A stretch of 64,000 nucleotides of DNA from Mixophyes australis (taxonomy: Eukaryota > Chordata > Amphibia > Anura > Limnodynastidae): positions 70,696,505-70,760,504 of the forward strand of contig JAVHZZ010000005.1 in the NCBI GenBank assembly GCA_036250195.1. Direction: 5' to 3'. Position numbers and translations under genes: made by a program. Positions 1 to 64,000 of this stretch are shown one piece after another (position 1 is the first letter of the stretch; each line of letters opens with the position of its first letter). Under the pieces are notes generated by a model. The model was not told the DNA's origin and searched no databases. It worked only from the letters and a program-made list of their open reading frames with translations.

Positions 1-642
1 ATCTTTTGTGACTTATATCGCACAACATTTTTGCTATTTATGGCAATCCTGCAAATATTTTTCCAATAATGCTTTTCAGATTTTTGTTAATATTAAAATA
101 TTTATTGTAGCCATAACATATGTCGGTTAGGTACATCTCTAAAAGAAAGATGGATTTTTATTTTACATAAAAAGAAAAATTTATGTTAAAATAAAAAACT
201 CAAAATTGTTACTATTGTTTAACATCAAATTCTACAACACATGAATCATCCGTTTACGAAAAGGTCATATTAAATCTATTTTTGAAAGATAAATGAAAAC
301 CACAATTTATTTTATAAGAACTCATCCCTAGTTTTAATTAATAAAAAATAACAGTTATATATTATTAGATAAAGTAAAAGTCATTTAAGAATGTGCAAAA
401 TGCCTTGTTATTTTGAAAAGTCTGCGGAGGTGGGGTGAAAAAATATCATCACCTGATGGGAGTAGCTGGACAGTGGAGAGCGTTTTGAGCTAAATGCAGG
501 TTTGGTGATTGACTGTGTCTTGAATTGCAAATGCATGTAGAAATGAGAATTTGTTTTATATGACAAAATATATAAATGTTTGATTCCTTGGAAAATGTAT
601 CCATTCTTCTTTCTTTACTACATTTTTTGAAAAAGCCAATGA
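1..642. other. AT-rich DNA, no recognised feature
   Basis: AT-rich sequence with only short open frames on both strands. I see no protein motif, RNA gene or clear repeat. Confidence 0.5.
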
Positions 643-801
643 CAGTAGAGGTGGAACTAGCGAACTCTGGGCCCCAGTGCAGGGAAGTGTGGAGGAGGAA
701 ACTGGGGCCCACAGCGCGCTATTTCCTCATGCAGCGTGCCCCATTATCTCCATGGGCCCTGTAGCAAATCACCTGCTGCACCAATGGTAGTTCCGCCACT
801 G
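643..801. mobile_element. Small fold-back (MITE-like) element, hAT-like ends
   Basis: The left end reads CAGTAGAGGTGGAACTA and the right end, on the reverse strand, CAGTGGCGGAACTACC, so the ends form an imperfect inverted repeat of about 16 bp. The inside is GC-rich with repeated GGGCCC-type blocks and has no coding potential. The CAG-type end resembles hAT elements, but the flanking 8 bases do not match, so the superfamily is an inference. It is probably an old non-autonomous copy. Confidence 0.5.
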
Positions 802-1127
802 AATTACAGTGCTAACTATTTAGAGAAAGTATGATGGATGGAACTCTAACATAGTTAAAGTCTTCCATGGCAAAGATAGAGCGCGACAAAAACCTTCAAA
901 TGATAGAAAATAACCACACCCTGATTGGTGAATGGCTGAAACTAGCAATCTGATAGCTGACTGAGTAGGTATGACAGCATCCCAGCACAGGCAAGTAATT
1001 ATTTTGTGTTGCTATGGGTGTGCATTTTGTCATTAACAGAAATTAGGGGTGGTGGGTCTGTATTATAAAACCTCAATAGATTTGAGATTGATTTTGGGAT
1101 CTGTATTTTATAGGGGCCATTATACTG
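802..1127. other. Unrecognised spacer
   Basis: AT-rich spacer between the fold-back element and the Tc1-like transposon. No feature recognised. Confidence 0.4.
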
Positions 1128-1129
1128 TA

Positions 1130-2542
1130 CAGTCATGGCCAAAAGTTTTGAGAATGACACAAATATTATTTTTCACAAAGTCTGCTGCCTCAGTTTTTAT
1201 GATGCAATTTGCATATACTAAAGAATGTCATGAAGAGTGATCAGATGATTTGCAAATAATTTCAAAGTCCCTCTTTGCCATAACAATGAACTTTATCCCA
1301 AAAGCAAAATTTCCACTGCATTTCAGCCCTGCCACAAAAGGACCAGCTGACATCAGGACAGTGATTCTCTTATTAGCACAGGTGAGAGTTTTGACGAGGA
1401 CAAGGCTGGAAATAACTCTGTCATGCTGATTGAGTTAGAATAACAGACTGGAAGCTTTAAAAGGAGGGTGGTGCTTGAAATCATTGTTCTTCCTATGTTA
1501 ACCACAAAAAGGGCTTTAGTTAAATAGTTGTGAAGAAGGCTTCAGGGTGCCCAAGGACGTCCAGCAAGCGCTAGGACCGTCTCCTAAAGTTGATTCAGCT
1601 GCGGGATCGGGGCAACACCACTGCAGAGCTTGCTCAGGAATGGTAGCAGGCAGGTATGAGTGCATCTGCATGCACAGTGAGATGAAGATTTTTGGAGGAT
1701 GGCCTGGTGTCAAGAAGGCAAGCAAAAAAGCCACTTCTCTCCAGGAAAAACATTAGGGACAGTCTGATATTCTGTGAAAGGTACAGGGATTGGACTGCTG
1801 AGAACTGGGGTAAAGTCATTTTCTATGATGAATCTGCTTTCAGATTGTTTGGGGCATCTGGAAAATTGCTTGTCCAGAGATGAAAAGGTGAGCGCTATCA
1901 TCAGTCCTGTGTCATGCCAACAGTAAAGCATCCTGAGACCATTCATGTGTGGGGTTGCTTTTCAGCCAAGGGAGTGGGCTCACTCACAATTTTGCCTAAG
2001 AACACAGCCATGAATAAAGAATGGTACCAAAACGTCCTCCAAGAGCAACTTCTCCCAACCATCCAAAAACAGTTTGGTGATGAACAATGCCTTTTCAGCA
2101 TGATGGAGCACCTTGCCATAAGGCAAAAGTGATAACTAAGTGGCTCAGGGATCAAAACATTTAAATGTTGAGTCCATGGCCAGGAAACTCCCCAGACCTT
2201 TATCCCATTGAGAATTTGTGATCAATCCTCAAGAGGCAGGTAAACAAAAACGCCCCACAAATTCTGACAAACTCCAAGAATTAATTATACAAGAATGGGC
2301 GGCCATCAGTCAGCATGTGGCCCAGAAGTTCATTGACAGCATGCCAGGGCAAATTGCAGAGGTCTTCAAAAAGAAGGGTCAACATGTAATTGTCAATAAA
2401 AGCCTTTGACACTTATGAAATGCTTGTAATTTTACTTTAGTATACCATAGTAACATCTGACAAAAAGGTCTAAAAACACTGAAGCAGCAAACTTTGTAAA
2501 AACCAATAAATATGTCATTCTCAAAACTTTTGGCCATGACTG
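1130..2542 (+). mobile_element. Tc1/mariner-type DNA transposon, both ends present, decayed
   Basis: The element starts CAGTCATGGCCAAAAGTTTT at 1130 and ends with the reverse complement of the same sequence at 2542. It is flanked by TA on both sides (1128-1129 and 2543-2544), the target duplication of the Tc1/mariner superfamily. At 1413 bp it is a little short for a full-length Tc1-like element. Inside lies one transposase gene on the plus strand, broken by stops and frameshifts. It is therefore not autonomous, although the visible ends are still well matched. Confidence 0.93.
1540..2408 (+). pseudogene. Tc1-like transposase pseudogene
   Basis: Fragments in several plus frames follow the order of a Tc1 transposase: an N-terminal helix-turn-helix region (from about 1547), then DGLVSRRQAKKPLLSRKNIR (about 1695), then WTAENWGKVIFYDES with the first catalytic Asp (about 1795). 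Next come HVWGCFSAKGVGSLTILPKN (about 1944) and QHDGAPCH with the second Asp (about 2098). Last are SPDLYPIEN with the catalytic Glu (about 2193) and a C-terminal tail ending near 2400. In-frame stops occur after LLVQR (about 1881), after the residues NI (about 2163) and where Trp is expected after PIENL (2218-2220). Reading-frame shifts separate other blocks. The protein would have been a cut-and-paste transposase of about 340 residues; this copy cannot make it. Confidence 0.9.
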
Positions 2543-2585
2543 TATAGTAGCCTCCAGTGTGCTTTGTGTAGTGGTAACCAAAATA

Positions 2586-2741
2586 CTCTCTGTATTGCAT
2601 AGAGATCATTAGAATGCTGACTGTATTGTATATAGATCACTAGAATGTTCTCTATAATGTATAGAAATTACTAGAATTGTGTTTGTTTTATATAGAGATT
2701 ATTAGAATGCTCTTTGTTTTGTATAGAGATCACAGGTATGG
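2586..2741. repeat. Degenerate 31-bp minisatellite, first block
   Basis: About five tandem units of 30-32 bp, each ending in a form of AGAGATCACTAGAATG. The units have diverged from each other at several positions. The same unit type reappears at 4309-4497, so the two blocks may once have been a single array. Confidence 0.7.
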
Positions 2742-2965
2742 ATTTAGAAGGTTTTCTGTTTCCCTTAAGCCTCACCTCATGTTTAGATCATGTTCTCTCT
2801 CAAACTTTTTCTGTGAACATTTGTAGTCCACTTCTTCGGCCAAGGCCAATCAGTTTAGTTCAGACGGCACTCCATGCAGATGCAGGTCATATAGTGTATG
2901 CAACTCATCTTCACCTGGCTGCCTGGCAGTGCACAAAGCTGGGCCCTGCACACAAGATAGGAGGC

Positions 2966-3558
2966 AGGGCCGCTATTAGGGGTGTACAGGCAGTACAGCA
3001 GTATGGGGCCCCACAGCAGCATGGTGCTCCACCAGGCCTGAGCCCAAATATCTTATTATGGGAGGGTGGCCTCCACAGTGAATTAAGGGAGGTAGCAGGC
3101 TTCATTTCTAGCAGCAGATGCTCCTGAGATGGGAGGGGCAGGAGAGGCATCCTTAATGAATTAAGGATGCAGCAGCACGCCCCCTTGAAGGTGACTTTCC
3201 CAAGATGCCAAGGCTGTTGCTATTTGCTCCAGTCCCAGCCCCCAGGGTGCCTGGCTACTGAACAGAGAGCCACAGCAATGCAGTGAGACTCCCTGCAGCA
3301 TCACTAACAATATGTAAATAATAATGTCCCAACGATGCCAAGGGTGAGGAGCCGAAAGGAGACAGCAAGAAGAAGCAGGCAGGAAAGTAAACTACTGCAG
3401 GGGTTAGATAGAAAAGGGGTTACTGAAAAGAATGTGTGAGTGGAAAATGTTGGGTAGAGGATAAATTAAAAATGGACTGGGGTGAGGGAAGGAAGGAGAG
3501 GGGCCCTGCCTGTTACATTTGTACTGGGCCCCGCAATTTATGGTGACAGCCCTGATAG
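2966..3558. mobile_element. GC-rich dispersed repeat with weak terminal inverted repeats
   Basis: It begins AGGGCCGCTATTA and ends in TTTATGGTGACAGCCCT, whose reverse complement AGGGCTGTCACCATAAA resembles the start. The body contains GGGGCCCC blocks and no decayed protein that I can recognise. It is much more GC-rich than its surroundings. Both ends are diverged and no target duplication is clear, so this is a tentative non-autonomous DNA element. Minor open frames here are probably not genes. Confidence 0.35.
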
Positions 3559-4308
3559 GAGGGGAGACAGGAAGTGCAGCATGGAGAAGCAGTAGGAATA
3601 ACTTTAAGCTGCCCCTGGAGCTGCCTGTTCATATCGAGAGACAGCTCAGCTGGGGGTAGTGATTATATATTTTACACCGGGGGAACTTGTAAAGTTTTGA
3701 ACCCCTGGTCTATAGACCATATACCATTATCATATTGACATTAACAGGTTTACAGCCTCTAAACTGTTCAATAGAAATATTGGAGAACCAGCGCTAATAG
3801 ACAGTCAGGTTAGACAATTAATATGTATGCATATAGTATATTAAAATGTCTAAATTGCTTTTTTTTAAAAGCTTGTATCTGTGGCTATGGGTTTACCAAT
3901 TTATAATGTGAGAAACCTTTGTTTGTACTGTATGTAACTAGTGCCATTGATGATTTGAGTAATTGGTTCACATGTAATATATAACAGATAATAACACGGT
4001 GTTGGAGTAAGGCTAAGATTTCCTTTATTGAGGCCCTGGTGATTTTGTCCAGTCCTGCAGATGTTTACAAGACAAGATTAAAACTGTGTTGAAGTAAAGG
4101 GAATATAACGAAAACAGCTCCTGGCTATATGCTTTGACACCCGTCCAATCAGGTTGGAACTTTACAACATGAGTAACACTGATACACAGTTAAAGTTTTT
4201 TACGTATTGACTAGACTTACCCTGAGTTATGTCATTTGCTTTGTTGGAATATGAAGCTTTTGAAATCCTCATTTAGAAATCATGTATATTCCCTTGCTTC
4301 ACTAGAAT
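3559..4308. other. Unrecognised AT-rich spacer
   Basis: No coding or repeat signal recognised between the GC-rich repeat and the second minisatellite block. Confidence 0.4.
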
Positions 4309-4497
4309 GCTGACTGCATTGTATACAGATCACAAGAATGTGCTCTGTATTTATAGAGATCACTAGTATGGTCTTTGCATTGTACAAATACCCATAGAAT
4401 ATTCTCAGTATTATGCATTGTTTATTTAGATGTTTTCTGTATTTTATATTGGTTATTAAGATGTTCTGTGCATTGTATAGAGACCACTTGAATAGCC
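4309..4497. repeat. Degenerate 31-bp minisatellite, second block
   Basis: About six units of 30-32 bp, more diverged than those at 2586-2741 but with the same core (CATTGTATAGAGATCACTAG-like). Confidence 0.65.
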
Positions 4498-7050
4498 TGC
4501 TTTGAATACTTGCCATAGTATTATTAATGTGTTGATTTACTCACAGCTGAAGTAATATTAGGGTGGTAAGAATTCTAAAATAAATCAATTTTGATTCATT
4601 AATATAAAAAAAAAATGTGAAAAATGCAGAAATAAGTGAATATATTTAAAAAGTAAATAACAAGTTTCATTAGGGTTTTTTGACTACTTTTAGACTGATG
4701 TTTGTTATACAACTATGATCAATTGTTTAATAATGAAAAGATCTGTCTAATCATTTTTCTGAGATTGGAATTAATTGCACTATGGTTACTGTGTTGTAAA
4801 GGATAATGTAATTACTAGTGCAGTTTATTGTAATGATGTACAAAATTACAAATAGCTGTACTGGTGTTCTGACTCTATTTAGGGTCTAACTGAGAAAATT
4901 TTCAGATCCTGTTTGACAAGTTACAGATAATAAAATAATTTGCAGCACAATTTTACTTTCAGTCCATTACTCTGTTTATTTTGCAAGCTATTTCAAAACC
5001 ATTAGCTTAATAAACTGTTATGGAATGAAAGTGTTTACAAAATAGATATTTCTTTGATCTTTTTTTCTTCCTGTCAATGATAGAGTAGGTCTGGCTCCGC
5101 TCAAATGTACCACGGCAACTAGTGCATATGGCACTATGTAGGGGTGTTGGTAGGGTTCTTAAAAGACATGGACATGGGCCCACAGCCAAAAATAATATAT
5201 TTGTAATCACACCAACCCAGTGCACTGAAATAGAGCTGGTGAATTCAGTTAAGCAATTTCTATAGGTGCCTTAGAGTCTGTAATTAGGTTACATGGTTTT
5301 CTGAAGAAAGTTATTGCTGTATAAATTTTATTTTAGACTCGTGCTTGTATTACACAGATTCTTTGCATTTGATCTGTATGATAAAAGCATCTGTTCAGAA
5401 GATCTCATGTATACTGCACTCATAGCAAGAGCAGTGTCGATTGGGGCAACCTACAGTTTACGGCTCATAAGTGAAAATATAGATGTAGTATGGCAGAATG
5501 TTGTTAAGACATTATCATATTTTGGTTTTAAATAATGGTTTTAAATAATGAGTTGCACAAATAAAAGTTAAACTATATCTCACCGTGCTTATAAGGCAGA
5601 GTTTTCATAGATGTTACCTATCCACCTGTTGCATACTACACAATTAGTCCCTGTTTCTGTTTCTGTTCCACAGTGTACAGTTGGCATAGACATTAATCAA
5701 ACAAAACGTAAATGAATATATCATTGCAGTGTCTCAGAATGGAAATAGAAGTCACACTCAATATTGATCCACATATTAGAAAAAGAATATGTTTGCATTC
5801 ATTCACAAGCAATGGTCGCAGTGGGCAGATATAGGATGATATGCCATACTGACACTTTTCTGCACTGTTCATCTAACCCACCACCTTGTAATCAGTTGTC
5901 ACAAACAAATTTGTCTGCAATTTCAGCATTTTGCTTATTTATGCTAGCACATGTCTGTATGTATGTAACAAGTGCAATTTGTACAGATGGCTTTTATGTT
6001 CATCATTTTTCAAGGAAGATGCTTTGTTTTCAGCATATTTGAATACTTTAGAATTTATTTTGTGGATTATATGCTGAGTGGGATAGAATGACTAGCCAAC
6101 ATGATTATTGACATTTTATAAACATTCAAATTCTTTTTTTTTATAAAAATCTGTTTTATCGCTGCCATAATTTACACTAGGGCACTTCTAGTGCCACTCT
6201 GAGTCTGGGCCCTTGGTGCCATGCACTAACAAGCCCCTGGGCTTATTTTAGTTAATTTATCAGGCATCACCAGCAATACGCAAGTGGAGACTATGTGCAT
6301 TGTGCATTTCATGTAGACAGATGCAATATTGTGCGCAATAATATTTAGAGGAATATTTGTAGTATGTGCATAAAGAGTGTAGCCAAATGTAAGAGATCTA
6401 ACTAGAATCAGCAGCACCTTTTAGAGAGTGAAACTTTTCATACAACTAAATATTTTGTACAAATATTTCCAGTTTACAATTTTTGAGTATAATCTTGGAG
6501 AGATCCATGGATTATTTAGATTTTTACTAAAACTAAATCTTGTAAGTCACATGGCACAAGATCAATTTCTACAACTGGAAATAATAAGTTAGAATAGAAA
6601 GTAATAATATACTGAGAAACAATAGGATGATTCAGACAGTTCACTTCAGCTAAAAAAAAGAATACATTTGTGGTAAAATAATAAACCAGGCCTGGAATCA
6701 CAAGGAATAGGCTGACTCATGTCATACCACCATCACGACAAGAAACATATTTTGTCTCACTTGTATTATACTTGGAGCTTGAAATAGATCCCTCTTATTG
6801 TTGTGTCTTATTATAATGGTATTGAATTGTAGACTTAACTATATGAGGCTCATTTTCAGTTGGAGACAAGCCCCTTTCCACATAGGCATACGTCTGTATT
6901 AAGATTTCTGCGTATGCCTGACTTGTATGTCCTTACATCTGGAGAGTTGAAATTGGAGGAAAGGGGTGTGCAAATGTTAGGACCGTGTTCACATAATTGC
7001 TATATAGTTAGAGGTGGACATGGGTGGAAGCACAGATTCTCCTCTCAACA
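4498..7050. other. AT-rich DNA, nothing recognised
   Basis: About 2.5 kb of AT-rich DNA. Open frames are short (under 95 codons) and show no family motif. A small perfect stem, GGCACT/AGTGCC around 6180-6195, is the only local structure I noticed. Confidence 0.45.
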
Positions 7051-7054
7051 CACC

Positions 7055-7145
7055 TACTATCATCATCATCATCATTTATTTATATAGCACCAACATATTC
7101 CATAGCGCTTTACAATTGGGACCACCAGTATTTGTTGGGGTAATA
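7055..7145. repeat. ATC microsatellite with adjoining short dispersed repeat tag
   Basis: A short run of ATC units (about 7057-7077) leads into TTTATTTATATAGCACCAAC and a CATAGCGCTTTACAATTG-like stretch. From general familiarity this tag is common in vertebrate and especially amphibian genomes, but I cannot name the family. Confidence 0.4.
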
Positions 7146-10103
7146 AATGCTTATATTAGATACATCTGCTTTTTTTTCCTATGGCACTACTGGTCCCAGC
7201 AAGCCCTGTTAGACATAAACTGCTTGGGAATACTGGTGCTTGTAGAACTAGAGCCCGCATGCCCAGGACTGAATTGAAGGCTCCACCAATCTCTCATTAA
7301 CCACTTCTTATACTCACAATTTTAAAGGTGTCCTTTTCTTTCTTATTAAACATAAATAGAAATAAAAAAACAAATAAAAAAAAGCTGTGGTCCTCAGCAT
7401 CCTGCTTGATTAAAATTAAAACACTATTTTCATTGATTAAAAATAAATAATCAAATACATTTATATTTGATAATGTATTATACAGTCAGAAATTACACAC
7501 CAAACAGAAAAAAATATGAGTTTGAGGGTACCTTAGAAGATGGATAATAAATTCCCTATATGCCATGCCGAAAAACTGCCCCTGTCAACTCTGTAACTTA
7601 TACAGAATACATTTTATTAATAAAATGCAAGTGAGTTCATTTGAACCATTTAAGGTTGTTAAGTATTTATTTTTATTTCTGCAGACCAACTAACTTTACA
7701 GCTGTCGCTAAGGTACAAACTATTCATATTATGCATGGTTAGAAAATTATTTTGCTTATTAACTTGTCAGTGTCTATCTGAGATGAAGTAAAAAGGTTTA
7801 AAAGAAAATAGAAATAATGACTATATAATACACAAGTGATGCTAACATATTCCCATACATAATTGAAGTTACAGTAACCTACAGAGAGAAAGACGTTCTT
7901 GGAAAAGAGATTATACTCTGGATTTAGAAGGTAATGTTAGGAACTACTTTAGTAGATGATTATTGGAATATGTTCCCAGTAGTGGTTTCAGTTGTAGATA
8001 TATTCTAAATACAATATAATTTTCCAATATTCTGGATAAGCACAGTACTTTTCTGAGAATGAACTGATGATAAGAGATTACTTTGTGTTAGAAACATAAT
8101 AGCCACATTTAATAACGTAATACCCATTACTTGCTTTCAAAATCCAATGTTCTAAATAGGGCCAATATTAAAAAGTCAAGTGTTTCAAAAATGAAAACAA
8201 GCTGAGGCCAGCAAACCTCAAGCTAATATCAATGTCAGTAAACCAATGTGACTATTGCTAATAAACATCATACATTAACAAATTGGGAATGACTGTTTAG
8301 AACTTACCCTCTTTAAAAACAATTCCGGGTGGTAGAATAGGAACATAAGTCCTGGTGTTTATCAAGCATCTACTTTTATTAGTAATTGCCAACTGCCCTT
8401 ATATTGCAGGGACAGTGCCAGATTTTTCAAAATGTATACATTGAAATGTCTACCGCTTTTCAACAAACCCAAGTAAGAAAATTATCTTCTCAGCAATACC
8501 ATAACTACTGTATATTTAATTTAAGGTCTTAAGATTGTCTGTCTGCAATTTACTCGGTCAGCAGAAAATGTGATTGATTTATATGGCTATGTGCAAGGCT
8601 ATGTATATCTAGGTAGCTGTAAATAGTAAGAGACTGCAAAAGTTTAAAATGCAAAAAAGTTAACCTATAAGAGGAAGCTTAGAATCATCAGGTGATTAGT
8701 TACATGAAACAAGTGTTTTTTTTCATTTAACTTTATTTGAATAATGTCATTTAGGAAGTAAATTATGTTAATGTACATATTGTGTACATATATTGATAAG
8801 CTTATGTAGTAGATGCCATCTCCCTGGGAAGATGGTGGCATGTGGAAACAATTAGTTGTATTGTGCAGTAAATGAATGAGTGATAAAAATATAGCAGCAA
8901 CTAATATCTAATATACAAAGATTCCTCTCTACTTATGTGGGTCCTAGAGTGCAGTTGTAATTAGCAACTTTAGCTGTGTTACCCTTTTGTGTATGTAAGA
9001 TAGCTTTCCCAATCCGTATTAATATTCACTGGGGTTCTAGACACACAGTAGGAGAAGTGGGAATATGGTATACAACCGTAGAAACCCGCACTTTGACCAC
9101 TGGATAGATAGATATACAGTGATCCTACTGGGACTGCACATGTGCTCTACAAGCATGTGCTTTGCTTGCAGAACATGTGAACAAAAGATTTGCAGACACT
9201 GCTGGTAAAGGATCGGTTAGTTAGTGAATTATTAGAAGAGGGCAAGAGAGTTGTGTGGAGGGGAGTACAGGGAGTAAGCATGGTGGAAGGGCACCACGCA
9301 GCTGGGGCGATCTGTCTGCTGGCTAAAGGTTTTGTGCTGATATAAAGGAAGAAGGTGAGCACAGCTCAGGATACCCAGCCCACTGGTCAGAGATCCAGCC
9401 CAACCACCAGTTCTCCCATGCTTTTGGGATGACAGGAGTTGGAAGGAGACAAGCTGCGCATAGAAGGAGCAGCACTGGCAGATAAGTGTCATTGCTGAAT
9501 GAAAGACACTAGTTTAGCTGCAAATTAGATAGATTGGTGTAAAACAGACAGAATCCCCAGAACAATAGATGTCACAAAATCCAGCACTAATGTCATATAG
9601 AGGCCCTGGGCTATAAAGTGGCCGACCAGAGTTAAGATTTTGTCCTTTGAAGAGGCTGACTGATAAAAGCAGATAACTATTTTTCTTTTTTAAGTGGCCT
9701 AACATTTGACTTTGTCTCAGCTGGTGATAGGACCTTATGTTATGTCTTATATCCTATATTTAGTCTTATGTCCGTTTGGCTTAAAATAAACATAAAACGA
9801 CAACCCCTTCTCACCCCCACACAAATATATACCCCAACTGGCTACTTATATTAAAATGATGGGAAAACCTAAAACCTGTGTTATATTTTACCAATTGATA
9901 ATTCACTAGTGAGATGGACAAATGAAAGGTCACATGGGAAAGGTGAAGAAACACAGGAAGGGTGGGGGGACTCAGGGTGGATGGCTTCATATTTTTTAAT
10001 ATGCCTAACATTATACTATATACTGATAAAATGCACCTGAAAAACAAAATGCATAAAACAATTTCACACTGTCAGAATCCCTAAAGCTTCTAAATTCCCA
10101 ATT

Positions 10104-10105
<2 letters not shown>
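7146..10105. other. AT-rich DNA, nothing recognised
   Basis: About 3 kb with no recognised gene or repeat. Minus-strand frames at 9147-9705 are short and lack any motif. Confidence 0.45.

Positions 10106-10150
<45 letters not shown>
10106..10150. repeat. (AT)n microsatellite
   Basis: Uninterrupted AT dinucleotide run of about 45 bp. Confidence 0.95.
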
Positions 10151-10153
<3 letters not shown>

Positions 10154-11590
10154 CTGAATTTCACTTACAAAGATATTGTTGACTATGAAAAAGGAATTAC
10201 GTACTTGATAATACATAGTTTTGTTCTATTTTGTTCTATGAAACACTTGATAATAAGTCACTTTCAGAATGTAGCATAGAGGCTTAATGCTCAGCTCAGC
10301 TGTTGGCTTACACTGTATCAGATAATGCTAGCTGTACAAAAAATCCCCAGTGTTCATAGATGACAGTGTGATTGAAGGTAGATAAAATGCACTCTCAGTA
10401 ACTTTCCAGTTTAATATGTCACTCACTTTCTTCACTACAGGGTCTTTCACTTGGTGATGGACAGTTCAGTGCCAAAACAATGTACTGCAGTGCCCTCCTA
10501 TGGATGTCATACACCTAACAACTTTCTACTACATAATATGTTGCAAGTCAATGTTTGTTCATTACCAGTTGATTTTTGTTAGAGGAACCCAATAAGAAAG
10601 CATATCAGTGCAACATCACTTTATGAATATTGTCACAATATTAACCTAAAAGAAAAGCAAAAACAGTGCAAAAATTTATAATAAAGCTGTTTATGATCCA
10701 TAAAGAAGAAAGTGTATGTACAAGTGTGTGTGTGATTTCCACCCAACAACTAACAAAACAGCTAGTGTCAACTATCCGGGGATACACAATTTTGTGATGT
10801 GAATACAACACAAGGGTCAAATATAAAAAGGGAAGCACTTATATGTGTAAACTAAAACTGAGAAAGAATGGCCAACTACAAAAGAATGGGCTAAGACATT
10901 TACCAGTATAGATTGGTAATAACAATAATAATAGTAATAGTAATCAACAGTAATAATAAAAGTTGGAACTGTAGTCTCAAATAATATAATGTATTTCTAA
11001 GATATACAATAATGAAAAGAACAGTGGTAATTATATAAAGCAATATGACAAAGAGAAGTGGGTGGACCACGTTATGCAGTATATTTCAGGGATGCTATAT
11101 CATGGCCACTCTCATGCTATTATTTACAATGACATATATGGCATATTGTTGCATAATGTCATAATCATGATATTTCTCCATAAGTAGATTCACAGCCACT
11201 ATTGGTGTGTATGCATATATACTATCTACAAAAGTGCATATACTCAATGAAATTAATGTAATTTGGCTTTCATTAGTTTGACTCGATATATAATGTTTGC
11301 TATACTTACAATATGTTTGTTATTAACTAAGTGTCACACATTTTATACACGATGGATCATTATGACTAAAATTGACTAATTATATAATTGAATCCACAGC
11401 TACTCAGACACTATAACACAAAATGACCTAAGACTAATAAGGACTCATAAACTCTAGGAAAAATAAGTGTTTGACCTGTGGTACAGTTACATGAGTAAAC
11501 TCTATGGTGGATTTAGCTGTGTAGAACATCAGTTAGTATAGAGTGGCATCTTAATCATTATTTATCATGGTAAAGTGCAGTTTTAGACAT
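10151..11590. other. AT-rich DNA, nothing recognised
   Basis: No gene or recognised repeat. It contains a short imperfect AAT/AGT trinucleotide run near 10917-10960. Confidence 0.45.
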
Positions 11591-11593
11591 CTA

Positions 11594-11914
11594 GGGCCTG
11601 AGTCATTAAGGAAAGTAAGGCAAAAAAAGGAGTAAATGTTCTCCGGGACAAACCATGTTACAATTCAAGGGGTGCAAATTAGTTTATTATTTTGCATATA
11701 AGTTAAATACTGACTGTTTTTCATATGTAGCACACAAATACTTGATAGCTTTATTTTTAAACTGAAAGTTAAAGTTGATCTGGTACATGCCCTACCCCAA
11801 CTATAAATATGTCCCCATATTTTGAATCTATCTCCCCATCAAATGCAACATGGTTTTGCCCAGGTGCAAAGTTTTTCCTTTTTTATGATTTTCTCTACTT
11901 AATGACTCATGCCC
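11594..11914. mobile_element. MITE family 2, copy a, with CTA duplication
   Basis: Terminal inverted repeats GGGCCTGAGTCATTAAG and, on the reverse strand, GGGCATGAGTCATTAAG bound a 321-bp non-coding element. The same trinucleotide CTA flanks both ends (11591-11593 and 11915-11917). A 3-bp duplication is typical of the PIF/Harbinger superfamily. Copies b, c and d are at 19970, 47588 and 48225. Confidence 0.8.
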
Positions 11915-11917
11915 CTA

Positions 11918-14072
11918 CTCTGTATCTTATCTGTCCACACATGCAACAAAAGTCCTTACCCCACCTGAAGTCAGGTGACAGTTTGCACATTTGTGGTGTG
12001 AGTTTGCAGCACAGGATAAGTGAGTTTATTCATGATTATCCATTAAGCTCAATTGAAGGTTGTCAAATTTTCACATTTAAACTACTTGCAACATAAATAA
12101 TCCATCCATTTTTTTAAAAAATAACTGTGTAATACCACCCTTTCTGTCTAAAAGCCAGGTGTAAAGGGAGCAGTTTTAACTCTCATTCATATGTTAAGCT
12201 AAATGTAGCATTTCTGGGCTGACTAGCATGATGTTATGGAGACCGGCCACATGTAATCAACTTTATGATAATCAAATCAAGTATACCTTTAATATAGACA
12301 GTTTTATGTGGATTATTTTATTAAATAGGTGATATGGTAAAAAATAAAAGCGGCTAAAATTATTGTGTCTGTGGTTGCTAGGATAATTTTACCATAACAC
12401 CTGTGTGTAAGATTGGATCCTAGCTGCCACACACAATTAGTCTGTGCAGGGCTGGTTAATTTTAGCAGAGGAGACTCAAAAGGAAACAGGAAACCTTCAA
12501 AGAAGAATATAGATGACCGTCACGAACACGCTCCCAGCTTCTGTGACTTTGGGTGTTTACTGTATGAGGTTACACATGATATATGATAAATATTACAAAA
12601 GTTTTGACCTTTGGTAATTCTTCACAGATATATCCTAGAGACATAACTCACCCTTCAACAAACCGGTCATAGTCTCCCACAGATTTAAATACCAAACATG
12701 ATGGAATTATGACAATGTGACTTACCTTTCCCAAATATGTGTGATTATAGCAGTTCCTGGGTACCGCTAGTACCTGTAATACACAACCCTGGTGTGATTT
12801 CTGCTCCTTAGTATAGAGTGCCACCCAGATTTCCCCAATATGAAATATGAAGATATTTTCTTCGAAGTTCATGTCTCTATATACCTGTTTAGGCTCCTTC
12901 AAATGCTGCCTTTGTCTGCAAGGATGTCAAGCTGTGAACGGCCTACAAAGTCTATTCAGGTGTCCAAAAAACTAACTTGTGTCATTATATAGCTCACTGC
13001 AGGGGCCTTTGAAGCTGCTACAGGTGACACTGCTATCTCCTAACATTGAGATGTCCAGAGCCACCAAATAAACATACAACAGTCCTTCTGACTTTCCATT
13101 TTACACCAGAGTAGCTCAATTTATGAATGGATTCAGTTGATATATCAGATAAACACTGCAGTTATGATTTAGGACTTATTCCCCACAATTATATGATAGG
13201 TTAACCCTTATAAATTACTGTAAGTTCTCTATGTTCACGACAAGGACCTTGAAATTCACATTGTCATCCTAGAGAATTTGGTTAGCATTATAAATTGAAT
13301 GCCACAAGGGTGTAATTCATGTGCTGGCTTTCAAGAGTTTGCAGACTGCTAGAACATGAGGTGTTCCCTTAAAATTGGGACGGGTATAGTACAGAATGAA
13401 CTGGGCATCATTTTTTTAAAAAATATAGGGCCAGGAAAATAGAGGACAGGCCCCTGTACAAATTGCAGCCAGCCCCCAAAACTTGTAGGTGCCCTTCACC
13501 CTGATATCGGTGGAGGTTAGAAAAACACAAGGGAATTTCTCCAGGATGTGACAACTACGGCACCTCTTCGGGATCTCTGTTTCAAGGACCAAAGGTCCAG
13601 AAGACTGCCTGCTCATTACATAGTGGCCCCTACACTATCCAACCTGGCCTGTCTTCGATGATTTTGAGGCAACTTATAACATTACATCCAAATAATCAAA
13701 GTGTCCGGCCCTCATGTGTACTGGACTGATTGCTTCTTGCAAAGGGGGGTCAAACAAAACAGGGCAGTAATTTCATTTAGCCCCAGCACCACAAAAAATA
13801 TCTAGCCATCCTTGTGCAGTGGTAGCTAGAAATAATGTAGAAGCCACAAAAGTTTGCAATCATGCTACTTCTCCAGAGGATCCCATGGCCATTATATAGC
13901 AACCCATTTGCAAGCTAACATTTTGCAGGTATTATGATTTTTTGGCAGCCCACAACATGGGGTGCCTTCACTCACAAGTACACTACCTTGGGTTTCCTGT
14001 GTGGTCTCTTTTTCAAGCATTTTTGGCTCTAAAAGAATCCAGGTAGGTCTCAAAACATTGTGGCTGCACATG

Positions 14073-14074
<2 letters not shown>
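11918..14074. other. Unrecognised DNA
   Basis: About 2.1 kb with no recognised gene or repeat. Minus frames at 12648-12902 and 13416-13616 have no family motif. Confidence 0.45.

Positions 14075-14123
<49 letters not shown>
14075..14123. repeat. (AT)n microsatellite
   Basis: Pure AT dinucleotide run. The open frames that cross it in both directions are products of the repeat (IYIYIY runs) and not genes. Confidence 0.95.
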
Positions 14124-14126
<3 letters not shown>

Positions 14127-14206
14127 AGTAGTGGTCAAAGTAGTGTACATAGAGGAAGTATGAGACGGCACTTGCAAAAAAATAAAAAATATATTCCATG
14201 TATATA

Positions 14207-14211
<5 letters not shown>

Positions 14212-14252
<41 letters not shown>

Positions 14253-14259
14253 TATATAC
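14212..14259. repeat. (TA)n microsatellite abutting repeat family X
   Basis: TA/CA dinucleotide run directly before the X element at 14260. Confidence 0.9.
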
Positions 14260-15022
14260 AAGTTAACCCGTGCATGATACTCATGCATTCTAGTCAAATC
14301 AAGCTACTTAAGGTCTTAAAAAGGTTCTTGTCATGCATTTAGGCCTAGCCTAGGCCTCCTCAGGGGAAGAGCGTTACTTCCCAACGCAAGCGCCCTTTTT
14401 AATTTGTGTTCATGAGGTAAAATTACCTCACGAAAATGAGTTTGAGCCCTCAACTCGTAAATTTAGCCTTTACTAACCCTCCCACGGGGGGAAGGGAGGA
14501 TGATGGAAGTTAACTGACTTCACTATTCTATTTTTTTTGTCAAATAATGTCAGTATACCAAATTTCAGGTCAATTGGATGAGTCCTTTCTGAGAAAATAT
14601 TTTTTTCCTCACACACTAACACACGCCGCTACACATGTGTGTTTATGAGGTAAAATTACCTCACGAAAATGAGTTTGAGCCCTCAACTCGTAAATTTAGC
14701 CTTTACTACCCCTCCCACGGGGGGAAAGGGGGATGATGGAAGTTAACTGACTTTACTATTCTTATTTTTTTGTCAAATAATGTCAGTATACCAAATTTCA
14801 GGTCAATTGGATGAGCCCTTTCTGAGAAAATACTTTTTTCCACACACACACACACACACACACACTAACACACGCCGCTAAGCTTTTACTTTTATATATT
14901 AGATAATGCTAAGAATTTAGTAGGTCGGTGTATAACTCCGCCCAGCAGGTGGCACTGCAGCTTGTTTTTTTTTTCCACACACAGACTAACACACGCCGCT
15001 AGGCTTTTATATTGTAGATAGA
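14260..15022. mobile_element. Dispersed repeat family X, copy 1 (internal tandem duplication)
   Basis: It starts AAGTTAACCCGTGCATGATA, in which GCATGATACTCATGC forms a perfect 6-bp stem with a 3-base loop, and ends near CACGCCGCTAGGCTTTTATA. Both terminal regions recur at 21941-22330. Two direct copies of a 233-bp unit (14405-14637 and 14638-14880) lie inside, each ending in ACACACGCCGCTA. There is no coding frame. The terminal hairpin on one side only is reminiscent of Helitron 3' ends, but the expected CTRR end is not evident, so the class is unresolved. Confidence 0.6.
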
Positions 15023-15309
15023 TATATATATGTATATATATGTGTTTTTGGAAATATTGATAATAGCATAATTAATAGATAAAAATGTTTGCAAACATTC
15101 AGTCAGATTTATCAAATAAACATCTTTAGGTCAATCATTACTGCTAATACCAGTGTGCATAAAGTAAACTTTTTATTTTAACATAAATATATGAGAGCAT
15201 AAATAAAGCAATGACTTGCAATTTGACACTTTTAGGAGTTTCTGGAAAAAAAAAAGACGCCATGGCTTTTAATATCAACATTAACTTAAGTTTGCTTATT
15301 ATTTTATGG

Positions 15310-15868
15310 CCAGCAGTCTCAGGCGCCTTGTCACGGCTTGTGGACTGAATGCCTTCCACCACTCATCCAGAATAGCAGGCAATGAAGTAGTTGGCGTAGT
15401 ACTGAGACTGCAGCCACCTGAAGATGACACAGCTACTAGATTGCCTAACAGCTCTCATAGAGTACCAGTCAGACTGTTTAGTCTCATGTTCATTTGTTTG
15501 AGACTAGCATTGATCCTTTCAGACCACGTGCACATCCTGTGTCTTAAATATTGCGTAAATAATTGAAACATTTGGCCAACTAGTGTTGGATACCCCTCAT
15601 TGAGTCCTGATGGAATGGCAGCAAATTTTCCTGTACCTCACAAAAATGTTGGATGGATTCAGCTAAATCAGGCACAGATGCTGCTTCTGCTTGACTGGGT
15701 TGGGCATTTGTGTAATGGTTGGTGATGCTGTCTCCACAGAGAAGTTAAATACACACTCCCATGTGATGTGTTATGGTGGCTATGTCTGTGCAGTGTCCAC
15801 ATTGTACACTTTTGCTCCATAACCTTGTGATGTTCCTTAGTAAATGAAACCAAATCACAAAATAATAC
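15310..15868 (-). pseudogene. Probable second exon of Harbinger-type Myb-like gene, decayed
   Basis: Read on the minus strand, this stretch holds decayed coding blocks with coiled-coil character: AEAASVPDLAESIQHFCEVQ, then ERINASLKQMNMRLNSLTGT. Such Gln/Leu-rich tails occur at the C-terminus of the Myb/SANT-like accessory protein of Harbinger transposons, whose N-terminal exon lies upstream at 16529-17037. TACTAAG near 15868 could be a decayed splice acceptor. Stops and shifts interrupt every frame. The exon assignment is inference. Confidence 0.45.
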
Positions 15869-16199
15869 ACATTGCCAATAGAAAATAATTTTCAGAAGTC
15901 TGGGTTTACAGGAAATTGTGTAATGATAGTGTCATGGTTTGTTTTACAATTTAGATGGATTTACCTTCTAAGGAGTCATCAGCCTCTTGACTACAGACTA
16001 CTGGTAGAAAAAAGTATAATAGAATAGATAGATGTCGCCTATTATATATAACTCTGTGTACTAACTCCAGCTCAGAAAGTCTGACATCCATGATTATACA
16101 ACCAAAAAATATAATTGGGGCTCAAACAATTGTAGCAATGTGGAGTCAATGTGACCGAAACAAACAAAACAAAAAACAAAAACAAAACAAGGAGTCCTG

Positions 16200-16374
16200 G
16201 GGTTAGATTTACTAAGCTGCGGGTTTGAAAAAGTAGGGATGTTGCCTATAGCAACCAATCAGATTCTAACTTTCATTTATTTAGTACTTTCTACAAAATG
16301 ACAGCTAGAATCTGATTGGTTGCTATAGGCAACATCCCCACTTTTTCAAACCCGCAGCTTAGTAAATCTAGCCC
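16200..16374. mobile_element. 175-bp Harbinger-like fold-back MITE, family 1 copy 1
   Basis: Almost the whole element is an inverted repeat: GGGTTAGATTTACTAAGC at the left and its match TTAGTAAATCTAGCCC at the right. Arms run through AGCAACCAATCAGATTCTA to a short centre. CTG flanks both ends (16197-16199 and 16375-16377), consistent with a 3-bp target duplication of PIF/Harbinger type. It sits in the presumed intron of the minus-strand Myb-like pseudogene. Confidence 0.88.
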
Positions 16375-16528
16375 CTGATCTTGAAGTGTGGTTATAACCA
16401 CCTGATTGTCCGATATATAATCGAAAAATGTGTCATTAAAAAATATGTTGCAAGCTTCTGCTTTCAATGATGCAGGATTATTAGTTGCACATAAAGGGAT
16501 AACATTTTAAATACAATGCATTACTCAC

Positions 16529-17037
16529 CAGTCTTAGGTTGGGATAGAGGCATGTCCATGTCCTTGACATTTATCACTTCGATTATCTCTCTAGGGATTA
16601 CTCTTCATATGAGGTGTATGGTATTTCCAGTGCAAGCCCACCAACAATCCCTACAGCTGCCCTCCTCTCCTCCGACATATTCTCTTTCTTTCATCTTTTA
16701 ATGTTGGAGATCCGTTTGCGGCAATTCTCAACCGACCTTTTGATGGACCCAACCGCATTTATAGCATCACATACTGCTATCAACAGCTGTATTTTCCTGG
16801 AATTGCAGTTTTGCCAGCTAGTGCCCAAAATCCGATCATACACTGGAATTATATTATAAACTAGCACACAGTTCTCCTCATAACTAAAGTGCACAGTGTG
16901 CCCAAATTTAGTTTTGCCAAAAGAGGTAAAAGACCCTGCCTCGTCCACAGGCTCTTGCGACTCCTCGTCTGTTTTTGCTCCTCTCTCTCCTCCACCCCAC
17001 TCTCCCTAGACTCCTCACCTCTCCTTCTTCTTGCCAT
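16529..17037 (-). pseudogene. Harbinger-type Myb/SANT-like DNA-binding protein, first exon, frameshifted
   Basis: On the minus strand an ATG at 17037 starts MARRRRGEESRESGVEEREE. After one frameshift near 16920-16950 the frame continues as HFSYEENCVLVYNIIPVYDR and AVCDAINAVGSIKRSVENCR, ending KRISNIKR. This fits the helix pattern of Myb/SANT-like domains in the accessory protein encoded by Harbinger transposons; in the known systems that protein binds the transposon ends and helps bring the transposase into the nucleus. A stop follows KR. Beyond it the block GIVGGLALEIPYTSYEE remains in frame with the domain. The exon ends at a good splice donor (CTG/GTGAGT, 16528). The expected aromatic positions of the domain are partly lost and the gene is dead. 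Confidence 0.65.
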
Positions 17038-17384
17038 GCTGAACAACAGAAAAAAACACAAGGGAGATACAGAAAACAACAAACAAATACACTCACAAAC
17101 AAAACACAGGGGAAATAGAGAAAACAACAAATACACTCGCCAAAAGAAAATAAGTCTAAACACAGACTATGAGACAAACAATGGCAGATAAACCAAATTA
17201 GAAAGCAAAACACCAGTTATCACTTCAACTCTATCAACTCAAATAAGGAAATAGGCTGCTTTTTATAGTGTTGTTGAGGACAAAATCGTGCAAGTTTTCA
17301 ATTAAAAACTTCCAACCAATCAGAAATTTATTAGTTTGAAAATCGCGATTTAAACACTAAACACAGGCGATTTGAGACTTTTCG

Positions 17385-17541
17385 GGGTGTATTTACTAAA
17401 CTGTGGGTTTGGAAAAGTGGAGATGTCGCCTATAGCAATCAATCAAATTCTAGTTATCATTTAGAATGACAGCTAGAATCTGATTGGTTGCTATAGGCAA
17501 CATCTCCACTTTTTCAAACCAGCAGTTTAGTAAATATACCC
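17385..17541. mobile_element. Fold-back MITE family 1, copy 2 (157 bp, diverged)
   Basis: GGGTGTATTTACTAAACTG at the left end pairs with CAGTTTAGTAAATATACCC at the right. It shares the AGCAA(C/T)CAATCA arms of the 175-bp copies but has a shorter centre. No matching trinucleotide flanks it, so it is older or was altered at an edge. It lies upstream of the Myb-like pseudogene and may be inserted within that larger Harbinger element. Confidence 0.75.
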
Positions 17542-17720
17542 TTTCTTCTTTTTTGAAAACCGCTGCAACTCCCACAAAATTGACAGCGATTTTTAATTTG
17601 AGACTCAAAATCTCTATTTCATACATATGGCAACTTGGAGGATAAAAATCGCCAGTGATCTCTAGCGACTTGCAGCGATTTAAAATCGCTGCAAAATTCA
17701 CAGCTTGATACATATACACC
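17542..17720 (-). other. Probable terminal region of the Myb-bearing Harbinger element
   Basis: Rich in copies of GCGATTTT/AAAATCGC in both orientations, which make local stems. It ends in GATACATATACACC, whose reverse complement GGTGTATATGTATCAAGC resembles the GGGTGTATTTACTAAAC end of the nearby MITE. I infer that this is the 5' end (on the minus strand) of the element carrying the Myb-like gene. I could not find the opposite end. Confidence 0.35.
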
Positions 17721-18408
17721 TCGGACTCCATAGTACCTAGTGCATTTAGAAGACAATTAATTACAAAGAAAATTGTTTAATAGATTCAATTAAAAGTTAG
17801 ACATATATATTACAGCTTTAATAAAATATATTTAGCAAATTATTAAAAAGTGAATAATAAATTAAATTAAAGTATTGTAGGATTGCTAAAGATTAAAAAG
17901 GCCCCTTTGTCACAGTGCCAAAAAGTCTAATTACCTCTTACATTGATATATTATAGATCACTGATAGCTTAGAATAACCCTCATTAAAATCCCTTTCTTA
18001 TGACAATAATAGGACATTAGAGGAAATAATTCTGTATTGATTTCAAACAGGGTAAAGAATTTATTTACTATATGACTCCCCATTTATGATGAATAAAAAG
18101 TGCCCACTACAAGCAGCAACAATTGTCATAATTCTTATATGTATTATATGTGCTATTAATTTATACTGGTTAAGATAGAAGTTATACACAGGAAGTAGAA
18201 TGAAGATTCTAAAGTAATATTTCTACCTCTTCAAAGTCAAATAAAAATCTGCATTTAAAATTATTGTTCTAATTAATAAAAAAAACTGTCATCTTAGTAA
18301 CACTTCTGTAGAATATACAATGGAATATTATCTTACGAGATCAATTGATATGTTGAATCGATGGTAAATATATAAAGAGCTTCTTTTACCTATGAAAGAG
18401 AAGGGCTC
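17721..18408. other. AT-rich DNA, nothing recognised
   Basis: No gene or named repeat recognised. Confidence 0.4.
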
Positions 18409-18423
18409 TATCTCGCTATCTCG

Positions 18424-18461
<38 letters not shown>

Positions 18462-18471
18462 CGCTATCTCG

Positions 18472-18511
<40 letters not shown>

Positions 18512-18579
18512 TTTTCTATCTATCTCGCTATCTCGCTATCTATCTATCTATCTATCTATTTATCTATCTCGCTATCTCG

Positions 18580-18616
<37 letters not shown>

Positions 18617-18624
18617 GCTATCTC
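18409..18624. repeat. TATC microsatellite with higher-order TCGC interruptions
   Basis: About 215 bp of TATC tetranucleotides. Pairs of TCGC-type variants recur (near 18411, 18461, 18526, 18568 and once near 18615), giving a higher-order pattern. The 125-codon frame across it ([10 protein letters not shown] runs) is a product of the repeat. Confidence 0.95.
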
Positions 18625-19586
18625 ATTTCTATGCATCTTATATCTATATATCCAATATCTATGTATTACTTTGCATTTAAACATTACTGATATTGCAAAC
18701 ATACTCTATTATGTCTCTCAGCAATTGGAGCCCTTTAATATATTTTTAAAATGTGTTTTTTTAAATTAATAGCTTTTACTGAAATTCAAAAAAATGATTT
18801 GATAAAATTCTGCACTGTTTCATTTAAGAGAATATACATCTTTTTGATACATAGTTGTGTTTTTGTTATTGTGTTACTTTAAAACAGGAGTGACTGAAAT
18901 GAAGGCTATAATCAATTTAAAGTTGCCACTAGTATTTACTTTAATTTGTATTTCTCCTTTTATTTTAGCGACTAAGAAATATTGCAACCGCTGTGTGCTT
19001 TAAAAGCTAACAAATTAGCATTGGCAAGAAAGAGCATCATCCGTTGGCAGCTGGCCTTTAACTATACTGAAAAATGTCATTCAGCTGTTACGTCTGTTAA
19101 CAATTCTGTGCTTTTAGCTAAACCTCAAGCAGAGCAAGTTCAGCAATGTTAGTCAATGCCAGTCGACAAAAGTTGTTCATCATGCAGAGTACAAACATCA
19201 GCCTTGACAGCTAGTGCTTCAATAAAAGTAAATGTTCAGTAATTGTCATTGTTTTGCATGCTCACATTTATCTTTTAAGAAATGTAGGCTTCCAAAAGAG
19301 TTGGTTAAGACATACTAGCCATTAAAGGTGCCAGGGTATACTCCCGCAGGCTTCAAGCCCAGATGGGCCCAAATAGCATCTATGTTACAAGGACTCAATG
19401 AGAACTTGAACATTGCCCTCTGTTATCAGAAATCAAGAAATAAATAAATGTATATAATAATGTGTTGTGTTTTATGGTATAAATTATTCCAAAATGTATA
19501 ATGTTATATAATTTTCATTGTCCAGTGGCCCTAGTCCTTTGGGAATGGATTTACTGCACAGCCCAGTCCAACACTGGATTGAGAGG
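18625..19586. other. Unrecognised DNA
   Basis: No recognised gene or repeat. Confidence 0.4.
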
Positions 19587-19594
19587 CTGAAACA

Positions 19595-19760
19595 CAGAGC
19601 CGTAACTTAGAATTCTAGTGCCCTGGGCGAGAAAGACAAATGCCGCCCCCCTAGCCCTCAATTTTAACCAAATTAACCTAAAATATTCCTAAATTGCGCC
19701 GACCTTCAGCGTTGCGCCCTGGGCGGTCGCCCCTGTCGCACAGCCCTAGTTACGGCCCTG
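19595..19760. mobile_element. hAT-type MITE with 8-bp target duplication
   Basis: The left end is CAGAGCCGTAACTTAG and the right end, on the reverse strand, CAGGGCCGTAACTAG. The octamer CTGAAACA flanks both sides exactly (19587-19594 and 19761-19768), the duplication length of hAT elements. The 166-bp body is GC-rich (GCGCCCTGGGCGG) and non-coding. Confidence 0.88.
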
Positions 19761-19969
19761 CTGAAACATCATGTAACCACATGAATTGTTGCTAAATAAT
19801 TATTAAATCTTAAAAAAGTATTATAAGTTCATTGCATATGAAAATGTATGTTACAGCACTTAAATATGTAAGAAACATATACCATACAATGACATGTTTC
19901 ATATCTTATGTATGTAAAAAAGTATTTGCTTTTCTACATATAGAAATCTCCTGTGTCAAAAAACACATT

Positions 19970-20288
19970 AGGCCTGAGTCATTAAGCAAAAGTAAAGCAA
20001 AAAAAGGAGTAAGTGTTCTCAGGGACAAACCATGTTACAATGCAAGGGGAGCAAATTAGTTTATTATTTTGCATATAAGTTAAATACTGGCTATTTTTTC
20101 ATCTAGCTCACAAATACTTGGTAGCTTTATTTTTACACTGAAATTTAAAGTTAATCTAGGACATGCCATACCCCAACTATAAATCTGTCCCCATATTTAA
20201 ATTTATTTCGCCCTCCAATGCAACGTGGCTTTGCCCAGGTGTAAATTTACACCTTTTTTTTCCTTTGCTTTCCTTAATGACTCAGGTG
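19970..20288. mobile_element. MITE family 2, copy b
   Basis: Same family as 11594-11914, starting AGGCCTGAGTCATTAAGC and ending CTTAATGACTCAGG. The right end is followed by a duplicated GACTCAGGT, so its boundary and target duplication are unclear. Confidence 0.75.
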
Positions 20289-20477
20289 ACTCAGGTGACT
20301 AGTCATATTGTTGTATTATCCAAATCTCAGGAGTTATGGTTGAAACCCTTCTAGTGAAACTACAGATTTCTCTTACATTGGAATTTGGATTGAAGGAACT
20401 ATTTGCTCCATAAAAATCTGCTCCCCAATCTTTGAACGCTGTAGGAATCTTTATCACACACAGTTATTCATTTTTTA

Positions 20478-20547
<70 letters not shown>
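20478..20547. repeat. (AT)n microsatellite
   Basis: AT dinucleotide run interrupted by single TTT steps. Confidence 0.95.
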
Positions 20548-20549
<2 letters not shown>

Positions 20550-21269
20550 TGTTCTGAGTAACTGTTTCTTTCTGATACATACATGTTTGTTGTAGAGGTA
20601 ATTTTATATTGTTGCAATACCGCTTTATACTATATTTTTGTATAGAGTTTTTATTATATTTTAATAAATTAGTTATATATTTATTTTTGTTCATGAACTT
20701 ACATTTTTTATAATTGTTTTATATATCCTGTGGGCTTTCCTGCATTCAGCGCTGTTTATAGTGTTTGACAGTTTTGTATTTTGAACATCTCACAGGTTCC
20801 TCTACAACTGCAAGAGCATTTCAGCCTATTTTGGTTTATCATATTCTCACATTAGCACCAGGTATTTTTTGTATTTTTAATGAATATCACCTTTTTGGGT
20901 TTTTTGCAATTTCCTAGCTTCTCCACAAACAGAAGACCCACAGGTGATCTATGGCTCCTGGAATGGAAACCACTGGATATAAAAATACTGTCCTTAAATA
21001 GAGAACTCTGAAAGGGCAGAGGTCATCTTACTAGGAGGCTCTGGTTCTAGAGCAGTGATGGACAAGAGAAGGCCCTAGGACAGCATACGACTCTCCAGTC
21101 CTTCATATGGGGTCCCCAGTTTTTACGTTCTCTATTTCTCATTGGTCCTTTTCTCAGCTTTACACATCATTATCCCGAGCTTTTATTCTCTGCTCTAGGC
21201 ACTGCTGAGCTTCACACATGCCCCTAGCTGTTATTTAAAGCTGGGATAGTGAGGAGACAAAAAAAAGAC
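20548..21269. other. Unrecognised DNA
   Basis: No gene recognised. The TTAGCACCAGGTATTTTTTG stretch near 20855 looks repeat-derived but I cannot assign it. Confidence 0.35.
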
Positions 21270-21696
21270 AAATGAAGACAAAATTGAAGGGAAAATGCCC
21301 CATGAACAAGCAGGAACTGAAGACATTTGCAGTAGAGGCCTGGCAGAGCCTCACCAGGGATGAAACCCAGCGTCTGGTGATGTCTATGCCTTCCAGACTT
21401 CAGGCTGTAATTGACTGCAAAGGTTTCGCAAAAAAGTATTAAAAAGTGAAAGTTTGATGTAGGATTGTTTAGTTTGTCCCATTACTTTTGGTCCCTTAAA
21501 AAGTGGGAGGCATATATAGAAACCGTTGTAATTCCTACACTGTTCACCTGATTTGGGTGTAAATTCCCTCAAATTAAAGCTGAAACTCTGCAGTTAAAGC
21601 ACATCTTGTTAGTTTCATTTCAAATCCACTGTGGTGGTGTATAGAGCCCAAAATATGAGAATTGTGTCAATGTCTCAATATTTATGGACTTGACTG
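21270..21696 (+). mobile_element. 3' part of a second Tc1-like transposon
   Basis: The segment ends TATTTATGGACTTGACTG at 21696 followed by TA (21697-21698), a Tc1/mariner end with its TA target. It carries the end of a transposase gene (21302-21442) and a 3' non-coding region. I could not find a matching start upstream, so the copy is 5'-truncated or internally deleted. Its end sequence differs from that of the 1130-2542 element, so it belongs to another Tc1-like family. It abuts the TA microsatellite that follows. Confidence 0.75.
21302..21442 (+). pseudogene. Tc1-like transposase, C-terminal fragment
   Basis: A 46-codon open frame ending in TAA. It reads MNKQELKTFAVEAWQSLTRD, then ETQRLVMSMPSRLQAVIDCK, and ends GFAKKY. 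This matches the usual C-terminal tail of Tc1 transposases, where a Trp-x-x-(I/L) helix is followed by a Pro-x-Arg-(L/M) helix and a Lys-Gly-x-x-x-Lys-Tyr end. The catalytic part is missing upstream, so the fragment has no activity. Recognition is by motif only. Confidence 0.75.
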
Positions 21697-21698
21697 TA

Positions 21699-21768
<70 letters not shown>

Positions 21769-21790
21769 TAGATAGATAGATAGATAGATA
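21697..21790. repeat. (TA)n and GATA microsatellite
   Basis: TA run of about 65 bp followed by several GATA units. Confidence 0.95.
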
Positions 21791-21940
21791 TATACAGAGA
21801 GAGAGAGGTAGAATAAATATGCCTACACTTGGCCAATCCAACAATTTGCCATCTGAGTGGCAATATATGTGCCTTGTATAGCCACAAAGCAAAAAAAAGA
21901 TGTCACTGGTGCTTTTGCAAATCTGTATATATATAGAAAC

Positions 21941-22330
21941 AAGCTAACTGTGCATGATACTCATGCATTCTAGTCAAATCAAGCTACTTAAGGTGTTAAA
22001 AATGTTCTTGTCATGCATTTGGGCCATAGCCCAGGCCTCAACCACCATCCACTCCCCACTGTCAACCCCGGCAACCACCAACCACTCCCAACAGTCACTT
22101 CTCCTTCAAGAAATATATATATATTTTTTTAAAATCTTTATAAACACTTTTAACAATTAACAAATTAAATTTAGTATACCAAACTTCTGAATTTTTTTTC
22201 CACACACACTAAGAATTTAGTAGGTCAGTGTATAACTCCGCCCAGCAGGTGGCGCTGCAGCTTGGTTTTATTTTTTCCACACACACACACAGACAGACTA
22301 ACACACGCCACTAGACATTTATATATTTGA
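21941..22330. mobile_element. Dispersed repeat family X, copy 2
   Basis: It starts AAGCTAACTGTGCATGATAC with the same GCATGATACTCATGC stem as copy 1 and ends ACACGCCACTAGACATTTAT. Compared with copy 1 it lacks the two 233-bp units. It retains the AGTAGGTCAGTGTATAACTC segment near its right end. Like copy 1 it follows a TA-rich microsatellite. Confidence 0.6.
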
Positions 22331-24059
22331 TATAAATGAACGTGTGAGGCATTGGATTATATTTTCATCAAAATATTTAAGTTTGCAGCCCACGTCAGGG
22401 ATTTTCAATCCTACAAGTCCTACAGTGACTTCTTGCTTTAGAAAACACTGAAATTCAGTTAAAATCAAATGTACTCCCCTCTCATGCATGGAGGGTGACT
22501 CGCACACAGGCTGATGTGTAAATCACACCATAAGTCTTTTATCTAAAATTGCAAATAAGGTTTTGTGAACCTTTAGGAAATAAAACACAACATGAGACAC
22601 TTGCGCTTTCATCATCTAACATTCTGGGTTAACTTAATTACATTCTTATGTTAGTACCATTGTATCTTGAATGTGAGAAACCTTCTATTTTAATGTTATT
22701 ATTCCTGCTACAGATTAATTACCCTAATATCTCTCTTATCCACTTCTATATATAGTTTTTTCCAGAATATTTAAGGATATATTTAAGGATATAGGTGGCA
22801 TTATAGAGAACCACAAGTTACAAATGCGTAATTGTTTTTTGGATTAATGAAAAATGTATCAAGAAAAATTGACTTGTAGCTAGGATTGATACATGTTTTG
22901 TTTTTTTATTACAAACCTTTAACTTTGTTTTACTGAAAATACTTAATTGAATTCTCCAGTCTGACATCTGATATATATGCATACATGTCCCTTGGGTCAT
23001 TTCATTTAGAGATAGATAAAAGTTTAAATCTTGCTACTTCTATACTATGACTTAGGCTATTTCCAAGGAGAAAATACAGGACAGTATTGTTTCTCATTTT
23101 AACCTATAACTTATTATGATGTGTGCATAACTGGTGAACTTGGTTAAGGGGTCAGGCCGTGACTATTTGTACTTTTCATGTCTCAATTTGTGGAAAGGCC
23201 ATGTAGACCCAAGCCTAGGGTGACAGATTTGTATGAGTATCATTTTGCTCACTTTACACGCCATTGTGTTTTTCCTTGTTTTATTTAATACAAATGGGTT
23301 GCAGTGGGAATTGAAACAATGAAGAGATACAGGGGTCAGTCAGGCAGGGTGGGTAAGAGGCTAATCTGCCACATATCTTGAGGACCAGCAACAGGATGAG
23401 TGTTCAATTTGGCCAAACACATACATGCAGCACACAGGCCAAGCAGATGTATCTTTACTTTTCTTGCTGGAAACTAATTTAACAGAAGTCATTTTCTTTC
23501 TTTTTTTGTAAATTTGTTTGAGGTTTTTTTAAGGATGACAGAGGTCATTTTCTACCAACATGCCCGATAATGATTCAAATTATTTCAATCCAAATATTAT
23601 CAGCCATAGAAATGTTTTGGATCATCCCTTAATTGCCAAATGCCAGGTGTGATGTCATAGCATGTGTAGTACCTGAAATGTTGGGCAGCATCTTTCCAAG
23701 TTTCTGTATCAAGCCTCCTCAGGTCTTAGTTTGTTGCTGAGTTACTTGTTTTAGAATTTTCTGGACCTTTCCACCTACTCCCTGTATAAACTTTGTTTTC
23801 GCTTGACGAATTATTGTATCGATATCCTCTAAAATAGCTTTTATTTTGTTGTCTATCTCTATTACTAGACTTTCTGCTGACACATGTGTAGAACGAACCT
23901 TCTCACCATCTACCTTTATATAACCAGCTGGGTAAGACTTTTTCAGCCACAGGATCCTAATCTCAGAATGTGATATTTTAAAGAGACTCAGCCTTATATT
24001 TGGTTACTTCTTGTTTGAGAACTGTTCTCAAAGTCTAGGCATTTAGCTTTTATTATGTC
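22331..24059. other. Flanking DNA, nothing recognised
   Basis: About 1.7 kb of AT-rich DNA up to the insertion site of element A. No gene recognised. Confidence 0.45.
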
Positions 24060-24064
24060 ATATC
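24060..24064. other. Target-site duplication of element A (left)
   Basis: ATATC, identical to 37195-37199. A 5-bp duplication is the usual length for Ty3/gypsy integrases. Confidence 0.93.
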
Positions 24065-24860
24065 TGTTAGGGATCGCGGCCGCCGCGACTCTTCCGGGTT
24101 CTCTGGGGACGCCCCGTCTGTTGCTACGGCAACCGGGGCGTCACTTCCGGTTTCAGCATCCCGGTTGCCTGGGCAACAACCGGGACGCAGGGGAGCTTTG
24201 GCGCAGCGCCCGACCAGCTGTCAAACAGCCGGGCGCATGCGCATAGGGAAAGTATGAGACAGCCATGCAAGGCTGTTATAGATCAGTAATCAGGGTTGAT
24301 TAGAAACTTAGTTTGCCGCTGGCACACTGCCTTTTCCATTGGCTGCAGGCTCTGCAGTTTTATTATGTTGCAGCTGAGGACATTATGGGCTGTGTTCTGA
24401 TTGGCCATCAGCACTATTTAAGGCAGTGAGGACTGAACCTCACTCCTGGTTATAGCGTTCTGCCCTCAGTCCTGCTGCCTGCTTGGGCTATCTGTTTGGT
24501 TCTTGCTACCTTGGATTGACTACCCGTGTTTTGACCCCTGCTTGTTTTTGGACCTGTGAACCTTCTCTTCTGACCTCGACCTTTTTGCCTGGATTCCGGA
24601 TTTTGCTTCTTTGCCTGTGTGTCTGACCCTTCGCTTGTCTCTGGATATTGCATCTGTGCTTGTGACCTTTGACCTAGGATACTTCTTAACAACAGCCCGC
24701 CAATCACTCCACTCCTGGGTACTCCTTTAAGTCAGTATACGTTACTGGACCCTCGGTCGGCCCGCAGCCCAGTCTGTCCCCACCACTAGGGGCTCCAGCG
24801 AACACCGGGCCTTCAGAGTAGTCCCCGAGTTTCACTGTACTGGCTTGGGAGTTCCTAACA
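24065..24860 (+). repeat. 5' LTR of element A
   Basis: Begins TGTTAGGGATCGCGG and ends GTTCCTAACA. U3 begins with a very CpG-rich block containing a NotI-type GCGGCCGC. Inverted CCAAT motifs (ATTGG) lie near 24338 and 24400 and a CTATTTAAGG box at 24413-24422. I predict the transcript start near 24448, which would make U3 about 383 bp. No AATAAA was noticed in the LTR. Confidence 0.95.
24400..24454 (+). promoter_or_regulatory. Core promoter of element A and predicted transcript start
   Basis: ATTGG (inverted CCAAT) at 24400 and the TATA-like CTATTTAAGG at 24413 precede GGTTATA at 24448-24454. The start is placed at about 24448 by the usual 25-35 bp spacing and by complementarity of GGTTATA to the bases just after the LTR. 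Confidence 0.55.
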
Positions 24861-24861
24861 T

Positions 24862-24868
24862 TATAACC
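24862..24868 (+). promoter_or_regulatory. Putative self-primer binding site of element A
   Basis: TATAACC starts one base after the LTR end and is the exact complement of GGTTATA at 24448-24454, the predicted 5' end of the RNA. No TGG-initial sequence matching a tRNA 3' end lies at the normal position. In Tf1 the RNA's own 5' end primes reverse transcription; the same arrangement is inferred here. Confidence 0.6.
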
Positions 24869-24896
24869 GGCCAAGGAAGATTGGTATCATAAGGCC

Positions 24897-25769
24897 ATGG
24901 ACAGCGAGGAGTCGAATCTGTCCCCAGCCCAGATTCTGGCAAATCAGATACAGGCAATTTCCCAAGTGGTTCAGAATTTATCCCAGCGTCTGGTAGTCCA
25001 AAAAGGGGCTTCCAGAGACCTGCAGCTCCAGCAAGTCCCCGCTGGAGACACACCGGAGCCTAAGATGAACTTGCCTGACCGATTCTCTGGAAGCAGGTCA
25101 GCCTTCCGTAATTTCAAAGAGAGCTGCAAGTTGTACTTTCATCTGAAACCACGTTCCTCTGGTTCTGAACAACAAAGGGTAGGGATCATCATCTCTTTAC
25201 TCCAGGGTGACCCTCAGTCTTGGGCCTTCTCCTTGCCTTCAACAAGCCCAGCCTTGCAGTCCGTGGATGCCTTTTTCCAAGCTCTGGGGTTATTGTACGA
25301 TGACCCAGACAGGGTAGCCTCAGCTGAGTCTCATCTCCGAACGCTAAGGCAAGGACGTCACTCCGCGGAAGAGTATTGTGCGGAATTTCGGCGATGGTCC
25401 ACTGATAGTGCCTGGAACGATCCAGCATTGCGAAGTCAATTTCGCTTAGGACTTACCGAGCAGATTAAGGATTCCTTAGTCCAGTATCCGATATCCGACA
25501 CACTGGAGAAGTTGATGCAACTCGTTATAAAAATTGATCGTCAGATCAGAGAAAGGAAGACTGAACGGGAGTCCTCTGCTCCTATGGACGTTTTCGCTAG
25601 CTTCGATAACAATTTGCCCGATTCCTCTGAACCCATGCAGTTGGACGCTTACCGCTTGCCTCCGGAGGAACGCTCCAGAAGACGCTCACTAGGCCTGTGT
25701 ATGTATTGTGGTCAACCAGGCCACTTAGTTCGTTCATGTCCCAACAAACCGGGAAACTCCAAAGCCTAA
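24897..25769 (+). CDS. Gag polyprotein of element A
   Basis: 290 codons, start at the first ATG of the leader (36 nt after the LTR). It encodes the structural protein that forms the retrotransposon particle. After a short N-terminal helix (IQAISQVVQNLSQRLV) come the capsid-like core motifs FSGSRSAFRNFKESCKLYF and FRLGLTEQIKDSLVQYPISD. A CX2CX4HX4C zinc knuckle (CMYCGQPGHLVRSC, 25698-25739) precedes the stop. This layout is that of sushi-class Gag, the ancestor of domesticated mammalian PEG10/RTL proteins. The frame is open from end to end. It overlaps pol, which lies in the -1 frame; GGGAAAC at 25751-25757 is in the correct phase for slippage. Confidence 0.92.
   Translation: MDSEESNLSPAQILANQIQAISQVVQNLSQRLVVQKGASRDLQLQQVPAGDTPEPKMNLPDRFSGSRSAFRNFKESCKLYFHLKPRSSGSEQQRVGIIISLLQGDPQSWAFSLPSTSPALQSVDAFFQALGLLYDDPDRVASAESHLRTLRQGRHSAEEYCAEFRRWSTDSAWNDPALRSQFRLGLTEQIKDSLVQYPISDTLEKLMQLVIKIDRQIRERKTERESSAPMDVFASFDNNLPDSSEPMQLDAYRLPPEERSRRRSLGLCMYCGQPGHLVRSCPNKPGNSKA
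25751..25757 (+). promoter_or_regulatory. -1 frameshift slippery site, element A gag/pol
   Basis: G GGA AAC in the gag phase, five codons before and including the gag region that ends at 25769. The pol frame is -1 relative to gag. GGGAAAC is the heptamer known from the sushi-derived PEG10 gene. A downstream structure was not tested. Confidence 0.8.
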
Positions 25770-26803
25770 GTGCAGGTGAAGAGGTGCGCTTGGGTCTTCA
25801 GATTACCTCTTCAGAAAATTCTTTATTAGTCCCTGGACGTCTAACTTTCCGTGGGAGATCCATGGACCTGAAAGCTTTTCTTGACAGTGGTGTGGCTGGT
25901 AATTTCCTGGATATACATTTGGCTCAGACGCTTGATATTCCGCATATCAAGTTAGGATCAAGCATCACCACGTGTGGTTTGGATGGTAACCCCTTGCCTG
26001 GGGGGAGGATTCTCGCTAGGACTCCAATGGTTCGGTTGTCTGTAGGAGACCCCCATACGGAGGAACTCTCCTTCTATCTTATTACTTGTCCCTCTGCTCC
26101 TTTGATATTGAGGTATCCCTGGCTTCGCAGTCATAATCCCCTTATTGACTGGAAAAGTGGAGAGATTATTCGTTGGAGTTCCGAGTGTTCCACGTCTTGC
26201 TTGACCCTGCCGATTAGAATCCTACAGCCTAGTCCAGACTTTTTGCCGGTACCCTACCAGGACTTCACTGATGTGTTCTGCAAAAAGAAAGCTGATTCCC
26301 TTCCACCACATCGAGAATATGACTGCGCCTTTGATTTAGTCCCGGGTTCCAAGTTGCCCAAAGGGCGGTTATACTCCTTGTCCATTCTGGAGACTCAGGT
26401 CATGGAGCTATACGTAGAGGAAAACCTGAAAAAGGGATTCATACATCCTTCTAAATCTCCCGTAGGCGCAGGTTGCTTTTTCGTGTCAAAAAAAGAAGTC
26501 TTAGACCGTGCATTGATTTCCGTGGACTGAATAACATCACTATTAAGAATATGCACCCGTTACCGTTGATTTCGGTGTTGTTTGATCAATTAAAATCTGC
26601 CACTATATTTTCGAAGATTGACCTCAGAGGGGCTTACAATCTTATTCGAATCAAGAAAGGGGATGAGTGGAAGACCGCTTTCAATACCCAGTCGGGACAT
26701 TATGAATATCTCGTGATGCCATTCGAGTTATGCAACGCTCTGGCGGTTTTCCAGGACCTGATCAACGATGTTTTACGAGAGTTTCTGGGTAAAACAGTAG
26801 TTG
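25758..26803 (+). pseudogene. Element A pol, N-terminal half: protease and start of reverse transcriptase
   Basis: The -1 frame after the slippery site encodes an aspartic protease with FLDSGVAGNFLD (catalytic Asp-Ser-Gly), then the pre-RT region with PPHREYDCAFDLVPGS and [12 protein letters not shown]. Near 26495 the frame shifts, consistent with net loss of one base modulo three where related elements have KKDGSLRP. The other frame continues [17 protein letters not shown] and ends in the fingers/palm motif [20 protein letters not shown]. Canonical Gly and Pro of MPFGLCNAPAVFQ are changed to Glu and Leu. The half gene stops at 26803 where element B was inserted, just before the catalytic YLDD codons. 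Confidence 0.88.
26799..26803. other. Target-site duplication of element B (left)
   Basis: AGTTG, repeated at 34114-34118. Confidence 0.92.
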
Positions 26804-26947
26804 TGTCACTCACCGGACCGTGAGTGCCTCTTCTTCTGTTATTAGGAACCGTGGCCGTCCGCCATCCTGATGGTCTGCGCATGCGCAGCCTCTATGAACC
26901 CTTCAGACCTGTTGCTTTTAGTTAATTGGTTGATCAGGCAACACTCC

Positions 26948-26989
26948 CTATTTAAAGCACCTGTGGTCATTACCTCGTTGCCTGTTCTT
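26948..26989 (+). promoter_or_regulatory. Core promoter of element B and predicted transcript start
   Basis: TATA-like CTATTTAAAG at 26948 lies 32 bp before GCCTGTTCTT (26980-26989). That decamer is the exact complement of the sequence two bases after the LTR end, which supports a start at about 26980. Confidence 0.6.
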
Positions 26990-27014
26990 GGAGTCTCATT
27001 CCCTGTGAGTCTCT

Positions 27015-27420
27015 GAAGGTGTTCCTGTGTTTCTCCTCGTGTCTTCAGTTCCAGCTGATTCCTCACTTTTGCATTGTCGGTTTCCAGACCGCTTCAACTC
27101 TCCTGTGTTTCATCGTGTCTTCAGTTCTAGCTGATTCCTGACTATTGCATTACCGGTTCCCAGACCGCTTCAACTCTCCTGTGTTTCATCGTGTCTTCAG
27201 TCCCAGCTGATTCCTGACTATTGCATTACGGGTTCCCAGACCGCTTCAACTCTCCTGTGTTTCATCGTGTCTTCAGTCCCAGCTGATTCCTGACTATTGC
27301 ATTGCCGGTTTCCAGACCGCTTCAACTCTCCTGTGTTTCATCGTGTCTTCAGCCCCAGCTGATTCCTGACTATTGCATTGCCGGTTTCCAGACCGCTTCA
27401 ACTCTCCTGTGTTTCATTGT
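27015..27420 (+). repeat. 76-bp tandem array in the 5' LTR of B (five units)
   Basis: GCTTCAACTCTCCTGTGTTT recurs at 27091, 27167, 27243, 27319 and 27395, an exact 76-bp period. The 3' LTR has four units, which accounts exactly for the 76-bp length difference between the LTRs. Confidence 0.95.
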
Positions 27421-27875
27421 GTCTTCAGTTCCTGCTGATTTCTGCAAGAATCATCATTGCTCCACTCGTGTCAAGTTCTCTGCCTGTGTGCTACACAGAC
27501 ACGGATTACCGCTACCACTCTCCTGTGGTCTCTACTCGTGTCGGCGTTCAGCCGCTCAGCTATCCCTGTGTTTCTCTCGCGACAGCCTGCTCAACTGAAT
27601 CGCGGTATGCTTACCTTCTATTGACTTTACTAGTTTATTGCATATCCGCTTGGACTGTGTCCTGCTCATCTACGGAGTCCTCTATCTTAAGAAGATATAG
27701 ATGCTATTGACTTTGTCTCTTTTGACCTGGATCTCAGTAGTGACTTTGTATCTCTCAAGCAGCGCTTGTCATTTGCTATTGTATTGTTTATACCATTTGG
27801 AATCAAGTTCCTTGTGCTCTCTGTGTTACCTTCTATGTTCCACTCATCTACACTAGTGCCTATCCTCACTTATAG

Positions 27876-28144
27876 CAGTGGTACAACTTGCTGAACGCAG
27901 ACCACTGACTCCCAGTTTCCTATTGGCACCAGTTACAAGTTTCCTCACTATAAGCAGTGGTACAACTTGCTGTACGCAGACCACTGACTTCCCTAGTACC
28001 TACTTGCACCTGGAACCAGTCCCATCACTACAAGCAGTGGTACAACTTGCTGTACGCAGACCACTGACTTCACTACCTCCTATCTATTCCTGGACAACTC
28101 CTCTCACTATAGCAGTGGTACAACTTGCTGTACGCAGACCACTG
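27876..28144 (+). repeat. Four hairpin repeats in the 5' LTR of B
   Basis: Four 32-bp units (27876, 27955, 28035, 28113) start CAGTGGTACAACTTGC and end ACCACTG. Outer arms CAGTGGT/ACCACTG and inner arms GTACA/TGTAC can both pair. The first unit has AAC where the others have TAC. The spacers between units are unrelated in sequence, so the hairpin core is the conserved part. Confidence 0.88.
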
Positions 28145-28370
28145 ACTTTCCTCACGTCTTCACGTCCATCAAGATCCTCGTGTTCATATTGTCTAATCCA
28201 TAACCAGTTGCTGCTAGTCATAGACTTTCCTTTAGCATCCTCTCACCATCTGCTGATTCTTCTATTCTGCTAGTCACCCTACTATCAGAGGACCACTGTG
28301 TGTATACACTACTCTGGTAAGACTACATCTGGTGATATCCTGGGCAAAGACTCCTAGTGCCCGTGACAGT

Positions 28371-28380
28371 AAGAACAGGC
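28371..28380 (+). promoter_or_regulatory. Putative self-primer binding site of element B
   Basis: AAGAACAGGC, two bases after the LTR end, is a perfect 10-base complement of GCCTGTTCTT at 26980-26989. No tRNA-type TGG primer site is present. The gag ATG follows one base later. Confidence 0.72.
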
Positions 28381-28381
28381 C

Positions 28382-29314
28382 ATGACAGACCCAGGATCGG
28401 AACCATCAGCTAAAGAGATGCTGCAGTATCTGGTTACCCGAATTGAACAACAGGATGTTCGCCAACAATAGTTGCTGCAATGTTATCAGACTTTAGCCTC
28501 CCAAGGAACTTCTGTGCAAAATACCGCAGCCACTGTTGATACTCCTGTGTCATCACCTGTTTCCCCAGTGCCATCCCAGGTGTCTACTGCTTCCACGATA
28601 CACCTGCCTACTCCTTCAAAATATGATGGAGACCCCAAAACATGTAGTGGTCTTCTGAATCAATGCTCTGTCCATTTTGAGCTTCAACCTCACAATTTCT
28701 CTACTCATCGTTCCAGAGTGGCCTATCTCATCTCCTTGTTTTCCGGACAGGCTCTTGCATGGGCTTCCCCTCTGTGGGAAAGAAATTATCCATTGTTACA
28801 AGATAGTGCCAAATTTATTTCCATGTTTCGAAGTGTATTTGATGAACCTGGTCGTGTTATCTCTGCCGCATCCAGCATCCTCCGTCTACCGCAAGGATCT
28901 CGCACTGTAGCTCAGTACGTCATTCAATTTCGGATACTAGCCTCTGAACTTCAGTGGAACACTGAAGCCTTGATTGACTCCTTCTGGCTGGGGCTTTCGG
29001 ATAAAATTAAAGATGCACTGACCTCACAAGAATTACCCTCTTCCTTGGAGGATTTGATTTCTCTTTGCCATCGTGTGGACATGAGATTTCGTGAGAGAGA
29101 TTCTGAAAAAACAAATTCCTATAAAGCACCTCTTCGCTCAGGACCTCAAGTTCGTTAAGCTCCATCTCCAGTAGTACCTATGGAGATAGGTCGCTCCAAA
29201 TTAACTTTAGAGGAAAGAGACCGAAGAGTAAAAAATAGACTTTGTATCTATTGTGCTGATTCTACTCACATGCTCAACTCATGTCCTAAAAAGTCGGGAA
29301 ATGCCAGGCCCTAA
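28382..29314 (+). pseudogene. Gag of element B with two nonsense codons
   Basis: Starts MTDPGSEPSAKEMLQYLVTR at the first ATG after the LTR. A TAG interrupts it at 28469-28471, where the context (QQDVRQQ then LLQCYQ) suggests a lost Gln codon. The frame then runs through the capsid-like core (FEVYL is not in this frame; the true core has KFISMFRSVFDEPGRVISAA and FWLGLSDKIKDALTSQELPS). A TAA at 29156-29158 breaks it again. Past it, the same frame keeps a zinc knuckle CIYCADSTHMLNSC (29243-29284, CX2CX4HX4C) and ends at 29312-29314. The frame before, between and after the stops is otherwise intact, so both mutations look recent. Confidence 0.88.
29296..29302 (+). promoter_or_regulatory. -1 frameshift slippery site, element B gag/pol
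   Basis: G GGA AAT in gag phase, four codons before the gag terminator; pol is open in the -1 frame from this point. It corresponds in position to GGGAAAC of element A. Confidence 0.7.
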
Positions 29315-32300
29315 CCAGTTATGGAGAGGTGAAGTTAGGGTTCCTGGAGTCCTCTCCAAGTTCCACGAAATTAAAAGTTTGTGCTTTTGATGTTACCGTT
29401 TCCTTTGCTACCAAATCCTTTGTGTCTCAAGCACTTATTGATTGTGGAGCTGCAGGAAATTTTATTTCTAAATCCCTCATGAACCAATGGTCCCTACCAG
29501 TGGTTTCTTTAAAGGTACCTATTACCGTTACTGCTATCGATGGATCACATATTATTAATGGTCTCATTACTCAGAGTACGTCTCTAATAACTCTTCAAAT
29601 TGGAGCCTTACATCAGGAAAAAATGTCATTCCTAATTCTTCCTGTTACTACCAGTCCTATTGTTCTAGGCCTTCCATGGCTTCAACTGCATTCTCCTCAG
29701 ATTGACTGGAACACTCCTCAAGTTACGTCTTGGGGGCCTGAGTGTCATCATCGTTGCCTTACTCAAGTTGTTCCACTCAAGATGCAGCAATCCTCCATTT
29801 CACCGTGTCCACCGGGTCTTCCTCCTCAGTATGCTTCCTTTGCCAATGTATTTGATAAGCTTCAGTCTGAACGTCTTCCTCCTCACCGTTCTTGGGACTG
29901 TCCGATTGATCTTCAACCCGGCAGGACTCCTCCTAGGGGTCGTGTGTATCCACTTTCTTTACCGGAGACTCAAGCTACATCTGAGTATATCAAAGAGTAT
30001 ATCCAACGAGAATTTATTGGACCTTCTTCCTCTCCCGCTGGAGCCGGATTCTTCTTCGTGAAAAAGAAGGATGGGTCATTACGTCCTTGTATTGATTTTC
30101 GTGGTCTCAACGCCATTACCATCAAAAATCGGTATCCCATTCCATTAATTACTGAGCTTTTTGATCGTATCAAGGGAGCCCGGATCTATACCAAGTTGGA
30201 TCTCCGTGGTGCTTATAATTTAATTCGAATCAGGTCCGGTGACGAATGGAAGACAGCTTTTAACACCAGAGATGGGCATTATGAGTATTTAGTTATGCCC
30301 TTCGGGTTGTGTAACGCCCCCGCTGTTTTCCAGGGTTTCATTAATGAGATCTTCCGGGACTTGTTATATGTTTGTGTCGTCGTCTATCTGGACGACATAT
30401 TAATCTTTTCTCAGGACCTGCCTTCTCATCATCAACACGTGGCAGAAGTCCTTTCCAGACTCCGAAGAAATTCGTTATTCTGCAAGTTAGAAAAATGTTC
30501 ATTCGAGTTGCCCCAGATTCCATTTCTGGGATATATTGTCTCCGGAGTCGGTCCTCAGATGGATCCAGAAAAGGTGTATGCTGTATTACATTGGCCTCAA
30601 CCAACTACTCTTCGTGCAATTCAGCGTTTTTTAGGTTTTGCTAATTATTACAGACGCTTCATCCAAGATTTTTCCTCGATTGCATCTCCTATTGTGGCCC
30701 TAACCCGTAAAGGGGCTAATACTAAACTATGGTCCTCCGAGGCCCTTCAAGCTTTTCAGTTTCTCAAAGAGTCCTTTTCCTCCGCTCCTGTTCTTCGACA
30801 GCATGATGTGACGCTTCCCTTCTTCCTAGAGGTAGACGCCTCTAATGTTGGCTTAGGAGCCATTCTATCCCAAAGATCGGAGCAACAAAAATTTCATCCT
30901 TGTGCCTTTTACTCTCGGGGCCTTCTACCTGCAGAGAAGAATTATACCATCGGGGACAAGGAGTTGCTGGCTATAAAAGCAGCATTAGAGGAGTGGAGAT
31001 ATTTGTTGGAGGGAGCTCGCCATCCTGTGACAATTTTTACAGATCATAAAAATTTGTCATATTTACAGTCTGCTCAATGTTTGAATCCTGGTCAAGCAAG
31101 ATGGTCTCTTTTCTTTTCTCGTTTTGAACTCATTATAACCTTCAAACCAGCTGCTAAAAATAAAAAAGCAGACGCCCTATCTCGGGCATTCGTGACGTCC
31201 TCAGACGTTGAGTATGGTCCTAACCACTCAATATTAGATCCCAAATGTGTTTCTCTGGCCGCTTCTTCCACTAAGGTGCTACCATTTGGGAAAACTCTCG
31301 TGCCTCCATCCCTTAGGAAGAAAATCCTGTCGTGGTTTCATTCTTCATGTTTTTCTGGACATGCTGGTGAACGCAAGACTTTCGAAATTCTTTCTCGTAG
31401 TTACTGGTGGCCCTCCATGAGGAAAGTTGTCAAAGATTTTGTGGCTGTCTGTGAATTGTGTTCCCAGTTCAAGACTTCCCGCAGAACACCGGCGGGTCTA
31501 CTTCAACCACTACCCATTCCTTCCAAGCCTTGGACCCATATTAGTATGGACTTTGTTACTGATCTTCCTCCTAGTAAAAAGTGTAATACAATTTGGGTAG
31601 TGGTAGATAGATTTTCGAAGATGGCACATTTTGTTCCTTTGACCAGTTTACCTTCTTCATCTACCCTGGCTGATCATTTCATTAAAGAGAATTTCTGTAT
31701 TTATGGATGTCCTTCAGAGATCGTTTCAGATAGAGGGGTGCAGTTTGTTTCCAGATTCTGGCGAGCCCTTTGTAAGACCTTGGGTATTCGATTATCACTC
31801 TCATCTTCCTACCATCCTCAATCAAACGGACAGACCGAGAGGGTCAATCAAGATCTTGAGACTTTCATAAGGATGTTCTCTTCAGCCAACCAAGATAACT
31901 GGCTAGATTTGCTTCCATGGGCTGAATTCGCCCATAACAACATGTATCATGAGTCATCTTCTAAAACTCCATTTTTTGTGGTTTACGGTCACCATCCTTC
32001 TTTTCCGGAATTTCCTGCCCTCCCGCCCACCCAAGTTCCTGCTGTAGAGACTGTTTGTCAGACCTTCAAAAATATTTGGTCTCAGGTCAAAACCTGTTTA
32101 AAGAAGACATCTGCCAGATATAAGTCCTTTGCAGATAAAAAGAGACGGGCTATTCCACCACTTAAAATTGGAGATCGTGTATGGCTATCAACCAAAAATA
32201 TTCGTTTGAAGGTCCCATCTATGAAGTTCGCTCCTCGTTTTATTGGTCCACATAGGATCATTCAAGTGATAAACCCAGTTTGTTTCAAACTTCTACTACC

Positions 32301-32691
32301 TAAGAACCTTCGTATTTCCAATGCCTTCCATGTGTCATTGCTCAAACCTCTCATACTCAACCGTTTCTCTGCTCCTCCTTCAGCACCTCGGCCAGTTCAA
32401 GCTCTTCAAGAGGAGGACTTTGAGATCACACATATATTAGATGCAAAAATTTTGCGAGGTGTTCTTCGTTTCCTCGTTCATTGGAAGGGCTTTGGCCCTG
32501 AAGAACATTCATGGATTAGGGCTGAGGATCTCAACGCCCCAGCTCTTCTAAAAAAGTTCTATTCCAAATTTCCGGGCAAACCCGGTTCCATGTCTTCTGT
32601 GCCCACCTTTAAAAGGGGGGGTACTGTCAGTCACCGGACCATGAGTGCCTCTTCTTCTGTTATTAGGAACCGTGGCCGTCCGCCATCCTGA
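29296..32691 (+). CDS. Pol polyprotein of element B (protease, RT, RNase H, integrase, chromodomain)
   Basis: One open frame with no internal stop, entered by -1 frameshifting; the first possible non-ATG start often chosen by software (GTG, 29329) is not meaningful. Counting from 29329: protease IDCGAAGNFI with catalytic Asp38 (Cys replaces the usual Ser/Thr), and RT with [25 protein letters not shown] and YLDD at 353-356. RNase H follows with EVDASNVGLGAIL, then an integrase zinc finger (His671, Cys708, Cys711) and catalytic triad Asp741, Asp801, Glu837 with 59- and 35-residue spacing. A chromodomain spans about 1034-1085 (FLVHWKGFGPEEHSW). Such chromodomains guide integration to modified histones in other chromoviruses. 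The stop lies 67 bases inside the 3' LTR. The pol could be functional, but the gag of the same copy is broken. Confidence 0.93.
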   Translation, partial: GKCQALTSYGEVKLGFLESSPSSTKLKVCAFDVTVSFATKSFVSQALIDCGAAGNFISKSLMNQWSLPVVSLKVPITVTAIDGSHIINGLITQSTSLITLQIGALHQEKMSFLILPVTTSPIVLGLPWLQLHSPQIDWNTPQVTSWGPECHHRCLTQVVPLKMQQSSISPCPPGLPPQYASFANVFDKLQSERLPPHRSWDCPIDLQPGRTPPRGRVYPLSLPETQATSEYIKEYIQREFIGPSSSPAGAGFFFVKKKDGSLRPCIDFRGLNAITIKNRYPIPLITELFDRIKGARIYTKLDLRGAYNLIRIRSGDEWKTAFNTRDGHYEYLVMPFGLCNAPAVFQGFINEIFRDLLYVCVVVYLDDILIFSQDLPSHHQHVAEVLSRLRRNSLFCKLEKCSFELPQIPFLGYIVSGVGPQMDPEKVYAVLHWPQPTTLRAIQRFLGFANYYRRFIQDFSSIASPIVALTRKGANTKLWSSEALQAFQFLKESFSSAPVLRQHDVTLPFFLEVDASNVGLGAILSQRSEQQKFHPCAFYSRGLLPAEKNYTIGDKELLAIKAALEEWRYLLEGARHPVTIFTDHKNLSYLQSAQCLNPGQARWSLFFSRFELIITFKPAAKNKKADALSRAFVTSSDVEYGPNHSILDPKCVSLAASSTKVLPFGKTLVPPSLRKKILSWFHSSCFSGHAGERKTFEILSRSYWWPSMRKVVKDFVAVCELCSQFKTSRRTPAGLLQPLPIPSKPWTHISMDFVTDLPPSKKCNTIWVVVDRFSKMAHFVPLTSLPSSSTLADHFIKENFCIYGCPSEIVSDRGVQFVSRFWRALCKTLGIRLSLSSSYHPQSNGQTERVNQDLETFIRMFSSANQDNWLDLLPWAEFAHNNMYHESSSKTPFFVVYGHHPSFPEFPALPPTQVPAVETVCQTFKNIWSQVKTCLKKTSARYKSFADKKRRAIPPLKIGDRVWLSTKNIRLKVPSMKFAPRFIGPHRIIQVINPVCFKLLLPKNLRISNAFHVSLLKPLILNRFSAPPSAPRPVQALQEEDFEITHILDAKILRGVLRFLVHWKGFGPEEHSWIRAEDLNAPALLKKFYSKFPGKPGSMSSVPTFKRGGTVSHRTMSASSSVIRNRGRPPS
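32606..32624 (+). promoter_or_regulatory. Polypurine tract of element B
   Basis: AAAAGGGGGGGTAC immediately before the 3' LTR. It would prime plus-strand DNA synthesis. Confidence 0.8.
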
Positions 32692-34113
32692 TGGTCTGCG
32701 CATGCGCAGCCTCTATGAACCCTTCAGGCCTGTTGCTTTTAGTTAATTGGCTGATCAGGCAACACTCCCTATTTAAAGCACCTGTGGTCATTACCTCGTT
32801 GCCTGTTCTTGGAGTCTCATTCCCTGTGAGTCTCTGAAGGTGTTCCTGTGTTTCTCCTCGTGTCTTCAGTTCCAGCTGATTCCTCACTATTGCATTGCCG
32901 GTTTCCAGACCGCTTCAACTCTCCTGTGTTTCATCATGTCTTCAGTACCAGCTGATTCCTGACTATTGCATTGCCGGTTTCCAGACCGCTTCAACTCTCC
33001 TGTGTTTCATCGTGTCTTCAGTTCCAGCTGATTCCTGACTATTGCATTGCCGGTTCCCAGACCGCTTCAACTCTCCTGTGTTTCATCGTGTCTTCAGTCC
33101 CAGCTAATTCCTGACAATTGCATTGCCGGTTTCCAGACCGCTTCAACTCTCCTGTGTTTCATCGTGTCTTCAGTTCCTGCTGATTTCTGCAAGAATCATC
33201 ATTGCTCCACTCGTGTCAAGTTCTCTGCCTGTGTGCTACACAGACACGGATTACCGCTACCACTCTCCTGTGGTCTCTACTCGTGTCGGCGTTCAGCCGC
33301 TCAGCTATCCCTGTGTTTCTCTCGTGACAGCCTGCTCAACTGAATCACGGTATGCTTATCTTCTATTGACTTTACTAGTTTATTGCATATCCGCTTGGAC
33401 TGTGTCCTGCTCATCTACGGAGTCCTCTATCTTAAGAAGATATAGATGCTATTGACTTTGTCTCTTTTGACCTGGATCTCAGTAGTGACTTTGTATCTCT
33501 CAAGCAGCGCTTGTCATTTGCTATTGTATTGTATATACCATTTGGAATCAAGTTCCTTGTGCTCTCCGTGTTACCTTCTATGTTCCACTCATCTACACTA
33601 GTGCCTATCCTCACCTATAGCAGTGGTACAACTTGCTGAACGCAGACCACTGACTCCCAGTTTCCTATTGGCACCAGTTACAAGTTTCCTCACTATAAGC
33701 AGTGGTACAACTTGCTGTACGCAGACCACTGACTTCCCCAGTACCTACTTGCACCTGGAACCAGTCCCATCACTACAAGCAGTGGTACAACTTGCTGTAT
33801 GCAGACCACTGACTTCACTACCTCCTATCTATTCCTGGACAACTCCTCTCACTATAGCAGTGGTACAACTTGCTGTACGCAGACCACTGACTTTCCTCAC
33901 GTCTTCACGTCCATCAAGATCCACGTGTTCATATTGTCTAATCCATAACCAGTTGCTGCTAGTCATAGACTTTCCTTTAGCATCATCTCACCATCTGCTG
34001 ATTCTTCTATTCCGCTAGTCACCCTACTATCAGAGGACCACTGTGTGTATACACTACTCTGATAAGACTACATCTGGTGATATCCTGGGCAAAGACTCCT
34101 AGTGCCCGTGACA
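32625..34113 (+). repeat. 3' LTR of element B
   Basis: 1489 bp, starting TGTCAGTCACC. It has four 76-bp units (GCTTCAACTC at 32912, 32988, 33064, 33140) instead of five, and the four hairpin repeats at 33621-33889. The predicted transcript start GCCTGTTCTT is at 32801-32810. Confidence 0.95.
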
Positions 34114-34118
34114 AGTTG
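34114..34118. other. Target-site duplication of element B (right)
   Basis: AGTTG, matching 26799-26803. Confidence 0.92.
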
Positions 34119-36466
34119 TATATCTGGATGATATTTTAATCTACTCTGAGTCTTTACTTCAGCACCATCAGCATGTTCGCCAAGTTCTGTTGAAATTACG
34201 GTAACATCACCTATATGCAAAAAGGGAGAAATGCGAATTCGAGGTGGCCACAGTGTCATTCCTGGGATATATCATCTCCTCATCAGGATTCGCAATGGAC
34301 CCTGCCAAAGTTCGAGCAATCCAGGATTGGGTCATCCCTACTAATATGAAAGCGATCCAGAGGTTCCTCGGATTTGAAAATTATTACCGTAGGTTTATTG
34401 ATTCTTTTTCCTCAGTGGCTCCTATCACTGCCCTCACTCGAAAGGGAGCTAACCCAGCAAAGTGGCCTTCGGAGGCATTGGCGAGTTTCTCGGCACTCAA
34501 AGCTGCTTTCATTTCTGCTCCAGTGCTGAGACATCCTGATCTGGAACTTCCGTTCATTGTAGAGATGGACGCTTCAGATATCGGTGCTGGCGCCATCCTT
34601 TCTCAGAAAGACCCAAGGAGCAAAAAGTTACATCCTTGTGCATTTTTTTCTAAAAAATTTATATTTGCCGAATGTAATTATGATGTCGGCAATCGTGAAT
34701 TGTTGGCCATTAAGTTGGCACTGGAGGAATGGCGACATTGGTTAGAGGGAGCTATTCATACCATCACCATCTTCACAGTTCATAAAAACATCCAATACAT
34801 CCAGACCGCTAAAACCCTGAATCCTAGGCAGGCCCGCTGGGCCTTATTTTTCACCAGATTTAAGTTCATTATTACATTCCGTCCAGGTTCTAAAAATACT
34901 AAGGCCGATTCCTTGTCCCGAAGTTTTTTGGCCCATCATCCTCAGTCTCCTGACCCGTTGACTATTGTTCCTACAACTACTGTTCATCTTGGACTCACCC
35001 AGGATCTAGGAGCAACTATCTGGCACTTCCAGAGAATCGCTCCAGTTCAGACACTGGTCAACAAATTATTTGTCCCAGTACATTTAAGGAAATCTGTTCT
35101 CATTGAAGGCCACAACAACCGCTCTGCTGGCCATCCGGGAATTCGTAGGACTATTGAGGTTCTTTCTCGTTGGCTCTGGTGGCCCACCTTGTCAGATGAT
35201 GTGGAGAATTATGTTCGGGCTTGTACTGAGTGTGCTAAAAACAAACCGGATAAGAACCGTCCTTCTGGGCAATTGTTACCCTTGCCGGCGCCGAGCAGGC
35301 CTTGGACCCATTTGTCGATGGATTTCATTGTCGATCTACCAGTATCCGCAGGACATAACACCATCCTGGTAGTTGTGGATCGGTTCAGTAAGATGGCACA
35401 TTTTATATCATTGCCCAAGTTACCGGATGCCAGGACCTTGGCCACCTTGTTTTTGACGCATATTTTTTGTCTTCATGGGACTCCTGAAGATATCGTATCA
35501 GATCGAGGATCCCAGCTTATTGCCCGGTTTTGGAAAGCCTTTTGTAATTCCATCGGGATCTCTATCAGTTTGTCCTCAGCGTATCATCCCCAGTCGAATG
35601 GACAGACAGAGAGGACGAACCAAGCTCTGGAACAGTTTCTGCGCATCTATGTGTCTAAATTCCACGATAATTGGTCCTCTCTTTTGCCCTGGGCAGAATT
35701 TGCGTACAATAATTCTTGCCATTCCACTATTCATACATTCCCGTTTTTCTGCAACTTAGGGTTTCACCCAAAATCCAACTCATTCTCTACTACTGTTTCC
35801 TACGGGGATTCCGGAACGCTTGCTTTTACGGCCAGGCTAAGGTCCGTCTGGAAAAAGGTGCACGCTGCACTAGGTCAAGCTTCCCGAAAATCCAAGTTCT
35901 TCGCTGACCGTCACCGTAGACTCTGTTCATTGAAAGTGGGGGATCAGGTTTGGTTATCCACACGGAACATCAAGTTGTGGCAACCTTGTAGGAAGCTGGG
36001 GCCCCAATACATTGGACCATTTCCAATTGAGAGGAAAATTAATCCAGTGGCATTTAGATTAAAACTACCCACTTCCTTAAAAATACCTGCGACCTTTCAT
36101 TGTTCGCTTCTGAAGAAAGTCGCTGCTCCCAGCAAGTTTAATCGGTCTCTCTCTAACAGGCCCAGGCCTCTGATGGTGAACGGAGAACATGAATATTTTG
36201 TCGAAAGAATCCTTGACTCAAGGAAAGTTCAAGGTCAAGTTCAATTTCTCGTATATTGGAAGGGTTATGGCCCTGAGGAGCGATCTTGGATACCGCAGAA
36301 GCGTCTCCACGCTGAGAAACTCCTTAGGGAATTTTTTAAGAAGTTTCCTTCTAAACCTGGAAGTCGGGGTTCCTTGACCCCTCCTCAAGGGGGGGTACTG
36401 TTATGGATCGCGGCCGCCGCGACTCTTCCGGGTTCTCTGGGGATGCCCCATCTGTTGCTACGGTAA
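34118..36466 (+). pseudogene. Element A pol, C-terminal half: RT palm to chromodomain
   Basis: The frame resumes at YLDDILIYS directly after element B, in the phase of the left half once one duplication copy is discounted. TAA at 34202-34204 interrupts RT where related proteins have Gln before the HLYAKxEKCEFE motif. From 34205 the frame is open to 36466. It holds the RT thumb (SFLGYIIS), RNase H (VEMDASDIGAGAILSQ) and an integrase zinc finger (HNNRSAGHPGIRRTIE...CTEC). The catalytic triad codons are Asp 35321, Asp 35501 and Glu 35609 (59- and 35-residue spacing). A chromodomain (FLVYWKGYGPEERSW, about 36230) and a tail that runs 68 bases into the 3' LTR follow. Integrase and chromodomain look intact; RT does not. 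Confidence 0.92.
36386..36398 (+). promoter_or_regulatory. Polypurine tract of element A
   Basis: AAGGGGGGGTAC immediately before the 3' LTR, closely like that of element B. Confidence 0.8.
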
Positions 36467-37194
36467 CTGGGGCGTCACTTCCGGTTTCAGCATCCCGGTT
36501 GCCTGGGCAACAACCGGGACGCAGGGGAGCTTTGGCGCAGCGCCCGGCCAGCTGTCAAACAGCCGGGCGCATGCGCATAGGGAAAGTATGAGACAGCCAT
36601 GCAAGGCTGTTATAGATCAGTAATCAGGGTTGATTAGAAACTTAGTTTGCCGCTGGCACACTGCCTTTTCCATTGGCTGCAGGCTCTGCAGTTTTATTAT
36701 GTTGCAGCTGAGGACATTATGGGCTGTGTTCTGATTGGCCATCAGTACTATTTAAGGCAGTGAGGACTGAACCTCACTCCTGGTTATAGCGTTCTGCCCT
36801 CAGTCCTGCTGCCTGCTTGGGCTATCTGTTTGGTTCTTGCTACCTTGGATTGACTACCCGTGTTTAAACCCCTGCTTGTTTTTGGACCTGTGAACCTTCT
36901 CTTCTGACCTCGACCTTTCTGCCTGGATTCCGGATTTTGCTTCTTTGCCTGTGTGTCTGACCCTTCGCTTGTCTCTGGATATTGCATCTGTGCTTGTGAC
37001 CTTTGACCTAGGATACTTCTTAACAACAGCCCGCCAATCACTCCACTCCTGGGTACTCCTTTAAATCAGTATACGTTACTCGACCCTCGGTCGGCCCGCA
37101 TCCTAGTCTGTCCCCACCACCAGGGGCTCCAGCGAACACCGGGCCTTCAGAGTAGTCCCCGAGTTTCACTGTACTGGCTTGGGAGTTCCTAACA
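36399..37194 (+). repeat. 3' LTR of element A
   Basis: 796 bp, starting TGTTATGGATCGCGG and ending GTTCCTAACA. Differs from the 5' LTR at about 15 positions by my reading, several at CpG sites (for example GACGCC/GATGCC and CCCCGT/CCCCAT). Confidence 0.95.
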
Positions 37195-37199
37195 ATATC
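37195..37199. other. Target-site duplication of element A (right)
   Basis: ATATC, matching 24060-24064. Confidence 0.93.
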
Positions 37200-38714
37200 T
37201 TTACTAAAACTTATCAATGGTTATTCGAAGCAGAAATAACAGCCAGATTCCTACTCTGAAACCCATAAACAGTTACAGTGTCTATAAGACACTAATGTTA
37301 CCAGTACTACATTGGAAAAAGGCTAAAAAGTTGGCGATCCAATATAATTGCTCATAGAGACACCATATGGGATATTCTAGAACTACAAAAACATCTACCA
37401 ACAGTGTATTCATATGCATTCAGTGTATTCACCTACCGTAACATACTGTGACATAAGAGATCAAAACCATTTAGACTATATCTGTAGTTTGAGTGTTTTC
37501 TATTATAATATGGTCTACGTTAAAAAGGATTATTTTAAGTGGTTTAGCAATGCCCTAAAAATCATTCATACTTATATTTTCAAGACTATGTATCAGAATT
37601 CTAAAATTCATAGTTACATCATATTATGAATATTAAAATAAATTTTGCACAACAGAATTGTACTAAGACTTCATGCTTGATTTACCTGCTACCAGAAATT
37701 TGCCAATTTCTGCCCCTGTCTGGTCTCTTTTATCACTGTTGTAGAGATAAAGATGTAATAGAGTTTCATACTAAATCCTCACATATTCAGGTCTGATCTC
37801 TAGAAAACCATAACAAGCTAATGCTTAGTATGGTTCATATTAAATTTATGTTAACATGCTGCAGGTATGATGACTTTGTCAGCAACAATTTATGTTTCTG
37901 AAACTGAACACTTAAATAGCATTTTGGTATATTGGGTTTTCTATGATAATAATGAAAGTTTAGTATCTGAACATTGCAAATTTCATGTTTTTTCTTAACA
38001 TGTTTACTAAATGCATTGCTGAATATTCATACAAATTCCTTTGTATGAAAATAAAAAATCAAATTAAAATAAGTTAAACATTGATAATAAAAGGGTGATT
38101 CTGCTGTACAAGGATTATTAAACATTTTTTGCTGTTGCAATAAAATACACTTATTATATGCCAAGAACAGGAGAGTAAATGTCATTAAGAGAGAAGGGAT
38201 AGAAAATATAACTGATTGTTGATGACAGACATTTTTCAAGGATGAAAATTAAACTCTAAATCATTTTTAAGTGATAGATATCTTATTTATATCTTATATG
38301 ACTAAACGGCAATGCTAAACGGGGAATATTCACTCCCCTGCCATAATATTATTTTTTTGCTAGTTCCTTTTGAGCATGGCAGAACCACAGGTATGAAAAA
38401 AAGATTTTTGGGCCTGCGCATGAAGTTTATGTCCCTTACCCACTGGTGTTAAAAATCATGCTATTACTAATATTTTCAGCACTTGTAAGAGCAGGTAAAC
38501 GGATATGGGCATGATAACTATAGGATCCAATGGCCCGTAACCCACTTGTGCTCTTGTCTGCAGTCAGCCAGTGGTGTGGCAGTATCTTTTGGACACTGAA
38601 TGCTACATTTACTTGTGGTTACTAATATAAATGCTAGAGGTCATTGAGGTGTCCTCCACTGAAATGCCCGACCACTGTTTACCATTGCATATCAATCGTG
38701 AAAGTGTTTGACAT
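37200..38714. other. Flanking DNA, nothing recognised
   Basis: About 1.5 kb of AT-rich DNA without recognised genes or repeats. Confidence 0.45.
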
Positions 38715-38717
38715 TTG

Positions 38718-38892
38718 GGGCTGTATTTACTAAGCTGCGGGTTTGAAAAAGTGGGGATGTTGCCTATAGCAACCAATTAGCTTCTATCTGTCATTTTGTA
38801 GAAGGTACTAAATAAATGACAGGTAGAATCTGATTGGTTGCTATAGGCAACATCCCCACTTTTTCAAACCCGCAGCTTAGTAAATCTAGCCC
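38718..38892. mobile_element. 175-bp Harbinger-like fold-back MITE, family 1 copy 3
   Basis: Starts GGGCTGTATTTACTAAGC and ends TTAGTAAATCTAGCCC, with arms almost fully complementary. TTG flanks both sides (38715-38717 and 38893-38895). Same length as copies 1 and 4. Confidence 0.9.
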
Positions 38893-38895
38893 TTG

Positions 38896-40027
38896 GTGTC
38901 ACTGGCATTTTCTTAATGCCAGTGTGTAACCTGTCTGGAATAAAGTGGTAGATTTAGAGCTCTTATTTTGGAAATTGAAAACTTGTACATTGGTTGCATA
39001 TGAGCAATGCTCAATTCATAAAATATACTTCTTTTCATTTCTGTTGCTCGATGTTGTTGTATATTTGTTTTTAAAACCTGTCCCCACTATTCCTTTTATT
39101 TCAGTTCCACAAATGATGTACTATATATTGTTTATGTCTTGGATATGACCACAAGATAGTAAAAAATGTAGAGATACTAACTTGATTTATCCATAAATGC
39201 AGAAATTTGGCTGCCCAATTTGGTAAGTTTAGACCAAATTGGGACCCTATATGTGGCCAATGGCCATCAATCACAATCAATATCTGATTAGGATCAATGA
39301 GATGTTGATCAGGAAAATTTAGTTGGTCAATGACCATGCTCTGCTAGTGTGTGTGGGCAATGGTAGACTACATTTATTTGGCTCTGGAGGAATTATCTTT
39401 TCAATCTGTTCAATTTTCCTGCTTTAGTCGTTTGGAGGTCTGGCTGAGCGTTCTGAATTCTGAAAGCTGGAATAAGTCTCATGAATAAAACATGTGATTG
39501 AGACAGAAAAGGCAAGTAGTGCACACAATAAATGATAGCAATGATTGGCTGCTAAAGATTATACTGGCTGTCCTAGACCTGTGAAAGGGTAACTATGAAA
39601 ACTAGAATAGTAGGAATAGTAGTATGTATAAAATGATTTCAATACACAAAATGCATACAGAAGGCTCACACCGAGATAACATAGGGAATAAGTCCAAAAG
39701 TGTCCAATAAAGAGTTTCTATATCATGAAAAAGTCACTAATAAAGTCTAAGTGGTTTTTCTCACATGTTCCTTCATCTGCATATTCTCATATGTCTCCAA
39801 ACGATAGTCATACAAAAAAGAAAGATAAAAAACTCATGTGTAGTAATATCAACACTAATACAATTCCTTGTCTTTACATCATCACCTTAAAAACCAAAAA
39901 AGTTAAGGTGAAGTGATGGAATAATAATAATACTAAACCACCTCGTGATGCACATTATACAAACAACGTGAAAATTAAGAATACGGGGCATCCGCCCCTT
40001 AAGCTGTGCGCACTCTATTGAAAACTG
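38896..40027. other. Unrecognised DNA
   Basis: No gene recognised. A repeat-like flavour around 39640-39950 could not be assigned. Confidence 0.35.
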
Positions 40028-40155
40028 CATATATATCCTTATAAAGACATCAATAAGGGATCATAGATGTCACGATCTTCTATTAAAAACTACAGGTAAT
40101 CCTTATAGATACATCAATGGGGGATCATAGATGTCACAATCTCAACTCAAAATTA
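40028..40155. repeat. Imperfect 64-bp tandem duplication
   Basis: TCCTTATA...GGGATCATAGATGTCAC occurs at about 40036 and again 64 bp later at 40100, with several differences between the two copies. Confidence 0.6.
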
Positions 40156-41599
40156 CCAATACATATAAATATGCGAAAAGAGAGAGAACAGAAAGGATGC
40201 CAAATCTAGCATTTTATCTCCCATACAATTTAATAAAAAAACAATGCTATAAAACTGCAATGCACAATCCTCGCTACACAGACAGTGAGTATACTCCTAC
40301 CAGAGCAATCAGTTGTAATCAGTAAAAAGGAAGGTAAAATCCTAATTCACTTGAAACGGACCCTCTTCTCCTCCTGTGATATGGACAGCTCAGTCAGGAA
40401 AAATTCTATAACCAATGCGTTTTCTAGAGAATTGCTAATTGGGTGATCAAACGCTAGATTCTATTTCCCATAGTGGACTTGTGTGAATTCCATATCTGAT
40501 TGAATATCTTGTTAATTCTGCATATTGAACTATTATGACCTATTAAAGTACCCTAGATTACAATCAAGTGATAGGATCTAACCATGTCAGCCTAACATTC
40601 TAATGCAATCATGTTATGTCTAAATTATGATGGTTAACATGATCTCCAATTGTAGAGGGGGGGGATCTGGATTGCAAGAAGAGTGGTAAGTATTAGGAAG
40701 GAACAGAGGTGTCCAGTGACATCCCTGGTGGTATAGTCTGTTGGTATACAGCACTAGGTATTCCCAAAGCCTCCCAACTGAGGTACTTACTTAGCCCAAC
40801 CTGGCTTCGCTTCCAAGTTCTAATGGGTTCGGATTTATTCCAAGGTGGTATGGCCTTACTGTACATTGATTACGAGCATGCACCCATTCCACTCCTGACA
40901 TTGTAGGATGTAGTAAAGGTCCTTTGCGTTCGAAGATGAATTGGTATTGCGTTCTCTGGTATTTGGGTCAGTTCTGGGCATGCGCAGAGTAATTTCACAC
41001 TGAAAATGCAACTGTCACCATTTATGCTCCTTAATGAATTAAGCCCCCTATGAGTGCATGGATTTGTGGGCAAAGAGATTGAAGCTTGCGGGTACAAAAT
41101 ATTTAACCATTTCATGAGAGGAGATAATTGTATTATAAGCATTCCTTTCTAAGTGCAGATTAGGCCTATGGCTACACCAAGTTTTACAAGATTCATCTTT
41201 GTAGAATGGGATTATTTAAACAAACTAACAGGGGTAGAGAAGGGATATATAAGGAGGGAGTTCCTTTTTATGGATAAATGCACAGCCTTTCCACTCCAAG
41301 AAATGGATTTGAATTCAGGTTGTCAAAGTTGCTGGAATCTCAACCTTGTCCCTATTCATTTAAAGGGATTACATTTTTTACTGTCATCATACAACCCGCC
41401 GACCTGAAAATGTAGGTGAAGATTGTATAAGAGTGTTTCCAAAAGTCCACGTATTGAGAAAGCTTGCATAAATAAAGAACCAGTTTGGGTCGGCATCTTT
41501 TGATATTTGTAAATAAACATTACTGTGTGCTCAGCATATCGAGCCTCATTTAGAGTGGATACGTTTTGAAATCTGAATGTACCTATAAAAATTGTTTTC
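40156..41599. other. Unrecognised DNA
   Basis: No recognised gene or repeat. Open frames at 40709-41664 lack any motif. Confidence 0.4.
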
Positions 41600-43119
41600 A
41601 AGGAGGACGTGGCTTGGGCGCCATCATGGGCGGTCACTACATGCAAGATCTCCTCTGTGTACAACCCGTTTTCTTATATTATAACAGATGTTTTTTTCCA
41701 TTCCACCACCCTACATTTGTGACGAAAACCTCAGGGCACCTGTGAAGCTATTTGGGGCTGGAACAAACTCGGCTCTGGCCGACCATGTGGCAATTAGCAT
41801 TAAGAGCAGCCTATCCCTACTACTGATTGTGGAGCTAGTCCCCTACCCTTTCCCATTTCCCTAATGTGAACTCGTGATCCACTCCTCCACTGGCAGTCTA
41901 TCTGTGCCCCAGCGCACCCTCAAACAACTTGAGATATCTTGTGCATACAGCCCTCGAAACTCTCTGCTGCCACCTAGTCGTTCTGGCCACATAATATCAT
42001 TTTGACTCTTTCAAGTCTTCTCAGTATCCCACACCGCTCATCTCCATCGGCCACTATTATTACGGTTTCTCTGATGTAATACTATAACAATAGTCCTTGA
42101 TCGGACAGCCCTCTCTCATGTTTCCATGGATGCAACAGTATCCTTCCCTCCCATCTGCTCTCCTTTCCTCCCTTTCTCCAGCCTCACTACTTTGTGCAAA
42201 AGCTACATTCTCTGCGGATCGAAGAACTATGTCACAAAAACATATGAAACCACCTCAAGCCACTCCCTCCAACTTCTTTAGCTCAAAAAGCAAGCCTGCT
42301 TCTCAGACCTCTGACCATCCTGAGATTTCAGGTTCTTCATCATCTGCAGATATGGAACTTGATCCGCAGATACAAGCAATCATGAAGGTGGCAAAGCTAC
42401 ATTTCAGCAGGAACTTACCAAGGCGGTCAACGGCTTCAAGCCCGAAATTGTTTCTTTAGGCAATAGAACAGACACCCTCGAATCCAAAACAAAGGACTTA
42501 TGTCGTTCCCACGAGGTCCTCAGCAAAGAAATATCCCTCTTTCACGACGATCTTGAGTCTATAAAAGAAAAGCAGGAGCACTCTGAAACCACTCTAGGCG
42601 GTACAATATCCACATACGTAATGTTTCAGAAGCCATTTCCTCATCTGAGCTGCCTACATTTCTAAAATACTTATTTGTTCACATACTCCTGGACCTCTCA
42701 TATGCAGATTTCCTCATGGACTGAGCACACAGAGCTCTGACATCATCGTCCATCTTCACTACTTCCGTGCTAGGGAGCGGATTCTCATGGCTACCAGAGA
42801 TAGCTCTACCACCATCTTTCGTGAAATGGATATACAACTATTCCAAGACCTAGCGACTTCCACCATCCAGAAATGCAGAGACCTATAACCAATCACTAGA
42901 CTCCTTCGTCAATGCATCGTTAGATACCGATGGGGCTCCCCTTTCCAGCTACAGGTCTTTGACGCTAATGGCTCACATCACGTTAAAACTCTGACCCAGA
43001 GTCAAGATCTACTTGCAAAATTGGATATCCTTTCTACCGCACTTCCTTCCCAATCTGGTTCTCCGAAGCCCCAACGATCAGCTCCTGCAAACCCTGAATG
43101 GTCCAGGGTCTCTCGTTGA
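41600..43119 (+). mobile_element. Tx1/L1-like LINE, 5' region and ORF1 remnant
   Basis: GGAGGACGTGGCTTGGGCGC at 41602 resembles the GC-rich start of L1-type 5' regions that carry GCCATCATGG. A decayed ORF1 follows from 42229. The ORF2 (endonuclease and reverse transcriptase) that should follow was not seen, so the copy is cut short or rearranged. The family label rests on ORF1 motifs only. Confidence 0.6.
42229..43119 (+). pseudogene. L1-like ORF1 (RNA-binding protein) pseudogene
   Basis: Begins MSQKHMKPPQATPSNFFSSK. After a frameshift near 42400 comes a coiled-coil stretch (NRTDTLESKTKDLCRSHEVL), then the RRM-type core starting RRYNIHIRNVSEAISSSELP. An in-frame stop sits where L1 proteins read DRAHR. 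The C-terminal domain is still readable: FREMDIQLFQDLATSTIQKC, then SPFQLQVFDANGSHHVKTLT. It ends at TGA 43117-43119. ORF1 proteins of this type form trimers and coat LINE RNA. Several stops and shifts make this copy non-functional. Confidence 0.7.
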
Positions 43120-43443
43120 CGAACCAGAGATGCTACCCCTCCATGATTTAAATGGCGCTCTCCCCGAGAATATCTTTTCCAGTCCCTTTGTTAGGGATGA
43201 ATTTTTTCTGTCTTTCTCTTTACAGATTGACGCCCACCACGGATGACACATATCTTCAGATAACTCTCCTGTCTCTTTGGACTATGTTTATACACTGTAG
43301 CACATTTCGTTTTAATAAATGATCTGTGCACACCTGTTCTTTCTTTTCGTTTTCGTTTCCTCACTCTTCCTCCCTTCAAAAGCTCCATCTTATACTTCTC
43401 TCCCTTCTTCCTCCTCTTCTTCACTTCTACCCTGCCCACTCTA
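43120..43443 (+). other. Post-ORF1 region with pyrimidine-rich block P
   Basis: Non-coding stretch with a strongly pyrimidine-rich strand. The block at about 43372-43442 (AGCTCCATCTTATACTTCTC and onwards) recurs at about 43976-44036, so two P copies bracket repeat R1. It may be the inter-ORF region of the LINE. Confidence 0.5.
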
Positions 43444-43973
43444 TCTTCCATCTCCCTTCCCTATCTCCCCTTATTCCTTTCCTTACGTTCTTTCCCTCCC
43501 ATTCTGTTCCAGCTCTTAAGATACTATTTGTATTGATTATTTATCCTATGGCCAATTGGTCATGTGCTGTCCATAGTGTTTTATGTTGGTCATCCTATGT
43601 TGCCTCTTCTTTATCATAGCATGTTGAAGTTTATATGCTGTTGTTTCTACGTTACAATAAGCTGTTTGTTCAAATATGCTCTCACCTCCCTTTTCGTTGA
43701 TTGCTCCGGGAAGGCTCCCCGCTCTCCAATTCTTCTTTCTCAAAATTCACTGACTCTAGCTTCCCTACTTAAGCCATACAACCTGCCCGACTCCTGGCGA
43801 CTCAAAAATTCAACAACTAGAGACTGCACTCATTCCTCAGCACCCCATCAGGTGTACGCCCATATTAACATGCTTCATGTTTCTTACTCTTTCATGTCCC
43901 ACACAACCCAAGCGGGCATCACTCCATTTTCATGGATTGACCAGGTGGGAGTATACATCTTATTGGATCTTCG
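43444..43973 (+). repeat. Dispersed repeat R1, plus-orientation copy
   Basis: About 530 bp nearly identical to the reverse complement of 62030-62550. The 178-codon frame across it is partly shared by the other copy (an LKFICC...TISCLFKYALTSLFV block in both) but has no motif I know. It lies directly after the L1-like ORF1 remnant, so it could be LINE-derived. Confidence 0.8.
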
Positions 43974-44074
43974 GAAGCTCCACCTTATACTTCTCTCCCT
44001 TCTTCCCCCTCTTCTTCCCTTCTACCCTGCCCACTCTTTATTACTGATGTGTTCAAACTTTTCCCTCAAATGCC

Positions 44075-44430
44075 ACTTATTACAGTGGGAAACCGCTTAA
44101 TATACAATATATAGAATAATACAACAATTGTATTGAAGGAAAATATGCTAATGATTGGAAAATGTTGATTTATATCTTGTTTTCTCTAACTAAATGAAAA
44201 TATTCACCCCTCAATGGAATTATTGTGATAGTTATTTTTCATATGTAATGGCGGCAGATTTTACTGAAATAGGTGTGAGTTATGTTTTTGCATAAAACAA
44301 GACTACTTGGTGTCCTTTTTTGAGACATTTAAATATAAAGCCACGCAGCATTCTATTACCTTTCCTTATAATGATATGGCTGCTGGGAGATATTATTCTT
44401 TTTTATGCAGAAATAAAATAATTCAATGAA
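44075..44430 (+). repeat. Old diverged repeat, first copy
   Basis: Shares interrupted similarity with 46798-47160 in the same orientation, for example GAAAATAT(G/A)CTAAT, TCTTATTTTCTCT and ATTTAAATATAAAG. It is much more diverged than R1 or R2. Confidence 0.5.
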
Positions 44431-44860
44431 ATATTCTGGCAGCTACAAATATACCTATATTTTTTTACATAGGGAACCAAGTCTATTGCAACATATTCCA
44501 ATAAGAAACATGTTCAGAACTGTTAGTGAGTAGAAATGTTGGTTGCCCCCAAAAATGTAAACATCTAATAGCTCCTCTTTCATCTTCAGTATATGGCATC
44601 ACATCGGAAAGCTCATACATTAACCATGGCAAGTGGTGGTGGGTGATGTTGATTCAATGATTTCATATTCTTCAACTGGTTGTCAAAACACATACCATAT
44701 AGTTCTCCCAGAGCCCCAAGGAGAGCAGGTCTTTCTCCTGATCCATGGCCTCAATGACGTGAATTATGTCACTTTCTCTAAGCCCGCACTACTCTATGAT
44801 GTGATCCTGCCATTTTGCCATAGAGGCTGTGCCAAATCACGCTATTTTTATAAATCTGTT

Positions 44861-44925
44861 CCTTCCCTCTGCATCTGCTGCTTGCCCAGAGGGTTGGCTT
44901 GGAAAGTTGGTAAGTATGCCAAAAT
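44861..44925 (+). mobile_element. Partial hAT-like element end
   Basis: CTGCTTGCCCAGAGGGTTGG followed by GTTGGTAAGTATGCCAAAA. It matches the right half of the complete element at 45493-45613. Confidence 0.6.
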
Positions 44926-44941
44926 GTCTTTAGAACTAGGA

Positions 44942-45474
44942 AAGGACATTACCTTCTAGGTCTGGAGAAGTGGAATGATTTATTACCAAGCATACATTTT
45001 CAGTGCTTTTTTTTTAAACTGACAAAACTGCAGCAGTTATCAGAAAGACAGCAGTCACCATAAAAACAAAACAAAAAACAAAAGCAGCATTAAATTACTG
45101 GCAACAGAGATAACAGGGAAAAACAAAATACAGTTACAGAACATTAAAATACCATCAGTTCAGCCAATTCACAGGTTGATTGCTTCCTTAACTTGTTCTC
45201 TAGCAGCTCTCAGTCAGTTAAGTACATGTATGAGCAGAGAGAATATAGTCCTAAGTTCAGCTGACTAACAGATCAACTTTCAACTTGGAAATTCAAAGTA
45301 TTTAATTAAGGAAAGTAATATTTATTTTGTTCAAAAAAGAGCAAGCATAGTTGAGAATGTAGAATGATTTTATCTTGGTTTGCTAATATACACTTAAAAA
45401 ATGTACAACAATTAGCAAAACTTTCATGCAGTTTTCGGTGCCACATAACGAACGGGAACTAATAAGATTGGAAA
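44942..45474 (+). repeat. Dispersed repeat R2, plus-orientation copy
   Basis: About 530 bp matching the reverse complement of 63002-63514 closely. It runs from AAGGACATTACCTTCTAGG to GGGAACTAATAAGATTGG. There is no coding signal. It is bracketed by hAT-like TATGCCAAA ends on both sides. Confidence 0.8.
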
Positions 45475-45492
45475 AGTATGCCAAAGCAAACC

Positions 45493-45613
45493 GTTTTGGC
45501 ATACTTGCCAACCTGCACTGCCAATCCTCCAGGCAAGCAGCAGATGCCTCCTCCCTCTGCGCCTGCTGCTTGCCCAGAGGGTTGGCGGTGAAATTTGGCA
45601 AGTATGCCAAAAC
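45493..45613. mobile_element. Small fold-back element with TTTTGGCATACTTGCC ends
   Basis: Left end GTTTTGGCATACTTGCCAA and right end TTGGCAAGTATGCCAAAAC are exact 19-bp inverted repeats around about 80 bp of GC-rich sequence. The GCATACTTGCCAA core is shared with the hAT-type MITE at 47930. Confidence 0.75.
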
Positions 45614-46797
45614 ATCTTGTCCAAGCACTGTTATCAATTTCTGAACATGCTCCTTCTTGATAACTAACCATTTTTTTTCCTGTAATCTTATATTTTTCTA
45701 TTAATTGTTATAACATCTTTTCAGTTGCCTCACAAATAGAACGTAGCATTTAGTAATACATTTCTCTTAATAAGAAAACATTGAACTAGAACATTTAAGT
45801 CATCTAGCAGAATGTGTGTTTAGGATATACTACAGGGAAATTCACTCAATGAAGTGACCTGACAATCTTTTCTGAAGTAATGTAAGTAATTGCACTAATT
45901 CCTGTAATTTTCATGTATTCATGTTCTTTCTCTTAAAAAATCAATAGTTACTTTAACTTTTGATAATATGAATCCGCCAATCCCACAGTCACTTTCTCAA
46001 TTAGCCTCGGAGAACTGGTCAAGTTCTTATTTAAATGTGAACTGTTTTTAAATAAAATCAGCCTAATAAACATTATCTATTAAATAGTGCTTACATATTG
46101 CCACACTTTACTAACATTGAAAAATCATTATACTGGCAAATTTAATATTTCTTGGTCATTTGTAATTTGTAATAATGCAGAATGCAGAGATTACCAAAAT
46201 GGACATCAGCGACTTGCTGAAATCAGTATTTTACATTTGCAGACATTAAATAGTTTGTATATTTTGATAAAGCAATAAGCTACATGAATTGACATTTGCA
46301 GTTAATCAAATTGTATCACTACTGCCATCATATGATCTTCACAAAGTACAAACAAAACTTGGGAATGTGTATGTAAAAATAAATATTATAAAGCATGGAT
46401 GCATTAATTGCCATGCCGTGAGCTTGACCTGAGAGGTCCTAATAATGTAAATCATCTCTGGTCTTTGCAGCATAGTAACTGGGGTAAATTTAAAGGGCTT
46501 TTTTACCTTTTTCTGCATTTAATTTATTGGCTGCAACATACCATCTATCTTTCTCTTTCTTATGATCAAATGTATTGTTTTAACTTAAAACTCAGATTGA
46601 GGGTAATATGCATACATTTGAAGGTTAAATTATATAAGTGAAAGCTTTGTTCTTAGCCGATTGGAATAGAGGATGTATTAGGTTCACTGGTTGACTGGTT
46701 GACTTCAATGTTTTGTGGCAAAAAGAAAATCACACAGTCTGTCTGGATGATAACAATATTTGGCTTCAGTACACTTAACGGGAACTGTTTCATTCAA
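45614..46797. other. AT-rich DNA, nothing recognised
   Basis: No gene or recognised repeat. Confidence 0.4.
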
Positions 46798-47160
46798 ATG
46801 CCACATAACACAGCAAGGGACCACTTCATTTATATACCATATATTGCATATGTCTACAATGTTATTGATGGAAAATATACTAATCAATGGTATATGTTGA
46901 TTGCTATCTTATTTTCTCTTACTAGATTAAAATCTTTACCTGCATCTCTCAACGTATTGAGTGTGAGAGTTATATGTCATGTGCAATGGTATCAGAAAGG
47001 GAAATTTTATTGGAATACTAATTATTTACAAAAATAAAGATTAGTTATATTAAGTAAGGATAGTGACTATTTTTGAGGAATTTAAATATAAAGTCATGAA
47101 TTCTACTATCTTTCTAATAAAAAGATTGAAATTTTTCATCTTTTTATGTAGAAATTCAAA
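46798..47160 (+). repeat. Old diverged repeat, second copy
   Basis: Direct-orientation relative of 44075-44430. The 112-codon open frame here is not supported by any motif. Confidence 0.5.
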
Positions 47161-47587
47161 TGAATCTTTAAAGAACAATCAATATAAAAACACTCACTCA
47201 TATTATTAAATGCTGTGAAGAGAAATAAACATATTTAAAATACAGTGTGCTGATATTACATTTCAAAAAAGAAGAGGAAATAAATCTTCTCTGAATTGTA
47301 ATATTGGAGTTGTTTTCCTTAAGTTTAACAAATCCTTTGTGTTTAAGAGATGTATCAAGAACACATATTATTATATGTTCTGTTGCAAAGTTTTTGCACA
47401 CAAACTTATAATTTATTATAACTTAGAAAATGTTACTAAATTGGACATTTTTTTCTTCAAAATGCCAGCACATGGATTAAATGAAACAGATTTTTTTTAT
47501 GAACAAGTGGTTTGATCACTTGATCAATGTTTATTTCAGTTAATTGATATTTCAATTGAGCAAAGGGCTAAAGCCTTTAATCACATT
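47161..47587. other. AT-rich DNA, nothing recognised
   Basis: No gene or recognised repeat before the next MITE. Confidence 0.4.
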
Positions 47588-47915
47588 GGGCCTGATTCAT
47601 TAAGGAAAGTACTAATTTTTTTACTTAAGTTTTCTCCGGGACAAAACTATGTTACAATGCAAAGGGTGCATTTTAGTTTATTATTTTTCACATAAGTAAA
47701 ATACTGTTTTGTTTTCTAGATTAGATTTAAATTTAAATGTACACATAAGCTATCAAGTATGTGTGTGCTCCATGAAAAAAACAGACAGTATTTTCCTTAT
47801 GTGCAAAATAATATACTAATTTGCACCCCCTGCATAGCAAAATGGTTTCGTCCAGAAAGCTTATGTAAGCAAACTTACTAAATTTCTTGCTTAACTTTTA
47901 TTAATGAATCAGGCC
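47588..47915. mobile_element. MITE family 2, copy c
   Basis: GGGCCTGATTCATTAAGG at the left and TTAATGAATCAGGCC at the right, with long complementary arms. The left flank is AATCACATT, the same as that of copy d, 637 bp away. The right flank does not repeat ATT exactly. Confidence 0.8.
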
Positions 47916-47929
47916 TATAGTGATAAAGG

Positions 47930-48202
47930 CATACTTGCCAACTCTCCCGGAATTTCTGGGAGACTCCTGGATTCTGGGTGGGTCTCCTGGACTCCCGGGA
48001 GAGTATGGCAGCCTCCCGCATCTGCCCACTTTCTAGTGAAGTGGGCATAATTAGATCCAAAATGCATTTGACGCAGTCCTTCGCTGTAAAGTGATAAGGT
48101 TGTGTCATTATGTCACAGGGGCGGGGCAAAAATGACGCGATTTGCTGAGCCCAGTCCACCCAGGAGCTACTGGACTCCAAATGCAAGAAGTTGGCAAGTA
48201 TG
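47930..48202. mobile_element. hAT-type MITE with GATAAAGG duplication
   Basis: Ends CATACTTGCCAAC and GTTGGCAAGTATG are perfect 13-bp inverted repeats. GATAAAGG is present on both sides (47922-47929 and 48203-48210), the 8-bp duplication of hAT elements. The 273-bp body has TCCCGGGAGAGT-type blocks and no coding frame. Confidence 0.92.
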
Positions 48203-48224
48203 GATAAAGGAGGCTAATCACATT

Positions 48225-48493
48225 GGGCCTCAATCATTAAGGGAAGTTAAGCAAAAAATGTGATGGCAGATTTATATTTGGGGTAGGGCATGTCCTAGAT
48301 CAACTTTAAATTTCAGTGGACAAATAAGCTATCAAGTATTTGTGTGCTCCATGAAAAAACAACAGTATTTTCCTTATTTGCTAAATAATTAACTAATTTG
48401 CACCCCTTGCATTGCAACATGGTTTTGTCCAGAAAACTAGAGTAAGAAAACTTGCTCAATTTTGTGCTTAACTTTCTTTAATAAATCAGGCCC
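48225..48493. mobile_element. MITE family 2, copy d, with ATT duplication
   Basis: GGGCCTCAATCATTAAGG at the left, AATAAATCAGGCCC at the right. ATT flanks both ends (48222-48224 and 48494-48496). At 269 bp it is an internally shortened copy. Confidence 0.82.
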
Positions 48494-49569
48494 ATTATGC
48501 ATTGGAAACGTGTGACATAAATGACCTGAGCCATTAAGGCACGCATCTGCAGATTTTGAGCGTATCGTGCGCAACATCAATATGTGCATGCCCAGAACCG
48601 GACCATATGCCAATAAGCACATCCCTGCCCGCTCCGTCTTTGTAAAGAAAAGACACTTACTACACCCTACAATTTCAGAGAGTGAATGGGGTGTGGAGGG
48701 GGCAGATGCACAGAGGCAATGTACAGTGAGGGCATTCCCGTGCACCAACGTCCAAGTCAGCTGCAGGCGCACGTAAACTCTGCTCCTGTTCAGGGACTAC
48801 TTTAAATCCCTACTGTCAACCGCAACCAAAACACAGCTGCATAGACCTCGCCATCTAATGCAATAGTGAACTGTGTTCCATACACCTGCATAAAGTCATC
48901 TCATTAAATACCACTATATAAGACACATGGAGTAAGATAACTATGGTGCCATTTCGTTAGTATATCTTGAAGTTGAAGTTGTGTTTCTGCAGCTGTCATA
49001 CTAAACAGGCAATTTTGTTTTCTTAGCACAACATAAATCAGGATGGTTTACTAAATTTTTTGAGTGAATGTGTTGTTATACATTTATACCCTAGTAATGT
49101 CACACATTTTCAATGTTTTTATATTTTAAAATGTTAGAATTATGTGTCTGTAGAATAGTTTGTGACCTTTTTCGTGTGATTTGTGTGTATTGTTTTAAAA
49201 TTTATTTTTATTGCCTTTTATTCAAAGTCTTACCTATGCATTCTACTAATATAAGTCTACTTTGGATATAAGCTTATTAAAAAATGTTGCTGTTTTTTAA
49301 CAGTTATTACATGAATCTGGCAAAGTCAATTTTTCAGAGTAAGCAAATTTGCAATCTTTAATGATTAATGTACAAACAGGACAACAAGCTTGCAAGTGAT
49401 GAGGCAATGTAATTTTTTGACCCCTTCATCCTCCTCTCTCACATATTTAGCACTTTCTGGAAAGGCCAATGCTAAGGTGGTGGAGCAGGAGGGGAACAGC
49501 TATTAACCCTTCCTAAACCAGCAACTGGTCCACCATCACCAGCCCAGTGAGTGTGTCTTCAAGCCATGT
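48494..49569. other. Spacer with a probable half-MITE
   Basis: CCTGAGCCATTAAGGCACGC near 48522 looks like the left end of a further fold-back family; no right end was found. The rest is AT-rich with nothing recognised. Confidence 0.35.
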
Positions 49570-50136
49570 GTCAGCCTCTTTGGGATGTCTGATGCTGAGG
49601 TGGTCCGTTGTTATCAGCTCCTGCATCATGTCATCATGCACACCCTGCGCATTATGTAGAGAGACCTAGAATGTGCAACATCCCAACAGCAATACCAGCA
49701 CTGACCAAACTGTTGGCGGTATTGCACTTTGCGCCTCAAGGTCATTCTAAACCACTGTGGGAGTTGTGGCAGGGATATCCCCGAAGTCCTTCAGTCATGT
49801 GCTGAAGGCTGTTCTGCGGACATTCCTGTCATGGCTTAGGCAATTCATTATTCTGTCACTCAATGAGGAGTCCCTTGTGTTCATAAAGTGTCAGTTTGCT
49901 ACGATAGCCAGCTTTCCGCACGTCATAGAGGCTGTAGATGGCACACATGTAGCACTGGTCCCACCGGGTGGGAATGGTTTGATTTATTTGAATTGGAAGC
50001 ATTTCCACTCAATAAATGTCCAGGCCAAATGTGATGCCTCTCTCCTAAATCGAGACCTGGTTGCTGTCTGGCCTGTGAGCACACATGACTCCTTCTCCAT
50101 CAGGCAGTCCTCGATGTGGTGCAGATTGCAAGAGAG
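49570..50136 (+). pseudogene. PIF/Harbinger (HARBI1-like) transposase pseudogene
   Basis: Blocks in shifting plus frames follow the HARBI1 order: MSDAEVVRCYQLLHHVIMHT (49585), AIPALTKLLAVLHFAPQGH (about 49690), then in another frame GISPKSFSHVLKAVLRTFLS. The nuclease core comes next: ASFPHVIEAVDGTHVALVPP with the first catalytic Asp, then FHSINVQAKCDASL and LVAVWPVSTHDSF with the second Asp. Homology stops near 50130 at SSMWCRLQE, exactly at a strong donor-like AG/GTAAGG (50137). The region bearing the catalytic Glu is missing downstream. It is therefore a broken transposase, either truncated or formerly split by an intron. Confidence 0.8.
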
Positions 50137-50665
50137 GTAAGGGGGTGCAAGGAGACATGATGAGGTGTGGCTACATGGTACTATTGTATATTTTTTATGG
50201 CTTTTTGATTAACCGTTAGCTGTCTTAAAGACCTTGCTAAATACTGTAGTCAAAAATGGGACGTCTACCAGCTTTACTAAATATTAAAACTCTTACCAAT
50301 ATATTGCATGTAACAATGCAAGTGGTGGAAACTAGTTTTTGGTTTGTTAGTTATGAAAAAATACATGGCTGATTTAAATGGAGCTTACACATATTAGTTT
50401 GCAAGTTTTAATTATTTTTTAAGTAAATATATATACAGCAAGCCCTGTCAGAGCTATACATCAATATCTACATTATAGAAGTATCTAACCATTTATTTTC
50501 TTTCTTGGGTTTCCCGTTGTTTCTCAAATTAAATCAGGACATTACACTTAATGTTCAACTATTGCACCATTACAAAAGCACAATGTCATATTCTAAGCTC
50601 TATAGATAATTGTGTTTGTTTTGTTTGTCATTATTAATATGCTGGCATTTGTCTTTCTTGTCCAG
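50137..50665 (+). other. Possible remnant intron after the Harbinger relic
   Basis: Starts GTAAGG and ends TTTGTCTTTCTTGTCCAG, a good pyrimidine tract and acceptor. No coding signal inside. An intron is inferred from the splice signals only. Confidence 0.35.
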
Positions 50666-50739
50666 GAGCAACTGGAGGTGGAAGCCCAGAAGGAGCAACA
50701 GCTTCAGGGTGAGGCCCAGGAGGCAAGACTGGCTTAGGA
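50666..50739 (+). pseudogene. Possible short coiled-coil terminal exon
   Basis: After the acceptor one frame reads EQLEVEAQKEQQLQGEAQEA and ends RLA-stop. The composition fits a charged coiled-coil tail. This frame is not the one that the Harbinger relic would enter directly, so it may belong to a different gene of the same element (the Myb-like partner). Weak evidence. Confidence 0.3.
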
Positions 50740-53560
50740 GCATTAAGTTTTCTCCTTCTCTCCATTTCTGTTCACTCCTCCAAATGTGGAAAATGAAGAG
50801 GAGACCTTTGTTGATGGAAAAAAATAATTATCTGTATTGAGTAAGTTTATTTGCATTTTGAAAGATGATTCTGCATTCCCAAAACTGTGTCCCTCTGAAT
50901 CTGATATGTTTCTAAATGTGGTTTAGTCTAGACCTGGTCACATTCTGCTATTCCACAATTTCCATCAATTTTTTTAAAATAAAAAAACAAAAAATAGATA
51001 TTTGCTAAATTTATTAAGTGAAAATTATTCCGTTATTTTCTTGATTTGTCTTAAAAAAAATTTTTTGTTGAATTGTAACAAATTGTATATGTTTCATTAA
51101 TGTAGAGTTGATGCTAAATCAATTATTTATTAAGGTTTGGTATAAACCCCAAGAGAACACTATTTGGGGACCCCCTGTAACCACACAGACTTCACAAGAG
51201 ATTTTAATGTTTTTTTTCAAGGTTTAGAAATATATTTTAAACATTTCTTTCCAATTAGTGTATAGCTAACAAGTCAGATACTAAACGATTTGTTGATGTG
51301 GAACATACAAATCACTATGCACACAATCTAAAAAATGAAGAAACCAAAAATTATATAATTGGAATGTTAGTATAACTATGTGAAATATAGTATTAAATTT
51401 GCTTACAGAAACAGAACCAACTCTTTAGAAAATCACACTATATCTTACACCTATATAAACATCTCATCCCAAAAATAAATACATTTTGAAGGGTCCTAAC
51501 TTGAGTACTAAATAATACTCCACACTATTAACCAGTATGTATTTTGAATTTTACCTAACACAATTATTGTCCAGTCTGCACTGGGTGCACTTAACATGCA
51601 GTAACATCAGCATTCCCAGTGCTGCTGGCCTAGGATGGTACTTGCAACATCATGGGCCAAAGACATAATTGGTACTCTAACATTTCCTAATACCAAAACT
51701 AGCCTTAACAAGCTGGTGATGGGGCCCCTTACCATAATTGTCAGGCTAAAATTTGAAAACATAACCCTCACCATCACCATAGGTGGCCTCTGCACTGGGC
51801 TTTTCCAACAATAGTGGACAGCATATGTAGGGTATTAGTATTTATATTGATGTCAAAGTGCCTTTATACCAGGATGGCAAGCACGCCATTAAGTGTTGGT
51901 AAGTGTTTTGGTAACAAGAGATGCTAGCAGTTAGCTAACCAGAAAGTAGACAGAGCCCACTAGAACCTGTAGTGCACCAAATGAAAATTAACAAATGCAC
52001 AAAAAATATACACAAATGTTTAACAATTCTTTATTTACAGATAAACAACCCGACACAAGCCGCAAAAACAAAAAACAGTCAGACCTAAATCAGGATTTTT
52101 TCTTCTGTAGTACATCAATGGTATTTTGAAAAATATAATAAACAATGTATATTAGCTATACTAGCTCAGGAAAACTCCACTGGGAAGTGAGCACAAGCAT
52201 TAAGCTACTTTTGAACAAGCTGCCTATACAAATGCATAAAGTATGCAAACGAACATGTGTCTGCGAATTAAGTAGGAGAAAAAAATATTATAAACACAGA
52301 TGTAGTGTAACTACATCACAGTTGTAACATCACGTAAATCATTTAACTACCCAAATGATCAAGTGACGTATATATAGCGATCCATCCCTAGTTGACTACG
52401 CAGAGACTACTTACGTGCGTTTTCAAAGAAACGCACATTGCACAATTACATATTTGTATTATAACCATTTTCATCTAGTTTTAAATAATAATTGTACACC
52501 AATTATCTTTTTTAGATCTTCTCATTAAACCCACCGGTTCACAACTGAATTTTTTGCACCCACTATAAAGGAGTGTATGTGCATACTTATCTAAATGCTC
52601 AAAGCGGCCACAAAAATCGTTAAAATATTAATTGTAATGGACTTCCTGTATGCGTTCTACTTGTATTATCTGGACAATACAAAATGTTCTCCATTTGTCT
52701 GTTGAAGTAGATCATCTGGCAGAAGGGTTAACCCATTATATGTTTATTCCATTCGTACTTTGTAAGTGCATTGTATTTATATTTTTAATGACCAGTGACA
52801 GCACTTGACCTATTTGAGAAATTTTCCCTTTTAGTTCTCTGCCTCTGCAATCAATTGGAAAGTTTCACAAACCTAAGCTAGAAATGAGTGTAACAATTGG
52901 GAATTTTCTGAAGTTTTCTCAATCTGCAAATCATTTTGGGAATTCTGAACAGTTTCATAGCAAATTCTGCAAAGATGGAACCTAACATATTCATCAGATG
53001 GTTTGCAATTTCAGGAACTCCTTCCCTAGACACTTTTCTTTGCGTAAGAGTCGCATTTCTATACCACACCAGAAATGAGTATGCATACGTCCATAGATAC
53101 ATTGACATGTGTCTCCTTATGCTTGAAGAGATAGAACTGGTGTGGGCAGGCAAGCATAGGCTGAGTGCAGTAAGGATGTGTTCACATAATTGTGACACAA
53201 TTAGATGGGGAGGTAATACACATATATGCTTTTTAAGAACTGTATCTCTTGCAAGTGTTGGAGGGCCGGTGCAACAATATGCAATGCTGAGGATGACTAT
53301 CAGCAGTACGACCTTGCCACTTCTGTGTCTTGACCCCTCCAGTACTGCTTAAATCATAAGTGCCATGGCTATATTAAGTCAGAGCCATCTATTCCCATTA
53401 CTGAATTGCTGCATATGACAAGCATTGCAGAAATCTGTGTTTATTACTATTTTATTATTGCTTGCTGGAGGGATCTCTACTATAGGAGTATTGCAGTTAC
53501 CATTTTATTTCTATTGAGAACTCATATTGTATCACTGAAAAGTAACGAACTGAGCCTGTA
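50740..53560. other. AT-rich DNA, nothing recognised
   Basis: About 2.8 kb without a recognised gene. Frames at 52878-53352 on both strands overlap each other and have no motif. Confidence 0.4.
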
Positions 53561-54020
53561 GATATGGATACCAAATGCACTTTATGATGTGTGCTGCATA
53601 TTGTTATATATTGGACAGTCATATTTACATGTGAAACTTATATTGGTTTCAACTGCCGTGTCTTTACATTTCCCTGTTTGGTATGAATGGTTTGCTAGAA
53701 TAATGTTAAGATGCAGAGGTACCTCTGAAGCCAGACTTTAGGATAATTGTGTGTTATTATTTGATAATCTTAAGAACTGTGTGTTTTTATATGATAAGCA
53801 TAAGATTAATCTAGTGTTTAGTTTACCTGTGAGCTGATATAAATGTGCACTCATTATGCAAACTTACTAAAAAAAAATCTAGCCCGAGGAACCACTCTAG
53901 AAATAAACGTGCTAGTGGTCTCTAAAGCTAGCTGGTGTGTGTTTTCTGTATTGAAGCCTGGGGTTGAGAGTAAGGGGGCAGAGAGTTCATTGGTCTCCCT
54001 CTGGTATCACTGAACAAGGG
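53561..54020 (+). other. LTR-like non-coding segment (uncertain)
   Basis: Has a promoter- and polyA-like order: GATATAAATGTGCAC near 53836 and AATAAA near 53900, then TG-rich sequence. It could be the end of an old solo LTR, but I found neither a matching partner nor a target duplication. Confidence 0.2.
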
Positions 54021-54101
54021 CACTACCCCACGAAGAGCTTAATGTTTGAAGACCAAGGTGGAGGCACAGAGAGTAAAGATAAACTAATGGGCCAGGACCT
54101 G

Positions 54102-54102
<1 letters not shown>

Positions 54103-54133
<31 letters not shown>
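54103..54133. repeat. (CA)n microsatellite
   Basis: Pure CA dinucleotide run. Confidence 0.95.
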
Positions 54134-54138
<5 letters not shown>

Positions 54139-54189
54139 TGCTTAATCCTAGGAAAAGAGGTGCTGCATATATAACCTTCTCATCACCGC

Positions 54190-55135
54190 TAAACAGACCA
54201 CTACTCCTGTACATGAACTTAATTGGAAGGCTAATTTGGGTAGACCACCAGATGAGGATACCTGGACAAAAATTAAAGAAATAATCTCCAAAGGATATAC
54301 GGAAACACCTCTGATTTGTGTTCCAGAGGCTGTGGGGAGCGGGGTTCCTGCCTTCATATCTGGTGGTCTTTCCCATAAATTGCTCTGTTTTGGGATGTTG
54401 TGTCTTCTCTTATTAGTGATATTACTCAAGTTAAGATTCCTAAATGTCCTAGGTCTTTTCTCCTGGGTTCTCTGCTAGATGTTCTTGACAAGCAATCTGA
54501 GAAATTATCTATACAGTTCCTTAATATGGCCAGGTGCTTGGTAGCCATGAAGTAGGAAAAAACCCAGATACCCCTTCTAGACAGCAACTTTTAAACAATA
54601 TTTGGTTTCTGACGTCCATGGAAAAAATCTCTGCGTACTTGAAAAATAAATCCCACAAATTTTCCCAAATCTCGTGTGATTTGTTTATTTATAATAGCCC
54701 CCCTGCTTCCACCTCTCCTAATTATCATGCCCAGGACATCTTGGCCCTCTTATTATAATTACACCCAGTAGATTGATTTCATTATTAGTTAATATCAAAC
54801 TCTGTTACCCTATAGTTGCCCATTGGCTGCCGAGGGTCCCATGCTAGGTATCAGTTATTATTATCCCCATCTCCCACCCTTCTCTTTTTGTTCTCTCCCC
54901 CTCCCCTTTAAAATCTAAAAACATTACACTCCTGCTTATCTTATACTGGTGTTGTTTATCTATGCCTTAGTTGGACCAATTACCTGAATGTATATTCCAT
55001 TTTATTGCATATTTGTTCTATTTCTGGTCGTTACATCTTCTCTGTCTGACTTGTACGATGTCAATTAACTTGGCCCTCATTGCCTTTACTTTGTGTATAT
55101 TGATGGATATTATAAATAAAGATCTTTTAAAAAAG
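54190..55135 (+). mobile_element. 5'-truncated Tx1/L1-like LINE, ORF2 end and 3' UTR
   Basis: One frame reads WDVVSSLISDITQVKIPKCP, then SFLLGSLLDVLDKQSEKLSI and QFLNMARCLVAMK (about 54395-54555). This matches the C-terminal region after the reverse transcriptase in L1/Tx1 ORF2 proteins. Frames shift on both sides of it. A non-coding tail runs to ATAAATAAAGATCTTTTAAA near 55110-55135, which looks like the polyadenylation end. Most of ORF2 is missing, as in typical 5'-truncated LINE insertions. Confidence 0.6.
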
Positions 55136-56495
55136 CTTTTTGAAATTCTTACCAGTTTGGTTATTTACTAGATAAAATCAGTATTTTGCACATTATTCCA
55201 TTATTATATATAAATCGTCGTTTAAAAGTGACAAATATTTGCTATCTCTTTATTCTCAAGTGGCACCACTTGATATATTGAAGGAACTATTTCTGATGCA
55301 TATATAATTTGCTAGTCTAAACCATGGGAACAACCATGTGAGTTCAGGTTTATATTTTCCTATATTTATTTACTTGTCAGAAAATATTAACTACTTCTGC
55401 ATACCAATTTACTTGCTTAACTTTGTAATATACCTTATTTGCAATTGCATAGCTATTTATCTGTAGTGTTCACCTAAAATTGAAGTGTTAACAATGTAAC
55501 TAACACAAACAGATCCAGATGTTAGTGAAATGTTATAGTCTGATAATAGACTGGAGTCACAGGATATGTAAATCTATAAGACCAAAAGGTTATAATGGAA
55601 ATTATGCCTGCAAAATAGATAACGTAGTCAACATTTGAGGATGTCGCAGCTCAGTTTTATGTACATCCTGAAGCCATTGAATACATTTCCGATCCTGCAA
55701 ATATAATAATTATCAGTCTGTATAGTTTTCTACTACATAATGTTTTGTTTGGCCATGTAAGAGCTAACAGCAACCAGAAGTTATCAGACGATGTCTGTAT
55801 ATAAATCTCTTTGTTGAAAAATATTATAATATATAACAATATTGTCAATGATAAAGATTAACAATGAACAAATCTTCTGCTGTTCAGTTCATGGAAATGT
55901 TTGCAATATTGGATCAAGAGTTCTGTTTCTGTTAATTGATTCATAAATCGTGTTTTACTTGTTCAAACAAAAATACATGTAAAGGGCTTTAAAATATATT
56001 AAAATGTAAGTTTGTTTAATCTTTTCATTTAATATTTAGTTGTTAAAAAGGTAAATGTTACCAGACAATTTTGTTCTAAATTTAAAGATTTTTTGCAGCA
56101 TGACCTTCACAAAACAATTCACTGGCTACAAAACAATGCAATTTACTATAATCCATACTAAAGACCATTATTCGATGCTCCAGGGCTGTCTATGCTGATC
56201 AAGGGAAGGGTGAATGTTTACAGAACGTACTGAAATATGGGCAGAAAATCAGATTACAAAGGCGCTTTAATTGAATATGTTTGTTTGTATTTTATAAAGC
56301 ATCAAACTTACACTTTAACTACTATAATAACAGTTTTTACAAATAACACAATTGTCCCAGCCTCCTTTTCAATAATGAAAAAAACCACTAGGCAGCTGTA
56401 TCTTTCATTCCATTAAAGAAATAAATATTAAACATGTAGTGCAAAGGATGAAGCAACTTACAAATGCATGTGCACTATATCATATGACTGATAGG
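55136..56495. other. AT-rich DNA, nothing recognised
   Basis: No gene or recognised repeat. Confidence 0.4.
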
Positions 56496-56606
56496 CAGGG
56501 GCAGGGGCGGATTGGGAACTTAAACTTAAAAATTCTTGAAGTGGCCTCATGTGGGCGGGTCCAAATCAACTGTGGGTGGGGCCAACACAAAAGTAGGCGG
56601 GATTTA
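56496..56606. repeat. Fragment of a GC-rich dispersed repeat
   Basis: GGGGCGGATTGGGAACTTAA followed by GTGGGCGGG and GGTGGGGCC blocks in an otherwise AT-rich context. Probably a fragment of a non-autonomous DNA element. Confidence 0.4.
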
Positions 56607-57513
56607 AAACTACTGGAATTCGGTTGTAGTAACATTTATGAAAAGCTATATGTGATGACTTAAGACACAGTGGGTCATTTCTAAAGCAAAGCAGGGAAAA
56701 AGCTGCCAGTCCTGTGCTATAAAAATACATGAATCCTTTAACATTTATGCCTCTGTGCTCAAACTTCTTTAATTGCCTACTAGCACATCCTTCCAAAATT
56801 CCCTTAATAGAAACATATCTGACTTTGTTTAATAAGTTTAACTATTACGAAACATGTTGGCAGAATCCTATTTGATCAGTCTGCCAGAGAAGCATATGAG
56901 CACCTCACCGCACTGTTGCATCTTTCCCTGACATCATGAGCTGTAACTACCAGCCAAATCTCTCTCTTTAATATTTAAAAATGTGTACTGTGTGTTTCAA
57001 AAAATGCATCAAAAATAATCCTTATAATAAATGGCTATCCAGTGCGATCACCAGAAAGGTAAACTGCTTCAAGCATCTGCAAGAAAACACTTCTTTGGTA
57101 ACAATTATGTATGAGCCCTAAATGTGCCAAGTGATTGGTGGTGGTTTGATTTAATAACAGTGCAGGGAGGGTTGGCAGACAATGGCATAAGTGAAAGGGA
57201 GAGCTATTCCAAGGGTTTGCTGGTGATATAGTAAGTTTAAAGGAGGCAGGATTAATTATATTGTCAGTACAATGGGGGCTGGCCATATGTTCAGCAAAGT
57301 GATCTGAGAATGGGACCAATGCAAGGTGGAGGGAGGCAATGAAATCAAGGCGAGAACCACTAAAGTATCGCTAGAGCTGGAATAAGGCTCCGGGGGGCCT
57401 GGGGCACTTAAGACAGGGGGGGTTATCATATATGACAAATAAACAGGCAAAACTGTTGCACTACTGTTAGATACACCCAGCTCTGCCTTCACAAGTAGTA
57501 CAGTGTGAAACGG
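56607..57513. other. Unrecognised DNA
   Basis: A 94-codon minus-strand frame (57035-57319) is rich in Pro, His and Ser without a known motif. I do not support it as a gene. Confidence 0.35.
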
Positions 57514-57640
57514 GGCATACCTCCCAACTGTCCTTTCAGTAGGACCAAATCCTAAGCGAGACAGTCACCGAAATTCTGGACTGTCTCACCAGATTCAGGA
57601 CAGTTGGCAGACTGTCCTCCTCTCTCCTACCTGTTCTTGT
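57514..57640. repeat. Fragment of a fold-back repeat (CATACCTCCCAACTGTCC end)
   Basis: Begins GGCATACCTCCCAACTGTCC and contains GGACTGTCTC and CAGGACAGTTGGCAG, complementary to the start. It resembles hAT-like MITE ends, but the far end is missing. Confidence 0.45.
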
Positions 57641-58536
57641 CACGGTCACCAGCTGTGGCTGTTGGATCAGTTGCTGCTTGTCTGGATCCTGGAATGTTGG
57701 CGGCCCTACATGGAAAAAAAATGGGTACATAAAATTTAGAAAACTCCAACCATCACTGGCATTTAATCAATAGCACCCACATTTAATAATTAGGCCTATT
57801 TCCCTCCCTCCAAACAGCCCCAGCAATAAATTAATAGCATTTACATTTAATATAACTATTTTCCAAAAACATCACGGCATTACATAATTTATATTAAATA
57901 ATAAATAGCTTTCCTTCCCAAACATTCAATTAATAGCCCCGAACCATCCCAGCATTAAATCAAAGGTCCCTTCACTCCATATTAATTTAATAGGCCCAGT
58001 ATTAAATTAAATTGTGCCACCAATAAATTAAATTGCCCCACCATCACCCCACAAATATTAGCACCCATTAAATAATTAGCCCCAACATAAACTCCACCAT
58101 TAAATTAATACATGATAAGTGTCAAGAAAGTCTTCACAAAAGTTCATTGTAGTGGATAATGTGTTTAAAAAATAATTCATTATTAGTATTATTATTGCTT
58201 ATAAGCAGCACAAAAAATCCACAGCACGGTAGTGGAGAAATTAAGCATATTACAATGTAGAGGTCCACCAGAATCTGCAAGAGGCATAAAATAAGTCCAC
58301 TCAGCTGTTGGTGCAGCACATGTGAATGGTATTTTGCTTTCCTCCCTTCAATCTGGGCAATAGTGTTTCAAGAAAGTTAGGTCCATTTCTTGCCTTTGTT
58401 CCCCATCTGTGCAGCCACATGCTTTTGTAGTTTATCTGTTAGCTTTCTTTTATAAAAAAAATTTTTATCCTATTTTATTTTTACTATTTTTCTTTTAACT
58501 CTCCTGAATGTCCTCTGCCAGAGTGGTGGAATAGTT
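57641..58536. other. AT-rich DNA, nothing recognised
   Basis: No gene recognised. Confidence 0.4.
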
Positions 58537-58554
58537 GGGGGGGGGGGGGGGGGG
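58537..58554. repeat. Poly-G run of 18
   Basis: Uninterrupted G homopolymer. The exact length should be treated with caution because such runs are error-prone. Confidence 0.85.
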
Positions 58555-59605
58555 AGGGGAAGGCTTATTTTCAAAAAGGATTTCTATTTCTTTCTTGGTG
58601 AAGTTTGGTTGTCATTTTTTCTCACTAACATATGTCCTGCTGATGGCTGGCTAAAAGCTGGTACCTGGCTGGTGGTCGCTGGATATATTGTCAAAAGGCT
58701 GGGTGCTGTGAGTTGAGACAAAATCATAGTCAGGGATTTAAGTCAAAAGGTGTATACCAGAGCTAGAAGTCAGCCAAGTAGGTACATGAGAGATTAGACA
58801 GGAAGAGTAGCTGGATTAAAACCATATGGTGCACATAAAATGACAAAGATGGCAGAAATTTTGTGCAGAAATTTATTGCAGACATTTGGTTTCAGTGTAA
58901 ATACAAACTCTACAGTGCAATAGCCGGATATATCTAAGTTTGCTTATGAATAATAAGGAAAAGTGCTTTATATATAAGTTAATAATAGTATCAGATATTT
59001 TCTACACTAGAAGCACAGAATGATTTGCTCATGTAGAAATATTCAACCCAATTGCTGCATTTGCTTCCAACTCTAAATCACATAAATCCAGCTTACTAAA
59101 CAGCTTCCAAAAATCTGCCATTCTGTTACATGCTTATTTCACGCAGGTGGAAAACATTGCTATACTTAGTACCTTTTGTATAATAACCCTTTAGAGACAG
59201 ACTTTGCATTTTGTAATTGGACATGTTCAAATTGTCTCTTTATAAGTATATTAACTCCTTCGCTGCTGAATCTTTTTCACCTTTCACCCCTTGTACTGAG
59301 CTTGTTTTAAAAATGTTGGGCTGATCACATTCCAGCATAATTAAGAGTTCTTTTTTTGTGTAGTATACACACAAACCATACCTTGTTTTTCAGAAATACC
59401 ATTGTCAACACTTGAAAATGATAAAGCAATGTTTTTTTTATTTGTTTGCTGTTTTGCGCTGTCTTGAATCAAATGCATAAGATGTGCAGGAATAATAATA
59501 TGGATAGCCCAACAAAGTATACAATTTGGAAAACACAACAACCTACTGACAACCTCTATCAAATTTGGCTGCACCCACTTATTTTGCAAACAGGGTCTTT
59601 GAGAT
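58555..59605. other. AT-rich DNA, nothing recognised
   Basis: No gene or recognised repeat. Confidence 0.4.
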
Positions 59606-59608
59606 TAG

Positions 59609-59783
59609 GGGCTAGATTTACTAAGCTGTGGGTTTGAAAAAGTAGGGATGTTGCCTATAGCAACCAATCAGAGTCTAGCTGTCATTTTGTAGAAGGTACT
59701 AAATAAATGAAAGCTAGAATCTGATTGGTTGCTATTGGCAATATCCCCACTTTTTCAAACCCGCAGCTTAGTAAATCTAGCCC
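59609..59783. mobile_element. 175-bp Harbinger-like fold-back MITE, family 1 copy 4
   Basis: GGGCTAGATTTACTAAGC at the left pairs with TTAGTAAATCTAGCCC at the right. TAG flanks both ends (59606-59608 and 59784-59786). Same length as copies 1 and 3. Confidence 0.9.
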
Positions 59784-60154
59784 TAGATCTTGAAAAAAAT
59801 CCACCCCTTTGTATTTACATAAAAAGTTTATTTTTTTTATTTGTTTGGTGAGCACCCATCATGTCATTTTGCTTCTTACTCCAGCATTATTAGAAAACTC
59901 ACCTATCACAGTGGGAAGTGATCCATGGCTTTTCTTATATTTTCATTAAAATATATATATTGTTATCATCTTCAACATGCATCTTTACACCAGCCTTTCA
60001 GGACAGGCAAAACATAAAGATAATAAAGAAAATCAGGCCCTTTGTGTGTAATTTTTGCTTAAAATAAAATGAAGGTAGTTGATTGACTGTCCATTGTCCA
60101 ACAAAACAGATAAACGGAAAATATGTGCTTCTATCGTCCGAGAAAAATACAGGG

Positions 60155-60354
60155 CTGGATCCCAGATATCCGGAGGTGGAGGTGGTGGTGGTGGTGGATG
60201 GGGGGTAGCGAAACATTTGTGGGCCACATAGCAAAAATTCTGTAAGGGCCCCCATGTAAACACTCACATTTATCAGGGAAGGCAGACCCCTCATCAGCTC
60301 TGGGCCCACTAAGTAGTTTCACCCACTGCACCTATATTAGTTACGCCCTTGCAT
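60155..60354 (-). mobile_element. Degraded hAT-like repeat with GGT microsatellite
   Basis: On the minus strand it starts CAAGGGCGTAACTAATATAG, similar to the ends of the hAT-type MITE at 19595, followed by GGGCCC-rich sequence. It runs into a GGT/GGA run near 60175-60200. No matching far end was found. Confidence 0.4.
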
Positions 60355-62029
60355 ATTTACACTCCTCCCAGTTCAAAAATGTTTTTTAATGAAAACCGAA
60401 TGTATACTGTAAGTAAATGGAGTTGTTGCATATACTGTATTTAACTAGCAATTAATAGCTTGCAATTAATTTTTTTATCTATCTGACTCAAGGTGTAAGA
60501 TTTTAAAATACACATATTATATGAAATAGAGATAGCATTTTCAGACTCTTAGTATTTTCTTTAAATGTAGGTCAGTGAGAAATATACATGTTTTGTTTCA
60601 ATAATGTTTATTTTTAAACTCCTGTGGCTTGATTTGAATCGACCTAATTATGCATAAAGTACAGCGGGTGTCTTCAAAAGCTTTCTGAGGCTTGGGAAGT
60701 TCATTCACATGTAAATAGTTCTCATCTTTATCAGTCTTGGTATGTAAATGGGACATATAAATGTCAGTCAAGCTCATTAGTGATGAAGTCAATAAAGATT
60801 TATTTTAAAGCCTCCTACATACCAATGTCTCAAAATGTGGGTTTAATTAAATGTATAACACATGTATGCTAAATATACCTTACATTTGTGGGAGTGAGAG
60901 CCAAACACATTACAACTCTGTTACCTTCTGCCACCTCTATAAAAAACACCACTATTATGGCAAATCTTTCAAGAAGTCCTTGAGGCTAAAATGCTGTTAA
61001 CAATTATAGTTGATTAATGAAATCATTTTATAGTGGTATTTAAGATGATTCACTAAGTGAAAGATTGATAAAAATACAAACTATGAGTTTTCTGAACTGT
61101 ATTATTTTACATGTGCTTTCAAGTCCACCATTGATCTGTGTATTTTTGTGTTGCACTGCTTGGCTAGTAAATTATTTACAGTTCACTGAGGCAGCCAATG
61201 ACCCAGATCAGCCAGAGGATATTGGAACTAATGTTCCTCTAGCTTGCTGTGGGCATGATGAACTGACGTGGAGACCTTCAGATTACACATGTCAGATCCA
61301 GGTCTGCATAAGCTGTAAATTCTGGTGTTAATTTAATGCCACGTAAACCTAAAATCTCAGACTATGATGTTTTTGCATCCTGTGTAAAATATGATTTAAT
61401 TGTACATTTTAGTTGCTATAATATTAGGATATTCCATTGTTTTCATTAGAGATGTGTGAAAAGTTTCAGAAAATTTCTTCTATTGTGTTTCATAGTGACT
61501 CAATCTGTGAATTTTAGAATTCTAAATACAATTGTAATTGTTGAACAAATTTTATTTTAAAATGTTGACTTAACAACAAAGTGTATTAAACTTGAAAAAT
61601 GTATTAAATATTTATACCCTTAACTCACCTTGTTATTGGACTGTGAAATCATTACTAAAACTTTACTAGAAGCTCTTTCAATTTGAACAATTTTGATTGT
61701 CACACACAGACATGAATTTGATACTATGATTCAGTTTGTCAGATTATTTACCAACAGTACTCACAATGGGCATTTAGAGTACATTTTTGCAGGATAAATA
61801 TACGCATTCTAATACCAAAAATGCATCCACAAATACAGTTGCTTCCACTTACATTTATAGAAGTATTACAGGTGTGGACAAGAGTTAGTTAAGTAGAGTT
61901 AAGTACAACAGTACATTTATTGTAAGAAAAACAATCTATAAAATACTATATACAAACAGTAAATATATATGCCAGTTTTAGAATTAAATCATCCAAACGC
62001 CATTGCCTAGAGCGAGGAGGTTGGTAGAT
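60355..62029. other. AT-rich DNA, nothing recognised
   Basis: No gene or recognised repeat. Confidence 0.4.
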
Positions 62030-62550
62030 AAGATCCAATAAGATGTATACTCCCACCTGGTCAGTCCATGAAAATAGAGTGATGCCTGCTTGGGTTGTGT
62101 GGGAAGTGAGAGAGTGAGAAACATGAAGCATGTCAATATGGGCGTACACCTGATGGGGTGCCGAGTAATGAGTGTAGTCCCTGAATTTTTGAGTCGCCAG
62201 GAGTCGTGCAGGTTGTATTGCTTAAGTAGGAAAGTTAGAGTCAGTGAATTTTGAGAAAGAAGAATGGGAGAGCAGCGAGCCTTCCCGGAGCAATAAACGA
62301 AAAGGGAGGTGAGAGCATATTTGAACAAACAGCTTATTGTAGTGTAGAAATAACAGCATATAAACTTCAACATGTTATGATAAAGAAGAGGCAACATAGG
62401 AGGACCAATATAAGACACAATGAACAGCACATGACCAATTGGCCATAGGATAAATAATCAATACAAATAGTATCTTAAGAGCTGGAACAGGATGGGGGGG
62501 AAAGAGCATAAGGAAAGGAACAAGGAGAGATAGGGAAGGGAGATGGAAGA
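62030..62550 (-). repeat. Dispersed repeat R1, minus-orientation copy
   Basis: Reverse complement of 43444-43973 with scattered differences. The flanks differ: no P block lies at its ends. Confidence 0.8.
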
Positions 62551-63001
62551 AGTGATCTATATAAGGGTATCTCAAATCCATTCCTCAGAGGAGCTAACAG
62601 TACATGTTTTCCAGTTCACTAGTGACATAATTATAACCACTTTTTAAAATGTCAGGCACTAATGAATACACCTGTACTTCAGGAAGGAGATATGAAAACA
62701 TGCACTGGCAGTGTTCAATGAGGACTGGATATGAGGAGCACAGTTCTACATCATGTAATAGAAACCATCCAAAAGTATTTTCAAATCATGCTCACTAAAG
62801 CTAGACTTGTGTTTTAAATGTGCAGCTGAATACACAGATTGGCTTTGCCATTAGTTGCTTGTTCAAAGTATCTATACATCATTAAAATTTGATTATCAAT
62901 ATTGTGGACGGGCTAAAAAATGCATGTGTGTGGTAGACTATGGACCATCTGGATATCTAGACCAGAACAAAATGTTCTATGCCACAAGTGGTAATACTTT
63001 G
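62551..63001. other. Spacer between R1 and R2 copies
   Basis: Unrecognised 450 bp; unrelated in length and sequence to the spacer between the plus-orientation copies. Confidence 0.35.
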
Positions 63002-63514
63002 TTTTCCAATCTTAATAGTTCCCGTTCTTTATGTGGCACCGAAAACTGCATGAATTTTTCAAGTGTATATTAGCAAACCAAGATAAAATCATTCTACATT
63101 CTCAACTATGCTTGCTCTTTTTTGAACAAAATTAATATTACTTTCCTTAATTAAATACTTTTAATTTCCAAGTTGAAAGTTGATCTGTTAGTCAGCTGCA
63201 TTTAGAACTATAATCTCTCTGCTCATACATGCACTTAACTGACTGAGAGATGTTAGAGAACAAGTTAAGGAAGCAATCAACCTGTGAATTGGCTGAACTG
63301 ATTGTATTTTAATGTTCTCTAACTGTATTTCGCTTTTCCCTGTTATCTCTGTTGCCAGTAATTTAATGCTGCTTTTGTTTTTTGTTTTTTTATGGTGACT
63401 GCTGTTTTTTCTGATAACTATGCTGCAGTTTTGTCAATTTTAAAGAATAATCACTGAAAATGTGTGCTTGGTAATAAATCATTCCTCTTGCCCAGACCTA
63501 GAAGGTAATGTCCT
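63002..63514 (-). repeat. Dispersed repeat R2, minus-orientation copy
   Basis: Reverse complement of 44942-45474, with small length differences in A-rich runs. Confidence 0.8.
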
Positions 63515-63825
63515 CTCCTTTACTTTAATAGTTTTAAAGAAGTACACTGGAAAACTATTGATCTACTCCTCTATAATAGACAATAATACTACTAATTATC
63601 CTCACATCAGGTGTAAAGGTTGATTTTCTGTAGTATTAAAATAACAATATGTGTTTCCATAAAACTAAAGTATATGGTCAGAAAGCAATAAGGACAATGA
63701 TTCGTTATAAAGCAGGGTTATTTCTACAGGAAGCAAGTTGGAAAATGATCTAGGCACTGGAACATTGTGTGCCCTCTTCTTATCTCGCCTTATTTTCTTT
63801 TTCTACACCTCCACTTTTGATGTAG
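63515..63825. other. Unrecognised DNA
   Basis: Nothing recognised. Confidence 0.35.
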
Positions 63826-64000
63826 GGCTCTATTTATCAAAACAGGCAATAGCAATAGCGATGGAAAATCTTCCCTTGCCTCAATTTATCAATAGAAATG
63901 ACACTCAGCTCCAAGACGATATTGATTGGTAGCGATGAGTCTTACCGCTTTGCCATCCGGTCTCCTGAGCATCTGCTCTTGCATGACTCAGCTTTGTCAG
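63826..64000. mobile_element. Left part of a fold-back element cut by the window edge
   Basis: GGGCTCTATTTATCAAAACA followed by alternating AGCAATAGCGATGG, in the style of the Harbinger-like MITEs that start GGGCT(A/G)(G/T)ATTTA. A second TTTATCAATAG occurs inside. The right end is outside the window. Confidence 0.4.

Follow-up and report, generated by a model that had tools for sequence, protein, structure and literature searches.

It was found that an LTR retrotransposon nested inside another one, here called element B, carries ten bases at the place where its RNA would begin that are the exact complement of ten bases lying just after its 5′ LTR. B is very probably a Tf1/sushi-type Ty3/gypsy chromovirus from an amphibian, and its own RNA would serve as the primer for reverse transcription. 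This reading was proposed in a first-pass annotation, and most of the sequence tests run here agree with it; free folding of the leader is the one that does not help. The evidence that speaks for self-priming is the recurrence of the signature at an equal TATA spacing in the surrounding element A, its presence with compensatory changes in six of 38 relatives, and the depletion of ATG in the leader. According to the available text of the papers cited below, self-priming itself is already published for Tf1/sushi chromoviruses, including vertebrate ones. What may be new in B is the distance of 1391 nt between primer and site, along with a repeat array that is one unit longer in the 5′ LTR than in the 3′ LTR.

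Two nested chromoviruses

The window (the whole 64-kb stretch of DNA that was analysed) contains two nested LTR retrotransposons, both with clean 5-bp target duplications. Element B lies inside element A (24065-37194). The insertion point is the RT region of A, and A's RT is present on both sides of B. The main features are as follows.

24065..24860, plus strand: 5′ LTR of A (3′ LTR at 36399-37194, target duplication ATATC)
26799..26803, no strand: left copy of the target duplication AGTTG of B (right copy at 34114-34118)
26804..28368, plus strand: 5′ LTR of B, 1565 bp, with TGTCAC...GTGACA ends, pairing with 32625-34113
27028..27407, plus strand: five units of a 76-bp tandem repeat in the leader of B
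28382..29158, plus strand: gag of B, its ATG one base after the primer-binding site
29329..32691, plus strand: pol of B, with protease, RT, RNase H, integrase, SH3_Tf2-1 and chromodomain
32625..34113, plus strand: 3′ LTR of B, 1489 bp

The LTRs of B are 98.05% identical outside 76 gap columns, with 29 substitutions, and those of A are 98.12% identical, with 15. The 76 columns are present in the 5′ LTR of B and missing from the 3′ LTR, and their number is the length of one 76-bp repeat unit. A second tandem array, with units of about 80 bp, lies at about 27831-28150 in the LTR of B. The gag gene is interrupted in the present copy by an in-frame stop at 28469. In pol, the domains RVP, RVT_1, RNase H, rve, SH3_Tf2-1 and Chromo follow each other in the Ty3/gypsy order with a C-terminal chromodomain. 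The Ty3/gypsy products of A, like those of B, include SH3_Tf2-1 and end in a chromodomain; the integrase pieces of the two elements share 51% identity. For the RT-RNase H piece of B, the two top-scoring proteins were one of Mixophyes fleayi (95% identical over 36% of the query) and one of Pseudophryne corroboree (71% identical over 70%). Both species are frogs, so that the host of B is very likely a frog as well. For sushi LTRs, the available text of PMC3601003 describes an AATAAA motif; neither AATAAA nor ATTAAA was found in the three LTRs searched (both of B and the 5′ LTR of A), which counts against the present reading of B.

The primer:site match in element B

The elements of the signature in B are these.

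26948..26957, plus strand: TATA-type box CTATTTAAAG, 32 nt from its first base to the primer
26980..26989, plus strand: proposed self-primer GCCTGTTCTT, which would be the first ten bases of the RNA and is the best LTR complement of the post-LTR site
28371..28380, plus strand: primer-binding site AAGAACAGGC, beginning two bases after the 5′ LTR

The complementarity between 26980-26989 and 28371-28380, with which the first-pass annotation began, was right in both coordinates and letters, and the observation is confirmed as real and exact. The placement of AAGAACAGGC two bases after the 5′ LTR agrees with the LTR as delimited here (26804-28368). The spacing of 32 bp from the box had to be qualified: it holds when counted from the first base of CTATTTAAAG, but the first T of the TATTTAA motif is 31 nt upstream of the primer. 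The primer and the site are separated by 1391 nt. The primer-binding site and the gag ATG nearly overlap (28371-28384), with one base between them.

Could such a match arise by chance? Ten bases are short and the window is long. Yet the plus strand of the 64-kb window has the complement of AAGAACAGGC in just two places, at 26980 and at the matching position of the 3′ LTR, 32801. When every 10-mer of the 5′ LTR was paired with six site offsets, GCCTGTTCTT:AAGAACAGGC was the best of 9330 pairings. In null tests limited to primers 28-36 nt after the box and sites 0-3 nt after the LTR, as good a match was found at none of 2169 other sites within the element and at one of 20000 random sites. The earlier judgement that chance is unlikely thus stands. 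Moreover, the match is the best among all LTR positions in A as well as in B, at an equal distance from the box, and the relatives show covariation. A coincidence in B is extremely improbable.

Since most LTR elements use tRNA primers, priming at or near 28369-28390 might come from a tRNA or from an internal tRNA fragment, with the ten-base match being incidental. Mature tRNAs end in CCA, and a site for a tRNA 3′ end therefore starts with TGG. No TGG start lies between 28342 and 28430 around the site of B, so that an ordinary 3′-end site is absent. No tRNA genes were found in the 64-kb window. Half-tRNA primers are described for some Ty1/copia groups in the available text of PMC6317226, and this speaks for the tRNA reading. 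Nevertheless, the self-match recurs in A and in six relatives, and tRNA priming of B is very improbable.

The signature in element A

The corresponding features of A are the following.

24414..24421, plus strand: TATA-type box CTATTTAA
24446..24455, plus strand: proposed self-primer CTGGTTATAG, spaced from its box as the primer of B is
24861..24870, plus strand: primer-binding site TTATAACCGG, directly after the 5′ LTR

The primer of A starts 32 nt past the first base of CTATTTAA, exactly the spacing of B. CTGGTTATAG and TTATAACCGG form eight Watson-Crick and two G.U pairs, a weaker pairing than that of B, and this is the best of 4716 pairings in A. As good a match was found at none of 1169 alternative sites, at 17 of 20000 random sites and, with the box distance fixed, at 31 of 200000 random sites. 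Since the letters of the A primer are unrelated to those of B, it is complementarity, not sequence, that the two elements have in common. Element A is an independent case of the putative self-primer signature in the window.

An ATG-poor leader

With an RNA start at 26980 and scanning as far as the gag ATG (28382), few ATGs are expected upstream of the latter. The leader so defined is:

26980..28381, plus strand: putative 1402-nt RNA leader of B

It contains three ATGs, where dinucleotide shuffles have 18.2 (none of 500 was as low), and CAT occurs in it 26 times. ATG is absent from all five 76-bp units; with both repeat arrays collapsed, two ATGs remain against 12.1 expected (0 of 1000 as low). 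The leader of A has none against 4.7 (1 of 500 as low). In contrast, U3 is not depleted in either element (three against 2.5 in B, five against 5.6 in A). The depletion supports an RNA that would begin near the proposed start and a leader that would be kept; it does not fix the first base.

Related elements

Is the signature found in related elements? With a 21-row RT alignment as query, 38 loci were retrieved from genome records of bacteria and archaea, on contigs that are presumably eukaryotic contaminants in bacterial genome bins. Searches of viral contigs with the RT piece of B, an alignment of the A and B integrases and the 21-row RT alignment gave no relatives, nor did a search of genome contigs with the integrase piece of B. 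For the strict signature, a 10-mer had to lie 28-36 nt downstream of a TATA box and be the exact complement of a site 0-3 nt from CA. It was found upstream of the RT in five of the 38 loci, against 53 of 7000 dinucleotide shuffles (200 for each of the 35 loci having at least 200 nt upstream). On whole forward strands, six of 38 loci have it, with L034 added to L002-L006, and on reverse strands one of 38 (L021).

In the six forward-strand cases, all matches are 11 nt long, the primer starts 32 nt after the TATA box in five and 34 nt in one, and the primer-to-site distance is 114-164 nt. Directly before the site stand TGACA and two bases, as in B; the LTR ends of the relatives were inferred from this motif, since no LTR pair delimits them. 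Domains rve, SH3_Tf2-1 and Chromo were found in all three signature loci scanned (L003, L004 and L034). At L034:2440-2850, the contig runs from a pol end through LTR-like sequence, in which the self-primer signature lies, to a gag start; this arrangement may reflect either a tandem element or an LTR collapsed in assembly.

When the six were aligned, 100% of the pairing in the 11 primer pairs was standard, and eight of the 11 are altered on both sides. An inner helix of seven pairs next to the LTR end is 92.9% paired; it is present in five of the six and fails in L006. With this helix included, 97.2% of the cells of the whole structure are paired, with ten two-sided changes against 2.8 in shuffles. 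These whole-structure scores were matched by none of 500 shuffles, and slid versions pair at 34-52%. Because L002, L003, L005 and L034 are close to each other, not every cell stands for an independent event, and the shuffling keeps this relatedness. Between L003 and L005, a two-sided change lies inside one primer pair. The two nested elements keep the complementarity with unrelated letters at an equal distance from the promoter, and the six relatives have compensatory changes, so that the mechanism may be readable from sequence alone.

In an RT tree of 35 rows, with no named Tf1 or sushi sequence among them, B falls in a 14-row clade (99/97) that includes all five signature loci of the tree. 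The tree left out L032, L033, L034 and L038, whose matches cover fewer than 200 query residues, and A, whose RT is interrupted by B. The signature rows do not form one clade and two changes are needed; some of the unlabelled rows (e.g. L001) have no leader on their contig. Absence from the other 32 loci is mostly uninformative, as not all of them need hold a 5′ LTR. Direct repeats of at least 60 bp lying more than 1500 bp apart were absent from 30 of the 38 loci; the contigs of L001, L010 and L012 start inside an ORF, and that of L007 apparently inside gag, as judged by eye.

L008 gave no signature in the strict scan. Two members of the 14-row clade were not counted as strict cases. In L009, nine of ten bases match, and the spacing from the TATA box, counted by eye, is about 44 nt. 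In L022, the LTR end is spanned by an inverted repeat of 10 bp or more, whose loop measures about 20 nt. The L022 repeat (L022:90-150) could be a self-primer whose leader is very short.

Extra duplexes and folding

In the available text of PMC10085805, Tf1 is described as forming a three-duplex "pretzel", composed of the primer:site duplex and two more between site-adjacent sequence and the part of the 5′ LTR downstream of the primer; the same is said to be possible for Tf2, Tj1, Tosmo1-3 and Tcry1. Candidates for two such duplexes were found in B.

26990..26996, plus strand: GGAGTCT directly after the primer, seven Watson-Crick pairs with AGACTCC at 28348-28354
28337..28344, plus strand: ATCCTGGG, U5 arm of the third duplex, eight Watson-Crick pairs with 28390-28397
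28348..28354, plus strand: AGACTCC in U5, partner of 26990-26996 in the second duplex
28390..28397, plus strand: CCCAGGAT, leader arm of the third duplex, whose stem encloses the primer-binding site

A run as long as the second duplex arose in 22 of 2000 mononucleotide shuffles, and one as long as the third in 30 of 2000. The corresponding stems of A are no better than chance (1504 and 505 of 2000 shuffles). The three candidate duplexes of B have ten, seven and eight Watson-Crick pairs; the primer:site pair is not predicted by folding. When the whole leader was folded freely, primer:site pairs had a probability of at most 0.005 each in both A and B, and forcing the pair costs 4.0 kcal/mol in A and 4.7 kcal/mol in B. 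For the five relatives folded (L002-L006), the probability is 0.57-1.0 per pair. Not all of the extra duplexes can nest with the primer:site pair in the folding program. Since folding misses the pair in A and B, such a long-range pair would need help from a protein, the extra duplexes or a second RNA.

That folding does not predict the long-range pair, together with the broken gag of the present copy, could also mean that self-priming was ancestral and has been lost in B, or that the leader is spliced or started elsewhere, leaving the match as a relic. But primer and site are intact, as are the two candidate duplexes, and those of their parts that lie in the LTR are unchanged in the 3′ LTR despite the 29 differences between the LTRs. 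The whole leader is also depleted in ATG. A relic is quite improbable, and a self-primer still in use remains the preferred reading.

Proposed mechanism and known systems

What I read directly are the sequences, their complementarity and position, and the recurrence and covariation in relatives; I infer where the RNA starts, that it is cut and extended, what the extra duplexes do, and whether one RNA pairs with itself or with a second packaged RNA. Transcription of B would start about 31 nt below the TATTTAA box, giving an RNA that begins with GCCUGUUCUU. Its 5′ bases would pair with AAGAACAGGC just after the 5′ LTR, and the duplexes 26990-26996:28348-28354 and 28337-28344:28390-28397 may help to hold primer and site together. 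The RNase H of the element would then cut behind the primer:site duplex, and the ten or eleven bases set free would prime minus-strand strong-stop DNA that runs into U5 and R.

The gap of 1.4 kb, bearing repeats and nearly free of ATG, and a pair that is unfavoured within one RNA raise the thought that priming may act between RNAs. The 5′ end of one RNA of the packaged dimer would prime the other, a variant of self-priming that I regard as unlikely for B. If it were true, a short leader would not be needed, and RNA dimerisation would be coupled to reverse transcription. B suggests that a leader of 1.4 kb, over eight times as long as those of the six relatives, is still compatible with the signature, and this makes the question of cis or trans pairing testable.

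A vertebrate Tf1/sushi group, with sushi-ichi and Amn-san, was reportedly described by Butler et al. in 2001. The first-pass annotation had placed the vertebrate sushi elements with Tf1; that they belong there and self-prime is already in print, as far as the available text goes (PMC10085805, PMC6317226). Self-priming is called a common feature of Tf1/sushi elements in the former, and the latter describes self-primers in the Tf1/Sushi group from yeast and vertebrates. For SM-Tcn1, a Tcn1-type relative of the group, the available text of PMC2864245 reports evidence of neither tRNA priming nor self-priming, which counts against a general rule for the group. Among the LTR element types of Silurana tropicalis, Amn-san, a vertebrate chromovirus, is given as the most abundant (PMC4131045, in its available text). 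No paper on self-priming in amphibian gypsy retrotransposons was found in the open-access collection searched, which does not show that none exists.

Compared by its description, Tf1 of Schizosaccharomyces pombe is, like B, a chromodomain Ty3/gypsy element, and the 5′ end of its RNA has its complement directly behind the 5′ LTR, as has the putative RNA 5′ end of B. B differs in its 1391-nt gap with tandem repeats, its unpredicted pairing and its vertebrate host. The vertebrate Tf1/sushi group shares with B a vertebrate host and the chromovirus type, and self-primers have been described in it (PMC6317226, in part). The six relatives have, like B, a primer 32-34 nt after the TATA box and TGACA plus two bases before the site. 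In contrast, their primers are 11 nt long and 114-164 nt from the site, against 10 nt and 1391 nt in B, and the inner helix present in five of them was not seen in B.

Other repeats in the window

A short interspersed element of about 190 bp was found in three copies (16186-16386, 38704-38901 and 59595-59791). Two are 82% and 92% like the reference copy, and inverted-repeat arms of about 88 bp give the element a MITE-like appearance. The regions 43444-45402 and 62030-63391 contain inverted segment pairs, 92-96% complementary and about 18 kb apart, which are two copies of another repeat.
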